From the NCBI GenBank assembly GCA_023374045.1, contig CM041777.1:463045827-463109826 (forward strand): 64,000 bases of DNA, in the 5' to 3' direction. Each line of letters opens with the position of its first letter. The first letter of the stretch is position 1. The DNA comes from Limonium bicolor (lineage: Eukaryota; Streptophyta; Magnoliopsida; Caryophyllales; Plumbaginaceae). Of the stretch, positions 1-64,000 are shown piece after piece. The translations under genes were made by a program, and so were the position numbers. The notes under the pieces are model-generated. The model worked only from the letters and a program-made list of their open reading frames with translations, searched no databases and was not told the DNA's origin.

Positions 1-859
1 CCTACACTTAAAATTAAAAGAAAATTAAAACTATAACTCCCCTAGATTTTGTTGTCATCATATGTAGAACGACCCCACCCCACACTTGAGTTTTGCTCAA
101 GTGTTGCAGCCTGGTTGCAGTAGTACCATGAAGAATTCATCTGAAAAGAAAAACAACAAAAACAACTAAACTACAAGCGTAGATAAAAGTTAATAGACAA
201 CAAAATCAGGAAAATAACTACAAAAAGAAATTAAAACTAAAATTAAAAACTAACAAAAGTCAATACATAGCAGCATTTTTGACTTCTCTTTTAAGATGGG
301 TCTATTAATTATTTTTGGAAGATGAGTCAGCTCTTGGACTTTAAAAAGAAAAAGGGGAGGGCCGATCTGGTAAAAAATGAGAGAAGCAACATATGAAGAG
401 GGCGACTACTATACAAAGGACTATTTAACTATTTTTGAGAATATTTTATTCTTCAACTTTCCAAACCCTAGTCGTCGAGAGAGAAGAAGACAGTAAAGAT
501 AGAAAGCAACTTGGAAGCGGGAGCAGAAGACAAGGATTGGATACCTCATTAGTTACACAACAATTAGATGATATTTTCTAATATTTTTATCATTGTTATT
601 ATTTCTTTGTCTCGTATGTTTGAGTAGTTGTACAAAATTCTGGTTTATCATGGATTCCTACTTTGAGCTTTCTTCTTCCTTTTATGTGTACGAATAATTC
701 TATACAGATTGTAGTTTTATTCATTGCTTTGTTTATATTTCTTTGTTGATCCGTACAATTGTTAGAGAGATTTAGTTTGTTCGCTTACAAGTGAGAACTG
801 CGGCGTGCAATAGACTACATGAATATTACCAGTGAAACTTGAGACAATAATTTCTCGGG
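1..859. other. Left flank, no gene; possibly remnant of an older LTR element
   Basis: I see no open reading frame of note. A purine run at about 342-362 (aaaaagaaaaaggggaggg) looks like a polypurine tract. The DNA after it is AT-rich with an LTR-like look. Near 78-105 there is a short dyad (cacttgag / ctcaagtg) next to a CCCCACACTTGA-like phrase of the kind found in the 3' non-coding part of Tat/Athila-lineage elements. The array at 865 and the copia element at 29810 were both inserted into this same stretch: the flank continues at 29677-29809 and again from 53508. The family assignment is a weak inference. Confidence 0.3.
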
Positions 860-864
860 ATTAG
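860..864. repeat. Target-site duplication of the array, left copy (ATTAG)
   Basis: The five bases ATTAG directly precede the TGTAACACC terminus at 865. The same five bases follow the opposite terminus at 29672-29676. No such pair flanks the internal LTRs, so the whole 28.8-kb array behaves as one insertion. Confidence 0.9.
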
Positions 865-3800
865 TGTAACACCCCAACTAACAACAACATACTTATCAAC
901 AAACTGCAGCGGAAAACATACCACATCACATTACTTACTCATTGGTGTTACACGCCGTTAACCACCCACGTGGCTAACAAGGCTAACATTTACACAATTG
1001 TATCGGTCTGATGGACTAGATCCCCGAGCAACTACATATTACCAACTCCGCTATCACTACCAACATTCATTATACAAAACCATCCAACTGTACCGAGTAT
1101 TCACTACTAATGCCGAGAACAATTCGGTCTTACTACACCTACAGATTACAAGTAATTACATCAATTACCCGTACACAATAACTACCCCGTCCTACTCTCG
1201 AACGGCTCCAGCTCCTTGTACCTGAAACAGAAAAGGAAAGAAAGGGTGGCCCCCCAGGGGGCTCAGCACCTTTGCTGGTATGGTAATCCCGCAGCCCACA
1301 TGCTACCGGGCCACGCACAACTATTTGTCGTCTTAGCATGCGGTTGATTACATTTAAACCAAGCATGTACACTGTAAACACACATCACATAACATTCCAC
1401 AATAATGGTCTCAACAACAGACAATACATTTGTACTTAACAATTTACTCATTGAGTTCTTCGACCCTAGAGTATTTCTCCTCTAACGGAGCTATTTCCTT
1501 AATAGACGACATATACCCACTAGCCGGGTTAATCCATAAACGTCTCTTTATACATTGGGATTCATACCCATGATCCACATACTTCACATTTAAACGATGT
1601 ATAACATCACATCACAATAAACATTACTAACATCAAGAACACATAACATAACGGGTACGGATCTCTTAGGAACCGGCCCAAACATAGTTAATACACTGGT
1701 GAGCCTAGGGAAAGATATCACCCCCATGTTAAGCTCGTTATAACAACACTCATTACCGCCCTAATAGTCGGACGAGTAACTTACCTAAAGATGGATCGGA
1801 TTTGGTGACCCGAACACACCACACAAACACATGTTCCCCTTAAACCGATCATAAGTCAGAATAGCTAAGCTTTGGGATAAGCTAATGGGAGATCATAACC
1901 CGTGAGGGAAACAACCATAACAGAGAGAAGGGTAAAGCTAAAAAGGATACCCACTCCCAAACAACGCGCGACCGGCCAAACCGGATTCCTCACTACTGTT
2001 AGTACATACTTACTTTTAACTTTTCGTTAGAACTCCACTACGGAGTCTATCGTACCTACACACCATACAGTATTACATTTGGGTTAAACATACAAGGGAG
2101 ATCCCTACATTTACATACACATACCACACATTTAACGCACGCATAACCGTGGTTAGAACGCCCCACGGTTCGGGTCGTTTAATCCGAATACCAAACTCTC
2201 ATGTGAGCCTAGACTCAGTTAGCTAAGGTTTAACACTTTCGAGGTTAAATGGTATCGGAACTAAACACGCCACATATATGAATTACTATAAACTCATTAC
2301 ATGTTTTATCTTACAACGGGGCAAACATACAGAAAAACACATTGGCATACAAGCCGGTGTAATCCGGTAGGACACAGGTTGCAAGAAAACCATACCTGTC
2401 ACCATCGTCCACTCTAACGTGTCGTCTTAAGTTCCTTGAACAGTTCTCGAACAACTGGTAACATTACATTTACTTTTATTAACATCGGGGTAACACGATT
2501 GTTTAAAGTCTAATGCTCATAACTTACCCCCGTTAACTCGTCAAATAACTTGCCATTTTTAACTTGTTTCACTTTCACATTTTACTACAACTTTTCAGCC
2601 ACTTGGTTGTCTTTATAACACACCTAACATATCCTTAACATCCTTATAATATCATCTCTAACTTATCCCCATCTTTAGACATCATTTTAAATACCTAAAA
2701 ACCAAGTTTATTAGTGGTCCGGGACTTGGTTCCTAACTTAGGTCCCGGACCTATACTTAACAATTCTCTCGGTTTCTTTTAATGGGGTGGTCCGGGACTT
2801 CATAAAGGTCCTAGGTCCCGGACCATTCTAGGCAAAAATTCTCGGGTAATTTAAAGAGGTTGGTCCGGGTCCTTGTACAAGACCCAAGTCCCGGACCTAA
2901 AACAATGTAAAACTCACGGGGTAATTTAGGGGTTGGTCCGGGTCCTTGTATAAGACCCAAGTCCCGGACCTAAAACCAAATGAAACTCTCGGCCTATTTT
3001 GCACTCATGGTCCGGGACATGACCCATGACCTAGGTCCCGGACCCAACCTACAGAATCGACGTACTGCATTTTTTTCTAGTCCTGCTGCTTAAGCTCTTT
3101 ACACCCATCACTCGTATAAACTTCCCAGTACACTCTTATACTCAAAACTTCACCAAATATACACCACATAACAACATAGTGCACAATTTAAATTGCATAG
3201 CACTTAGGCTCTTAAAATGCATAAATCTTAAACACTGAATTTCCCACAATATATTTGCCTTTCACCTGCAAATACACACAGCAATACATATGTCCTTTAC
3301 TAGTCTCTTTAGAACATTCTCTAAGTCATTTACCATTGGCTCTTTAGGTAGTTTCAGTAGACAAAGTACGTTCATTTTCCAAAGGAATTTTAAGCTATTT
3401 TGATTAACAAAAAACATGGAGGAAACACCATTTTTCTTTGAGTTTCCTTACCTTGAAGCAAAGGAGAACAATAATATATGAAAAGATGAACTCAAGATCC
3501 TTCCATGGAGATTCCTCTTGGCACCAAAATGGAGCTCTTGAAGATTTGAAAGGACTAAGTCGAAGAGCTTGATGAAACTAAGAGATCGGTGGTCTTAGTT
3601 TTCGATTTGGATAAGTGAGCTAGGAGTTACATGGATTTGAAGATGGCATATGGTGCTGGTGCTGGTCGATCGTGAAAGAGAGCAGGGAAGGGGATGGCTA
3701 CGTGAGACAGCAAGAGGAAATGAAGGAATGAAGAGAATTCACTGATTGCAAATGCTTTTGAAGATATTAATTGTTTACATAAAGCAAATAGTACTCTCTC

Positions 3801-4405
3801 TTATTTACTCACTTATTTGTTCAATCAGCTAGCAAGGGTGACGACTCACCACATGCAAAACCGGCCCCCATTAAACATAAGGGGTTAATTAGTCTTTATT
3901 GCTCAATTAAATTACATATGTTGACATATGTTACAAACTAGCTTATAAAAGTCACTATTCATAATAACAAGGCACTTTGAAATGGAATTTTCGATTTCCC
4001 ATTGATTTAAACTTCCAAATGTGATACTAAATAGTACACATATTAATTAAAGAGTATTGATGGACATTTAGCCATTCAAAACTCATTTACACGACAGTTA
4101 CTCAAAAACGTGCTTTTTAAGGCTCCTTAAAGCACATTTTGTGTTTTAACTTGTTTCCAAGCTCAGTTTTCTTTGGTAATTGATTTAATAGGCTCATTAA
4201 TATATAAGTAAGGTCTTGGTAAGTTTATTAAGTCTTAACCAAGATTATCCCAAGCTTAGAGCATTTTTTGCCCTTTATCGCCTTTAAGGCATTTAATTGT
4301 ATTTACTATTTATTAAATTGTTTATTAATGTTTCTAAGACTCTTTTTAGTCTTAATAATTTATTATTTAATATTTAAACAACTTATTAAGGTTTGGGGTA
4401 TTTCA
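865..4405 (-). repeat. Array LTR 1 (3' LTR of the array)
   Basis: 3541 bp, TG...CA, directly preceded by the ATTAG target duplication and followed by the polypurine tract. It holds a GC-rich palindrome (ggcccccc/ggggggcc type, near 1248-1262) and a five-hairpin cluster at 2716-3044. Private differences from the other LTRs include acaaaaaacatgg instead of acataaaacatgg near 3410 and caagatcc instead of caagctcc near 3494. Confidence 0.92.
2716..3044. repeat. Cluster of five GTCCGGGAC palindromes in LTR 1
   Basis: Five inverted repeats of ~35 bp are spaced ~73 bp apart: 2716-2751, 2789-2824, 2862-2896, 2935-2970 and 3009-3044. Each pairs ggtccggg at its left arm with cccggacc at its right arm. 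Loops differ, and three have additional inner pairing (for example ccttgtacaag). Each could form a stable stem in RNA or a cruciform in DNA. Function is unknown. Confidence 0.85.
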
Positions 4406-4423
4406 ATCTACCCCCCTTAAAAG
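4406..4423 (-). other. Polypurine tract, unit 1
   Basis: On the minus strand this reads CTTTTAAGGGGGGTAGAT and abuts the TGAAATACC terminus of LTR 1. It is the plus-strand priming site for reverse transcription and fixes the orientation of the element. Confidence 0.85.
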
Positions 4424-5700
4424 AACTTCGTCCCCGAAGTTCACACTTCCCACATATCATTGGTTTAGAATACGGGAATTACTTGTATAATAAAACACTC
4501 CCATAACCAAACATACTTTACATCACAGTCCCGGACTTGAAGGTCCGAGTAACATATCCACATCCATACATCGCATAACATACTCACATAGTAACCTCGG
4601 ACTTGCTGGTCCGGGTACCTTAACAACATTTGCGCATACATAACAACCCTTAGACTCTCTCGTCTGGGCAACATAACAACATTTAGACCCATAGGTCTTG
4701 ATAACACAACACTTTCAGAACTCAAACCACATTAGGACTCAAGGTCCAATTAAAAAAAAAAATTCTTACACATTCCACACAACATGTTTTAGCACGTATA
4801 GCAGCTAAAAATTTCTTTTACATACACTGTGCTCCCGCAGAACCCGGTCGCGATGGACACATATTGTCCCCGTTCCTTTGGGAGACCAAAACAATCACTT
4901 AAATTTAAAATTTCCTTATGAGGTTAAGTAAGAAAACTTAGCTATGTAAGGTATCTATCGACGTTTTATAAATACCGGTTCAAAACCCTTTTGAAAACAC
5001 ATACAACTCCAAGTCCAACTTATGCTCTTTATTCCCTTTTTCCAGCGTGGTTATTTGTGACCACTTGTAGGGAGCTTCAAGAATCATCCAACCCTGATGT
5101 GATCAGCATCAGTGTTGAACTATCCTTCCACCCCAATTTGTGTTCGGCTTCCCTTGATCGCATGCAAATCAAGTTCCACCTCCCACTTCATTTTCAAGCA
5201 TCAACTAATACACTCATTTACAATTTTCTATCTTTTAGTTTTTCTAGTCGTAATCATTACATCTCCAAGGATAGAACTCAGTCTATCAGTTATCTCCATT
5301 CACTTTAATCCAGTTACCTAGGGAATCTTATTCTCACTAGGTTCTATGTCGGTTTCATACTCTTTCATAGATCACTATATTGTACATATACACATATTTT
5401 ATCAAAATACAACACACAGTTTTACATTTAGTACCATATGAACATATACTGTCGGGGTTTTTGTTCCCCGGGAGTTTCTTTACTCCCACACCTGTACTCT
5501 CACACACAACTGTTACCTAAAATAAACACATTCATCACAATGGTATTCACATCTTCTGTGCGTAATTACCACAATTAAACCATGAATGAATGTGTATGTT
5601 TATGTAACACACACACCACTCATCAAAACAAATTATTTTGTGCTATGCACACCATAGTTCACGTTCACTTGTACGGAAATAAACACTAAGTGGTTTTGCA

Positions 5701-5720
5701 CTCTACCCCCCTTAAAAGGG
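5701..5720 (-). other. Second, internal polypurine-like tract (unit 1)
   Basis: ctctaccccccttaaaaggg repeats the polypurine sequence that abuts the LTR, 1.3 kb further in. Equivalent copies are at about 14080-14100 and 22519-22539. The Tekay-like element has the same arrangement at 39782-39801. It could be a central polypurine tract or a duplication scar. Confidence 0.6.
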
Positions 5721-8700
5721 ATTACGCCCACGTAATCAATCACTTACTCACTGTGCTATAACATTCTACCGTCGTGAAGTGTTTAATCCCCACGCGGTTT
5801 ATTATACAATGTGTTCTGGTTGAGGATCTTAGCCATATTGGCAGTTTAGTCCCTAACCAAGAATTTTCTTTAGAGTTTATTTAATTCATAACCAGTTTCG
5901 ATTCTGGCCTGTGAAACTTCTAGGCATTACTAATTAGCCATTCACTCATATTCACAACGTACATCCAACATTTGAATCGCTGGCTCACTAGTTTCTGCTG
6001 CGCGACTCTTGATAACTTTAGAGCTTAGTTTGCCCCATACATTATTCTTACTGTATTATACATCTCTGATTATGATCTTTATCTTGGTAATAACGATTTC
6101 TCCACCGACGCGTGGTATTTCTTACCAAGGCAAAATCGGTGAGTTACAAACTTTCTATTCACTTCCATGATAATTTACTGTATTCCACATTGATTTACTT
6201 AATTTCTTTCAACGTTTGAGCTACTACCTATGTGTAGTACTCTGTCGGTTAATTCCAACCCTTGTGGTATATTCCATACCATTGTTTAACATACTGTGTA
6301 ACTATAGTCACTTATTGTAAATCAAGTATCCTTCCATTGATACGACCTTGCATTTCCTATGCTTCGGTCTTAATCGTGTTATAATTCTCTTTATACTTCT
6401 ACCACATTTGACATTTCCCGAATTTCTAGCTGCCCCACTCGATCATTACTGTACAAGAGCAATACCAAAACGCTCAGTCATACAGAGTGCAGAGGCGTAA
6501 ACTCTTGACAGTAAATCTCTTTTGCGATTGCAAGGGATTTACACTGTATTCCTTATCACATAGTATCAAATACTGGCTTGCTGCCCAGTCTGTATGTCAT
6601 CACTTATCTTACATGTTCATTGTGTCGAACTCATAACTGTGCTTGTTGGCCATTTTATTATTTAACAATACTCATGCAACGGTCGCTTGCTGCGCACCGT
6701 GCGGTTACTCATTGTATAACATCAACTCACACTGCATCAGCTATTATATCAGCTTCCGCCATTGCACTGTGTTTCGCCATCTATTTGGCTGATTGCTGAA
6801 TACTCTATTCTTCGAGTCCTTATGCTCCTTGAGCGTTGTTCATTTCACATTTAGCATCACACACCTATGGTGGTTGCTGTTAAACTTATTACTTTTATGG
6901 TCTCCACAACTGGTACAACCGCTTCTATTCGTATGACGACTACTCAAATCATTCTTGGGTAGTAACGACATGGTCGGCTCTTAACACTTTCCCTGAACTT
7001 AATTCACATAACTACCGCTGTTGCGGTCTCACAATATCAAGAGGTATCCCCACTCTTAAAGCAGTGGTTCGTTATCCGCTTTATTCACTTATATAATCAT
7101 AAACTTCTGTAGTCAATAAATTGACTTATGACATTTTACTTGTGGCTTATAAGCCCTATTGCCTCGAGCCCCACTCATTTTAGGCTGTTCACATTCATTT
7201 ACTTCTCCATATAATATTACATGGCTTACGGGTAGTATTGGGCTCCATGACAAGGTCGTTGTATCACGGTTCCTTTCATGGGATGCCCCTTCAAGGATGT
7301 CAGACTTCCTTCTGACGACTTGTGTTTAAACTGGGTGTTAGTTTCAACCCTTGCATTTCTGCCACGTTATTTGTTGAACCATTGTTGATCCAAACACCCC
7401 TTTCAGGATAGCTCCTGGGTGTTACTAGGTTATGCCATTACATCTGGCTTCCACTTATGAGTACATTTAATTAACTGCATTTCCTTGGCTTCTTGACTGG
7501 GTTAAATATCTCTTTAGTGAGATTGATATCTCGAGTGATCATCTCGGGAGTGTCATCCGATCATTGCACATTAACATATCCATAATAGGATCTGCCTCAC
7601 CATATTTAGGCGGAACTACTCCCGCTATTACATTCATCCCTCAGGATTCTAGACATGCACGATGTCTTTACTCACTAGTGGCACTTCACACCTCCAGATT
7701 CTTAACATCTCTTCAAAATAACCTCCTATCCCCTAGTCCTCTAATTTGACTGGGTTCCTTTACTTCAACCATTTTGGTAATTCCTTACTTTTCTGATTTC
7801 TTTACTTCAGTCCGTAGTATGGAGTCGACTACTTCCCGTGTTCCAGACTCCTCGTATACATATGTGGGGTATCCTGTTGATACATTGCTACTTACCCGGT
7901 TAACCTATAAGAAGGTCTGCCAGGCCCACAAGCTCCTATCGGAGTGCGTTGTCCCACAATTCAGTTGGTACACTCGTAGTGTCCGTCACGCGCCTAGGCG
8001 AAGTATTCTGTTGTCAACTCCCTTATATTATCCTGTGATAATAGTATTCCTGCTTCCCGAACTTAATCAAGGGAAGGTTTTTCCACTGTTGTATTTTTGT
8101 GGTCTCCATCCAATCCCTCGGGTTGCTACCCTTGGGTTTACCGGTTTCGTCCGGTTATTTAAAAGTCACTGGGTATAACTTACCTGCCATGTGGCACTGA
8201 GGCCGGTGTAGGTCTTCTATTTTGGTTTCAAAGAAAGTTGGAAATAAACTGGGTTTGGAAGAAAATTTGGTTTGAAAAAGGTTTTGAAAGAATCCGAGTT
8301 TGAAAAATTTTCGTGATTTCACAACGTTTCCTTGCTTTAACCAAGTCTAGCTTCTTGCTGACTGGTGTACTTCCAACTGCAGAGGTCAGACTGTTAAGCC
8401 CTTCCTCAACTATGTTGATCTCACTCAACTTCATGGTACTTTACTAAGTGCTTTGTAGTTGCAAAAATTTTCCCCGTACATTCTTGTTATACAGCACTTG
8501 CCATAGCAAGTGCGCCATACTGACTGGCTGTCAGTTCGACACACCTCGGTTGGGTATTGCTTTCACCCGTACTGACACCAGTGGCCTTGTTGGCCCTTAC
8601 CTTATCTTACGCCTTAACAATAAATCTTTGGGTACTTCTCACGTCTACATATGATAATCATTAACTAGGGTGTTTCCCATTCTGGGAGACCCCTTTTTAG

Positions 8701-9253
8701 TATTACATCCTCCTTGTACTACGTCGTAGTTCCTTAATCGGTCGGTATACCGTTGGTGTACTAGTTAACATTGCAGTCCCGTAGACACTCGTCTCGGGTA
8801 TTACCTCACTTCTTACTGTGCACGTTGGTGCGTTGCAAGCTGGTTGTTCTCGACTGCTCTGCATGTCGACCCAGGTTGCTGGAATTCTATCTCTTATACA
8901 CAAGATTTTCACTTTTCGCTACCTTATGCGGCAGCATTGTTTAAATGGGAACCGTCTTCGGGATTCACACCTTTCGGAATCTACCGTGTGACAGGCTCTT
9001 CGTACTTATAAGGACATTTAAATACAGCCAGATCGGGTATTCCCGAGTGAGAGAGGACTTCCTCTCTCTGGCGTTCTTTCCCAAGTTGTAACCAGGGATT
9101 GTGGAGGGTGGGATGTATAGTAGGTTTCCAATATTCACTGGTTCTCCTAACTAGCGTATCTCTCACGCTATCACTCATCCCTTAACCCACATGTACTGAA
9201 ATCCTAACTCGTACTTCCTAAGCTCGGTAATTCAGTCATCAGAGCGACACTTG

Positions 9254-9265
9254 GCTCTGATACCA
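9254..9265 (-). other. Primer-binding site, unit 1 (tRNA-iMet)
   Basis: The minus strand reads TGGTATCAGAGC, five bases inside the LTR 2 end (spacer AAAAG). It is complementary to the 3' end of plant initiator tRNA-Met. Confidence 0.9.
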
Positions 9266-9270
9266 CTTTT

Positions 9271-12200
9271 TGTAACACCCCAACTAACAACAACATACTT
9301 ATCAACAACTGCAGCGGAAAACATACCACATCACATTACTTACTCATTGGTGTTACACGCCGTTACCACCCACGTGGCTAACAAGGCTAACATTTACACA
9401 ATTGTATCGGTCTGATGGACTAGATCCCCGAGCAACTATATATTACCAACTCCGCTATCACTACCAACATTCATTATACAAACCTCCAACTGTACCGAGT
9501 ATTTACTACTAATGCCGAGAACAATTCGGTCTTACTACACCTACAGATTACAAGTAATTACATCAATTACCCGTACACAATACTACCCCGTCCTACTCTC
9601 GAACGGCTCCAGCTCCTTGTACCTGAACAGAAAAGGAAAGAAAGGGTGGCCCCCCAGGGGGCTCAGCACCTTTGCTGGTATGGTAATCCCGCAGCCCACA
9701 TGCTACCGGGCCACGCACAACTATTTGTCGTCTTAGCATGCGTTGATTACATTTCCAAGCTGTACAAACTGTAAACACACTCACATACATTCCACAATTG
9801 GGCTCAACAACAGACATAATTTGTACCTAACAATCACTCATTGAGTTCTTCAACCCTATAGTATTTCTCCTCTAACGGAGCTATTACCTTAATAGACGAC
9901 ATACCCACTATCGGGTTTCCATAAACGTCTCTTTATACATTGGGAATTCATACCATGATCCCATATTCACATTTAAACGATATAACATCACATCACAATA
10001 AACATTACTAACATCAAGAACACATACATAACGGGTACGGATCTCTTAGGAACCGGCCCAAACATAGTTAATACACTGGTGAGCCTAGGGAAAGATATCA
10101 CCCCCATGTTAAGCTCGTTATAACAACACTCATTACCGCCCTAATAGTCGGACGAGTAACTTACCTAAAGATGGATCGGATTTGGTGACCCGAACACACC
10201 ACACAAACACATGTTCCCCCTAAACCGATCATAAGTCAGAATAGCTAAGCTTTGGGATAAGCTAATGGGAGATCATAACCCGTGAGGGAAACAACCATAA
10301 CAGAGAGAAGGGTAAAGCTAAAAAGATACCCACTCCCAAACAACGCGTGACCGGCCAAACCGGATTCCTCACTACTGTTAGTACATACTTACTTTTAACT
10401 TTTCGTTAGAACTCCACTACGGAGTCTATCGTACCTACACACCATACAGTATTACATTTGGGTTAAACATACAAGGGAGATCCCTACATTTACATACACA
10501 TACCACACATTTAACGCACGCATAACCGTGGTTAGAACGCCCCACGGTTCGGGTCGTTTAATCTAATACCAAACTCTCATGTGAGCCTAGACTCAGTTAG
10601 CTAAGGTTTAACACTTCGAGGTTAAATGGTATCGGAACTAACACGCCACATATATGAATTACTATAAACTCATTACATGTTTTATCTTACAACGGGGCAA
10701 CATACAGAAAACACATTGGCATACAAGCCGGTGTAATCCGGTAGGACACAGGTTGCAAGAAAACCATACCTGTCACCATCGTCCACTAACGTGTCGTCTT
10801 AAGTTCCTGAACAGTTCTCGAACAACTGGTAACATTACATTTACTTTTATTAACATCGGGGTAACACGATGTTTAAAGTCTAATGCTCATACTTACCCCC
10901 GTTAACTCGTAAATAACTTGCCATTTTAACTTGTTTCACTTTCACATTTTACTACAACTTTTCAGCCACTTGGTTGTCTTTATAACACACCTAACATATC
11001 CTTAACATCCTTATAATATCATCTCTAACTTATCCCATCTTTAGACATCATTTTAAATACCTAAACCAAGTTTATTAGTGGTCCGGGACTTGGTTCCTAA
11101 CTTAGGTCCCGGACCTATACTTACAATTCTCTCGGTTCTTTTAATGGGGTGGTCCGGGACTTCATAAAGGTCCTAGGTCCCGGACCATTCTAGGCAAAAA
11201 TTCTCGGTAATTTAAAGAGGTTGGTCCGGTCCTTGTACAAGACCCAAGTCCCGGACCTAAAACAATGTAAAACTCACGGGGTAATTTAGGGTTGGTCCGG
11301 GTCCTTGTATAAGACCCAAGTCCCGGACCTAAAACCAAATGAAACTCTCGGCCTATTTTGCACTCATGGTCCGGGACATGACCCATGACCTAGGTCCCGG
11401 ACCCAACCTACAGAATCGACGTACTGCATTTTTTTCTAGTCCTGCTGCTTAAGCTCTTTACACCCATCACTCGTATAAACTTCCCAGTACACTCTTATAC
11501 TCAAACTTCACCAAATATACACCACATAACAACATAGTGCACAATTTAAATTGCATAGCACTTAGGCTCTTAAAATGCATAAATCTTAAACACTGAATTT
11601 CCCACAATATATTTGCCTTTCACCTGCAAATACACACAGCAATACATATGTCCTTTACTAGTCTCTTTAGAACATTCTCTAAGTCATTTACCATTGGCTC
11701 TTTAGGTAGTTTCAGTAGACAAAGTACGTTCATTTTCCAAAGGAATTTTAAGCTATTTTGATTAACATAAAACATGGAGGAAACACCATTTTTCTTTGAG
11801 TTTCCTTACCTTGAAGCAAAGGAGAACAATAATATATGAAAAGATGAACTCAAGCTCCTTCCATGGAGATTCCTCTTGGCACCAAAATGGAGCTCTTGAA
11901 GATTTGAAAGGACTAAGTCGAAGAGCTTGATGAAACTAAGAGATCGGTGGTCTTAGTTTTCGATTTGGATAAGTGAGCTAGGAGTTACATGGATTTGAAG
12001 ATGGCATATGGTGCTGGTGCTGGTCGATCGTGAAAGAGAGCAGGGAAGGGGATGGCTACGTGAGACAGCAAGAGGAAATGAAGGAATGAAGAGAATTCAC
12101 TGATTGCAAATGCTTTTGAAGATATTAATTGTTTACATAAAGCAAATAGTACTCTCTCTTATTTACTCACTTATTTGTTCAATCAGCTAGCAAGGGTGAC

Positions 12201-12762
12201 GACTCACCACATGCAAAACCGGCCCCCATTAAACATAAGGGGTTAATTAGTCTTTATTGCTCAATTAAATTACATATGTTGACATATGTTACAAACTAGC
12301 TTATAAAAGTCACTATTCATAATAACAAGGCACTTTGAAATGGAATTTTCGATTTCCCATTGATTTAAACTTCCAAATGTGATACTAAATAGTACACATA
12401 TTAATTAAAGAGTATTGATGGACATTTAGCCATTCAAAACTCATTTACACGACAGTTACTCAAAAACGTGCTTTTTAAGGCTCCTTAAAGCACATTTTGT
12501 GTTTTAACTTGTTTCCAAGCTCAGTTTTCTTTGGTAATTGATTTAATAGGCTCATTAATATATAAGTAAGGTCTTGGTAAGTTTATTAAGTCTTAACCAA
12601 GATTATCCCAAGCTTAGAGCATTTTTTGCCCTTTATCGCCTTTAAGGCATTTAATTGTATTTACTATTTATTAAATTGTTTATTAATGTTTCTAAGACTC
12701 TTTTTAGTCTTAATAATTTTATTTTAATATTTAAACAACTTATTAAGGTTTGGGGTATTTCA
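9271..12762 (-). repeat. Array LTR 2 (internal)
   Basis: 3492 bp. It is shorter than the other LTRs because of many one- and two-base deletions, mostly in homopolymers, up to about 11510. The last ~1.2 kb is almost identical to the others. The hairpin cluster is at 11080-11403. No target duplication flanks it, as expected for an LTR shared by two adjacent units. Confidence 0.9.
11080..11403. repeat. Five-hairpin cluster in LTR 2
   Basis: The same five GTCCGGGAC palindromes as in LTR 1. One arm here has lost a G (ggtccggtcc). Confidence 0.85.
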
Positions 12763-12780
12763 ATCTACCCCCCTTAAAAG
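12763..12780 (-). other. Polypurine tract, unit 2
   Basis: Minus strand CTTTTAAGGGGGGTAGAT, abutting LTR 2. Confidence 0.85.
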
Positions 12781-15700
12781 AACTTCGTCCCCGAAGTTCA
12801 CACTTCCCACATATCATTGGTTTAGAATACGGGAATTACTTGTATAAAACACTCCCATAACCAAACATACTTTACATCACAGTCCCGGACTTGACGGTCC
12901 GAGTAACATATCCACATCCATACATCGCATAACATACTCACATAGTAACCTCGGACTTGCTGGTCCGGGTACCTTAACAACATTTGCACATACATAACAA
13001 CCCTTAGACTCTCACGTCTGGGCAACATAACAACATTTAGACCCATAGGTCCTGATAACACAACATCCTTTAGACACATAGGTCTTGATAACACAACACT
13101 TTCGGAACTTAAACCACATTAGGACTCAAGGTCCAATTAAAAAAAAAATTCTTACACATTCCACACAACATGTTTTAGCATATATAGCAGCTAAAAATTT
13201 CTTTTACATACACTGTGCTCCCGCAGAACCCGGTCGCGATGGACACATATTGTCCCCGTTCCTTTGGGAGATCAAAACAATCACTTAAATTTAAAATTTC
13301 CTTATGAGGTTAAGTAAGAAAACTTAGCTATGTAAGGTATCTATCGACGTTTTATAAATACCGGTTCAAAACCCTTTTGAAAACACATACAACTCCAAGT
13401 CCAACTTATGCTCTTTATTCCCTTTTTCCAGCGTGGTTATTTGTGACCACTTGTAGGGAGCTTCAAGAATCATCCAACCCTGATGTGATCAGCATCAGTG
13501 TTGAACTATCCTTCCACCCCAATTTGTGTTCGGCTTCCCTTGATCGCATGCAAATCAAGTTCCACCTCCCACTTCATTTTCAAGCATCAACTAATACACT
13601 CATTTACAATTTTCTATCTTTTAGTTTTTCTAGTCGTAATCATTACATCTCCAAGGATAGAACTCAGTCTATCAGTTATCTCCATTCACTTTAATCCAGT
13701 TACCTAGGGAATCTTATTCTCACTAGGTTCTATGTCGGTTTCATACTCTTTCATAGATCACTATATTGTACATATACATATTTTATCAAAATACAACACA
13801 CAGTTTTACATTTAGTACCATATGAACATATACTGTCGGGGTTTTTTTCCCCGGGAGTTTCTTTACTCCCACACCTGTACTCTCACACACAACTGTTACC
13901 TAAAATAAACATTCATCACAATGGTATTCACATCTTCTGTGCGTAATTACCACAATTAAACCATGAATGAATGTGTATGTTTATGTAACACACACCCACT
14001 CATCAAAACAAATTATTTTGTGCTATGCACACCATAGTTCACGTTCACTTGTACGGAAATAACACTAAGTGGTTTTGCGCTCTACCCCCCTTAAAAGGGA
14101 TTACGCCCACGTAATCAATCACTTACTCACTGTGCTATAACATTCTACCGTCGTGAAGTGTTTAATCCCCACGCGGTTTATTATACAATGTGTTCTGGTT
14201 GAGGATCTTAGCCATATTGGCAGTTTAGTCCCTAACCAAGAATTTCTTTAGAGTTTATTTAATTCATAACCAGTTTCGATTCTGGCCTGTGAAACTTCTA
14301 GGCATTACTAATTAGCCATTCACTCATATTCACAACGTACATCCAACATTTGAATCGCTGGCTCACTAGTTTCTGCGCGACTCTTGATAACTTTAGAGCT
14401 TAGTTTGCCCCATACATTATTCTTACTGTATTACATCTCTGATTATGATCTTTATCTTGGTAATAACGATTTCTCCACCGACGCGTGGTATTTCTTACCA
14501 AGGCAAATCGGTGAGTTACAAACTTTCTATTCACTTCCATGATAATTTACTGTATTCCACATTGATTTACTTAATTTCTTTCAACGTTTGAGCTACTACC
14601 TATGTGTAGTACTCTGTCGGTTAATTCCAACCCTGTGGTATATTCCATACCATTGTTTAACATACTGTGTAACTATAGTCACTTATTGTAAATCAAGTAT
14701 CCTTCCATTGATACGACCTTGCATTTCCTATGCTTCGGTCTTAATCGTGTTATAATTCTCTTTATACTTCTACCACATTTGACATTTCCCGAATTTCTAG
14801 CTGCCCCACTCGATCATTACTGTACAAGAGCAATACCAAAACGCTCAGTCATACAGAGTGCAGAGGCGTAAACTCTTGACAGTAAATCTCTTTTGCGATT
14901 GCAAGGGATTTACACTGTATTCCTTATCACATAGTATCAAATACTGGCTTGCTGCCCAGTCTGTATGTCATCACTTATCTTACATGTTCATTGTGTCGAA
15001 CTCATAACTGTGCTTGTTGGCCATTTTATTATTTAACAATACTCATGCAACGGTCGCTTGCTGCGCACCGTGCGGTTACTCATTGTATAACATCAACTCA
15101 CACTGCATCAGCTATTATATCAGCTTCCGCCATTGCACTGTGTTTCGCCATCTATTTGGCTGATTGCTGAATACTCTATTCTTCGAGTCCTTATGCTCCT
15201 TGAGCGTTGTTCATTTCACATTTAGCATCACACACCCTATGGTGGTTGCTGTTAACTTATTACTTTTATGGTCTCCACAACTGGTACAACCGCTTCTATT
15301 CGTATCGACTACTCAATCATTCTTGGGTAGTAAACATGGTCGGCTCTTAACACTTTCCCTGAACTTAATTCACATAACTACCGCTGTTGCGGTCTCACAA
15401 TATCAAGAGGTATCCCCACTCTTAAAGCAGTGGTTCGTTATCCGCTTTATTCACTTATATAATCATAAACTTCTGTAGTCAATAAATTGACTTATGACAT
15501 TTTACTTGTGGCTTATAAGCCCTATTGCCTCGAGCCCCACTCATTTTAGGCTGTTCACATTCATTTACTTCTCCATATAATATTACATGGCTTACGGTAG
15601 TATTGGGCTCCATGACAAGGTCGTTGTATCACGGTTCCTTTCATGGGATGCCCTTCAAGGATGTCAGACTTCCTTCTGACGACTTGTGTTTAAACTGGGT

Positions 15701-17654
15701 GTTAGTTTCAACCCTTGCATTTCTGCCACGTTATTTTTGAACCATTGTTGATCCAAACACCCCTTTCAGGATAGCTCCTGGGTGTTACTAGGTTATGCCA
15801 TTACATCTGGCTTCCACTTATGAGTACATTTAATTAACTGCATTTCCTTGCGTTCTTGACTGGGTTAAATATTCTCTTTAGTGAGATTGATATCTCGAGT
15901 GATCATCTCGGGAGTGTCATCCCGATCATTGCACATTAACATATCCATAATAGGCATCTGCCTCACCATATTTAGGCCGGGTACTCTCCAGCTATTACAT
16001 TCATCCCTCAGGATTCTTAAGACATGCACGATGTCTTTACTCACTAGTCAGTGCACTTCACACCTCCAGATTCTTAAACATCTCTTCAAAATAACTCACT
16101 AATCCCCTTAGTCCTCTTAATTTGACTGGGTTCCTTTACTTCAACCATTTTTGGTAATTCCTTACTTTTTCTGATTTCTTTACTTCAGTCCGTAGTATGG
16201 AGTCGACTACTTCCCGTGTTCCAGACTCCACTCGTATACATATGTGGGGTATCCTGTTGATACATTGCTACTTACCCGGTTAACCTATAAGAAGGTCTGC
16301 CAGGCCCACAAGCTCCTATCGGAGTGCGGTTGTCCCACAATTCAGTTGGTACACTCGTAGTGTCCGTCACGCGCCTAGGCGAAGTATTCTGTTGTCAACT
16401 CCCTTATATTATCCTGTGATAATATGTATTCCATGCTTCCCGAACTTAATCAAGGGAAGGTTTTTCCACTGTTGTATTTTTGTGGTCTCCATCCATCCCT
16501 CGGGTTGCTACCCTTGGGTTTACCGGTTTCCGTCCGGTTATTTAAAAGTCACTGGGTATAACTTACCTGCCATGTGGCACTGAGGCCGGTGTAGGTCTTC
16601 TTTGGTTTCAAGAAAGTTGGAAATAAACTGGGTTTGGAAGAAAATTTGGTTTGAAAAAGGTTTTGAAAATGAATCCAGTTTGAAAGAAAATTTTTCGTGA
16701 TTTCACAACGTTTCCTTGCTTTAACCAAGTCTAGCTTCTTGCTGACTGGTGTACTTCCAACTGCAGAGGTCAGACTGTTAAGCCCTTCCTCAACTATGTT
16801 GATCTCACTCAACTTCATGGTACTTTACTAAGTGCTTTGTAGTTGCAAAAATTTTCCCCGTACATTCTTGTTATAGCAGCACTTGCCATAGCAAGTGCAC
16901 CATACTGACTGGCTGTCAGTTCGACACACCTCGGTTGGGTATTGCTTTCACCGTACTGACACCAGTGGCCTTGTTGGCCCTTACCTTATCTTACGCCCTT
17001 AACAATAAATCTTTTGGGTACTTCTCACTGTCTACATATGATAATCATTAACTAGGGTGTTTCCCATTCTGGGAGACCCCCTTTTTTAGTATTACATCCT
17101 CCTTGTACTACGTCGTAGTTCCTTAATCGGTCGGTATACCGTTGGTGTACTAGTTAACATTGCAGTCCCGTAGACACTCGTCTCGGGTTTCATTACCTCA
17201 CTTCTTACCTGTTGCACGTTTGGTGCGTTGCAAGCTGGTTGTTCTCGACTGCTCTGCATGTCGACCCAGGTTGCTGGAATTTCTACTCTCTTATACACAA
17301 GATTTTCACTTTTCGCTACCTTATGCGGCAGCCATTGTTTAAATGGGAACCGTCTTCGGGATTCACACCTTTCGGAATCTACCGTGTGACAGGCTCTTCG
17401 TACTTATAAGGACATTTAAATACAGCCAGATCGGGTATTCCCGAGTGAGAGAGGACTTCTCTCTCTCTGGCGTTCTTTCCCAAGTTGTAACCAGGGATTG
17501 TGGAGGGTGGGATGTATATAGTAGGTTTCCAATATTCACTGGTTCTCCTAACTAGCGTATCTCTCACGCTATCACTCATCCCTTAACCACATGTACTGAA
17601 ATCCTAACTCGGTACTTCCTAAGCTCGGTAATTCAGTCATCAGAGCGACACTTG

Positions 17655-17666
17655 GCTCTGATACCA
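17655..17666 (-). other. Primer-binding site, unit 2 (tRNA-iMet)
   Basis: Minus strand TGGTATCAGAGC, five bases inside the LTR 3 end. Confidence 0.9.
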
Positions 17667-17671
17667 CTTTT

Positions 17672-20600
17672 TGTAACACCCCAACTAACAACAACATACT
17701 TATCAACAAACTGCAGCGGAAAACATACCACATCACATTACTTACTCATTGGTGTTACACGCCGTTAACCACCCACGTGGCTAACAAGGCTAACATTTAC
17801 ACAATTGTATCGGTCTGATGGACTAGATCCCCGAGCAACTACATATTACCAACTCCGCTATCACTACCAACATTCATTATACAAAACCATCCAACTGTAC
17901 CGAGTATTCACTACTAATGCCGAGAACAATTCGGTCTTACTACACCTACAGATTACAAGTAATTACATCAATTACCCGTACACAATAACTACCCCGTCCT
18001 ACTCTCGAACGGCTCCAGCTCCTTGTACCTGAAACAGAAAAGGAAAGAAAGGGTGGCCCCCCAGGGGGCTCAGCACCTTTGCTGGTATGGTAATCCCGCA
18101 GCCCACATGCTACCGGGCCACGCACAACTATTTGTCGTCTTAGCATGCGGTTGATTACATTTAAACCAAGCATGTACACTGTAAACACACACACATACAT
18201 TCCACAATAATGGTCTCAACAACAGACAATACATTTGTACTTAACAATTTACTCATTGAGTTCTTCGACCCTAGAGTATTTCTCCTCTAACGGAGCTATT
18301 TCCTTAATAGACGACATATACCCACTAGCCGGGTTAATCCATAAACGTCTCTTTATACATTGGGATTCATACCCATGATCCACATACTTCACATTTAAAC
18401 GATGTATAACATCACATCACAATAAACATTACTAACATCAAGAACACATAACATAATGGGTACGGATCTCTTAGGAACCGGCCCAAACATAGTTAATACA
18501 CTGGTGAGCCTAGGGAAAGATATCACCCCCATGTTAAGCTCGTTATAACAACACTCATTACCGCCCTAATAGTCGGACGAGTAACTTACCTAAAGATGGA
18601 TCGGATTTGGTGACCCGAACACACCACACAAACATGTTCCCCTTAAACCGATCATAAGTCAGAATAGCTAAGCTTTGGGATAAGCTAATGGGAGATCATA
18701 ACCCGTGAGGGAAACAACCATAACAGAGAGAAGGGTAAAGCTAAAAAGGATACCCACTCCCAAACAACGCGCGACCGGCCAAACCGGATTCCTCACTACT
18801 GTTAGTACATACTTACTTAACTTTTCGTTAGAACTCCACTACGGAGTCTATCGTACCTACACACCATACAGTATTACATTTGGGTTAAACATACAAGGGA
18901 GATCCCTACATTTACATACACATACCACACATTTAACGCACGCATAACCGTGGTTAGAACGCCCCACGGTTCGGGTCGTTTAATCCGAATACCAAACTCT
19001 CATGTGAGCCTAGACTCAGTTAGCTAAGGTTTAACACTTTCGAGGTTAAATGGTATCGGAACTAAACACGCCACATATATGAATTACTATAAACTCATTA
19101 CATGTTTTATCTTACAACGGGGCAAACATACAGAAAAACACATTGGCATACAAGCCGGTGTAATCCGGTAGGACACAGGTTGCAAGAAAACCATACCTGT
19201 CACCATCGTCCACTCTAACGTGTCGTCTTAAGTTCCTTGAACAGTTCTCGAACAACTGGTAACATTACATTTACTTTTATTAACATCGGGGTAACACGAT
19301 TGTTTAAAGTCTAATGCTCATAACTTACCCCCGTTAACTCGTCAAATAACTTGCCATTTTTAACTTGTTTCACTTTCACATTTTACTACAACTTTTCAGC
19401 CACTTGGTTGTCTTTATAACACACCTAACATATCCTTAACATCCTTATAATATCATCTCTAACTTATCCCCATCTTTAGACATCATTTTAAATACCTAAA
19501 AACCAAGTTTATTAGTGGTCCGGGACTTGGTTCCTAACTTAGGTCCCGGACCTATACTTAACAATTCTCTCGGTTTCTTTTAATGGGGTGGTCCGGGACT
19601 TCATAAAGGTCCTAGGTCCCGGACCATTCTAGGCAAAAATTCTCGGGTAATTTAAAGAGGTTGGTCCGGGTCCTTGTACAAGACCCAAGTCCCGGACCTA
19701 AAACAATGTAAAACTCACGGGGTAATTTAGGGGTTGGTCCGGGTCCTTGTATAAGACCCAAGTCCCGGACCTAAAACCAAATGAAACTCTCGGCCTATTT
19801 TGCACTCATGGTCCGGGACATGACCCATGACCTAGGTCCCGGACCCAACCTACAGAATCGACGTACTGCATTTTTTTCTAGTCCTGCTGCTTAAGCTCTT
19901 TACACCCATCACTCGTATAAACTTCCCAGTACACTCTTATACTCAAAACTTCACCAAATATACACCACATAACAACATAGTGCACAATTTAAATTGCATA
20001 GCACTTAGGCTCTTAAAATGCATAAATCTTAAACACTGAATTTCCCACAATATATTTGCCTTTCACCTGCAAATACACACAGCAATACATATGTCCTTTA
20101 CTAGTCTCTTTAGAACATTCTCTAAGTCATTTACCATTGGCTCTTTAGGTAGTTTCAGTAGACAAAGTACGTTCATTTTCCAAAGGAATTTTAAGCTATT
20201 TTGATTAACATAAAACATGGAGGAAACACCATTTTTCTTTGAGTTTCCTTACCTTGAAGCAAAGGAGAACAATAATATATGAAAAGATGAACTCAAGCTC
20301 CTTCCATGGAGATTCCTCTTGGCACCAAAATGGAGCTCTTGAAGATTTGAAAGGACTAAGTCGAAGAGCTTGATGAAACTAAGAGATCGGTGGTCTTAGT
20401 TTTCGATTTGGATAAGTGAGCTAGGAGTTACATGGATTTGAAGATGGCATATGGTGCTGGTGCTGGTCGATCGTGAAAGAGAGCAGGGAAGGGGATGGCT
20501 ACGTGAGACAGCAAGAGGAAATGAAGGAATGAAGAGAATTCACTGATTGCAAATGCTTTTGAAGATATTAATTGTTTACATAAAGCAAATAGTACTCTCT

Positions 20601-21196
20601 CTTATTTACTCACTTATTTGTTCAATCAGCTAGCAAGGGTGACGACTCACCACATGCAAAACCGGCCCCCATTAAACATAAGGGGTTAATTAGTCTTTAT
20701 TGCTCAATTAAATTACATATGTTACAAACTAGCTTATAAAAGTCACTATTCATAATAACAAGGCACTTTGAAATGGAATTTTCGATTTCCCATTGATTTA
20801 AACTTCCAAATGTGATACTAAATAGTACACATATTAATTAAAGAGTATTGATGGACATTTAGCCATTCAAAACTCATTTACACGACAGTTACTCAAAAAC
20901 GTGCTTTTTAAGGCTCCTTAAAGCACATTTTGTGTTTTAACTTGTTTCCAAGCTCAGTTTTCTTTGGTAATTGATTTAATAGGCTCATTAATATATAAGT
21001 AAGGTCTTGGTAAGTTTATTAAGTCTTAACCAAGATTATCCCAAGCTTAGAGCATTTTTTGCCCTTTATCGCCTTTAAGGCATTTAATTGTATTTACTAT
21101 TTATTAAATTGTTTATTAATGTTTCTAAGACTCTTTTTAGTCTTAATAATTTATTATTTAATATTTAAACAACTTATTAAGGTTTGGGGTATTTCA
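17672..21196 (-). repeat. Array LTR 3 (internal)
   Basis: 3525 bp, TG...CA. It has a 10-bp deletion near 20718 (the gacatatgtt repeat present in the other LTRs is single here). The hairpin cluster is at 19517-19845. Confidence 0.92.
19517..19845. repeat. Five-hairpin cluster in LTR 3
   Basis: All five GTCCGGGAC palindromes are intact, with arms and spacing as in LTR 1. Confidence 0.85.
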
Positions 21197-21214
21197 ATCT
21201 ACCCCCCTTAAAAG
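21197..21214 (-). other. Polypurine tract, unit 3
   Basis: Minus strand CTTTTAAGGGGGGTAGAT, abutting LTR 3. Confidence 0.85.
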
Positions 21215-24200
21215 AACTTCGTCCCCGAAGTTCACACTTCCCACATATCATTGGTTTAGAATACGGGAATTACTTGTATAATAAAACACTCCCATAACCA
21301 AACATACTTTACATCACAGTCCCGGACTTGACGGTCCGAGTAACATATCCACATCCATACATCGCATAACATACTCACATAGTAACCTCGGACTTGCTGG
21401 TCCGGGTACCTTAACAACATTTGCACATACATAACAACCCTTAGACTCTCACGTCTGGGCAACATAACAACATTTAGACCCATAGGTCCTGATAACACAA
21501 CATCCTTTAGACACATAGGTCTTGATAACACAACACTTTCGGAACTTAAACCACATTAGGACTCAAGGTCCAATTAAAAAAAAAATTCTTACACATTCCA
21601 CACAACATGTTTTAGCACGTATAGCAGCTAAAAATTTCTTTTACATACACTGTGCTCCCGCAGAACCCGGTCGCGATGGACACATATTGTCCCCGTTCCT
21701 TTGGGAGATCAAAACAATCACTTAAATTTAAAATTTCCTTATGAGGTTAAGTAAGAGAACTTAGCTATGTAAGGTATCTATCGACGTTTTATAAATACCG
21801 GTTCAAAACCCTTTTGAAAACACATACAACTCCAAGTCCAACTTATGCTCTTTATTCCCTTTTTCCAGCGTGGTTATTTGTGACCACTTGTAGGGAGCTT
21901 CAAGAATCATCCAACCCTGATGTGATCAGCATCAGTGTTGAACTATCCTTCCACCCCAATTTGTGTTCGGCTTCCCTTGATCGCATGCAAATCAAGTTCC
22001 ACCTCCCACTTCATTTTCAAGCATCAACTAATTACTCATTTACAATTTTCTATCTTTTAGTTTTTCTAGTCGTAATCATTACATCTCCAAGGATAGAACT
22101 CAGTCTATCAGTTATCTCCATTCACTTTAATCCAGTTACCTAGGGAATCTTATTCTCACTAGGTTCTATGTCGGTTTCATACTCTTTCATAGATCACTAT
22201 ATTGTACATATACACATATTTTATCAAAATACAACACACAGTTTTACATTTAGTACCATATGAACATATACTGTCGGGGTTTTTGTTCCCCGGGAGTTTC
22301 TTTACTCCCACACTGTACTCTCACACACAACTGTTACCTAAAATAAACACATTCATCACAATGGTATTCATCTTCTGTGCGTAATTACCACAATTAAACC
22401 ATGAATGAATGTGTATGTTTATGTAACACACACACCACTCATCAAAACAAATTTTTTGTGCTATGCACACCATAGTTCACGTTCACTTGTACGGAAATAA
22501 ACACTAAGTGGTTTTGCGCTCTACCCCCCTTAAAAGGGATTACGCCCACGTAATCAATCACTTACTCACTGTGCTATAACATTCTACCGTCGTGAAGTGT
22601 TTAATCCCCACGCGGTTTATTATACAATGTGTTCTGGTTGAGGATCTTAGCCATATTGGCAGTTTAGTCCCTAACCAAGAATTTCTTTAGAGTTTATTTA
22701 ATTCATAACCAGTTTCGATTCTGGCCTGTGAAACTTCTAGGCATTACTAATTAGCCATTCACTCATATTCACAACGTACATCCAACATTTGAATCGCTGG
22801 CTCACTAGTTTCTGCTGCACGACTCTTGATAACTTTAGAGCTTAGTTTGCCCCATACATTATTCTTACTGTATTATACATCTCTGATTATGATCTTTATC
22901 TTGGTAATAACGATTTCTCCACCGACGCGTGGTATTTCTTACCAAGGCGAAATCGGTGAGTTACAAACTTTCTATTCACTTCCATGATAATTTACTGTAT
23001 TCCACATTGATTTACTTAATTTCTTTCAACGTTTGAGCTACTACCTATGTGTAGTACTCTGTCGGTTAATTCCAACCCCTGTGGTATATTCCATACCATT
23101 GTTTAACATACTGTGTAACTATAGTCACTTATTGTAAATCAAGTATCCTTCCATTGATACGACCTTGCATTTCCTATGCTTCGGTCTTAATCGTGTTATA
23201 ATTCTCTTTATACTTCTACCACATTTGACATTTCCCGAATTTCTAGCTGCCCCACTCGATCATTACTGTACAAGAGCAATACCAAAACGCTCAGTCATAC
23301 AGAGTGTAGAGGCGTAAACTCTTGACAGTAAATCTCTTTTGTGATTGCAAGGGATTTACACTGTATTCCTTATCACATAGTATCAAATACTGGCTTGCTG
23401 CCCAGTCTGTATGTCATCACTTATCTTACATGTTCATTGTGTCGAACTCATAACTGTGCTTGTTGGCCATTTTATTATTTAACAATACTCATGCAACGGT
23501 CGCTTGCTGCGCACCGTGCGGTTACTCATTGTATAACATCAACTCACACTGCATCAGCTATTATATCAGCTTCCGCCATTGCACTGTGTTTCGCCATCTA
23601 TTTGGCTGATTGCTGAATACTCTATTCTTCGAGTCCTTATGCTCCTTGAGCGTTGTTCATTTCACATTTAGCATCACACACCTATGGTGGTTGCTGTTAA
23701 ACTTATTACTTTTATGGTCTCCACAACTGGTACAACCGCTTCTATTCGTATGACGACTACTCAAATCATTCTTGGGTAGTAACGACATGGTCGGCTCTTA
23801 ACACTTTCCCTGAACTTAATTCACATAACTACCGCTGTTGCGGTCTCACAATATCAAGAGGTATCCCCACTCTTAAAGCAGTGGTTCGTTATCCGCTTTA
23901 TTCACTTATATAATCATAAACTTCTGTAGTCAATAAATTGACTTATGACATTTTACTTGTGGCTTATAAGCCCTATTGCCTCGAGCCCCACTCATTTTAG
24001 GCTGTTCACATTCATTTACTTCTCCATATAATATTACATGGCTTACGGGTAGTATTGGGCTCCATGACAAGGTCGTTGTATCACGGTTCCTTTCATGGGA
24101 TGCCCCTTCAAGGATGTCAGACTTCCTTCTGACGACTTGTGTTTAAACTGGGTGTTAGTTTCAACCCTTGCATTTCTGCCACGTTATTTGTTGAACCATT

Positions 24201-26116
24201 GTTGATCCAAACACCCCTTTCAGGATAGCTCCTGGGTGTTACTAGGTTATGCCATTACATCTGGCTTCCACTTATGAGTACATTTAATTAACTGCATTTC
24301 CTTGCGTTCTTGACTGGGTTAAATATTCTCTTTAGTGAGATTGATATCTCGAGTGATCATCTCGGGAGTGTCATCCCGATCATTGCACATTAACATATCC
24401 ATAATAGGCATCTGCCTCACCATATTTAGGCCGGGTACTCTCCAGCTATTACATTCATCCCTCAGGATTCTTAAGACATGCACGATGTCTTTACTCACTA
24501 GTCAGTGCACTTCACACCTCCAGATTCTTAAACATCTCTTCAAAATAACTCACTAATCCCCTTAGTCCTCTTAATTTGACTGGGTTCCTTTACTTCAACC
24601 ATTTTTGGTAATTCCTTACTTTTTCTGATTTCTTTACTTCAGTCCGTAGTATGGAGTCGACTACTTCCCGTGTTCCAGACTCCACTCGTATACATATGTG
24701 GGGTATCCTGTTGATACATTGCTACTTACCCGGTTAACCTATAAGAAGGTCTGCCAGGCCCACAAGCTCCTATCGGAGTGCGGTTGTCCCACAATTCAGT
24801 TGGTACACTCGTAGTGTCCGTCACGCGCCTAGGCGAAGTATTCTGTTGTCAACTCCCTTATATTATCCTGTGATAATATGTATTCCATGCTTCCCGAACT
24901 TAATCAAGGGAAGGTTTTTCCACTGTTGTATTTTTGTGGTCTCCATCCAATCCCTCGGGTTGCTACCCTTGGGTTTACCGGTTTCCGTCCGGTTATTTAA
25001 AAGTCACTGGGTATAACTTACCTGCCATGTGGCACTGAGGCCGGTGTAGGTCTTCTATTTGGTTTCAAAGAAAGTTGGAAATAAACTGGGTTTGGAAGAA
25101 AATTTGGTTTGAAAAAGGTTTTGAAAATGAATCCGAGTTTGAAAGAAAATTTTTCGTGATTTCACAACGTTTCCTTGCTTTAACCAAGTCTAGCTTCTTG
25201 CTGACTGGTGTACTTCCAACTGCAGAGGTCAGACTGTTAAGCCCTTCCTCAACTATGTTGATCTCACTCAACTTCATGGTACTTTACTAAGTGCTTTGTA
25301 GTTGCAAAAATTTTCCCCGTACATTCTTGTTATAGCAGCACTTGCCATAGCAAGTGCACCATACTGACTGGCTGTCAGTTCGACACACCTCGGTTGGGTA
25401 TTGCTTTCACCCGTACTGACACCAGTGGCCTTGTTGGCCCTTACCTTATCTTACGCCCTTAACAATAAATCTTTTGGGTACTTCTCACTGTCTACATATG
25501 ATAATCATTAACTAGGGTGTTTCCCATTCTGGGAGACCCCCTTTTTTAGTATTACATCCTCCTTGTACTACGTCGTAGTTCCTTAATCGGTCGGTATACC
25601 GTTGGTGTACTAGTTAACATTGCAGTCCCGTAGACACTCGTCTCGGGTTTCATTACCTCACTTCTTACCTGTTGCACGTTTGGTGCGTTGCAAGCTGGTT
25701 GTTCTCGACTGCTCTGCATGTCGACCCAGGTTGCTGGAATTTCTACTCTCTTATACACAAGATTTTTCACTTTTCGCTACCTTATGCGGCAGGCATTGTT
25801 TAAATGGGAACCGTCTTCGGGATTCACACCTTTCGGAATCTACCGTGTGACAGGCTCTTCGTACTTATAAGGACATTTAAATACAGCCAGATCGGGTATT
25901 CCCGAGTGAGAGAGGACTTCCCTCTCTCTGGCGTTCTTTCCCAAGTTGTAACCAGGGATTGTGGAGGGTGGGATGTATATAGTAGGTTTCCAATATTCAC
26001 TGGTTCTCCTAACTAGCGTATCTCTCACGCTATCACTCATCCCTTAACCCACATGTACTGAAATCCTAACTCGGTACTTCCTAAGCTCGGTAATTCAGTC
26101 ATCAGAGCGACACTTG

Positions 26117-26128
26117 GCTCTGATACCA
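26117..26128 (-). other. Primer-binding site, unit 3 (tRNA-iMet)
   Basis: Minus strand TGGTATCAGAGC, five bases inside the LTR 4 end. This is the primer site next to the array's 5' LTR. Confidence 0.9.
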
Positions 26129-26133
26129 CTTTT

Positions 26134-29100
26134 TGTAACACCCCAACTAACAACAACATACTTATCAACAAACTGCAGCGGAAAACATACCACATCACAT
26201 TACTTACTCATTGGTGTTACACGCCGTTAACCACCCACGTGGCTAACAAGGCTAACATTTACACAATTGTATCGGTCTGATGGACTAGATCCCCGAGCAA
26301 CTACATATTACCAACTCCGCTATCACTACCAACATTCATTATACAAAACCATCCAACTGTACCGAGTATTCACTACTAATGCCGAGAACAATTCGGTCTT
26401 ACTACACCTACAGATTACAAGTAATTACATCAATTACCCGTACACAATAACTACCCCGTCCTACTCTCGAACGGCTCCAGCTCCTTGTACCTGAAACAGA
26501 AAAGGAAAGAAAGGGTGGCCCCCCAGGGGGCTCAGCACCTTTGCTGGTATGGTAATCCCGCAGCCCACATGCTACCGGGCCACGCACAACTATTTGTCGT
26601 CTTAGCATGCGGTTGATTACATTTAAACCAAGCATGTACACTGTAAACACACATCACATAACATTCCACAATAATGGTCTCAACAACAGACAATACATTT
26701 GTACTTAACAATTTACTCATTGAGTTCTTCGACCCTAGAGTATTTCTCCTCTAACGGAGCTATTTCCTTAATAGACGATATACCCACTAGCCGGGTTAAT
26801 CCATAAACGTCTCTTTATACATTGGGATTCATACCCATGATCCACATACTTCACATTTAAACGATGTATAACATCACATCACAATAAACATTACTAACAT
26901 CAAGAACACATAACATAACGGGTACGGATCTCTTAGGAACCGGCCCAAACATAGTTAATACACTGGTGAGCCTAGGGAAAGATATCACCCCCATGTTAAG
27001 CTCGTTATAACAACACTCATTACCGCCCTAATAGTCGGACGAGTAACTTACCTAAAGATGGATCGGATTTGGTGACCCGAACACACCACACAAACACATG
27101 TTCCCCTAAACCGATCATAAGTCAGAATAGCTAAGCTTTGGGATAAGCTAATGGGAGATCATAACCCGTGAGGGAAACAACCATAACAGAGAGAAGGGTA
27201 AAGCTAAAAAGGATACCCACTCCCAAACAACGCGCGACCGGCCAAACCGGATTCCTCACTACTGTTAGTACATACTTACTTTTAACTTTTCGTTAGAACT
27301 CCACTACGGAGTCTATCGTACCTACACACCATACAGTATTACATTTGGGTTAAACATACAAGGGAGATCCCTACATTTACATACACATACCACACATTTA
27401 ACGCACGCATAACCGTGGTTAGAACGCCCCACAGTTCGGGTCGTTTAATCTGAATACCAAACTCTCATGTGAGCCTAGACTCAGTTAGCTAAGGTTTAAC
27501 ACTTTCGAGGTTAAATGGTATCGGAACTAAACACGCCACATATATGAATTACTATAAACTCATTACATGTTTTATCTTACAACGGGGTAAACATACAGAA
27601 AAACACATTGGCATACAAGCCGGTGTAATCCGGTAGGACACAGGTTGCAAGAAAACCATACCTGTCACCATCGTCCACTCTAACGTGTCGTCTTAAGTTC
27701 CTTGAACAGTTCTCGAACAACTGGTAACATTACATTTACTTTTATTAACATCGGGGTAACACGATTGTTTAAAGTCTAATGCTCATAACTTACCCCCGTT
27801 AACTCGTCAAATAACTTGCCATTTTTAACTTGTTTCACTTTCACATTTTACTACAACTTTTCAGCCACTTGGTTGTCTTTATAACACACCTAACATATCC
27901 TTAACATCCTTATAATATCATCTCTAACTTATCCCCATCTTTAGACATCATTTTAAATACCTAAAAACCAAGTTTATTAGTGGTCCGGGACTTGGTTCCT
28001 AACTTAGGTCCCGGACCTATACTTAACAATTCTCTCGGTTTCTTTTAATGGGGTGGTCCGGGACTTCATAAAGGTCCTAGGTCCCGGACCATTCTAGGCA
28101 AAAATTCTCGGGTAATTTAAAGAGGTTGGTCCGGGTCCTTGTACAAGACCCAAGTCCCGGACCTAAAACAATGTAAAACTCACGGGGTAATTTAGGGGTT
28201 GGTCCGGGTCCTTGTATAAGACCCAAGTCCCGGACCTAAAACCAAATGAAACTCTCGGCCTATTTTGCACTCATGGTCCGGGACATGACCCATGACCTAG
28301 GTCCCGGACCCAACCTACAGAATCGACGTACTGCATTTTTTTCTAGTCCTGCTGCTTAAGCTCTTTACACCCATCACTCGTATAAACTTCCCAGTACACT
28401 CTTATACTCAAAACTTCACCAAATATACACCACATAACAACATAGTGCACAATTTAAATTGCATAGCACTTAGGCTCTTAAAATGCATAAATCTTAAACA
28501 CTGAATTTCCCACAATATATTTGCCTTTCACCTGCAAATACACACAGCAATACATATGTCCTTTACTAGTCTCTTTAGAACATTCTCTAAGTCATTTACC
28601 ATTGGCTCTTTAGGTAGTTTCAGTAGACAAAGTACGTTCATTTTCCAAAGGAATTTTAAGCTATTTTGATTAACATAAAACATGGAGGAAACACCATTTT
28701 TCTTTGAGTTTCCTTACCTTGAAGCAAAGGAGAACAATAATATATGAAAAGATGAACTCAAGCTCCTTCCATGGAGATTCCTCTTGGCACCAAAATGGAG
28801 CTCTTGAAGATTTGAAAGGACTAAGTCGAAGAGCTTGATGAAACTAAGAGATCGGTGGTCTTAGTTTTCGATTTGGATAAGTGAGCTAGGAGTTACATGG
28901 ATTTGAAGATGGCATATGGTGCTGGTGCTGGTCGATCGTGAAAGAGAGCAGGGAAGGGGATGGCTACGTGAGACAGCAAGAGGAAATGAAGGAATGAAGA
29001 GAATTCACTGATTGCAAATGCTTTTGAAGATATTAATTGTTTACATAAAGCAAATAGTACTCTCTCTTATTTACTCACTTATTTGTTCAATCAGCTAGCA

Positions 29101-29671
29101 AGGGTGACGACTCACCACATGCAAAACCGGCCCCCATTAAACATAAGGGGTTAATTAGTCTTTATTGCTCAATTAAATTACATATGTTGACATATGTTAC
29201 AAACTAGCTTATAAAAGTCACTATTCATAATAACAAGGCACTTTGAAATGGAATTTTCGATTTCCCATTGATTTAAACTTCCAAATGTGATACTAAATAG
29301 TACACATATTAATTAAAGAGTATTGATGGACATTTAGCCATTCAAAACTCATTTACACGACAGTTACTCAAAAACGTGCTTTTTAAGGCTCCTTAAAGCA
29401 CATTTTGTGTTTTAACTTGTTTCCAAGCTCAGTTTTCTTTGGTAATTGATTTAATAGGCTCATTAATATATAAGTAAGGTCTTGGTAAGTTTATTAAGTC
29501 TTAACCAAGATTATCCCAAGCTTAGAGCATTTTTTGCCCTTTATCGCCTTTAAGGCATTTAATTGTATTTACTATTTATTAAATTGTTTATTAATGTTTC
29601 TAAGACTCTTTTTAGTCTTAATAATTTATTATTTAATATTTAAACAACTTATTAAGGTTTGGGGTATTTCA
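26134..29671 (-). repeat. Array LTR 4 (5' LTR of the array)
   Basis: 3538 bp, TG...CA, followed by the second ATTAG copy. By eye it differs from LTR 1 at about seven places. The hairpin cluster is at 27982-28310. As the 5' LTR it should carry the promoter for any array transcript. I did not identify a convincing TATA box. Confidence 0.92.
27982..28310. repeat. Five-hairpin cluster in LTR 4
   Basis: All five GTCCGGGAC palindromes are intact. Confidence 0.85.
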
Positions 29672-29676
29672 ATTAG
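29672..29676. repeat. Target-site duplication of the array, right copy (ATTAG)
   Basis: It matches 860-864 exactly and directly follows the GGGGTATTTCA terminus of LTR 4. Confidence 0.9.
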
Positions 29677-29804
29677 CTGACTAGAAACCAAATGAGTTTT
29701 GAACGCTACTAGTTAATTAATAAATTCGTAACGAGAGTTAGGATTTAGGAATTGCTAGTAAGAATCTATTTTGCAGGAGACTGATTCTAGATTTATTTAG
29801 ATCT
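29677..29804. other. Short flank between the array and the copia element
   Basis: 128 bp of AT-rich DNA, once contiguous with 1-859 on its left and with 53508 onward on its right. No feature is recognised. Confidence 0.6.
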
Positions 29805-29809
29805 GAGGT
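29805..29809. repeat. Target-site duplication of the copia element, left copy (GAGGT)
   Basis: GAGGT precedes the TGAAGGATC terminus at 29810, and the same five bases follow the far LTR at 53503-53507. Confidence 0.88.
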
Positions 29810-30627
29810 TGAAGGATCGGTTGGCTAACTCAAACCAACTCAAGGTGTGAGTCTGTGAGTTCGTTTGACTCAATCAACCTTTGTACGCAAGAACACTTAA
29901 AATGTAGAGACACTCAATCGAACTGATTGAACTGAGTGCGCGGAAGACTTAAAAGAGTTAAACGAAGAAATGATGTGAAAGATAGAAAGACTCTGTGGAG
30001 CTCAGCAAGATACACAAATAAACTATTTTATTCTCTGGTCAAAATAAAATAACTTACAAATGCCCACTAGGTAGAAGAGATCTACTTCGTGGTTTTTCAC
30101 TCACTCACCCAATACACTTTCTGATCAGCTCAATGGTAAGTGTAGCAAAACTAGGATCTTCCTAGGCAGAGTCTATCTAGATACACTAACTGATTTGGTA
30201 CGAATTCTCTTTTTGGCTTACAATGATAATTCTCTCTCTCTAACCTCTGGAATATTTCTCAATAAAAGCGTAAATGAAACTAGCTATTACAAGGCTTATT
30301 TATGCTGGCTTTAGGAGCAACGGGTTGAAGGAGTTAGTTCCGAAATTGTCGGAACTAACTTAGTGGGCAACATCCCCAGGTGGTCTTAGTCTGACTTGGG
30401 CCGCGAACTTCGGATGCGACTGGGGTGGTTGTGTGACCGTTGGAGCATTGAAGTGTTCACGAATCTGTTCCTTAGTTTTCGCAACAGCATGGAAGAGTCT
30501 GTGGTGTTTCTTCAGTTGTACGGACTCTCTTGTAGTTTGGTGCGTAACTCGTTCTTTGTGTTTGGCCGAGGACGATTGACTCTGTCGAGGTGATTGACTA
30601 TCTCTGCAACACTTTGATGTCTCAATA
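29810..30627 (-). repeat. Copia 3' LTR
   Basis: 818 bp. It ends ctcaata, where the right LTR has ctcaaca, so the TG terminus on the minus strand has mutated to TA. The TATA region is altered too: tttatgctgg where the 5' LTR has tttatactgg. Confidence 0.88.
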
Positions 30628-30642
30628 GTTTCCCCCTTGTTG
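30628..30642 (-). other. Copia polypurine tract
   Basis: Minus strand CAACAAGGGGGAAAC, abutting the 3' LTR. Confidence 0.85.
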
Positions 30643-31107
30643 CTGATGATAGCAAACCTCCGTGAATCCCGATTGAGTCAATCCTGAAAAAGAACAAAAA
30701 CACGAAGAACTAGGGGAACCAACCCTATCGAAGTTCCCCCTCAATAGTAGCATTGGAATCCAGAGACTCCATTGTGGTTCCCCCTTAATCGCTGAGAGAC
30801 TCCAGGCAAATAACATAGCAGATAGTAAGTAGGCATTTTAACGGGGCATAATATAGCATAATATATTGGAAGCAGTTAAATCACTAGACCACACAGTCTA
30901 GCAGCAGGAATTCGAAAGCAGTCCAAAAACAACAAAAGAATTGCCCGTACACCATACGGGATTCACCGCTTCCCCCTTTTGCTTTCATCAGAGGGAAGCC
31001 CATCAGTCACACAGAGTTAGTCAAAATATTCACAAACAAACCAACAAACAGTGTTTAGAACTTAAAACAACCTAAGTTCTAACACCACACACACACACAC
31101 ACCATAG
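30643..31107. other. Copia 3' untranslated internal segment
   Basis: No coding signal. It contains an (AC)n microsatellite at about 31084-31102, just past the end of the extra ORF, and a second short C-rich purine-tract complement at about 30727-30786 (ttcccccttaatc). Confidence 0.6.
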
Positions 31108-32740
31108 CTAAGGTTCGGGGATGGGGTTAATGGTAGCTTGAATGTCAAGGAGGTTGTCCTGCATGGCCGTCACAACCGTCTCAATCCCAGTGAGTCTGTC
31201 CATCATCCGCGAGTTGCTCTGAGTCAGCTCTGATGCCTATGCGAGGAGTCGCTCGACCTTCTCCAAGATTTACAGAAGAGTGTCGTGAGGGACTGCCTCT
31301 TGAGAAGTCGAAGGACCAACCGTCGTTGGAGTTGACGGTGGAGGCAGCAACTTGGATTTGTCGATGGAGGTGAGCCGGTTCAGATAGCGGAGATTGATGG
31401 TGTCTGTCTCTTCGATGGACTCCGGTGTAGATGTCGTCAGAGGTACCTGAAAGAATTTTAATATGCGAGGCAGCCAGAACACATAACCGAGGGAGTGTTT
31501 TGGGGTGTCGACAGACTGGGCCAAATGATGGAGGATTAAGTGGGCCAAATTGAGTGGGTGACGGTTTATGATGCAGTACATGATAGTCAGGTCCAGACAG
31601 TTGACCATTTGATTTCCCTCCTTTCTTGGAACAATATTTTTGATGACAAGGATGTGGAGAAGTTGGTGGAGTATCGAAAGGTCACCTCGGGGGATTGGGG
31701 AACCCCCTTTTTCTTGGAAGAGAAAAAGCGGTAGAGTTTGTTTTGTGGGACCCCGGGGATTTCTGGGAGGACTCCTTTTTCATATAACTTCAGACCAATA
31801 TGAGGGACTCCAAGAATTTTAGACAACTTCTCAAGATAAAAAAAGACGGGAGTGGAGTTTACGAATGACTGTGCGGCACCGTTTCTAATGACAAGATTTT
31901 GATAGAAGTCAAGAGACTCTTGCGGATACCACTCACTAATCTCACATAATAGATGTTTCCACCCCTGAACTTCTAACATGGTGACCAACTCCCCCATATT
32001 AGAAGATATGGCCCAAGAGAAGTCAAGAAACTTACCCTTGACAATGTTTCTCTTCGCAGCAGGATCACAGAGCATATAGCGTTGTGTGAAGGGGTCTATC
32101 TTTGCGCTGCGGCGCTGCGGTTTGGGCGGCTTCTGTGTTCTGGTGAAGGTGGCGCTGATAGATGTGTCGTGGTTGTTGGTTGGCAGTTCTTGGACTGTGG
32201 AAGACTCACCAGAACCGGAGGAGGCTGGTTGGACCTTGACCGATGATCTTAAGACGCGTTTGGCTGTGGGACGGGTTGTGGTTGTCGCCTTTCGTTTTCG
32301 TGGTTTTGGTTTCAGAGACGGTGGTGGAGTTGGGGTCACCGATTTTTCATGAGAATGTTGGGGAGTGGGTGTTGGTGATTTTTTGGGTTGAGCTTGTGGT
32401 GGTTCATGGGCTTGTTCTTCGGATGAAGGGTTTGGTTGATGAGGTGGTGGGGATGGTTGTTTGGTCTGGAGTGGGGTGATTTCTTCGACATCCGTTTCAA
32501 GAATGTCAGTCTTGCGGCGGATGGGGGTGTTGGTTGTTGGGAGGTGTCGTGGGTGGAATGAGGTAGTGTAGCGGAGTGTGTTGGGGATGAGGTGGCGGTG
32601 GTTTTCATTGGCGAGTGAGTAGTGGTGGTGACAGGGGATGGATTGGGATTTGCCATAGACTGGAGATATGCTTGAAGGCGGAGAGGGTCTTGAAAAATTT
32701 CGGCTGGGATGTTGCTGCCATTAAAGTTAATGCCCGCCAT
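31108..32740 (-). pseudogene. Copia extra 3' ORF with putative plant transposon protein domain, broken
   Basis: The frame opens at ATG 32740 (MAGINFNGSNIPAEIF) and would run about 540 codons to the stop at 31108. It shows a proline/serine/histidine-rich N-terminal third, then a basic stretch (KPKPRKRK), then a globular region. The globular part (GKFLDFSWAIS, GWKHLLCEISEWYPQESL, later INRHPLNLAHLILHHLAQ) matches the pattern of the 'putative plant transposon protein' domain that travels with Sirevirus and Ogre/Tat extra ORFs. The C-terminus after residue ~480 looks coiled-coil. Breaks: a frameshift near 32530, another near 31600-31640, and two stop codons (TAA at about 31270, TAG at about 31228). 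Role unknown. An env-like function has been suggested for some Sirevirus extra ORFs but nothing here shows it. Confidence 0.7.
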
Positions 32741-33062
32741 TGTAAAATTTGTTTTAGCTCGGGTTGAGAATGGATTGTGAGTGAGAGAGACTGAGTAGAG
32801 TGATAGGCGATATAAAGGCGGAAAAGACTGGCGGAAGTCACAGAGGTTTCGTGTGTCAGGCAAGAAAAATCAGGGGCGCGAGATTAAGGGCGGAGATTAG
32901 GCAAGGCGGGTGTGGATAGGTGACGTGTGTGTGTAGCGATAGGTACATAGATATTCAAGCAGAAACACAGTTCACAGATTCATTCATAAACAAAGACAGA
33001 CTCAGTGAGATAGAAGGGTATACCTGCTGACGATTGCGGTAGGAGCAAGGAGATGCGATCGT
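32741..33062. other. Spacer between pol and the extra ORF of the copia element
   Basis: About 320 bp with no coding signal on the element's strand. It probably serves as a leader or splice region for the extra ORF, but I see no clear acceptor. Confidence 0.4.
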
Positions 33063-33557
33063 CTAGGTAGATGGAGTCAATCCAATTGCTGATCGAAGTG
33101 CTTCAAATCGTGCTGTGAACAGAGGTTTAGTGAAGATATCTGCAAGATGATCTTCTGTGGGCACAAAGTCAAGTTGATTAAGCTTTTTCTCGACGCAGTC
33201 TTTCAAGAAATGAAAACGGATTTCAATGTGTTTGGTTCTTGAGTGTTGGACTGGATTTTCGGATATTTTGATTGTGCTTTTGTTGTCACAAAAGATTGGG
33301 ATCTGTTCTTGGGTAACATGATAATCTTGAAGTTGTTGTTTCATCCAAAGAAGTTGGGAGCAACAGGCTGCAGCAAAGACATACTCTGCCTCTGCTGTAG
33401 AGAGTGTGATAGAGTTTTGTTTTTTGGAGGACCATGAAACGAGACAAAGACCCAAGAACTGTGCATTACCTGAAGTACTCTTTCGATCTTGGAGGGAACC
33501 AGCCCAATCAGAGTCACTGTAGCCAGATAAAGAAAAGTAGCAGATTGAGGATACCAT
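33063..33557 (-). pseudogene. Copia RNase H (frameshifted relative to reverse transcriptase)
   Basis: Frame of ~164 codons with the copia RNase H signatures DSDWAG, KSTSG, STAEAEY, FCDNKSTIK and TKHIEIRFHFLKD, ending LADIFTKPL...LTPST. The catalytic acidic residues are visible. It is out of frame with the upstream reverse transcriptase; the shift lies near 33545. The terminal stop is at 33063. The domain removes the RNA strand from the RNA-DNA hybrid during reverse transcription. Confidence 0.85.
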
Positions 33558-34573
33558 AGATAGAGTGTACTTGTACCTTTGAGGTATCGAAAGGTACGTT
33601 TGACTGCTTTGAGGTGAGACTGCTTTGGCGCTGCCTGAAAGCGGGCGCAGAGACAGACTGCGTGGAGAATATCAGGGCGACTGGCAGTCAGATACAAGAG
33701 GGACCCTATCATTCCTCTATACTCTGTGGCATTGACACCGACGCCGTCGTCATCAAGATGAAGTTTGGCAGATGTGCAGCTGGGTGTTGACATGCTCTTG
33801 ACGTTTGTGAGATTGTACTTGTCAAGGAGTTCCTTGATGTACTTTTGTTGATGGATTTTAATCCCTTCCTTTTCCTGTCGAACTTGTAGTCCTAAAAAGA
33901 ACTTTAGCTCACCTAACTCATTCATGGAAAACTCTTGCTTCATAAGGTTAGCAAAATGGTCACAGAGGGTGTTACTCGTAGAACCATAGATAATATCATC
34001 AACATAAATCTGAACCAGAAGTAAGTCATGTGATGAGTGAAGAATGAATAGTATTTTATCTACGTTACCTCTAGAGAAGCCATTTTGCAAGAGATATGTA
34101 GAGAGTCTTTCATACCAAGCTCGCGGAGCCTGTTTCAGTCCGTAAAGGGCCTTACACAGCTTGTAGACGTAGTCAGGATGGACGGAGTCTGAGAATCCTG
34201 GGGGTTGCTCAACATAGACTTCTCTATCAATATAGCCATGAAGGAAGGCCGTCTTGACGTCCATTTGATATAATGTGAAACCTTTGAATGCAGCAAACAC
34301 AATTAACATGAAAATTGCTTCAAGACGAGCTACAGGTGCGAAGGTTTCATCAATCCCTTCTTCTTGATTGTAGCCCTGAACAACCAAACGAGCTTTATTC
34401 CTGAAAACTTGTCCTGCATCATCAAGTTTATTATGAAAGACCCAACGAGTACCAATGGTTTGTTGATGTGTGGGTCGAGGGACTAACTCCCAGATAGCAT
34501 GTCTTTGGAGGGAATTTAGTTCCTCCTACATAGCAGTGACCCAATCACTATCAAGAAGTGCCTCTTTGACATT
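33545..34573 (-). pseudogene. Copia reverse transcriptase (RVT_2), with in-frame stop
   Basis: The domain starts in the same frame as integrase and reads through a TAG at 34526-34528 (probably from CAG). Then follow [46 protein letters not shown] and the catalytic motif YVDD in [13 protein letters not shown]. It continues through the connection domain ([18 protein letters not shown]) to the frameshift near 33545. Catalytic aspartates are intact, but the stops and shift make the polyprotein non-functional. Confidence 0.88.
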
Positions 34574-35523
34574 TCACGGTTCGGTGCTTGAAAGAAAGGC
34601 ACCAAAGGCACATAGGTTTTGCATAGCTTGAAAGCGTGTTTGAACACCTGAATTTGGGTTGGATATTATATTTTCAGGAGGGTGAGCTGACTTTTGTTGG
34701 AACTGTCGATGGGAAGCAGAATGGGGTGTGTCTTTGTCAGAAGAGTCAAAGTTCAAGTTTTGAGGTAGGGGTGTTTCGGAGTTATTGTCGGAGTCCGTGG
34801 AGTCGGATGTATTATTTTGCTTTCCTGGGGAGTCATTAGGTGTGATGGACTCGGTGTCTTGGAGTCTACTTATAGGGACAGTGATGAAGTGTGGATCAGT
34901 GAGGAAATCGTCTGGAGCAAAGTCAAGTTGATCAGAAGATGAGCTAGCATTGTGAGACTCATCGAACCTGACATGGGGACTCTCTTCTAAACATTGAGTT
35001 CTCAGATTAATAACACGATAAGCTTTGCTTTTAGAAGAGTAGCCAAGAAATATGCCTTCATCACTCTTGGGAGAGAACTTATCCAGGTTGTCCTTACCAT
35101 TATTATGTATATAGCACTTACACCCGAAACGTCTGAGATGAACAAGATTCGGTTTGTGTTGACGGAGAAGTTCGTATGGTGTCTTGTGAAGAAATGGGTG
35201 GATCAAGGCGCGATTTAACACATAGCATGCTGTATTAATAGCCTTTGCCCAGTATGATGGGGTAAGGTGACTATCAATAAGCATGGTACGCGCCATTTCA
35301 ACCAAGGTCCTATTCTTTCGTTCAATGACTCCGTTCTGTTCTGGATTGCGTGCGGATGAGACTTGGTGATCGACTCCGTTATCCCTGCAAAACTCATCAA
35401 ACGACTTGTTGCAAAATTCAGTGCCCTGGTTTGTTCTCAGGGTTTTTAATGTAAATGAGAATTTATTGACAAGCACTTTATGGAGTTTGGCAAACTCCGT
35501 AAAGGTTTCATCCTTAGCAGACA
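34574..35523 (-). pseudogene. Copia integrase, C-terminal half (downstream of the nested insertion)
   Basis: It begins at the insertion point and carries the second and third catalytic positions of the integrase core. The usual RxDxGxEF motif reads RTNQGTEF, so the second aspartate is replaced by asparagine. The glutamate region (PEQNGVIERKNRTLVEMA) is intact. A C-terminal domain (FGCKCYIHNN, FSPKSDEGIFLGYS) and the acidic linker towards reverse transcriptase follow. A TGA at 34574-34576 closes the frame, and the following reverse transcriptase is in the same frame. Loss of an active-site aspartate suggests this copy was already decaying. Confidence 0.85.
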
Positions 35524-35528
35524 AAAAG
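35524..35528. repeat. Target-site duplication of the Tekay-like element, left copy (AAAAG)
   Basis: It directly precedes the LTR start TGTAACACC at 35529 and matches 49828-49832. Confidence 0.88.
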
Positions 35529-38500
35529 TGTAACACCCCAACCGTTAATCCTACTATTACCGTCTAATCGTCCTGTTAATCCTAAGAGTTCGCAGCGGAA
35601 ATACTACTACTTACTACGGAGGGTGAAACAATGCCGCTAACCGCCCATACGGCTAGCTAGGCTACTACTACTTACAGTGACGGTCTGATGAACATAATAT
35701 ACCGAGCTACTAACATTACTTACGAATTACAAAATACCATACATCTACTTTAAGGGACTACCGAGTATTTAGAGTATATTCAATTACATCTCCTTTCACT
35801 TTCCAAAAGAATGAGTTTCTACCAACTACCCATCTATACCCATTCACCATCCTTTCTATATCCAAAAAGGTGTACCCCATGGTACACCGGCTAATCAAAA
35901 ACTACAGCCGTGTACTACTCAGTACACCGATCACAATTCAATGTTTACAGTTCAAAAAGAAGACAAGAAATAAAACTAAGTCTTCAACAGCTCCCACCAT
36001 CTCGAGGACCTGCATTCATATTAAAAACGGTGCCCCAAGGGGCTCAGCAAAAGCTGCGCATGAACTCCGCATATACCGCGTGCTAGCTAGGGCACGCCGA
36101 CTACTTGACGTCCACTAAACATGCGGTTCATTATTTTCATACATACATGCTTTGCATACAACATCCATACATATACAATTCATTTCACAACCCAAGGCAA
36201 CAATACAAGAATCCATACATCACTTACCTTCACAAGGTTAGCCAAATTATGCATCCGGGTTAATCGGAATGCCTTTACTCTTTTACTCATTACTTACTCT
36301 TACTTACACTTACTTACTTTCATTTACTTACTTACTCATTCTTACTTACTTACTTATAATCATGTTAAGTCGGTATGACCTCCGGCCCGGGGACTACACC
36401 GTCCCACCACCGGGATTTACTTGACTCACCAATCCGGGATGCTACCCATTTAAGGGGTTTGGGCCGCGGACCAGCTTAAGAGTCAGGAATCGGATCCAAC
36501 CTCTTGTGTCTCCTCATCCTCACGCGTGGCCGAAACTATATCGGACTTCTACTCATTCCAATTTAATTACCAATTTAAGTTAGAATGGTTAGCTTGTTAG
36601 GAATAAGTTAGAAGTCCATTCACACATATACTCGGTCACATTACAATACAACATACATATACACATTCATATTCATCCATACATTTCATGAATTATACAA
36701 ACTAAGGTTTAAAGGAAATATTCACAACATACAACACTATATTTGCACAAGTAAACATGATAACTCCGATTCGTGTATTTATCTTATTTGGTGATCAATT
36801 AGCACACAACACACAAATCAGAGTAACCAAGATAGCATACGGGGCATGAGGAATTCATACCGTTCACCGTCGTACGTGATTCCGAACGTCCTTCCGGTGT
36901 CACAAATCAAATCCTAATATATACATACAACTGAATGATTAATCTATCTATCATTAACTTAATTCGATTACTCTTACGTTTCCTAAGTCGTACTTACTAA
37001 GTCTTTACATTTCTATACTTGCATTTTATTTACTTACTTTTGATTACTTAGCATTGGTTTACTTACATATATATGTACATACGCATAGGTGGGTATACAT
37101 ATATATACATATATATATATATGCTAGTTATAAGCTTACATTTTTTTTTGTAAGTTATGGGTCGTCCGACCTAGCGTCCGACCCAAGCCCTGGGTCGGAC
37201 CATTCCAGTAGAGTTCGTCCTCTGAAAATTACCCTGTCCGACCGCACTATTCCGTCCGACCCATACACCTGGGTCGGACCATTCCAGAAACTTTCAGTCC
37301 TGTGTCCAAACTCCGTCCGACCCACGTCCGACTCACCGTCTGGGTCGGACGAAGTCAGAAACTTCGCCACTAGAAAAATTTGCCTGTCCGACCCATGTCC
37401 GATCCACGGCTCTGGGTCGGACCATTATAGAAAGATTTATTTCATTGATTAAGCCCCGTCCGACCCACGTCCGACTCACCGTCTGGGTCGGACGAAGTCA
37501 GAACATGGCTACAGATTTTATTTTTCTTTCCCAATTTCACCCATTGCTTCCCCAATCTTCCTACATACATCCTAACATGTTTTGGTACAATTTAAACACT
37601 CTAAATCATGCTAATTCATTTCCTAATTCATGACACAATCCTATACTAACTTATACACACAATTTTCCTAGTTTCACTTCAACACTTACACTAGTTTCTT
37701 TCCTTATTACATTATGCTACAGATTTTAGTTCTAACTCTCTCCAACTATAGCTCCCTCTTCTAATGTCATTTTTAACACCTCTAATGCATTACAACTACC
37801 TTAACTACCTCTCCTAATATACTCTCTATCTTTCTCTATCAAAATCTGTTACAACATGTTTTTCCACCTAGCTTTTAATTCACTAAGTGTTCTAATCCTA
37901 CCTAAATTTTGACATAACCTCCCCTATATTTTTACACTCTCACCACATTGTTTTCATTCATAATCTACCTTGTCTCACCTGTTTTCAACAACCAAACATA
38001 TACAAGCTCCCATATACCATACCAATACTAAAACAACATCAAAATCCCTGCACTCAACAATCCAATCCCAACTATGTTTTAATAAGTTTTAAAATGTCTT
38101 TTAAAGGTTTCAAAATACTTATATCCTCTTATACATTACACTACTAATACATTGTCCTTTTACAATACACATTTTCATTTCAAAAATCTGTTACATTATA
38201 CATATACAAGACTACACGAAGGTGAGCATTCCTTACCTTGTTTTTCTTCTAGTTTTTCTTTCTTCTATTGCTTCTTCCTCTTTCCTTCTCTCTACCGATT
38301 TGTAATCCCAATTCCTCTAACACTACCAACATTTATATACATGCTTCAATACTAAAACAAACACTAAGTCTTATTTAAGCTTTTAATGTACATTCTAGGG
38401 TTTAGGAGTTTCCTTACCTTGTAAGAGTTTAAGTGCTGTTTGGAATGGTTCAAGAACAAGCTTTCCTACTCCTTCAACAAGCCAAAATCGGCTGGGCACA

Positions 38501-39390
38501 AGAGGAGCAACCAAAGTTTAACTTCAAATTTCGTTTTGCTTTTAAGGCTAGAAAAAGTTGGAGTTTTTGAAGATATTTTTACCTTAATAGAACAAGGAGA
38601 AGGAGGGCCTTCTAATGGTGGTCTTGAAACTCCAAATGGGGTATACCCATAAAATCGAATGCTCTTTTCTGGATTTTGAAAAGAGGAAAATGTTGCTCTT
38701 GAGGAGAGGAAGACAATGGTGTAGTTTTTATAATTTTTGCAAGAGTTTAGAGGGAGTTACAAAGGAGAGAAGTGAGTATATTTGTGAGGTTCTTCTTATT
38801 TCTCCATGGAATCGGCTGGAGGTTGAAGAAGAAAGAAAAGAGAGTGAGATGGGGTCTGTACGTGGAGGAAGAAATGAGGGGTAGGAGAGAGTGTGAGAGT
38901 GTGAGAGTAGATAAAGTAAGGTGGGGTTTACTTATTGTTTTTGTTTGTTTGTGAGTAAAAAGAGAGTAAAGAGAGTGTGAGGAGGGGGCCAAAATCGGAC
39001 AGCCCACACAGACCATGAGGGTCTTAAAATTTTATTTACAAAGTTGGACACATAAGTTTGTGTTATTTATATTTCTACCCCACAACTTCCCGTTTTTGAC
39101 AGTTTTTACTAATCTCTCGTTTTATTGATTTTATTGGTTCTAAAGCTTCACTAGTATTTATTAGCGGTTATTTAGTTGACCAAAATTATTACGAGTCTAT
39201 TTGACCCGGTTAAAGACACGTTTTCCCGGTTACCTCGAAAAACGTGCTTTAAGGTTCGGTAATGTTTTTAAACCGTTTTAAAGATCCGTTTTCTTCGGGA
39301 TTTGTTCCCTCATGATTATTTATACTTAATTAAGCTTCTAAATTATTCATTAGCCTAATTAATCACTATTTTTAATTATGGGGTATTTCA
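35529..39390 (-). repeat. Tekay-like 3' LTR
   Basis: 3862 bp, TG...CA. It contains a palindrome gccccaaggggc at about 36033, TTAC-rich simple repeats at 36284-36360, an AT microsatellite at about 37076-37122 and the hairpin cluster at 37176-37493. Small frames on the plus strand are antisense to the element, repeated in the other LTR, and not genes. Confidence 0.92.
37176..37493. repeat. Cluster of five GTCCGACCC palindromes in the Tekay-like 3' LTR
   Basis: Inverted repeats at 37176-37200, 37254-37279, 37315-37350, 37386-37422 and 37458-37493, each pairing gtccgaccca with tgggtcggac around loops of 5-17 bases. The third and fifth are almost identical. An extra unpaired arm is at 37164. The arrangement parallels the GTCCGGGAC cluster in the array LTRs. 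Confidence 0.85.
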
Positions 39391-39406
39391 ATCTACCCCC
39401 TTAAGA
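39391..39406 (-). other. Tekay-like polypurine tract
   Basis: atctacccccttaaga on the plus strand (minus: TCTTAAGGGGGTAGAT), abutting the LTR end at 39390. Confidence 0.85.
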
Positions 39407-39837
39407 AACTTTGCCCTCAAAGTTGCTCAAGGTTAATAGTTTTATAATTCTACTCATTATGCAAACCAATTGCCATAATGCATCTTACTACCACCTATGA
39501 GGTGTTTACTTCATTCCACATTGCACACATACACAATTCAAGCATCATACACAATTCACATACACAATACATCATTTCCATTCATACCATTCCACGATAC
39601 ACCATTACAATTCACATTACACATTGCACCCATACATCACACATACACATTACACATACATGCACTACACATTACACAAACATACCAAATACACTTTGCA
39701 CTACATGTGCCATACGAAATCTATTACAAATGCCTACACACTAAGCAATGCTTACACCGAAGCAATGCAAAAGCAAAAGGGCTCTACCCCCCTTAAAAGG
39801 GGTACGACCCGTACCCGTATACTACATCCTAGACTAA
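39407..39837. other. Tekay-like 3' untranslated segment with CA-rich tract and second polypurine tract
   Basis: It lies between the pol stop and the LTR polypurine tract. 39478-39700 is a CA/AT-rich low-complexity tract. At 39782-39801, ctctaccccccttaaaaggg duplicates the polypurine sequence, as in the array units. No gene is seen. Confidence 0.7.
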
Positions 39838-42800
39838 CTAGTCTATGAATAACTGTGGGTACTTAGCCTTCATGGCATCTTCCAGCTCCCATGTCGCTTC
39901 TTCGACATCATGGTTTGACCATAGGACCTTCACCATTCGTATAGACTTATGGCGAGTGTCTCTGGTCTTCCTATCGAGGATTCTCACTGGGGTTTCAACA
40001 TATCTCATGTTTGGCTCAATGGATAAGTGTTCAGGCTCTAGAACATGAGAAGGATCAGCAATGTACTTCTTGAGTTGTGACACATGAAATACATCATGGA
40101 CACGTCCTAAGTCCTCAGGTAGTGCTAACCTGTAGGCTACAGCTCCAACTCTCTCGGTGATAGCATACGGCCCTACAAACTTTGGGCTCAGTTTGCCCTT
40201 CTGGCCAAATCGGAAGACACCCTTCATAGGTGAAACGCGCAAGAACACTTGGTCGCCTACGGCGAACTCAAGGTCGCGTCGTCGCACATCCGCATAGGAT
40301 TTCTGTCTATCTTGGGCTGCCTTCATATTAGCTTGAATCTGCTGAACTTCAGCTTGCACTTGCTCAAGATACTCCGGTCCTATGATGACCGCTTCGCTTG
40401 ACTCATCCCAACATAAAGGTGTACGGCAAGGTCTACCGTATAGAGCTTGGAAAGGCGACATCTTAATCGAGGCGTGATAACTATTATTATACGAGAACTC
40501 GATAAGATGAAGCTTATCTAACCAACTCCCCTGAAAGTCTAAGGCACATGCCCGAAGCATGTCCTCCAATGTCTGGATGGTCCTTTCTGTCAGACCGTCG
40601 GTCTGTGGATGGAAGGCGGTACTCAGCTTCAATTCTGTACCCAGCGCTTCCCTGGTAGCTCTCCAATATCTCGAAAGAAACCTGGTGTCGCGGTCAGATA
40701 CTATAGTTTTCGGGACTCCGTGATGTCTGATAATCTCCTTATCAAATAGCTCAGCTAGTTTCACTACCTTCCAGGTGTCCTTCATCGGTATGAATCTGGC
40801 CACCTTGGTAAGGCGATCAACTACGACCCAGATCATGTTGAGTCCTCCCCTAGCAAGTGGGAGTCCTACAACAAAATCCATGGAGATATCATGAAACTTC
40901 CACTCTGGAACTGGCATCGATTGTACCATTCCGCCTGGTCTACGATGTTCAAATTTTACCTTCTGGCATGTTAAGCATCTTAATACGAATTCTGTCACAT
41001 CTGACTTCATTCCAGGCCACCAGAAGTACCTCTTCATGTCTTTGTACATCTTGGAGGCTCCTGGATGGACTGATAATGTGGAACTGTGTGACTCTCGCAG
41101 GATGCGATCCCTTAGCTCTGCATTGCTTCGGGGGACGCATAGCCTGCCATTCAACCGAATCAAACCATCTTCATGTAGCTTGAAGTCATACTTTTTCTTC
41201 TCAAATGTACCATTCTCGATCTTTTGTCTGATTTCGGTTAGGTAAGGGTCGCTCAACTGAGCATCTCGCACCTCGTCAACCAAGCTAGAAGAAGCGAGTA
41301 GCGAATGGAGCGAGTGTGCTCGACGGCTCAGGGCGTCGGCTACAACGTTTGCCTTCCCTTCCTTATATTGCAAGTTGATGTCGTAATCTGAAAGGAATTC
41401 CATCCATCTTCTCTGTCTCAAATTCAGTTCTTTCTGCGTGAATACATACTGTAAGCTCTTATGATCGGAGTAGATGGTGATGCTTACCCCATAGAGATAG
41501 TGTCGCCATATCTTCAAAGCGAAGACAATGGCTCCTAACTCTAAGTCGTGAGTCGGGTAATTCTCCTCATGCTTTTTCAGCTGGCGGGAGGCATAAGCAA
41601 CAACCTTGCCATGCTGCATGAGTACGCATCCCATTCCTTTGCCTGATGCATCACAGTATACCTCAAATCCCTCTGTGCCCTCTGGAAGAGTAAGGATGGG
41701 CGCTGAGGTCAATGAGTCTTTAAGGCTCTTAAATGATAGCTCGCACTCGTCTGTCCATACAAACGGTGCATCTTTCTTCATCAGTGTAGTCATGGGCTTA
41801 GCGACTTTCGAGAAGTCCTTTACAAATCTCCGGTAGTAACCGGCTAGACCAAGAAAGCTCCTAATGTCGGTAACAGTCTTGGGTCTAGGCCATGTTCGTA
41901 CGGCTTCTATCTTAGAAGGGTCCACTGAGATACCTGCGCTCGAGATGACATATCCAAGGAATGATACCTGATCAAGCCAGAACTCACATTTGGAGAACTT
42001 CGCATACAGCTGGTTCTCGCGCAGTGTCTCAAGCACTTTCCTCAAATGAATTTCATGTTCCTCTGGTGATTTGGAGTATACAAGTATGTCGTCGATGAAG
42101 ACAACCACTGAAGTGTCCAACTGCTCACTGAATAGACGATTCATGAGGTCCATGAATTTAGCTGGTGCATTTGACAAACCGAATGGCATCACTGTGAATT
42201 CATAGTGGCCATATCTGGTACGGAATGCCATTTTCTCGATGTCTTGTTCTTTGATTGCAATTTGATGATACCCTGAACGGAGGTCGATCTTGGAGAAGAC
42301 TGATGCTCCTTTCAGCTGGTCGAATAGGTCGTCGATGCATGGTAATGGGTATTTATTCTTGACTGTAACCGCATTCAGCTCGCGGTAGTCAATACAAAGT
42401 CGGAGGCTACCGTCCTTCTTCTTCACGAAGAGGACCGGTGCTCCCCAGGGTGATACGCTCGGGCGTACAAACCCTTTGTCGAGTAAGTCTCTCAACTGCT
42501 CTTTCAGTTCCGTCATTTCGGCAGGTGCCATGCGGTACGGTGCCCTAGCAATGGGACCGGTACCTGGCAAAAGATCAATTTCAAATTCCACTGCTCTCGG
42601 TGGTGGCATGCCGGGTAGCTCCTTAGGGAATACATCGGGAAATTTGGATACGATCGGTACATCATCACTGAACTCTGGATCTCTCTCCAGGTCTTGTACA
42701 TAACACAAATATACTTCTTGGCCCTTTCTGAGCTCCCGGTACATAGCCATAGCGGAGATAACTGTGGTCGAAGGCTCTCTAGGTCTCTGGCGGTAAGATA

Positions 42801-43217
42801 CTGTAACCCCAGAAGGACTCTTGAGCAGCAATCGATGCTCTGCGCAGAGGATTCTACCCTTGTTCCGCTCCAACCAATTCATTCCGATGATTAAGTCGAA
42901 TCCCAATCCATTGAATTCGATGAAGGAAATGGGAAACGCTTCATTTTTGATTTCGATGGTGGCTGATTGGTAGTATTTGGTGCACTTTACTCGCTCCTTC
43001 GATGGGAGAGTAACCATGAAGTTCGGTAGCTCATCCGCATCTAGCTTTAACCTCTTCACAAAGGATGGTGATACAAAAGTGTGAGAGGCGCCGGAGTCGA
43101 ATAATACATTGGCATCAATGCCATTTACTGGGAAGGTTCCCGTTAAGATGGTGCCGCTTCTGCCGGCTTGTGCTTCGGTGAGGATGCTCAGGTTACCTTC
43201 GGTACCGAGTCCACAAC
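39838..43217 (-). CDS. pol: Tekay-like pol exon: protease, reverse transcriptase, RNase H, integrase, chromodomain
   Basis: An open frame from 43305 to the stop at 39838 (1155 codons). I start the exon at 43217, after a GT-AG acceptor (CTTCAATAG/GT), because this joins gag in frame. In residues from the 43305 methionine: protease DSG at 70-72; reverse transcriptase about 270-450 with FIDD at 403-406; RNase H with D552, E589, D614 and D657; integrase zinc site H740/H747/C777/C780; catalytic D810, D871 and E907 (D-35-E spacing); chromodomain about 1108-1153 ([16 protein letters not shown]). All key residues are present with no stop or shift. It makes the enzymes for cDNA synthesis and integration; the chromodomain probably biases integration to heterochromatin. 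Without splicing it would need its own start at 43305. Confidence 0.93.
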
Positions 43218-43357
43218 CTATTGAAGTCACAATTGGATAAGTATTGATGGTGGACACAAGTGGAATTAAATCAACACTGCTCTTTATTGATAAACCAACC
43301 ATCATACAAGCCGTGTCTCTAATACACGTTACTAGTACATTACATGATACTATGAAT

Positions 43358-44115
43358 TTAATACTTCCTAAAGGTAAGGTTCAGGCGTCCTGGTTTCATG
43401 TGTGTGGCATTGATTATTGCCGGTGGTGCTGTATTCAGCTTGATCTTGTTGATCCCGTGATACAACATCCTGGAGTTTCCACCCATGATTAGGACATCTC
43501 CTGATCTCAACACCAATTTCTGTGCTAGGTCCACACGCTTCTGCTCGCTATACATAAATATGGCGTCATCACCAATGGACCAAGACACTACGGGCACTCC
43601 TTGTTCAAGAGATTCCGCTGTCTCGTCCTTGTCTTGGTGTAACCCAAGTCGTCCTTCTTTCTCGTAGAAGTTGACAATACAAAGGTCCGCTTCAAGTGCG
43701 GGGATTGGATCATGTTCGCATTGTTGTGCAAGTTCTACTGCTTGCGTGACGAGTGTCTGAAACTCTGGAGGTATTGTCAGTGGCGTTGTTCCGTCGTGCT
43801 TCCGTGTCTCCTGGTATGTCTTGGTATAAGGATTCCAGTCCTTTCCCAAGCACATCATTTTCAGCTTCATCTTCGCTCCACCGGGGAATTCGGGTGTATA
43901 AAATCCACCTTGACCCGTTCCTAGTTTGTTGCATCGTCGAATGATTGAGATTTGTGCTTCGGGTGTCAGGTATCTCTTTAATAAAATCATACCTGGTCGG
44001 ATGACCTGACACTGTTCGTTGGTGTAGTAGTGGGTCGTGATGTCGATCTCTTCTTGATTCAGGTTTACCGGTATCGGATAACAGATACTAAAGTTTCCTA
44101 AGGTTATAAATTCAC
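43358..44115 (-). CDS. AlkB-like 2-oxoglutarate/Fe(II) dioxygenase encoded within the retrotransposon
   Basis: The open frame is continuous from the stop at 43358 up to 44137 (259 codons). I place the exon start at 44115, after acceptor ACCGTAG/GT, which fuses it in frame to gag; a second in-frame acceptor is ACCTTAG/GA about 16 bases on. A separate start is possible at Met50 (43990), where the AlkB fold begins ([16 protein letters not shown]). The iron ligands are H167 and D169 ([11 protein letters not shown]) and H227 (YHGI). The 2-oxoglutarate arginines R251 and R257 lie in [10 protein letters not shown]. Other family signatures are [24 protein letters not shown] and [12 protein letters not shown]. 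It most resembles plant ALKBH1-type proteins rather than virus AlkB domains. The family oxidatively removes methyl groups from RNA or DNA bases; the substrate here is unknown. It lies between gag and pol on the same strand, is intact, and is probably a captured host gene. Confidence 0.9.
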
Positions 44116-44250
44116 CTACGGTAAGTACTAGTTTCAACTACTTCATTTCATGCTCATTACATACTCCAATCATTTACTCATGCATTCACTCAAACAATTA
44201 CTCTACTACTTAGTCATGCTACTTCAAGGATTAAAGGTTCAGATAATTAC
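44116..44250 (-). other. Alternative intron 3a (joins gag to AlkB)
   Basis: 135 bp, AT-rich, GTAATTAT...ACCGTAG on the minus strand. Phase 1 on both sides; splicing gives a Gag-AlkB frame of 681 codons. Stops in the unspliced sequence (TAA five codons past the donor) end Gag if it is retained. Confidence 0.6.
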
Positions 44251-44595
44251 CTGGGCCGGATTTCGAACCGGACCCATCACGGTCAATCACATGCAGAACA
44301 GGCTGCCTCTGAGGTGCGCCCCTCTGAGGACCCCGGGATCCCTGTCCCTGTGGTGCCTGCTGGGCCGGTGCATCGCCAGATGCCACCTCCTTGCCCTCTC
44401 TCTGCTTGTAGCTCTGGAAGGTTCCCTTCGGCTTCCCATTCTCTGGGCATCTATTAGCTGTGTGTCCCGGCTTCTGACAGTTGTAGCATTTGATGTCTCT
44501 CCCAAAGCAGTCTTTACCAGGGTGGTCCTGGTTGCACTTTCTGCACACATAGGTGCGGCCATCTGAGAAGGTTTTGGCGGAACCGGAGCTAGAAC
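44251..44595 (-). CDS. gag: Tekay-like gag exon 3: nucleocapsid zinc knuckles
   Basis: 345 nt in the frame that includes VCRKCNQDHPGKDC (C-x2-C-x3-H-x4-C, a variant knuckle) and CYNCQKPGHTANRC (canonical CCHC). A Q/G/R-rich tail (AQQAPQGQGSRGPQRG) runs to the donor CCCAG/GTAATT. It has no upstream ATG of its own. Joined by splicing to exon 2 (phase 1), it completes Gag. The knuckles bind and package genomic RNA. It is the branch point for alternative joining to AlkB or pol. Confidence 0.82.
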
Positions 44596-44678
44596 CTGAG
44601 GTTAGAGGGTTAGCACATGTGTGCGTGGATATACTAGATATAGTACTTATACGAATACGAATTGGTTTAGAATTTTAC
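44596..44678 (-). other. Gag intron 2
   Basis: 83 bp, GTAAAATTCT...CTAACCTCAG on the minus strand, AT-rich, with a CTAAC branch-like motif close to the acceptor. Phase 1 on both sides. The frame on either side is open only when it is removed. Confidence 0.65.
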
Positions 44679-44958
44679 CCTTAGGTGGGTGTGATCTCAG
44701 TGGCTTTGCTGCCACCGGTGCAGAATAACCAAGTTGAAGAAGCTCAACTGGTTTGCCCTGCTCAGCATGGGCACTGCTCTCACTTGGGGATTTCTTTTGG
44801 GATTGCTGGAAGAAATTCCCCTTCTTCTTTTTCCAGCTCTTACCCTGGTTCTGCTCCTCGCCATTGGTGTTCTTGTTGTTGGCCTTGCGCTTAAGCGCGG
44901 TTTCTTCATCCCTTAGTTGGCAAGTGATCTCAACGCGAGAAGCCGCGTGATAACACTC
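44679..44958 (-). CDS. gag: Tekay-like gag exon 2: basic linker
   Basis: 280 nt (93 codons plus one base), open in the single frame that splicing predicts, starting ECYHAASRVEITCQLRDEE. It is a lysine-rich segment (ALKRKANNKN, GKSWKKKKGNFFQQ) of the sort that links the Gag capsid region to the zinc knuckles. It has no start codon in a suitable place. Its identity as coding rests on amino-acid composition and the exact phase match with both neighbours. Other frames across it read as low-quality shadows. Confidence 0.75.
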
Positions 44959-45071
44959 CTGAAGTTTCAGGTATTAGCCGGGATTCTTATTTGAGAAAGG
45001 ATATAGGAAAGATTTAAGCAATTTAAGGAATTAAGGAATTGAAATGGTACTAAGGGTTAACTGATATTTAC
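44959..45071 (-). other. Gag intron 1
   Basis: 113 bp with donor CAG/GTAAAT and acceptor AACTTCAG/GA, strongly T-rich in the middle (minus strand), with a CTAAT branch-like motif 15-20 bases from the acceptor. Phase 0. If retained, Gag ends five codons later at 45057. Confidence 0.7.
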
Positions 45072-45734
45072 CTGAAGGGAGGTAAATCGAGTGTAGCCCA
45101 TACCGTACCGAAGGCGATGGCTCAGACCGCCATAGAAGCGATCGACCAACACCTGGCCGGTGTATCCTAGATCGGGAAGAAGACGGAGAATGGAGGTGAA
45201 GGTGCGGTAGTACTCATCCACAGACATCTTGTCTGTCATCTTCAAGGCATCTAGCTCTAGCCTTTTCTTCGTTTTCACGTGCTCCGGATAGTACTTAGAT
45301 CGGAGGAGTGATGCAAATGACTCCCAATCGATTGTGGGGTCATTGACATGCTCTTGCTTTACTAGCTTCCACCAATCTATAGCCGCATCCTTCAGATAAT
45401 AGGCTGCAACTCTCACTCGAACTCCAGCAGGAGCTTCGAGGGTTTCAAAAGCAGTCTCCATTTTGGAGATGTATGCTTCTAGCTTAGCCGGATCACTCTC
45501 GCCCCTAAAGCAAGGAGGGCGGAGGTCCGCTACAGCTTTTACCCAGTTTGCTTCTCTGGGTGGCGGGGGAGGGATTGGCCCCGCTTGAGTTTGGTTCTGC
45601 TGGTTCTGTTGCATAGCATTTATAACTTGCGGTAGCATCTGCGCTACCGTGGCGGCGACGATCTCAGCTATCGTCTGCGCGCCAGGTCCTTCTGAGGCTT
45701 CGCCTCTAGCTCGGCCTCGGCCTCTGCCTGACAT
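45072..45734 (-). CDS. gag: Tekay-like gag exon 1: capsid region
   Basis: 221 codons from ATG 45734 (MSGRGRGRARGEASEGPG) to the donor at 45072; an upstream in-frame ATG at 45776 is less likely. It has an arginine/glycine-rich start, a Q-rich and proline-rich segment, and then the retrotransposon gag domain (WVKAVADLRPPCFRGESDP, AAIDWWKLVKQEH, RFYGGLSHRLRYGMGYTRF). Without splicing the frame stops at 45057. It builds the virus-like particle. The typical Gag would continue straight into linker and zinc knuckles, which here follow only after intron removal. Confidence 0.88.
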
Positions 45735-45956
45735 CTGAACATTCAGTAGGTACATTAGGCTCCATACATGTGACATAGTAACTTAAGGACCATTGGTCAC
45801 GAATTAAAACATGGTGTCGTTCTTAGAACGTCAAGGGTATCCGTTTGTTAACAACGGTAGTTCCTAGTTAGGTTTCTAAGTATCCGTCTTAAGACGGTTG
45901 AAATCCTAACTCGGTATCCCTATGCTCGGTAACTATGGACATCAGAGCGACACTTC
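45735..45956. other. Tekay-like leader between primer site and gag
   Basis: 222 bp. Its first ~60 bases (minus strand) share phrases with the array leader (GTGTCGCTCTGATG, ATACCGAGTTAGGATTTCA), which links the two families. A packaging signal is expected here but none is identifiable by eye. Confidence 0.6.
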
Positions 45957-45968
45957 GCTCTGATACCA
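45957..45968 (-). other. Tekay-like primer-binding site (tRNA-iMet)
   Basis: Minus strand TGGTATCAGAGC, five bases inside the 5' LTR end. Confidence 0.9.
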
Positions 45969-45973
45969 CTTTT

Positions 45974-48900
45974 TGTAACACCCCAACCGTTAATCCTACT
46001 ATTACCGTCTAATCGTCCTGTTAATCCTAAGAGTTCGCAGCGGAAATACTACTACTTACTACGGAGGGTGAAACAATGCCGCTAACCGCCCATACGGCTA
46101 GCTAGGCTACTACTACTTACAGTGACGGTCTGATGAACATAATATACCGAGCTACTAACATTACTTACGAATTACAAAATACCATACATCTACTTTAAGG
46201 GACTACCGAGTATTTAGAGTATATTCAATTACATCTCCTTTCACTTTCCAAAAGAATGAGTTTCTACCAACTACCCATCTATACCCATTCACCATCCTTT
46301 CTATATCCAAAAAGGTGTACCCCATGGTACACCGGCTAATCAAAAACTACAGCCGTGTACTACTCAGTACACCGATCACAATTCAATGTTTACAGTTCAA
46401 AAAGAAGACAAGAAATAAAACTAAGTCTTCAACAGCTCCCACCATCTCGAGGACCTGCATTCATATTAAAAACGGTGCCCCAAGGGGCTCAGCAAAAGCT
46501 GCGCATGAACTCCGCATATACCGCGTGCTAGCTAGGGCACGCCGACTACTTGACGTCCACTAAACATGCGGTTCATTATTTTCATACATACATGCTTTGC
46601 ATACAACATCCATACATATACAATTCATTTCACAACCCAAGGCAACAATACAAGAATCCATACATCACTTACCTTCACAAGGTTAGCCAAATTATGCATC
46701 CGGGTTAATCGGAATGCCTTTACTCTTTTACTCATTACTTACTTTCGCTTACACTTACTTACTTTCATTTACTTACTTACTTACTTATAATCATGTTAAG
46801 TCGGTATGACCTCCGGCCCGGGGACTACACCGTCCCACCACCGGGATTTACTTGACTCACCAATCCGGGATGCTACCCATTTAAGGGGTTTGGGCCGCGG
46901 ACCAGCTTAAGAGTCAGGAATCGGATCCAACCTCTTGTGTCTCCTCATCCTCACGCGTGGCCGAAACTATATCGGACTTCTACTCATTCCAATTTAATTA
47001 CCAATTTAAGTTAGAATGGTTAGCTTGTTAGGAATAAGTTAGAAGTCCATTCACACATATAATCGGTCACATTACAATACAACATACATATACACATTCA
47101 TATTCATCCATACATTTCATGAATTATACAAACTAAGGTTTAAAGGAAATATTCACAACATACAACACTACATTTGCACAAGTAAACATGATAACTCCGA
47201 TTCGTGTATTTATCTTATTTGGTGATCAATTAGCACACAACACACAAATCAGAGTAACCAAGATAGCATACGGGGCATGAGGAATTCATACCGTTCACCG
47301 TCGTACGTGATTCCGAACGTCCTTCCGGTGTCACAAATCAAATCCTAATATATACATACAACTGAATGATTAATCTATCTATCATTAACTTAATTCGATT
47401 ACTCTTACGTTTCCTAAGTCGTACTTACTAAGTCTTTACATTTCTATACTTGCATTTTATTTACTTACTTTTGATTACTTAGCATTGGTTTACTTACATA
47501 TATATGTACATACGCATAGGTGGGTATACATATATATACATATATATATATGCTAGTTATAAGTTTACATTTTTTTTTTGTAAGTTATGGGTCGTCCGAC
47601 CCAGCGTCCGACCCAAGCCCTGGGTCGGACCATTCCAGTAGAGTTCGTCCTCTGAAAATTACCCTGTCCGACCCAGCACTATTCCGTCCGACCCATACAC
47701 CTGGGTCGGACCATTCCAGAAACTTTCGGTCCTGTATCCAAACTCCGTCCGACCCACGTCCGACTCACCGTCTGGGTCGGACGAAGTCAGAAACTTCGCC
47801 ACTAGAAAAATTTGCCTGTCCGACCCATGTCCGATCCACGGCTCTGGGTCGGACCATTACAGAAAGATTTATTTCGTTGATTAAGCCCCGTCCGACCCAC
47901 GTCCGACTCACCGTCTGGGTCGGACGAAGTCAGAACATGGCTACAGATTTTATTTTTCTTTCCCAATTTCACCCATTGCTTCCCCAATCTTCCTACATAC
48001 ATCCTAACAGGTTTTGGTACAATTTAAACACTCTAAATCATGCTAATTCATTTCCTAATTCATGACACAATCCTATACTAACTTATACACACAATTTTCC
48101 TAGTTTCACTTCAACACTTACACTAGTTTCTTTCCTTATTACATTATGCTACAGATTTTAGTTCTAACTCTCTCCAACTATAGCTCCCTCTTCTAATGTC
48201 ATTTTTAACACCTCTAATGCATTACAACTACCTTAACTACCTCTCCTAATATACTCTCTATCTTTCTCTATCAAAATCTGTTACAACATGTTTTTCCACC
48301 TAGCTTTTAATTCACTAAGTGTTCTAATCCTACCTAAATTTTGACATAACCTCCCCTATATTTTTACACTCACCACATTGTTTTCATTCATAATCTACCT
48401 TGTCTCACCTGTTTTCAACAACCAAACATATACAAGCTCCCATATACCATACCAATACTAAAACAACATCAAAATCCATGCACTCAACAATCCAATCCCA
48501 ACTATGTTTTAATAAGTTTTAAAATGTCTTTTAAAGGTTTCAAAATACTTATATCCTCTTATACATTACACTACTAATGCATTGTCCTTTTACAATACAC
48601 ATTTTCATTTCAAAAATCTGTTACATTATACATATACAAGACTACACGAAGGTGAGCATTCCTTACCTTGTTTTTCTTCTAGTTTTTCTTTCTTCTCTTG
48701 CTTCTTCCTCTTTCCTTCTCTCTACCGATTTGTAATCCCAATTCCTCTAACACTACCAACATTTATATACATGCTTCAATACTAAAACAAACACTAAGTC
48801 TTATTTAAGCTTTTAATGTACATTCTAGGGTTTAGGAGTTTCCTTACCTTGTAAGAGTTTAAGTGCTGTTTGGAATGGTTCAAGAACAAGCTTTCCTACT

Positions 48901-49827
48901 CCTTCAACAAGCCAAAATCGGCTGGGCACAAGAGGAGCAACCAAAGTTTAACTTCAAATTTCGTTTTGCTTTTAAGGCTAGAAAAAGTTGGAGTTTTTGA
49001 AGATATTTTTACCTTAATAGAACAAGGAGAAGGAGGGCCTTCTAATGGTGGTCTTGAAACTCCAAATGGGGTATACCCATAAAATCGAAAATGCTCTTTT
49101 CTGGATTTTGAAAAGAGGAAAATGTTGCTCTTGAGGAGAGGAAGACAATGGTGTAGTTTTTATAATTTTTGCAAGAGTTTAGAGGGAGTTACAAAGGAGA
49201 GAAGTGAGTATATTTGTGAGGTTCTTCTTATTTCTCCAGGGAATCGGCTGGAGGTTGAAGAAGAAAGAAAAGAGAGAGTGAGATGGGGTCTGTACGTGGA
49301 GGAAGAAATGAGGGGTAGGAGAGAGAGTGTGAGAGTGTGAGAGTAATAAAGTAAGGTGGGGTTTACTTATTGTTTTTGTTTGTTTGTGAGTAAAAAGAGA
49401 GTAAAGAGAGAGTGTGAGGAGGGGGCCAAAATCGGACAGCCCACACAGACCATGAGGGTCTTAAAATTTTATTTACAAAGTTGGACACATAAGTTTGTGT
49501 TATTTATATTTCTACCCCACAACTTCCCGTTTTTGACAGTTTTTACTAATCTCTCGTTTTATTGATTTTATTGGTTCTAAAGCTTCACTAGTATTTATTA
49601 GCGGTTATTTAGTTGACCAAAATTATTACGAGTCTATTTGACCCGGTTAAAGACACGTTTTCCCGGTTACCTCGAAAAACGTGCTTTAAGGTTCGGTAAT
49701 GTTTTTAAACCGTTTTAAAGATCCGTTTTCTTCGGGATTTGTTCCCTCATGATTATTTATACTTAATTAAGCTTCTAAATTATTCATTAGCCTAATTAAT
49801 CACTATTTTTAATTACGGGGTATTTCA
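45974..49827 (-). repeat. Tekay-like 5' LTR
   Basis: 3854 bp, TG...CA, ~99.5% identical by eye to 35529-39390. Differences are mostly in TTAC and AT microsatellites plus scattered transitions. It should hold the promoter. The hairpin cluster is at about 47606-47925. Confidence 0.92.
47606..47925. repeat. Five-hairpin cluster in the Tekay-like 5' LTR
   Basis: The same five GTCCGACCC palindromes as at 37176-37493. The upstream arm at about 47594 is also intact here (gtccgaccca), giving one more potential pairing. Confidence 0.85.
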
Positions 49828-49832
49828 AAAAG
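49828..49832. repeat. Target-site duplication of the Tekay-like element, right copy (AAAAG)
   Basis: It follows the LTR terminus TATTTCA and equals 35524-35528. Confidence 0.88.
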
Positions 49833-50536
49833 ATTACCCAAGTCCACCTGGAACAGTCATCAACTATGACCAGGATATACCTCTTACCACTTATACTTTG
49901 AGTACGCATGGGGCCAACAAGATCCATGTGGAGCAATTCCAACGGAGAGCTAGTAGAGAGAGTTAACTTACTTTTGAAGGATGACCGGGTGTGTTTACCT
50001 TTTATGCACGCTTCACAGACGGAGTCTGTGTCAAAGTTTGTATCGGGTAAACCAATCACCAAATCCTTACTTTTGAGTTTGTTCAACAGCCTGTGATTTG
50101 CGTGACCAAGTCTGGAGTGCCACAACAATGAATTTTTGGAATGCACATTTAGACAGACTTGATCATCTGGATTAATGGAGTTTAAGCACATTTTGTAGAG
50201 ATTTCCTTCTCTGCGTCCCACAGCTTTTAAGGAACCTGTACGCTCATCAAAAACCTTACAATCCGAAGAGGAGAAAAGTACCAAATTGAATCGATCACAA
50301 ATTTGAGAAATACTTAACAAACTATGTTGAAGTCCAGTGACCAGATGGACTCCATCAATTTTAAATCTAGAGGGGTTACCTACAGAGCCAACTCCCACGA
50401 TTTCACCCTGGTTGTTGTTTCCAAAGGTAACCTTACCTCCTTGGTAGGATGAAAGCGAATTAAATTGATTTGGATCTCCAGTCATGTGACAAGAGCATCC
50501 ACTATCCAAGTACCAGCTGTCTTCATTCGCCTTCAC
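49833..50536 (-). pseudogene. Copia protease and N-terminal integrase (upstream of the nested insertion)
   Basis: Aspartic protease signature WYLDSGCSCHMTG near the start. Then the pre-integrase zinc region (LWHSRLGHANHRLL ... CEACIKGKH) and the first catalytic aspartate of integrase (LLHMDLVGP). The coding sequence is cut at the AAAAG target site within the integrase core; the rest resumes at 35523 downward. Two stop codons lie between the preceding gag frame and this one (about 50552 and 50540). Confidence 0.88.
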
Positions 50537-50551
50537 CTACAAAACAAAAGA

Positions 50552-51049
50552 TCATTTGTTAGACTTGGGAACCCAGATGTACTTGGGTTCCCTTTTCGAG
50601 CCAGATTTTTTTAACTTTTCTCTAGCTTCAAGAATCAATCTGACTCGTTTGAGATTGAACGAAAGATCTTTATTCAATTTATTGCAATCACTGTCCCTAT
50701 GTCCAAGGCTCCCGCAGTATCCACATATCTTAGTGGGAGGAAGATTAACGTATTTCTGTTGTCCTTTCCACCAAGAGTCAAAATTTTCTTTTTGTTGATG
50801 TCGCTTGGCTTTGTTGTTGGATTTGGACATATTTTTTGGAATATCGAACTTACCTTTTTGCCACTTGGGCTTGGATTGAGTGGATCCAACTCCGGATCGT
50901 AGATTGACAATCTCTTGAGAGAGTTGTTCTACCTTTGAATGAAGATCATCACGATCTTGACTAACTTCCTTGATTTTGGAGTTAGCCCACTCAGGTAGTT
51001 CGCAGGAAGTGACTTGTTTGATGAATTTGACTGGCTTTACAGAGAGCAT
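50552..51049 (-). pseudogene. Copia gag, C-terminal part with second zinc knuckle
   Basis: A coiled-coil stretch (KIKEVSQDRDDLHSKVEQLSQ), then a basic region and a CCHC knuckle (CGYCGSLGHRDSDC), ending PKYIWVPKSNK at a TGA. It is shifted by one base relative to the preceding gag segment (frame break near 51050) and is in frame with the protease segment downstream, separated from it by two stops. Confidence 0.8.
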
Positions 51050-51050
51050 G

Positions 51051-51677
51051 CTAGTTTTCTTTCAGTTTTTGAGTGAGGTTTTTGACAGTAGAGTTTAAAG
51101 ACATGATTTTGGATTCGGAGGCATTTAGTTCATTTTGAAGAGAGCAGCATTTATCGGTGAAGATAGTGAGATCATGTTTGAGGGAGTCAATCAGAGTGAG
51201 AGACTCTTTGTGCTCACTTTGGCTGGATTGACTAAGACTTTTGGTGTCGTCGAGTTCCTTTTGAAGGGAATCAACATGACGCCGTGAGTCTTGTAAGTCC
51301 AGTCTAAGTGAGCAAGAGATAGTCTTGTGTTCCTCATCTTCGTCTCTTAAAGCATACATGAGACCCTTTGAGATTTCGAGTTCCTCAGTTAACTCGAAAA
51401 TTTTGCTGGTGAGACTTGCTTTGAGGGAGTTAGTCTCAGAGACAATTTTAGCAATTAAAGTCATAAAGCCCATAGGAGATATACGATAAATATCTGTTTC
51501 AAGATGGGAACGAGTTACCTCATTGTCGGGGATCATGGACTCAGTCGTATCATGTGCCATGAGACATACCAGGTCGCTGGACTCTGTGTCTTGATCGTCG
51601 GAGTCTGAATCACCCCAACCGACAGCTGCCATCAGCGACCTCCCTTGGGATTTTCCATACTGGTTGTTGAGTAAGGG
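51051..51677 (-). pseudogene. Copia gag, central coiled-coil part
   Basis: It is in frame with the N-terminal gag across a single stop. It has an acidic start (GWGDSDSDDQDTESSD), then a long heptad-rich coiled coil (ELTEELEISKGL, DSLQKELDDTKSLSQ) of the kind seen in SIRE-lineage Gag. It ends at TAG 51051. Confidence 0.8.
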
Positions 51678-52640
51678 TCAGTCCTTCTTGAAGTGACCGG
51701 GTTTATTGCAGTTGAAACAGGTGATAGAGTTGAAGACTTGTTTGGAGGTATTTGAGAACGATCGACTCTGTCGATTTGGTTGGTTACGCATGAATTTTTG
51801 GAAGTTCTTTACTATGAAGACAAAGTCTTCCATAGTCTCAGCCTCACTTTCTTCAACAATAATATCCACCAACTCGGCCTTAGCTTGTCTGATTTGAGTA
51901 TCAGCGACATAGGCTCCTTCTTGAGTGTACTGAGTCGAATTAACCTGCAAGGCTTGGTCACTCAAAGTAGTAATTTTACTGGAAGAAGAAGATGTATTAC
52001 CACACTTCTTTCGAACGTTCTTCTTGTACTTATCTACAGATTGTAGATAAGAACCTAAGTCTTGGCAGCTCCATTTTGATAAGTCCTTGCATGCTTTGGT
52101 GGAGATTACCGTCTCTTCCCACTCTTCTCTGAGACTGTCAAGCAGCTTGTGCAAGACACTCTCTCTATCCGGTAAGATGTTAACTTCCTCCATAGTAGTT
52201 GTTAGTAAATAAAAACGATCAAACACTTCTTCCAGAGACTCACCGGGTTTTTGCAGAAAATTCTCATAGTCCATTCGAAGTTCTTGAGCTTTACATTTCT
52301 TGAGTTCAGTGACTCCTTCGTGGGTAGCTTGAAGGAGTGTCCATATCTCGTTTGCGGACTTACAGTGATTGACTCTTCTTTGTTCTGGAATGGACAGGCA
52401 AGTGTAGATTGCGCGGGATGCTTGTCGATTTAGCTCATACCTTTTGCGATCTGCAGCAGTCCACGTGGATCGATCTGGATTGACTGCGAGATCTCCTCCA
52501 GTGACTATCTCCCAAAGTTCAGAGTTGACTGACTCAATGTGTTGTTCGATCTCGTTTTTCCAATGATCGTAGTTGGTGGAGGTGAGTCTGGGGTGCTCGA
52601 AGTGCATTTTGTTGTTTTGATTGGCGAAGAGGTCTGCCAT
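51678..52640 (-). pseudogene. Copia gag, N-terminal part, ending in a nonsense-mutated zinc knuckle
   Basis: Starts MADLFANQNNKMHFEHPRL at ATG 52640, with the copia gag domain (YDHWKNEIEQHIES, IWTLLQATHEG, LRMDYENFLQKPGESLEE). It ends at a CCHC knuckle, CFNCNKPGHFKKD, whose final cysteine codon has become TGA. Reading continues in the same frame beyond. It encodes the particle-forming protein; this copy would make a truncated one. Confidence 0.88.
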
Positions 52641-52671
52641 TGCTCGTTGATTGACTGTCAGCCTAAGCAGG

Positions 52672-52683
52672 GCTCTGATACCA
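52672..52683 (-). other. Copia primer-binding site (tRNA-iMet)
   Basis: Minus strand TGGTATCAGAGC, two bases (CG) inside the 5' LTR. Confidence 0.88.
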
Positions 52684-52685
52684 CG

Positions 52686-53502
52686 TGTAGGATTGGGTGG
52701 CTAACTCAAACCAACTCAAGGTGTGAGTCTGTGAGTTGGTTTGACTCAATCAACCTTTGTACGCAAGAACACTTAAAATGTAGAGACACTCAATCGAATT
52801 GATTGAACTGAGTGCGCGGAAGACTTAAAGGAGTTAAACGAATAAATGATGTGAAAGATAGAAAGACTCTGTGGAGCTCAGCAAGATACACAAATAAGCT
52901 ATTTTATTCTCTGGTCAAAATAAAATAACTTACAAATGCCCCTAGGTAGAAAAGATATACTTCGTGGTTTTTCACTCACTCACCCAATACACTTTCTGAT
53001 CAGCTCAATGGTAAGTGCAGCAAAACTAGGATCTTCCTAGGCAGAGTCTATCTAGATACACTAACTGATTTGGTACGAATTCTCTCTTTGGCTTACAATG
53101 ATAATTCTCTCTCTCTAACCTCTGGAATATTTCTCAATAAAAGCGTAAATGAAACTAGCTATTACAAGGCTTATTTATACTGGCTTTAGGAGCAACGGGT
53201 TGAAGGAGTTAGTTCCGAAATTGTCGGAACTAACTTAGTGGGCAACATCCTCAGGTGGTCTTAGTCTGACTTGGGCCGCGAACTTCGGATGCGACTGGGG
53301 TGGTTGTGTGACCGTTGGAGCATTGAAGTGTTCACGAATCTGTTCCTTAGTTTTCGCAACAGCATGGAAGAGTCCGTGGCGTTTCTTCAGTTGTGCGGAC
53401 TCTCTTGTAGTTTGGTGCGTAACTCGTTCTTTGTGTTTGGCCGAGGACGATTGACTTTGTCGAGGTGATTGACTATCTCTGCAACACTTTGATGTCTCAA
53501 CA
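52686..53502 (-). repeat. Copia 5' LTR
   Basis: 817 bp, TG...CA (TGTAGGATT to CTCAACA). It retains both canonical ends, unlike the 3' LTR. Confidence 0.88.
53171..53180 (-). promoter_or_regulatory. TATA box of the copia 5' LTR
   Basis: The minus strand reads GTATAAATAA, about 330 bases from the LTR's 5' end on that strand. The equivalent in the 3' LTR is mutated to GCATAAATAA. Confidence 0.55.
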
Positions 53503-53507
53503 GAGGT
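53503..53507. repeat. Target-site duplication of the copia element, right copy (GAGGT)
   Basis: It equals 29805-29809 and follows the LTR terminus CTCAACA. Confidence 0.88.
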
Positions 53508-54480
53508 TGCAATCTAAAATTAAGAAAACACATAGGAAGGAGAATTAAAGAACTAGAGAGAAGTAGTACACCAATATTTCTTTATTTACCTTGTCTGGAA
53601 GATGATCTTTTATCGTTTCAATTTATTTATTTCTACAACAAACCCCAATTTCATGTTATTATCATTTAGTTTGATATTTAATTTTGTTTGTTTGAGTGTT
53701 TTTTTATTATTTTATTTTTATAGTTATTTTAGTTCTAGGATTTTTGTTTTATTAGACTAGTTATAAATGATGAATGTTTATATTGCCCATATTATATTAT
53801 CTCCTTACTTCACTATAAATAAAGGTCATTGTATTCAATTATTACGTAATGAGAAATCCTATCGTTTTCTATTGTCTCTCTGTCCCCGTCTATTTGATCA
53901 GTTCATTTTTTCTCTATATGCCACATACATCAATTTTTTTACTTATTCTCTTATCTATTTTCTCTATCTATGTTTTCTAACTTCAGTTAGCGGAGCCTCA
54001 AATTAGAAATCAAATTAATCGTTTGTGGACCTTTGTAGCTTTTGACAATTTTTATCACCAATTTCTGTGTCTATTCCACAATTTTTCCACTGTTTTACTT
54101 TTATTCAAACAGTTGATTTTAAAAGCGTTTTGAAACTGTTTTAATGGCTAATAAGTTCGTTTGGGGAACAGCTTCCACCAGCAGACAACTTCTAAATTTC
54201 TAAAATCAGCTGACTAACAAGACCTAACAATTGTCTCTACTTTTTAAAACCAGTAGGTATTCCACCAAACATCAAAATCAACAGCTGACAGCTTCTACAA
54301 AACCATCGTGTCATTTCCAATCTCTTAACCACCTTTTTGGGTGGAAGTGCACAGATTCCATTTCTGGGTTAAAGCGTGCACTCGGCGGCGTCAAACAATC
54401 TCGGTGCTACTTCGTTCTCTGTTCCTATCCGGTCGTCGTCACACTCAACCTGTCTGTTTAGGTCGTTTTGACGCACCAGC
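53508..54480. other. AT-rich flank and upstream region of the host gene
   Basis: No convincing gene. A good TATA-like sequence (CTATAAATAAAG, 53813-53824, plus strand) could belong either to the older LTR-like DNA or to the host gene. A pyrimidine-rich CT stretch at about 54400-54480 (ttcgttctctgttcc) is compatible with a transcription start. Confidence 0.4.
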
Positions 54481-54827
54481 CGAGTTCGGTTAATTGCTCT
54501 CTTCGCTTGTTTTAGTGTCTAATATTAAGTTGATTGATATGGTGGTTAGTTCTGTTTTCTTTTGAGAACAAAAATAAGTATATTTTAAGTTCCTCGTCAA
54601 TGAGTTTCTCTGCTCCAGTTGTGACAAAATTGAGTTTGAAACTGGAAGGACGTGTGGTGGATCAGGGAACGGGATGGATTTTGTGATTTAGACAAAATTA
54701 GAATCTGGCGAGTAACAGTTTGATCGGTGTTGCATTACTTGGGGAAATTTTCTTTCTTCTTGCAAAGGAGACACCTTTCCAGCTGTTAATAAGTCATCGA
54801 GGGTTTGACGTTTTTCTTATTGCTACA

Positions 54828-54829
54828 GC
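54828..54829 (+). other. Possible 5'UTR intron acceptor of the host gene
   Basis: gtttttcttattgctacag ends at 54828, 25 bases before the ATG: a T-rich tract ending in CAG with a branch-like sequence upstream. The matching donor is not certain, so a 5'UTR intron is only a possibility. Confidence 0.3.
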
Positions 54830-54853
54830 TCCCTAAAGTATAAACCGCAGACA

Positions 54854-57800
54854 ATGGCATTGACCAACTTCATTCTTACTGTGGCTGGAGTTGGGGCAAT
54901 CGTCCTGCTTGCAAGAAGCGATATTAAGAAGTCTGCCGTCATCTTCAGGCGTAATGTCAAACAAATTCGCAATTGGCTGGAAGAAGAGTCTTCAGCCGCT
55001 TCCAAGTAACTAATCCTTTCCAATCTTCATGTCCCTCTCCTTTATTTGTTTCTGACTGAAATGACTTGTTTCCGGTTCATGTGACAAAAGGTCTTTTACC
55101 TTCTGAAATTCTCTGATCTGCTTCAACTTATAGGACTTGATTTTTGTACTTGTAGTGCTGTTTTGAATGGGTGGTGAAGAAAATACTTTCTTTGAATGTA
55201 GTTAGGATTTTGCGCCTTTGTTGTCCTGGTAAAGGGAGGCTAAGCATACTATATTTAACTGAAAAACAGTGCGAAATGGACTTGCAATGGGGCAGCTGAA
55301 TCTAGCAATTCTTCGTTTTGGCAAGTGTTAGCTGTCTCTTTGTTGAAAGATTTGAGGTTTATGTTATCACTTTATTGAAAGGAGACCAATTTGGCAGCAG
55401 GGGTTACTTTTTGTTCCCTGTTATCTAGCAATTGGTGCTGGATAGGGCTGTTTATGTCAATTATTAATATACAATTTCTCAAGGAGTTCACTGTGAACTG
55501 AATTTCAGAAAACCATATATTTTTGTGTAGAAGGCCAAATCTTGTGAAGTACATGTAAAGCTATCGATTTACCATTTCTAGTCTGCATTTTTGTTTCCGG
55601 CATTATTTTCATGTTTGAAAGATCTTTCTGAATGGAAAATAAGAATCAATTAATGGCATCATATCATATGCATAGCTACTCATGTATTTCATTTCTGAAC
55701 TAGGACCAGGACTTTGTTTTTATCCTTTTTAATTAAACAAACCTTTATATATATACCTTCAAAGACGTATGATTGTTCTCCATAAACTTAGCATCTTTAT
55801 TTTTCGACCAATGTTGCATGATTAACTGGTTACAAAGCAGAAACAAAAATTTCAAGACTTAATATAGGCAATTCGTCTGATGATGCCAAGCCCTTTTTAC
55901 TCTCCTGGATGTATTTTTGGAATCTTCTATTCCTGTTTGCCAGGATAGAGTGGATTACAGCGGAAAAGATGATTGTTTTTTTTTTTACTTATCAAAAAGA
56001 TGATTGTTTTTTTTATTGGTTCCGCTTGCATAATCAATCTATACGCATTCCATTTCTGACCTATCTCACAAATGGACCTCTGAGGAGATATATTTTCATT
56101 GGCTTCAACTTCACCACACAAAATGCTCCAGCGTTTTTATTGGCATAATATATGGATTAAGAATAATATTGACATTATGAATTAAGATCTACCATACATG
56201 GCTCAGTGTGGAATTTTAGAAGTGACTAGTCAACAATCCGAGCAATTTGACCAATTTCAAGCTAGAGAATTATGAGGAAATAATTTTGATGGGAAAGCTC
56301 CAACTCCATAATTTGATCATTCTTGATAGTTGCTTCTTTGTTGATCTCCAACCGTGAAATACCAGCTGAAGATAAAAGTCAGAGATAGATAGTTACTTAT
56401 AAAAGCTTGTGTAATATAGTGGTCGAATAAGGTTTCATGAATTAATCATTCTTCATACAACTTTTCTTGTTCTTGGGTCAGTGCTGCTTTCTCATTTACG
56501 TTTACTTTCTGTTGGATCTTTATGGCGTGCATGAATGTTACTAACTTGGAGTAGTGCTTCACTATCCCATGTATACGTTTCAAGATCCCTCATTTCACTT
56601 TACTGCTTGGAAATCTATCTCTCTGCAGAATAACTCATTTTTTCATCTTATAAGAAATTTAAAATTATGACAGAGAACTGATAGTATGATGTGTGTTTCA
56701 AGTGTTTGATAATTAGTGGATATAGAAATGCAAGTTCTTGCACTGGACTCTGTTGATGTTGATGGAGTGAACTTAGTTGGTTCATAGAAGTTGTCTTCAT
56801 ATCTGCCCCGGTCTTTTGCCGGCAACAGTTGTTCTTGAATTCCCAGCGAGTCTTAATTTCTGTTATTTTTTTAATGCTGTGTGTTTTATGGATTTATTTT
56901 CGTTCCTGAGTTCTCTGGATTTCAACTATGCCTCTGCTATAAAGCCTATATCTGGGCAAGGTGAGTGGAAGATGTATACCCTAGTAAAAAGCAACTTTCT
57001 AGTGAAAGGGTAGAAAAGGATTTAATTGTAACACCTGGCATGTGTGCTTAGGGGAGTAAGTAGGCGTGCATCGCAGGTGGTAAGAATCCTTTAAGGCATT
57101 GCCATTCCCCACTAGATTATAAATAGAATAACTGAACCTGGTTAGTCTGCAATATTCCTACTATTGGATTGACAACTGTATTAAGAAGATAAAGATGAAT
57201 ACATAGTTGCTCTTGAGGTTCTAGGTTTTCTCCCTACCTCATATGTTCCTTCCCTGTGCTTTTATTCTCTGACAAATTGGTGCAGTGATCATGGAATGGC
57301 TCAAACACCCAAATGGGGGCAGGGTTGAGGAGTTAGAGAAGAGTGTAGAGGGGTTAGGCACCTAGCTTGGAGTTCTTTAGAGAGGGGAGGAAGTAATCAG
57401 GTGAAAGCTGACCACATGGAGGGCGTAATTAGTGAGGATAGGGAAAACATTGACAAACATGATGACCAAAATGAGAGTTGGGAGCCAGGACGGCAGCAGC
57501 GGCGGTTCAATGAGCCACGGGGACACGAAGCAGCCCTAGCCCTTACTCCCACACCCAATAGACCATTCTCCACTGGCGAGACTAGCGACACCCAAAAGGA
57601 ATTGACTACCTCAACCTTGAAGTTACGAGGCCATGTGAATGGACTAGAAGTTTTACTTTTGGTAGACAGGGGGACTAGCCACAATTTTGTTGCCCAGCGA
57701 GTTGTAACAACCCTGAATCTTCCTTGGGCCACATCCGAGACTTGTAGAGTTTGATTGAGGGAAGATCGACTAACTACCGCTAGCGGGCTCTATTGTGCGC

Positions 57801-60800
57801 TCGTCATTGAAGTGGGGACGCTAAAAACTAGTGCTCATTTGCAACCACTTTCCTTTGGGGGGGAGTGGACATAATCCTTGGTCTTGTTTGGCTAACCACA
57901 CTTGGAGATATCATTTTCAACCGGTCCCAGATTTACATGAAGTACACCCTAGATATAAAGAATACTGCATGGTGGGTGATCCATCTCTGTCTCGACTTCC
58001 AGCTGATCCCCGTTCTATTTGCAAGTTGTAGGAGGTTGACTTTGGAGTCATTCTTTGGAAAGTGCAGACTGAGTCTTAGTGGGAAGTTTTCGAGGAACAC
58101 CCTTTCTGCGGCCCAACAGCATGCACTCCAATCTGTCCTCACCCAGCACTAGTTGGTATTTCAGATACCTACAGGGATGTCTCAACGTCTAAAAGATCAC
58201 CAAGTCCCATTGCAACCCAAAGTTTCGGCTGTCAATGTAAGGCCCTACCGGAGGTAACAGTTTTGCATGACAAGCATCCAATTCCAGTCATTCAGGAGCT
58301 GCTGGATGAGCTGCATGGGGTTCAATACCTCTTTAAGAAAGATTTACGACCTGCACTGGGAACTTTGATTTCCTAGTCATGCCATTTGTCTTCACGAATG
58401 CTTGAGCGACCTTCCAATCAACCATGAATGACATCTTCAGACCCTATATATATCCGTTTGTTCATGTCTTTTATGACATCTTAATTTATAGTGCTGGTTG
58501 GGATGACCACCTATAAGGCTTGTTTATTGTTTATGGTTGCTTGGAGGCTCACCAAGTGGTGACCAACCAGGGGCATATTGTCTCATCGAAGGGTGTAGCC
58601 ATGGATCCGAGCAAGGTTTCCCGCATCATGTAGTGGCCCACTTCAAGCTCTGTCAAAATGGTTAGGGCATTCCTTGGCCTGTCTGGTTACTACTGGCAGT
58701 TTATCTGCAGGTATGGCCAGATGGCGAAACCCTTCACTTCCTTACTGAAGAAAGAAGTAACCGCTAGGTTCTGATCGACACTTGAGGCACAAACTGGCCT
58801 TCAAAGCCCTACTGACAGCGTTGACTACATCCCATAAACATTACTGAAGGAGGTAACCGTTAGGTTCTGATCGACAATTGAGGCACATCTGGCCTTCAAA
58901 GCCCTACTGAAGGAGGTAACTGCTAGGTTCTGATCAACACTTGATGCCTTTGGGGCTGCTATCGGTGCTGTGCTTATGCAAGGGTAGCACTTAGCTTATT
59001 TCAGCAGAACATTATCCTCATAAACACCTCCAAATCCACCTATGAGAAAGAGATGGTGGCAGTGGCACTTGCGATCCCTACTTGCTCAGTAGACAGTTCC
59101 AGGCCAGGACAAATCACTACTGCTTGAAACACCTCCTACAACAACCAATCACAACACCAGCGCAGCGGCATTTCAACTTTGTGGGTGCCACCAATCAGGC
59201 CTCTGATGCCCAGTCCAGGGGGGGGGGGGAGGAGAATTGATGGTAGTTTTTAATCCTTTTTGGGAGGGACGCCACCAAACTATAGAACGAAGTGGAGCTA
59301 GACCCAGAGTATGATGGTAGTTTTTAATCCTTTTTGGGAGGGACGCCACCAAACTATAGAACGAAGTGGAGCTAGACCCAGAGTATGAGCAACAAAAAAA
59401 GAAAGTTGAGAAGATTCTCAGTCCGTGCCTCCCGTTCAGCTATTACAAGGCTGAATTTTTCACATAGGGAGGGTTGTCCCTTCAGGCCAATTCAAATGAG
59501 ATCCCAAAACTCGTTGCAGAGTTCCATACACATGTGCCGGAGCCACATTGAAAGCTAATGGGGCCTGCCCCCAACTGTTCTGATGACATCACTTTGTTAT
59601 TAATCTTTTTATATGATATAGTTTATGTTGTAAATTTAGTTTGTTTTATTAACTTATCTAAAACAATTACTATAGTTACTATTTTTAATTAGTATTAGTC
59701 TATTTATAAGTGTAAATAATAAACTACACTAATACCATTAATCGATATTATCAAATGCCCTGTTAACATTTGTATTTTTAAAACCATAATTTGAACTTAA
59801 GCTTGCTTCCTAAGTATAAATTGTGTTTATCTTGTTTTAAGTTTAAAGTCAAGTTTATGAGTTCTTGTAACTAGTGCTGGCCACGGTTCCAGTTCAGTTT
59901 CGGAAAAAAGGATTCGGGTTCGGAATTGACCAAGATTAGTTTTGGAGCGGTTCTGGTTCCTAGGGGTGTATTTGGATTCGGTTAAAAACCGCACCGGACG
60001 GTTCTTGACCGGTTCTGGTACCGGGTCCAGATCGTCCAGACCGGTTTCCTCTCCGACAATAACTTCTTCACATGCGGTTTTGGTTCCGGTTTCGGGTGGA
60101 TCCAGACGGTTCCAATGTGGTTCCACTTTGGTTCTAAATCTTCAAGGGTGTATACGGATTCGCTTCGGTAGCTTACGGTTCCGATTCTGAACAGGTTCCT
60201 AACTGGTTCTGACTAGTCCCGGTTCAGTTGCAGCGGTTCTGGTGGGAACCGGTCATCATGGCCACCATTACTTGTAACTGTCACCCTATGTATTTTCGTT
60301 TTTCAATTATTTAAAAGTTACATATATATAAATATTTTTAATTTATTTATAGGTGGTTCTAGAATTTTAACCATTTAAATTATATTGTGAGTGTTTTTAC
60401 TTTAATAATTTTTTGTTATATTTAACATTGATATTAAATATACAGATATTTATTGTTAAAAAAAAAGAAATTTCAGCAAATACCATTGAGTTTTACTTAA
60501 TTTACGATATACCACCGTGTTTCTAAAATTACATAGAATAACATTCTGTCTCATATTTCGTTAACTGTTATGCTAATATCTCTAAAAAAGACTAAATATT
60601 AGTTAAACGAAAGTGGTATCTTATGGAATATATCAATATGACAAATCACTGTCATGTAGTTAATTAATAAAAGGGATAGTTTAGTATTTTCCAGAAATAT
60701 TAACGGAGTAGTTAATAGAATATGAGACATAGTATTATCTGGTAAAATAAATAAAACTTAGTGTTATCTTATGTAATTTTAAAAACACAATGACATATCA

Positions 60801-62398
60801 TGAATTAAGTAAAAACTCAGTGGTATTTGATAAATTTTTTTTAAAAAAAACCTTTAGGCCCCTCTAAATTTTTAATTCTGACTCTCACCCTGCATTCCAC
60901 CCCTTCTGGCCGCCATTCAGGAGTATATTGAACTTACTGCTGTGTGTCCCGCAACAAGACTGGGGGAATTTGTGGCCAGCTATTTGGTTTGTCAACAAAG
61001 TAAGTACGGGACCAGGTCACCCACTGGGCTGCTGCAGCCGTTGCCAATGCCTGGCACAGTATGGATCAACATCTCGATGGGCTTCATCATCTTTGTTGTG
61101 GCTGACTGCTCAGCAAGTATCAGGGGCGGACCCAGAGATTGAAAATTATGGGGTCACTGACAAATAGAAATTTTTATAGTTAATTTTTTATGACATTTGT
61201 GGGGTCACTAAGACATAAAATATCTACTATTTTATAAAAAACTACATTAAAACTTACTACAATTAATTTTTTTTTACAGAAGTCATGGGGTCATGTGACC
61301 CCACGTGACCCCTCTTCGGTCCGCCCCTACATTAAAACTTACTACAATTAATTTTTTTTTACAGAAGTCATGGGGTCATGTGACCCCACGTGACCCCTCT
61401 TCGGTCCGCCCCTGGCAAGTATGGGTATTTTCTAGGGTTTTGGCATCCTTTCACTGCACTCCCAGTGCCGGGAGCTATTTAGCCAAAATGTGGTACGTTT
61501 GCACGGCATACCACAGTAAATAATCAGAAACAGGGACCTGCTACACCTCAATGGATTTTGGCATGAATTCTTCCATGCTCAGGAGGCAACATTGCACATG
61601 AGCAGTGTTGGTCACCCTCAAATGACCAGCCAAACTGAGGGTTTGAACCGCTGTCTTGAAACCTGTTTGGATTGCTTTGCCTTTGCCTACACAAGTGGCT
61701 GCATTAGGAAATATTTTGGTACCCCGTTGAGGCAGTCTGTCGCTGACCACCCCTAACTCTTCTTCAGTCCTGGGAGAATTCAAGGTCGCTGCTGTGGCTG
61801 AAGCTATGACCGGGCAGAGGCACTTCGCCAGCTGAAGTTCCACCTAGAACATGTACAACAACACATGTTCATTCGCCTTAGCATTTTCGTGGCATATTTA
61901 TAGCAATTGGGTGGTCCTGTATGTATCCCGCATAGGTCCTACATTCTTTTCTAATAATATACTGACACATATAAACAGTTAGAACCAAAACAACTACAAT
62001 TATGTTGAAGTGAACACAGTGCCTGCTAGCATTTGTGATTGCTGGCATTTGTGCCTAGAGAAGAAACTAGGTGTGCACTGGAGGTGGCAAGAATCCGTTT
62101 AGGGATTGCTATTCCCTGACTAGACTATTAATAGAATAAGTGGGAACCTAGTGTGTCAACAATTTTCCTACTATTGTATTAGCGGCTGTAGTAAGAAGAA
62201 AGATACACATACATTAGCTCTCCAGGTTCTGGGTTTTCTGCCCTTATGTTCTTCCCTGTGCTCATAATTTCTAGCAGATTCAAAACTGAACTCTATCGGC
62301 ACTCATATAGTAACAATATGCTTTTTTCCAGGTCAGCTGAAAAAGCAAAACCAAAGGAGCTGGATGGTAACAGAAAAGATGGCCACAAGGACGATTAG
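54854..62398 (+). CDS. Small membrane-anchored host protein, 72 aa, two coding exons
   Basis: Coding exon 1 is 54854-55005 (MALTNFILTVAGVGAIVLLA...). The donor is CCAA/GTAACT. Coding exon 2 is 62332-62398, after the acceptor cttttttccag, reading SAEKAKPKELDGNRKDGHKDD then TAG. Together they make 219 nt in frame. The N-terminal ~20 residues form a hydrophobic segment, probably a membrane anchor. A basic middle (RRNVKQIRNWLEEE) follows, then a charged K/D-rich tail. The protein looks like a short plant-conserved uncharacterised family. I do not know its function. The 7326-bp intron (55006-62331) contains a decayed Reina-like element and several MITEs. AATAAA at 62470 may serve polyadenylation. 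Confidence 0.72.
55006..57021. other. First part of the host intron, no feature recognised
   Basis: AT-rich intronic DNA. An imperfect duplication of aagatgattgtttttt occurs at about 55967-56010. Small frames on both strands have no domain signature. Confidence 0.6.
57027..57274 (+). repeat. Reina-like 5' LTR
   Basis: 248 bp, TGTAACACC to CTCTGACA, followed by aattggtgcagtgatc, a plausible primer-site region. It aligns with 62034-62276 with substantial divergence. Confidence 0.75.
57291..58240 (+). pseudogene. Reina-like gag remnant and protease
   Basis: A short gag beginning runs into a frame at 57401-57754 whose end reads LKLRGHVNGLEVLLLVDRGTSHNF. This is a retroviral-type aspartic protease in which the DSG catalytic triplet has become DRG. 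Further on, DIILGLVWLTTLGDIIFN (57866-57920) is the typical post-protease phrase in another frame. Most of gag is missing. Confidence 0.75.
58240..58740 (+). pseudogene. Reina-like reverse transcriptase remnant
   Basis: Broken phrases in several frames: KHPIPVIQELLDELHGVQYLFKKDL, ATFQSTMNDIFRPY, FVHVFYDILIYSAG (where the catalytic YIDD-type motif has decayed to FYDI) and FLGLSGYYWQF. Several stop codons and frame changes are present. Confidence 0.75.
58741..58945 (+). repeat. Three imperfect direct repeats within the Reina-like element
   Basis: A segment containing gaagtaaccgctaggttctga and the following ctggccttcaaagccctac occurs about three times, starting near 58747, 58847 and 58913. It is a local duplication of the stretch between reverse transcriptase and RNase H. 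Confidence 0.65.
58940..59239 (+). pseudogene. Reina-like RNase H remnant
   Basis: DAFGAAIGAVLMQG at about 58941-58985 (with a stop following), then HLAYFSRTLSS, and near 59170 FNFVGATNQASDAQSR, corresponding to the domain's end. A G10-11 run is at 59219-59229. Confidence 0.65.
59240..59387 (+). repeat. Perfect 74-bp tandem duplication
   Basis: 59240-59313 and 59314-59387 are identical copies beginning atggtagtttttaatcc and ending gacccagagtatg. Perfect identity in otherwise decayed DNA implies a recent duplication. Confidence 0.85.
59872..60270. mobile_element. hAT-type MITE 1
   Basis: 399 bp with imperfect terminal inverted repeats TAGTGCTGGCCA... / ...TGGCCACCATTA, flanked by a perfect 8-bp duplication CTTGTAAC (59864-59871 and 60271-60278), the hAT signature. 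The interior is rich in GGTTC/GGTTCCGGTT repeats on both strands. It has no transposase. Confidence 0.8.
60460..60850. mobile_element. Foldback-type MITE with long terminal inverted repeats
   Basis: The left arm (caaataccattgagtttta, from 60477) is mirrored by the right arm (ctcagtggtatttg, ending near 60829), with ~100-150 bp of near-continuous complementarity including acattctgtctcatatt / aatatgagacatagta. The centre is AT-rich. Exact ends and target duplication are unclear because both sides run into A/T tracts. Confidence 0.65.
60890..61860 (+). pseudogene. Reina-like integrase remnant (split by a MITE)
   Basis: 60890-61120 reads LHSTPSGRHSG, SYLVCQQSKYG, PTGLLQPLPMP and ISMGFIIFVVADCSA, where the catalytic D of SMDF has become G. 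After the MITE, frames at 61423-61860 include HPQMTSQTEGLNRCLETCL (the glutamate region) and LRQLKFHLEHVQQHM. Multiple stops are present. Confidence 0.75.
61121..61414. mobile_element. hAT-type MITE 2 with internal duplication
   Basis: 294 bp, ends CAGGGGCGGAC... / ...GTCCGCCCCTG, flanked by a perfect 8-bp duplication GCAAGTAT (61113-61120, 61415-61422). It sits in the integrase remnant. The right end occurs twice because of an 85-bp tandem duplication (61244-61328 and 61329-61413), including the terminal repeat. Confidence 0.88.
62034..62276 (+). repeat. Reina-like 3' LTR
   Basis: 243 bp aligning to 57027-57274 through phrases such as ggtggcaagaatcc, tagactattaatagaataa and cttccctgtgct. 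Its end lies 55 bp upstream of host exon 2. Confidence 0.72.
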
Positions 62399-62950
62399 CT
62401 TCCGCGGTCTTGGTTATAACAGGTTGATGAATCATTGGTTTTCGTTGATGCAGTCGACATTTTTGCTTAAATAAATGCAAGTTTTGTCAAGTCTTGCATC
62501 ATTGAGATGTGTTTTAGGTTGCTTTTATTCCGGAAGTAGTTTTACGTGGGTCTCAGTAGTGTGAATCTTGTTTATAGTATATGACCCTCATAGAGATGCT
62601 CTTGCATTAGCTGAACTTGTTTGATTTGCGGTATCAAGATGTGCCCGCTCAACAGTTTGTATATGTTGTCATTTTTGACCCATCAGTTATTGAGGAAAAA
62701 TAGCTATCATATATTTTATGCTCTTTTATGGTGTGAATAGATGTTCATTAAGTGCCGTTTGAAATTAACAATAACGCTGTTGAGGCACTGGGACGAGAGT
62801 ACTGCAACTTTTGTTTAGTTTGGTGCCATATTAAAGTACCGCATATATCCCTGTTCATTGACGAATGTGTTACCTCTTTTGCGCATGCTAGATTGCTAGT
62901 TCTATGGTGTTACTGATTAAGAGGTCGTTTGACTACATTAGATAAACTAC
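62399..62950 (+). other. Host gene 3' region
   Basis: Non-coding sequence after the TAG, with AATAAA at 62470-62475, probably the 3'UTR and beyond. No other feature is recognised. Confidence 0.5.
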
Positions 62951-62953
62951 TTA

Positions 62954-63357
62954 GGGGGCGTTTGATTCAAGCGGAGGAAACGAAATGAAATCAGGAAAGC
63001 GAATAGAGAGGAATGAAAAATAATTCCCTCTGACTTTTCTGGTTGTTTGTTTGAGCTGAGGGAAATGAAATAAATAAGCGGTCAACAACCGTCAGTGAAT
63101 GGTCAACGGCTGCTGGTTGTCGGTCAACAGTCATTAAGTGAAGGTCAACATTCACCAATCACCGGTCAATGATCATTAGTCATCGGTCAATGGTCATATG
63201 TCGCCGGTCAACGTGTACTAGGAAAGGGAATTCTATTCCTCAATAGAGGGAGGGAAATCAAGATAGAAGATTTTGGATAAGCCTCTTTCTTAGAAATAGG
63301 AAAAACTGACAAAACAAATATATAAAAAAGATTCCCATACCCAAAACAAACGCCCCG
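62954..63357. mobile_element. Tourist-like (PIF/Harbinger) MITE
   Basis: 404 bp, ends GGGGGCGTTTG... / ...CAAACGCCCCG, flanked by the 3-bp duplication TTA (62951-62953, 63358-63360). No transposase. It contains the GGTCAA cluster described separately. Confidence 0.8.
63080..63211 (-). promoter_or_regulatory. Seven W-box cores clustered in the MITE
   Basis: GGTCAA (TTGACC on the minus strand, matching the W-box TTGAC[C/T]) occurs seven times in 132 bp, about every 20 bases, mostly within CGGTCAAC or CGGTCAAT contexts. WRKY transcription factors bind W-boxes. Activity here is not shown. Confidence 0.5.
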
Positions 63358-63360
63358 TTA

Positions 63361-64000
63361 ATCATATTCATCTTTGACTGTGTATTAGCTGGTGAGACTT
63401 TTTTACCTCGTATAATCTTATTTCAAATCTATTTCTGAGTCAATTTCAACCTTTGTTGTCAGATTGTTTACCAAATTATAGGCCTGAATTACTGCTACAT
63501 AGAACCAATGTTTGTATTGAATCAATTTGTTGGTTCCAACATGGTCAATTTCGGCCCGGATGAGATCATACATATGACGCCTGAAAAGGGTTAGACCTTG
63601 ATTGTATAGCGTCCTTTAGAATTTGGCGTATTAGGGGACATTTAAGTTTTTTCTTACATCTAAAATATTAAAAAACGTGAATTTGAGCTTGGCACTAGCG
63701 CTATATTAGAAGGTGATGTCATATGTCATGATGTTATTGGTGCAGTAGCATTATAAAAGAATTTTGGGGAAAAAACAATACAACAAAAGCAATCTCGTGC
63801 TCGCATGAGGAAAGTTTCACATCATTCACCTACATTTTGTGTCATGTGTCACACCCTAATTGGGTGACTAGGAAAAACAAAAAAAAATTCAAAGTGTTAT
63901 AACTTACAAAGTATAAGTGTAAAAATAATAAAAAAAAGTATACCATTGTTTATCATAATTTGTGCTATTTAAAACAAGATGTCTCATAAATATATTTTGG
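63361..64000. other. Right end of the window, nothing recognised
   Basis: AT-rich DNA without a supported gene. Poly-A tracts are at about 63880 and 63935. A short phrase ttgggtgactagg near 63860 follows tgtcacaccctaa, vaguely like an LTR end but too short to call. Confidence 0.5.

Follow-up and report, generated by a model that had tools for sequence, protein, structure and literature searches.

A captured ALKBH1-type AlkB gene as a predicted alternative gag exon in a chromovirus-like Ty3 retrotransposon family of Limonium bicolor

LTR retrotransposons of plants are generally intronless, with Ogre and EVADE as the reported exceptions (PMC12786077). Most plant groups are described as encoding their polyprotein in a single open reading frame (ORF) and some in two, while in Ogre and Bianca the ORFs are separated by an intervening stretch (PMC6317226). 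The closest described system to the element presented here is Gypsy_Pa_2799 of Phalaenopsis, likewise a plant Ty3 LTR family with a large genome share that has captured an AlkB gene with complete iron and 2-oxoglutarate (Fe/2OG) residues (PMC9289625). The orchid element belongs to the Ogre/Tat lineage, spans 25.5 kb and has a tRNA-Arg primer binding site (PBS), a dual RNase H and a single gag-pol ORF. Its ALKBH5-like AlkB closes a separate ORF2 and is reported as an RNA-binding protein with m6A demethylase activity in vitro (PMC9289625). The same source reports a survey of 121 genomes in which 2-ODD was found in Phalaenopsis elements only. AlkB is also encoded by other genetic parasites, i.e. 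plant RNA viruses of the Alpha-/Betaflexiviridae and Closteroviridae (PMC9289625), which are RNA viruses and can be likened to the present element by description, not by sequence.

In this study, we have analyzed a window of 64,000 nucleotides of Limonium bicolor DNA that contains an AlkB gene inside a Ty3 retrotransposon. A sequence-only reading of this window knew of no Ty3 element with such an arrangement, a claim that has to be narrowed given the published orchid lineage with its functional AlkB, which differs in clade, AlkB subtype and position (PMC9289625). The ALKBH5-type ORF2, Tat lineage and tRNA-Arg PBS that mark the orchid AlkB-Ogre are not found in the window element. Instead, it is chromovirus-like, 14.3 kb long and provided with a PBS presumably of the tRNA-Met type, and its ALKBH1-type AlkB is located between gag and pol as a predicted alternative exon. 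In lineage, AlkB type and predicted expression route it is a variant independent of the orchid case. It resembles the Ogre gag-pol intron and EVADE, where partial splicing likewise sets polyprotein expression, yet these belong to other lineages and no enzyme exon is described for them in the accounts cited, whereas two acceptors in the window element would choose between AlkB and pol (PMC6317226; PMC12786077). Among the titles and abstract openings of the open-access matches listed, a set that lies mostly apart from subscription journals and preprints, no chromovirus with AlkB or with a Gag-AlkB splice switch was found.

The LTR element around the AlkB gene is complete, measures 14,299 bp and is composed as follows (window coordinates; a slash marks an exon border, introns and splice sites are predicted, and copy counts refer to the 30-copy set described below):

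45974..49827, minus strand: 5' LTR (TGAAATACCCC...GGGGTGTTACA), 3854 bp
35529..39390, minus strand: 3' LTR, 3862 bp; identity with the 5' LTR 99.56% when gaps are excluded
49828..49832 and, as second copy, 35524..35528, unstranded: target site duplication CTTTT on both flanks
45957..45968, minus strand: primer binding site TGGTATCAGAGC, presumably of the initiator tRNA-Met type
45072..45776, minus strand: gag exon 1, capsid (PF03732, PF19259)
44959..45071, minus strand: intron 1, 113 bp, GC 0.32, GT...AG
44679..44958, minus strand: gag exon 2
44596..44678, minus strand: intron 2, 83 bp, GC 0.36, GT in 30 of 30 and AG in 30 of 30 copies
44251..44595, minus strand: gag exon 3 with zinc knuckle PF00098, ending at donor 3 in phase 1
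44249..44250, minus strand: shared splice donor 3, CCCAG/GTAATTATC, GT in 30 of 30 copies
44098..44250, minus strand: intron 3, short form, 153 bp, GC 0.33, from donor 3 to the AlkB acceptor
43358..44097, minus strand: AlkB exon, ALKBH1-type 2OG-Fe(II) dioxygenase, from the acceptor CTTAG/GAAAC to the stop codon
43218..44250, minus strand: intron 3, long form, 1033 bp, from donor 3 to the pol acceptor; its excision would remove AlkB and yield Gag-Pol
39838..43217, minus strand: pol exon with protease, reverse transcriptase, RNase H, integrase and a weak chromodomain, acceptor TTCAATAG/GTTGTG
39391..39404, minus strand: polypurine tract TTAAGGGGGTAGAT, preceding the 3' LTR

All hallmarks of an LTR retrotransposon are present, namely a TG..CA LTR pair, a target site duplication, a PBS, a polypurine tract and gag-pol. 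Of the 3843 gap-free columns of the LTR alignment, 17 are mismatched (99.56% identity) and 30 more columns are gapped, which is close to the ~99.5% that had been estimated by eye. Pol was correctly read as intact, being a single frame of 1155 codons with the domain order PR-RT-RH-INT, and the order with AlkB between gag and pol is confirmed as well. Integrase_H2C2 scores above its cutoff, while the integrase core PF00665 (22.9 bits, cutoff 32.6) and the chromodomain PF00385 (20.1 bits, cutoff 25.1) score below theirs. We refer to the element as a young, chromovirus-like Ty3 element. The PBS AAAAGTGGTATCAGAGC is one that we take to be of the initiator tRNA-Met type, and the clade may be Tekay, the name given in the sequence-only reading. 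Tekay elements are reported from seed plants only (PMC6317226). The insertion interrupts a Ty1-copia element, the halves of which are found at window positions 31181-35563 and 49796-52700 (RVT_2 and Retrotran_gag_2 matches). Another Ty3-type pol remnant, 26-43% identical, lies on the plus strand at 58239-61867. Positions 1-29700 of the window are occupied by a tandem array of ~8.4-kb units (GC 0.40), of which the later copies are 97.6-99.8% identical to the first. This array has no Rfam match and, in four translated frames, no Pfam match; an rDNA identity was rejected, and the array is possibly made of element units or a macrosatellite.

On the minus strand, the AlkB open frame extends from 44137 to 43358 and counts 259 codons, the first of which is TTG. 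The earliest in-frame ATG of the window copy, M50 at 43990, coincides with the start of the Pfam domain. A profile search, as had been suggested for this frame, matched PF13532 over residues 49-257 with an E-value of 1.2e-44 and 153.4 bits (cutoff 31.2), which is far beyond chance. The HxD...H iron site (H167, D169, H227), the RxxxxxR 2OG site (R251, R257) and the N/Y 2OG contacts (N156, Y158) are all present, in agreement with the intact frame and full Fe and 2OG site claimed before. Judged from these residues, the gene encodes an intact enzyme of predicted function, catalytic residues being no proof of activity. Of the earlier span 43358..44115 the end at 43358 stands, while the start is better placed at 44097: this splice acceptor, rather than 44115 or 44137, is the most likely start of the coding exon.

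The best match in the PDB is 5xeg (E-value 1.3e-71), an entry under the name 2OG-Fe oxygenase family protein, which we take to be rice ALKBH1. It is followed by bacterial-type AlkB (7e-21 and weaker) and ALKBH1 (4.8e-11 and weaker); the 21 PDB entries listed include five ALKBH1 sequences and no ALKBH5 or FTO entries. Plant protein matches include ones titled ALKBH1D-like, ALKBH1C-like or DNA N6-methyladenine demethylase. In a phylogenetic tree, seven AlkB rows (the window, P0001-P0004, P0037 and P0038) form one clade (support 95/93), which is adjoined by 32 plant-labelled rows (97/94), seven of them without a named source. The sequence-only reading had proposed the capture of an ALKBH1-type gene, and both the search and the tree point the same way; the assignment to the ALKBH1 subfamily is partly search-based, as the trees are built without ALKBH9/10/5 rows. 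A second tree with 11 of 38 own-genome copies unites the whole element AlkB clade (98/98), with the window group pairing with P0001/P0003 (100/96) and a second, diverged subfamily (the L104 group) pairing with P0002/P0038 (91/89). Since two subfamilies of the same genome pair with different outside relatives within one clade, the capture is to be read as old and single within the rows sampled. The element AlkB shares family, residues and the FDIC leader motif with plant ALKBH1/ALKBH1D such as 5xeg, but forms a separate clade and lacks the long N-terminus of the host proteins, whose rows measure 219-447 amino acids. Arabidopsis ALKBH1D is reported to be chloroplastic (PMC7066317).

No intron interrupts the AlkB exon in the copies examined, which fits a capture from mRNA; the captured piece was thus probably intronless and mRNA-derived. 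A resident host ALKBH1 gene was not found among the 106 and 150 scored matches of two queries, which are dominated by element-like copies (L112-L119 left out). Wherever the sequence of AlkB relatives covers them, the Fe and 2OG residues are retained. The best full-length pol relative, P0123 (76% over 1094 residues), and the AlkB relative P0002 are each located on a 26,561-bp ENA contig, presumably the same one; the remaining pols with at least 90% coverage are at most 61% identical, among the 120 listed of 8000 scored. Scans of IMG/VR and GTDB returned three viral-contig and 70 bacterial AlkBs, none of which is a plant element by title.

The AlkB gene is shared by a large family. In the own genome (2.92 Gb in 2686 contigs), we counted 16,319 exact matches to a degenerate LGLHQDKDE pattern and none to the reversed-pattern control, and allowing any codon at H167 gives 16,520 matches (control 1), with His in 98.8%. 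As it requires intact neighbours, the pattern is biased towards better preserved copies. The family would make up ~8% of the assembly if every match stood for a full 14.3-kb element, a figure of arithmetic and not of measurement. A search with AlkB itself yielded 52,893 first-look candidates. Identity was 90-100% in the 147 that were scored, and a hand count found internal stops in 21 of these. Within the first places listed, the motif occurs in runs of three or four at distances of ~10.4-10.6 kb (C1:1430339-1461742, C1:4328127-4348980 and C1:7387131-7418993), as expected for tandem LTR-internal arrays from unequal LTR recombination.

For detailed comparison, 30 own-genome copies (L074-L103, L074 being the window itself) were used, in all of which AlkB is surrounded by gag exons 1, 2 and 3 and by pol. 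The second subfamily consists of eight own-genome copies (L104-L111) obtained with a Colocasia query, with an AlkB 58-61% identical to that of the window and pol segments 49-94% identical, the top value coming from a segment of 17 residues. All eight have pol and at least one gag exon around a stop-free AlkB part with all seven key residues, so that gag and pol sequence flanks AlkB in each of the 38 copies examined with flanks (L074-L111). In this light, AlkB is a lineage trait of the element family. A late private insertion of a host gene, or an AlkB confined to this one copy, had been named as the outcome that would overturn the earlier reading. It was ruled out by thousands of AlkB copies, the 16,319 motif matches among them, by dN/dS and by the gag and pol flanks.

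Selection appears to have maintained the gene. The median pairwise dN/dS of the AlkB exon is 0.114 (dN 0.022, dS 0.196; 431 pairs of the 30 copies), far from the value near 1 that the sequence-only reading had set against itself, and compares well with 0.057, 0.101 and 0.096 for gag exons 1, 2 and 3 and with 0.090 in the initial 1.35 kb of pol (from 29 copies, with a 5-95% range of 0.050-0.536 and a sum ratio of 0.244). Within the second subfamily the ratio is 0.191 (25 of 28 pairs, those with dS above 0.02), and between this subfamily and the window dS is saturated at a dN of 0.33-0.35. The 30 copies were those ranked highest by AlkB protein score, a choice that pulls dN of AlkB downward; noncoding controls within these copies, such as the 13 codons upstream of the AlkB acceptor, which likewise belonged to the query and yet show a pN/pS of 1.05, speak against this bias as the whole cause of the low ratio. 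N156, Y158, H167, D169 and H227 are retained in 30 of 30 copies, R251 in 27 and R257 in 29. In three copies R251 is replaced by H and in one R257 by M; these otherwise similar copies likely encode a dead AlkB. Internal stops are found in the AlkB exon of five of the 30 copies, compared to eight for the pol piece, six for gag exon 1, one for exon 2 and three for exon 3. Lost arginines and stops, also in the 147 scored copies, are what one would see if AlkB were a captured fragment without function that was amplified along with the element. We give hardly any credence to such a passenger role, as the dN/dS of AlkB is on par with gag and pol, remains low in the second subfamily and goes with saturated dS between the subfamilies, and as His167 is kept in nearly all motif matches. 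In addition, the differences between element AlkBs shun columns conserved in the 32 plant-labelled proteins (p 2e-7 to 2e-12, six pairs). A neutral-drift simulation, in which two lineages of 71% or 58% identity both stayed stop-free in 58 and 11 of 4000 runs, respectively, was ascertained on open frames, hence weak, and is superseded by dN/dS.

Gag is not encoded by one frame but by three exons, and the stretches between them leave the frames unjoined. Exons 1 and 2 join in phase 0 and exons 2 and 3 in phase 1. Taken by itself, a Gag without a single open frame could be a degenerate copy in which mutations, and no introns, cause the breaks. This is very improbable given that the same breaks recur with GT/AG ends in 27-30 of 30 copies and that exons 1 and 2 are open frames without overlap. 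Moreover, in six of the eight diverged copies, those that are readable here, exon 1 abuts exon 2 with zero bases between them, exactly at the predicted junction. Intron 1 of the window subfamily is missing to the base from these six copies (L104-L111), a presence/absence pattern that is best read as intron gain or loss within a retrotransposon. When the start of exon 2 was compared with intronless gag proteins, at most 12 of 1000 shuffles did as well in three of six references and no signal was seen in the other three; a protein search with gag exon 1 had no matches.

The third break carries the predicted switch. Donor 44250 joins in phase 1 either to 44097 (AlkB) or to 43217 (pol). Splice sites were scored with a plant matrix: of 137 GT sites, 45071 (donor 1) and 44250 (donor 3) are the best two, with donor 2 (44678) at rank 11, and of 229 AG sites, 43217, 44115, 44958, 44097 and 44595 rank 2, 3, 10, 11 and 16, the top-ranked AG falling within gag coding sequence. 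Introns 1, 2 and the short form of 3 have a GC content of 0.32-0.36 versus 0.46-0.58 for the exons, with 0.34 for the segment between AlkB stop and pol acceptor. Across the 30 copies, GT is found at donor 1 in 27 of 27 (three are gapped) and at donors 2 and 3 in all, while AG is found at acceptor 1 in 29, at acceptor 2 in 30, at 44097 in 29 and at the pol acceptor in 30. With 44115 left out, splice dinucleotides differ from the window at 2 of 400 bases and intron bodies at 1087 of 11,454 (P 4e-15). The pN/pS ratio drops at both acceptors, from 1.05 (0.77-1.50) in the 13 codons upstream of 44097 to 0.26 (0.21-0.33) from there to M50, and from 2.1 (1.3-4.5, with few synonymous changes) before 43217 to 0.29 (0.16-0.37) after it, indicating that coding constraint starts at both predicted acceptors. 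Homology to intronless gag-pol proteins, in the frame read from 43380, begins at residue 46 or later in 12 of 12 and at residue 59 or later in 9 of 12, with 43217 corresponding to residue 55. The second subfamily retains the AlkB acceptor AG in the same phase in 8/8 copies, the pol acceptor ACCCCAG/G in 8/8 and a GTAAGCCT donor in 6/8, in phase 1 in five of them and with a shifted frame in L108. Two other acceptors were rejected. Site 44115 outscores 44097 as AlkB exon start, but its AG is present in 26/30 copies and the stretch before 44097 is neutral; a pol acceptor at ~43314, a first guess by eye, was dropped for 43217 on the homology start, matrix rank and pN/pS.

Some observations count against the splice model. 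A GTAAG donor is visible in only 6/8 diverged copies and in phase in five, the gag frame past donor 3 has a pN/pS of 0.53 (0.46-0.65) where 1 is expected of an intron, and the AlkB acceptor and the AG of intron 1 are each lost in one of 30 copies, with donor 1 gapped in three. In addition, eight of the 30 copies have an in-frame ATG upstream of M50; the other 22, including the window, have none. AlkB might also do without a fusion and be translated from M50 of an unspliced or subgenomic RNA, giving a free enzyme like the orchid one with its separate ORF2 (PMC9289625). The ATG of M50 is present in 30/30 copies, at the start of the Pfam domain. We consider this route unlikely, because the 35 codons between acceptor and M50 are under purifying selection in contrast to the 13 codons before the acceptor, and because the AG at 44097 persists at the same place in the diverged copies. 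The methionine is also conserved in plant host proteins and hence is no obligate start. AlkB thus appears to be an alternative exon of an intron-split gag, its splicing being predicted.

Starting from the apparently intact enzyme, its family-wide conservation, the conserved splice sites and the coding boundaries, we infer how splicing, fusion, packaging and substrate may be connected. We think it likely that a chromovirus-like Ty3 family captured part of a plant ALKBH1, has retained it as a functional enzyme and uses it as an alternative terminal gag exon, so that a Gag-AlkB fusion removes methyl marks. Element RNA left unspliced at donor 44250 would yield Gag alone, splicing from 44250 to 44097 a Gag-AlkB fusion ending at the AlkB stop, and splicing from 44250 to 43217 Gag-Pol. 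Being tethered to a Gag with capsid and zinc knuckle, AlkB would reach the genomic RNA and enter the particle. In this setting it could oxidatively strip methyl groups, be it m6A, m1A or m3C in genomic RNA or primer, or 6mA or alkyl damage in cDNA, that would otherwise hold back translation or reverse transcription.

As to the substrate, host ALKBH9B takes m6A off ONSEN (PMC9289625; PMC12786077); this, together with the action of the orchid AlkB on m6A RNA, favours RNA m6A, while the kinship with ALKBH1 favours m1A, 6mA or broader substrates (PMC7475180, PMC7066317). Compatible with the splice model, AlkB may instead repair alkylated nucleic acid or modify host transcripts or 6mA of host DNA, with no erasing on the element's own RNA. 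Some plant relatives are indeed named DNA N6-methyladenine demethylase or ALKBH1D-like, bacterial-type AlkB is the next solved relative and animal ALKBH1 works on RNA, DNA and histones (PMC7066317). The predicted fusion to Gag and its zinc knuckle would rather point to the particle and the genomic RNA, and we hold a repair or host-directed role to be possible, at somewhat less than even chances. A more specific scenario is doubtful: the splice switch might load particles with a Gag-tethered ALKBH1-type eraser that clears the genomic RNA of m1A/m3C blocking reverse transcription, or frees from m1A58 the initiator tRNA-Met presumably used at the PBS, the tRNA link being speculation. Removal of m1A58 from tRNA by ALKBH1 has been reported (PMC7475180).

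In summary, while AlkB in a plant Ty3 element is already known from the orchid (PMC9289625), the gag split by predicted introns and the AlkB as a predicted alternative exon are new here. The family provides a retrotransposon with several predicted introns, one of which is present in one subfamily yet missing from another. The conserved layout of one donor and two acceptors makes it directly testable whether the particle receives an eraser that the element itself encodes. Two plant Ty3 lineages with different AlkB types, each at high copy, would make RNA/DNA methylation a recurrent field of conflict between plants and their transposons.
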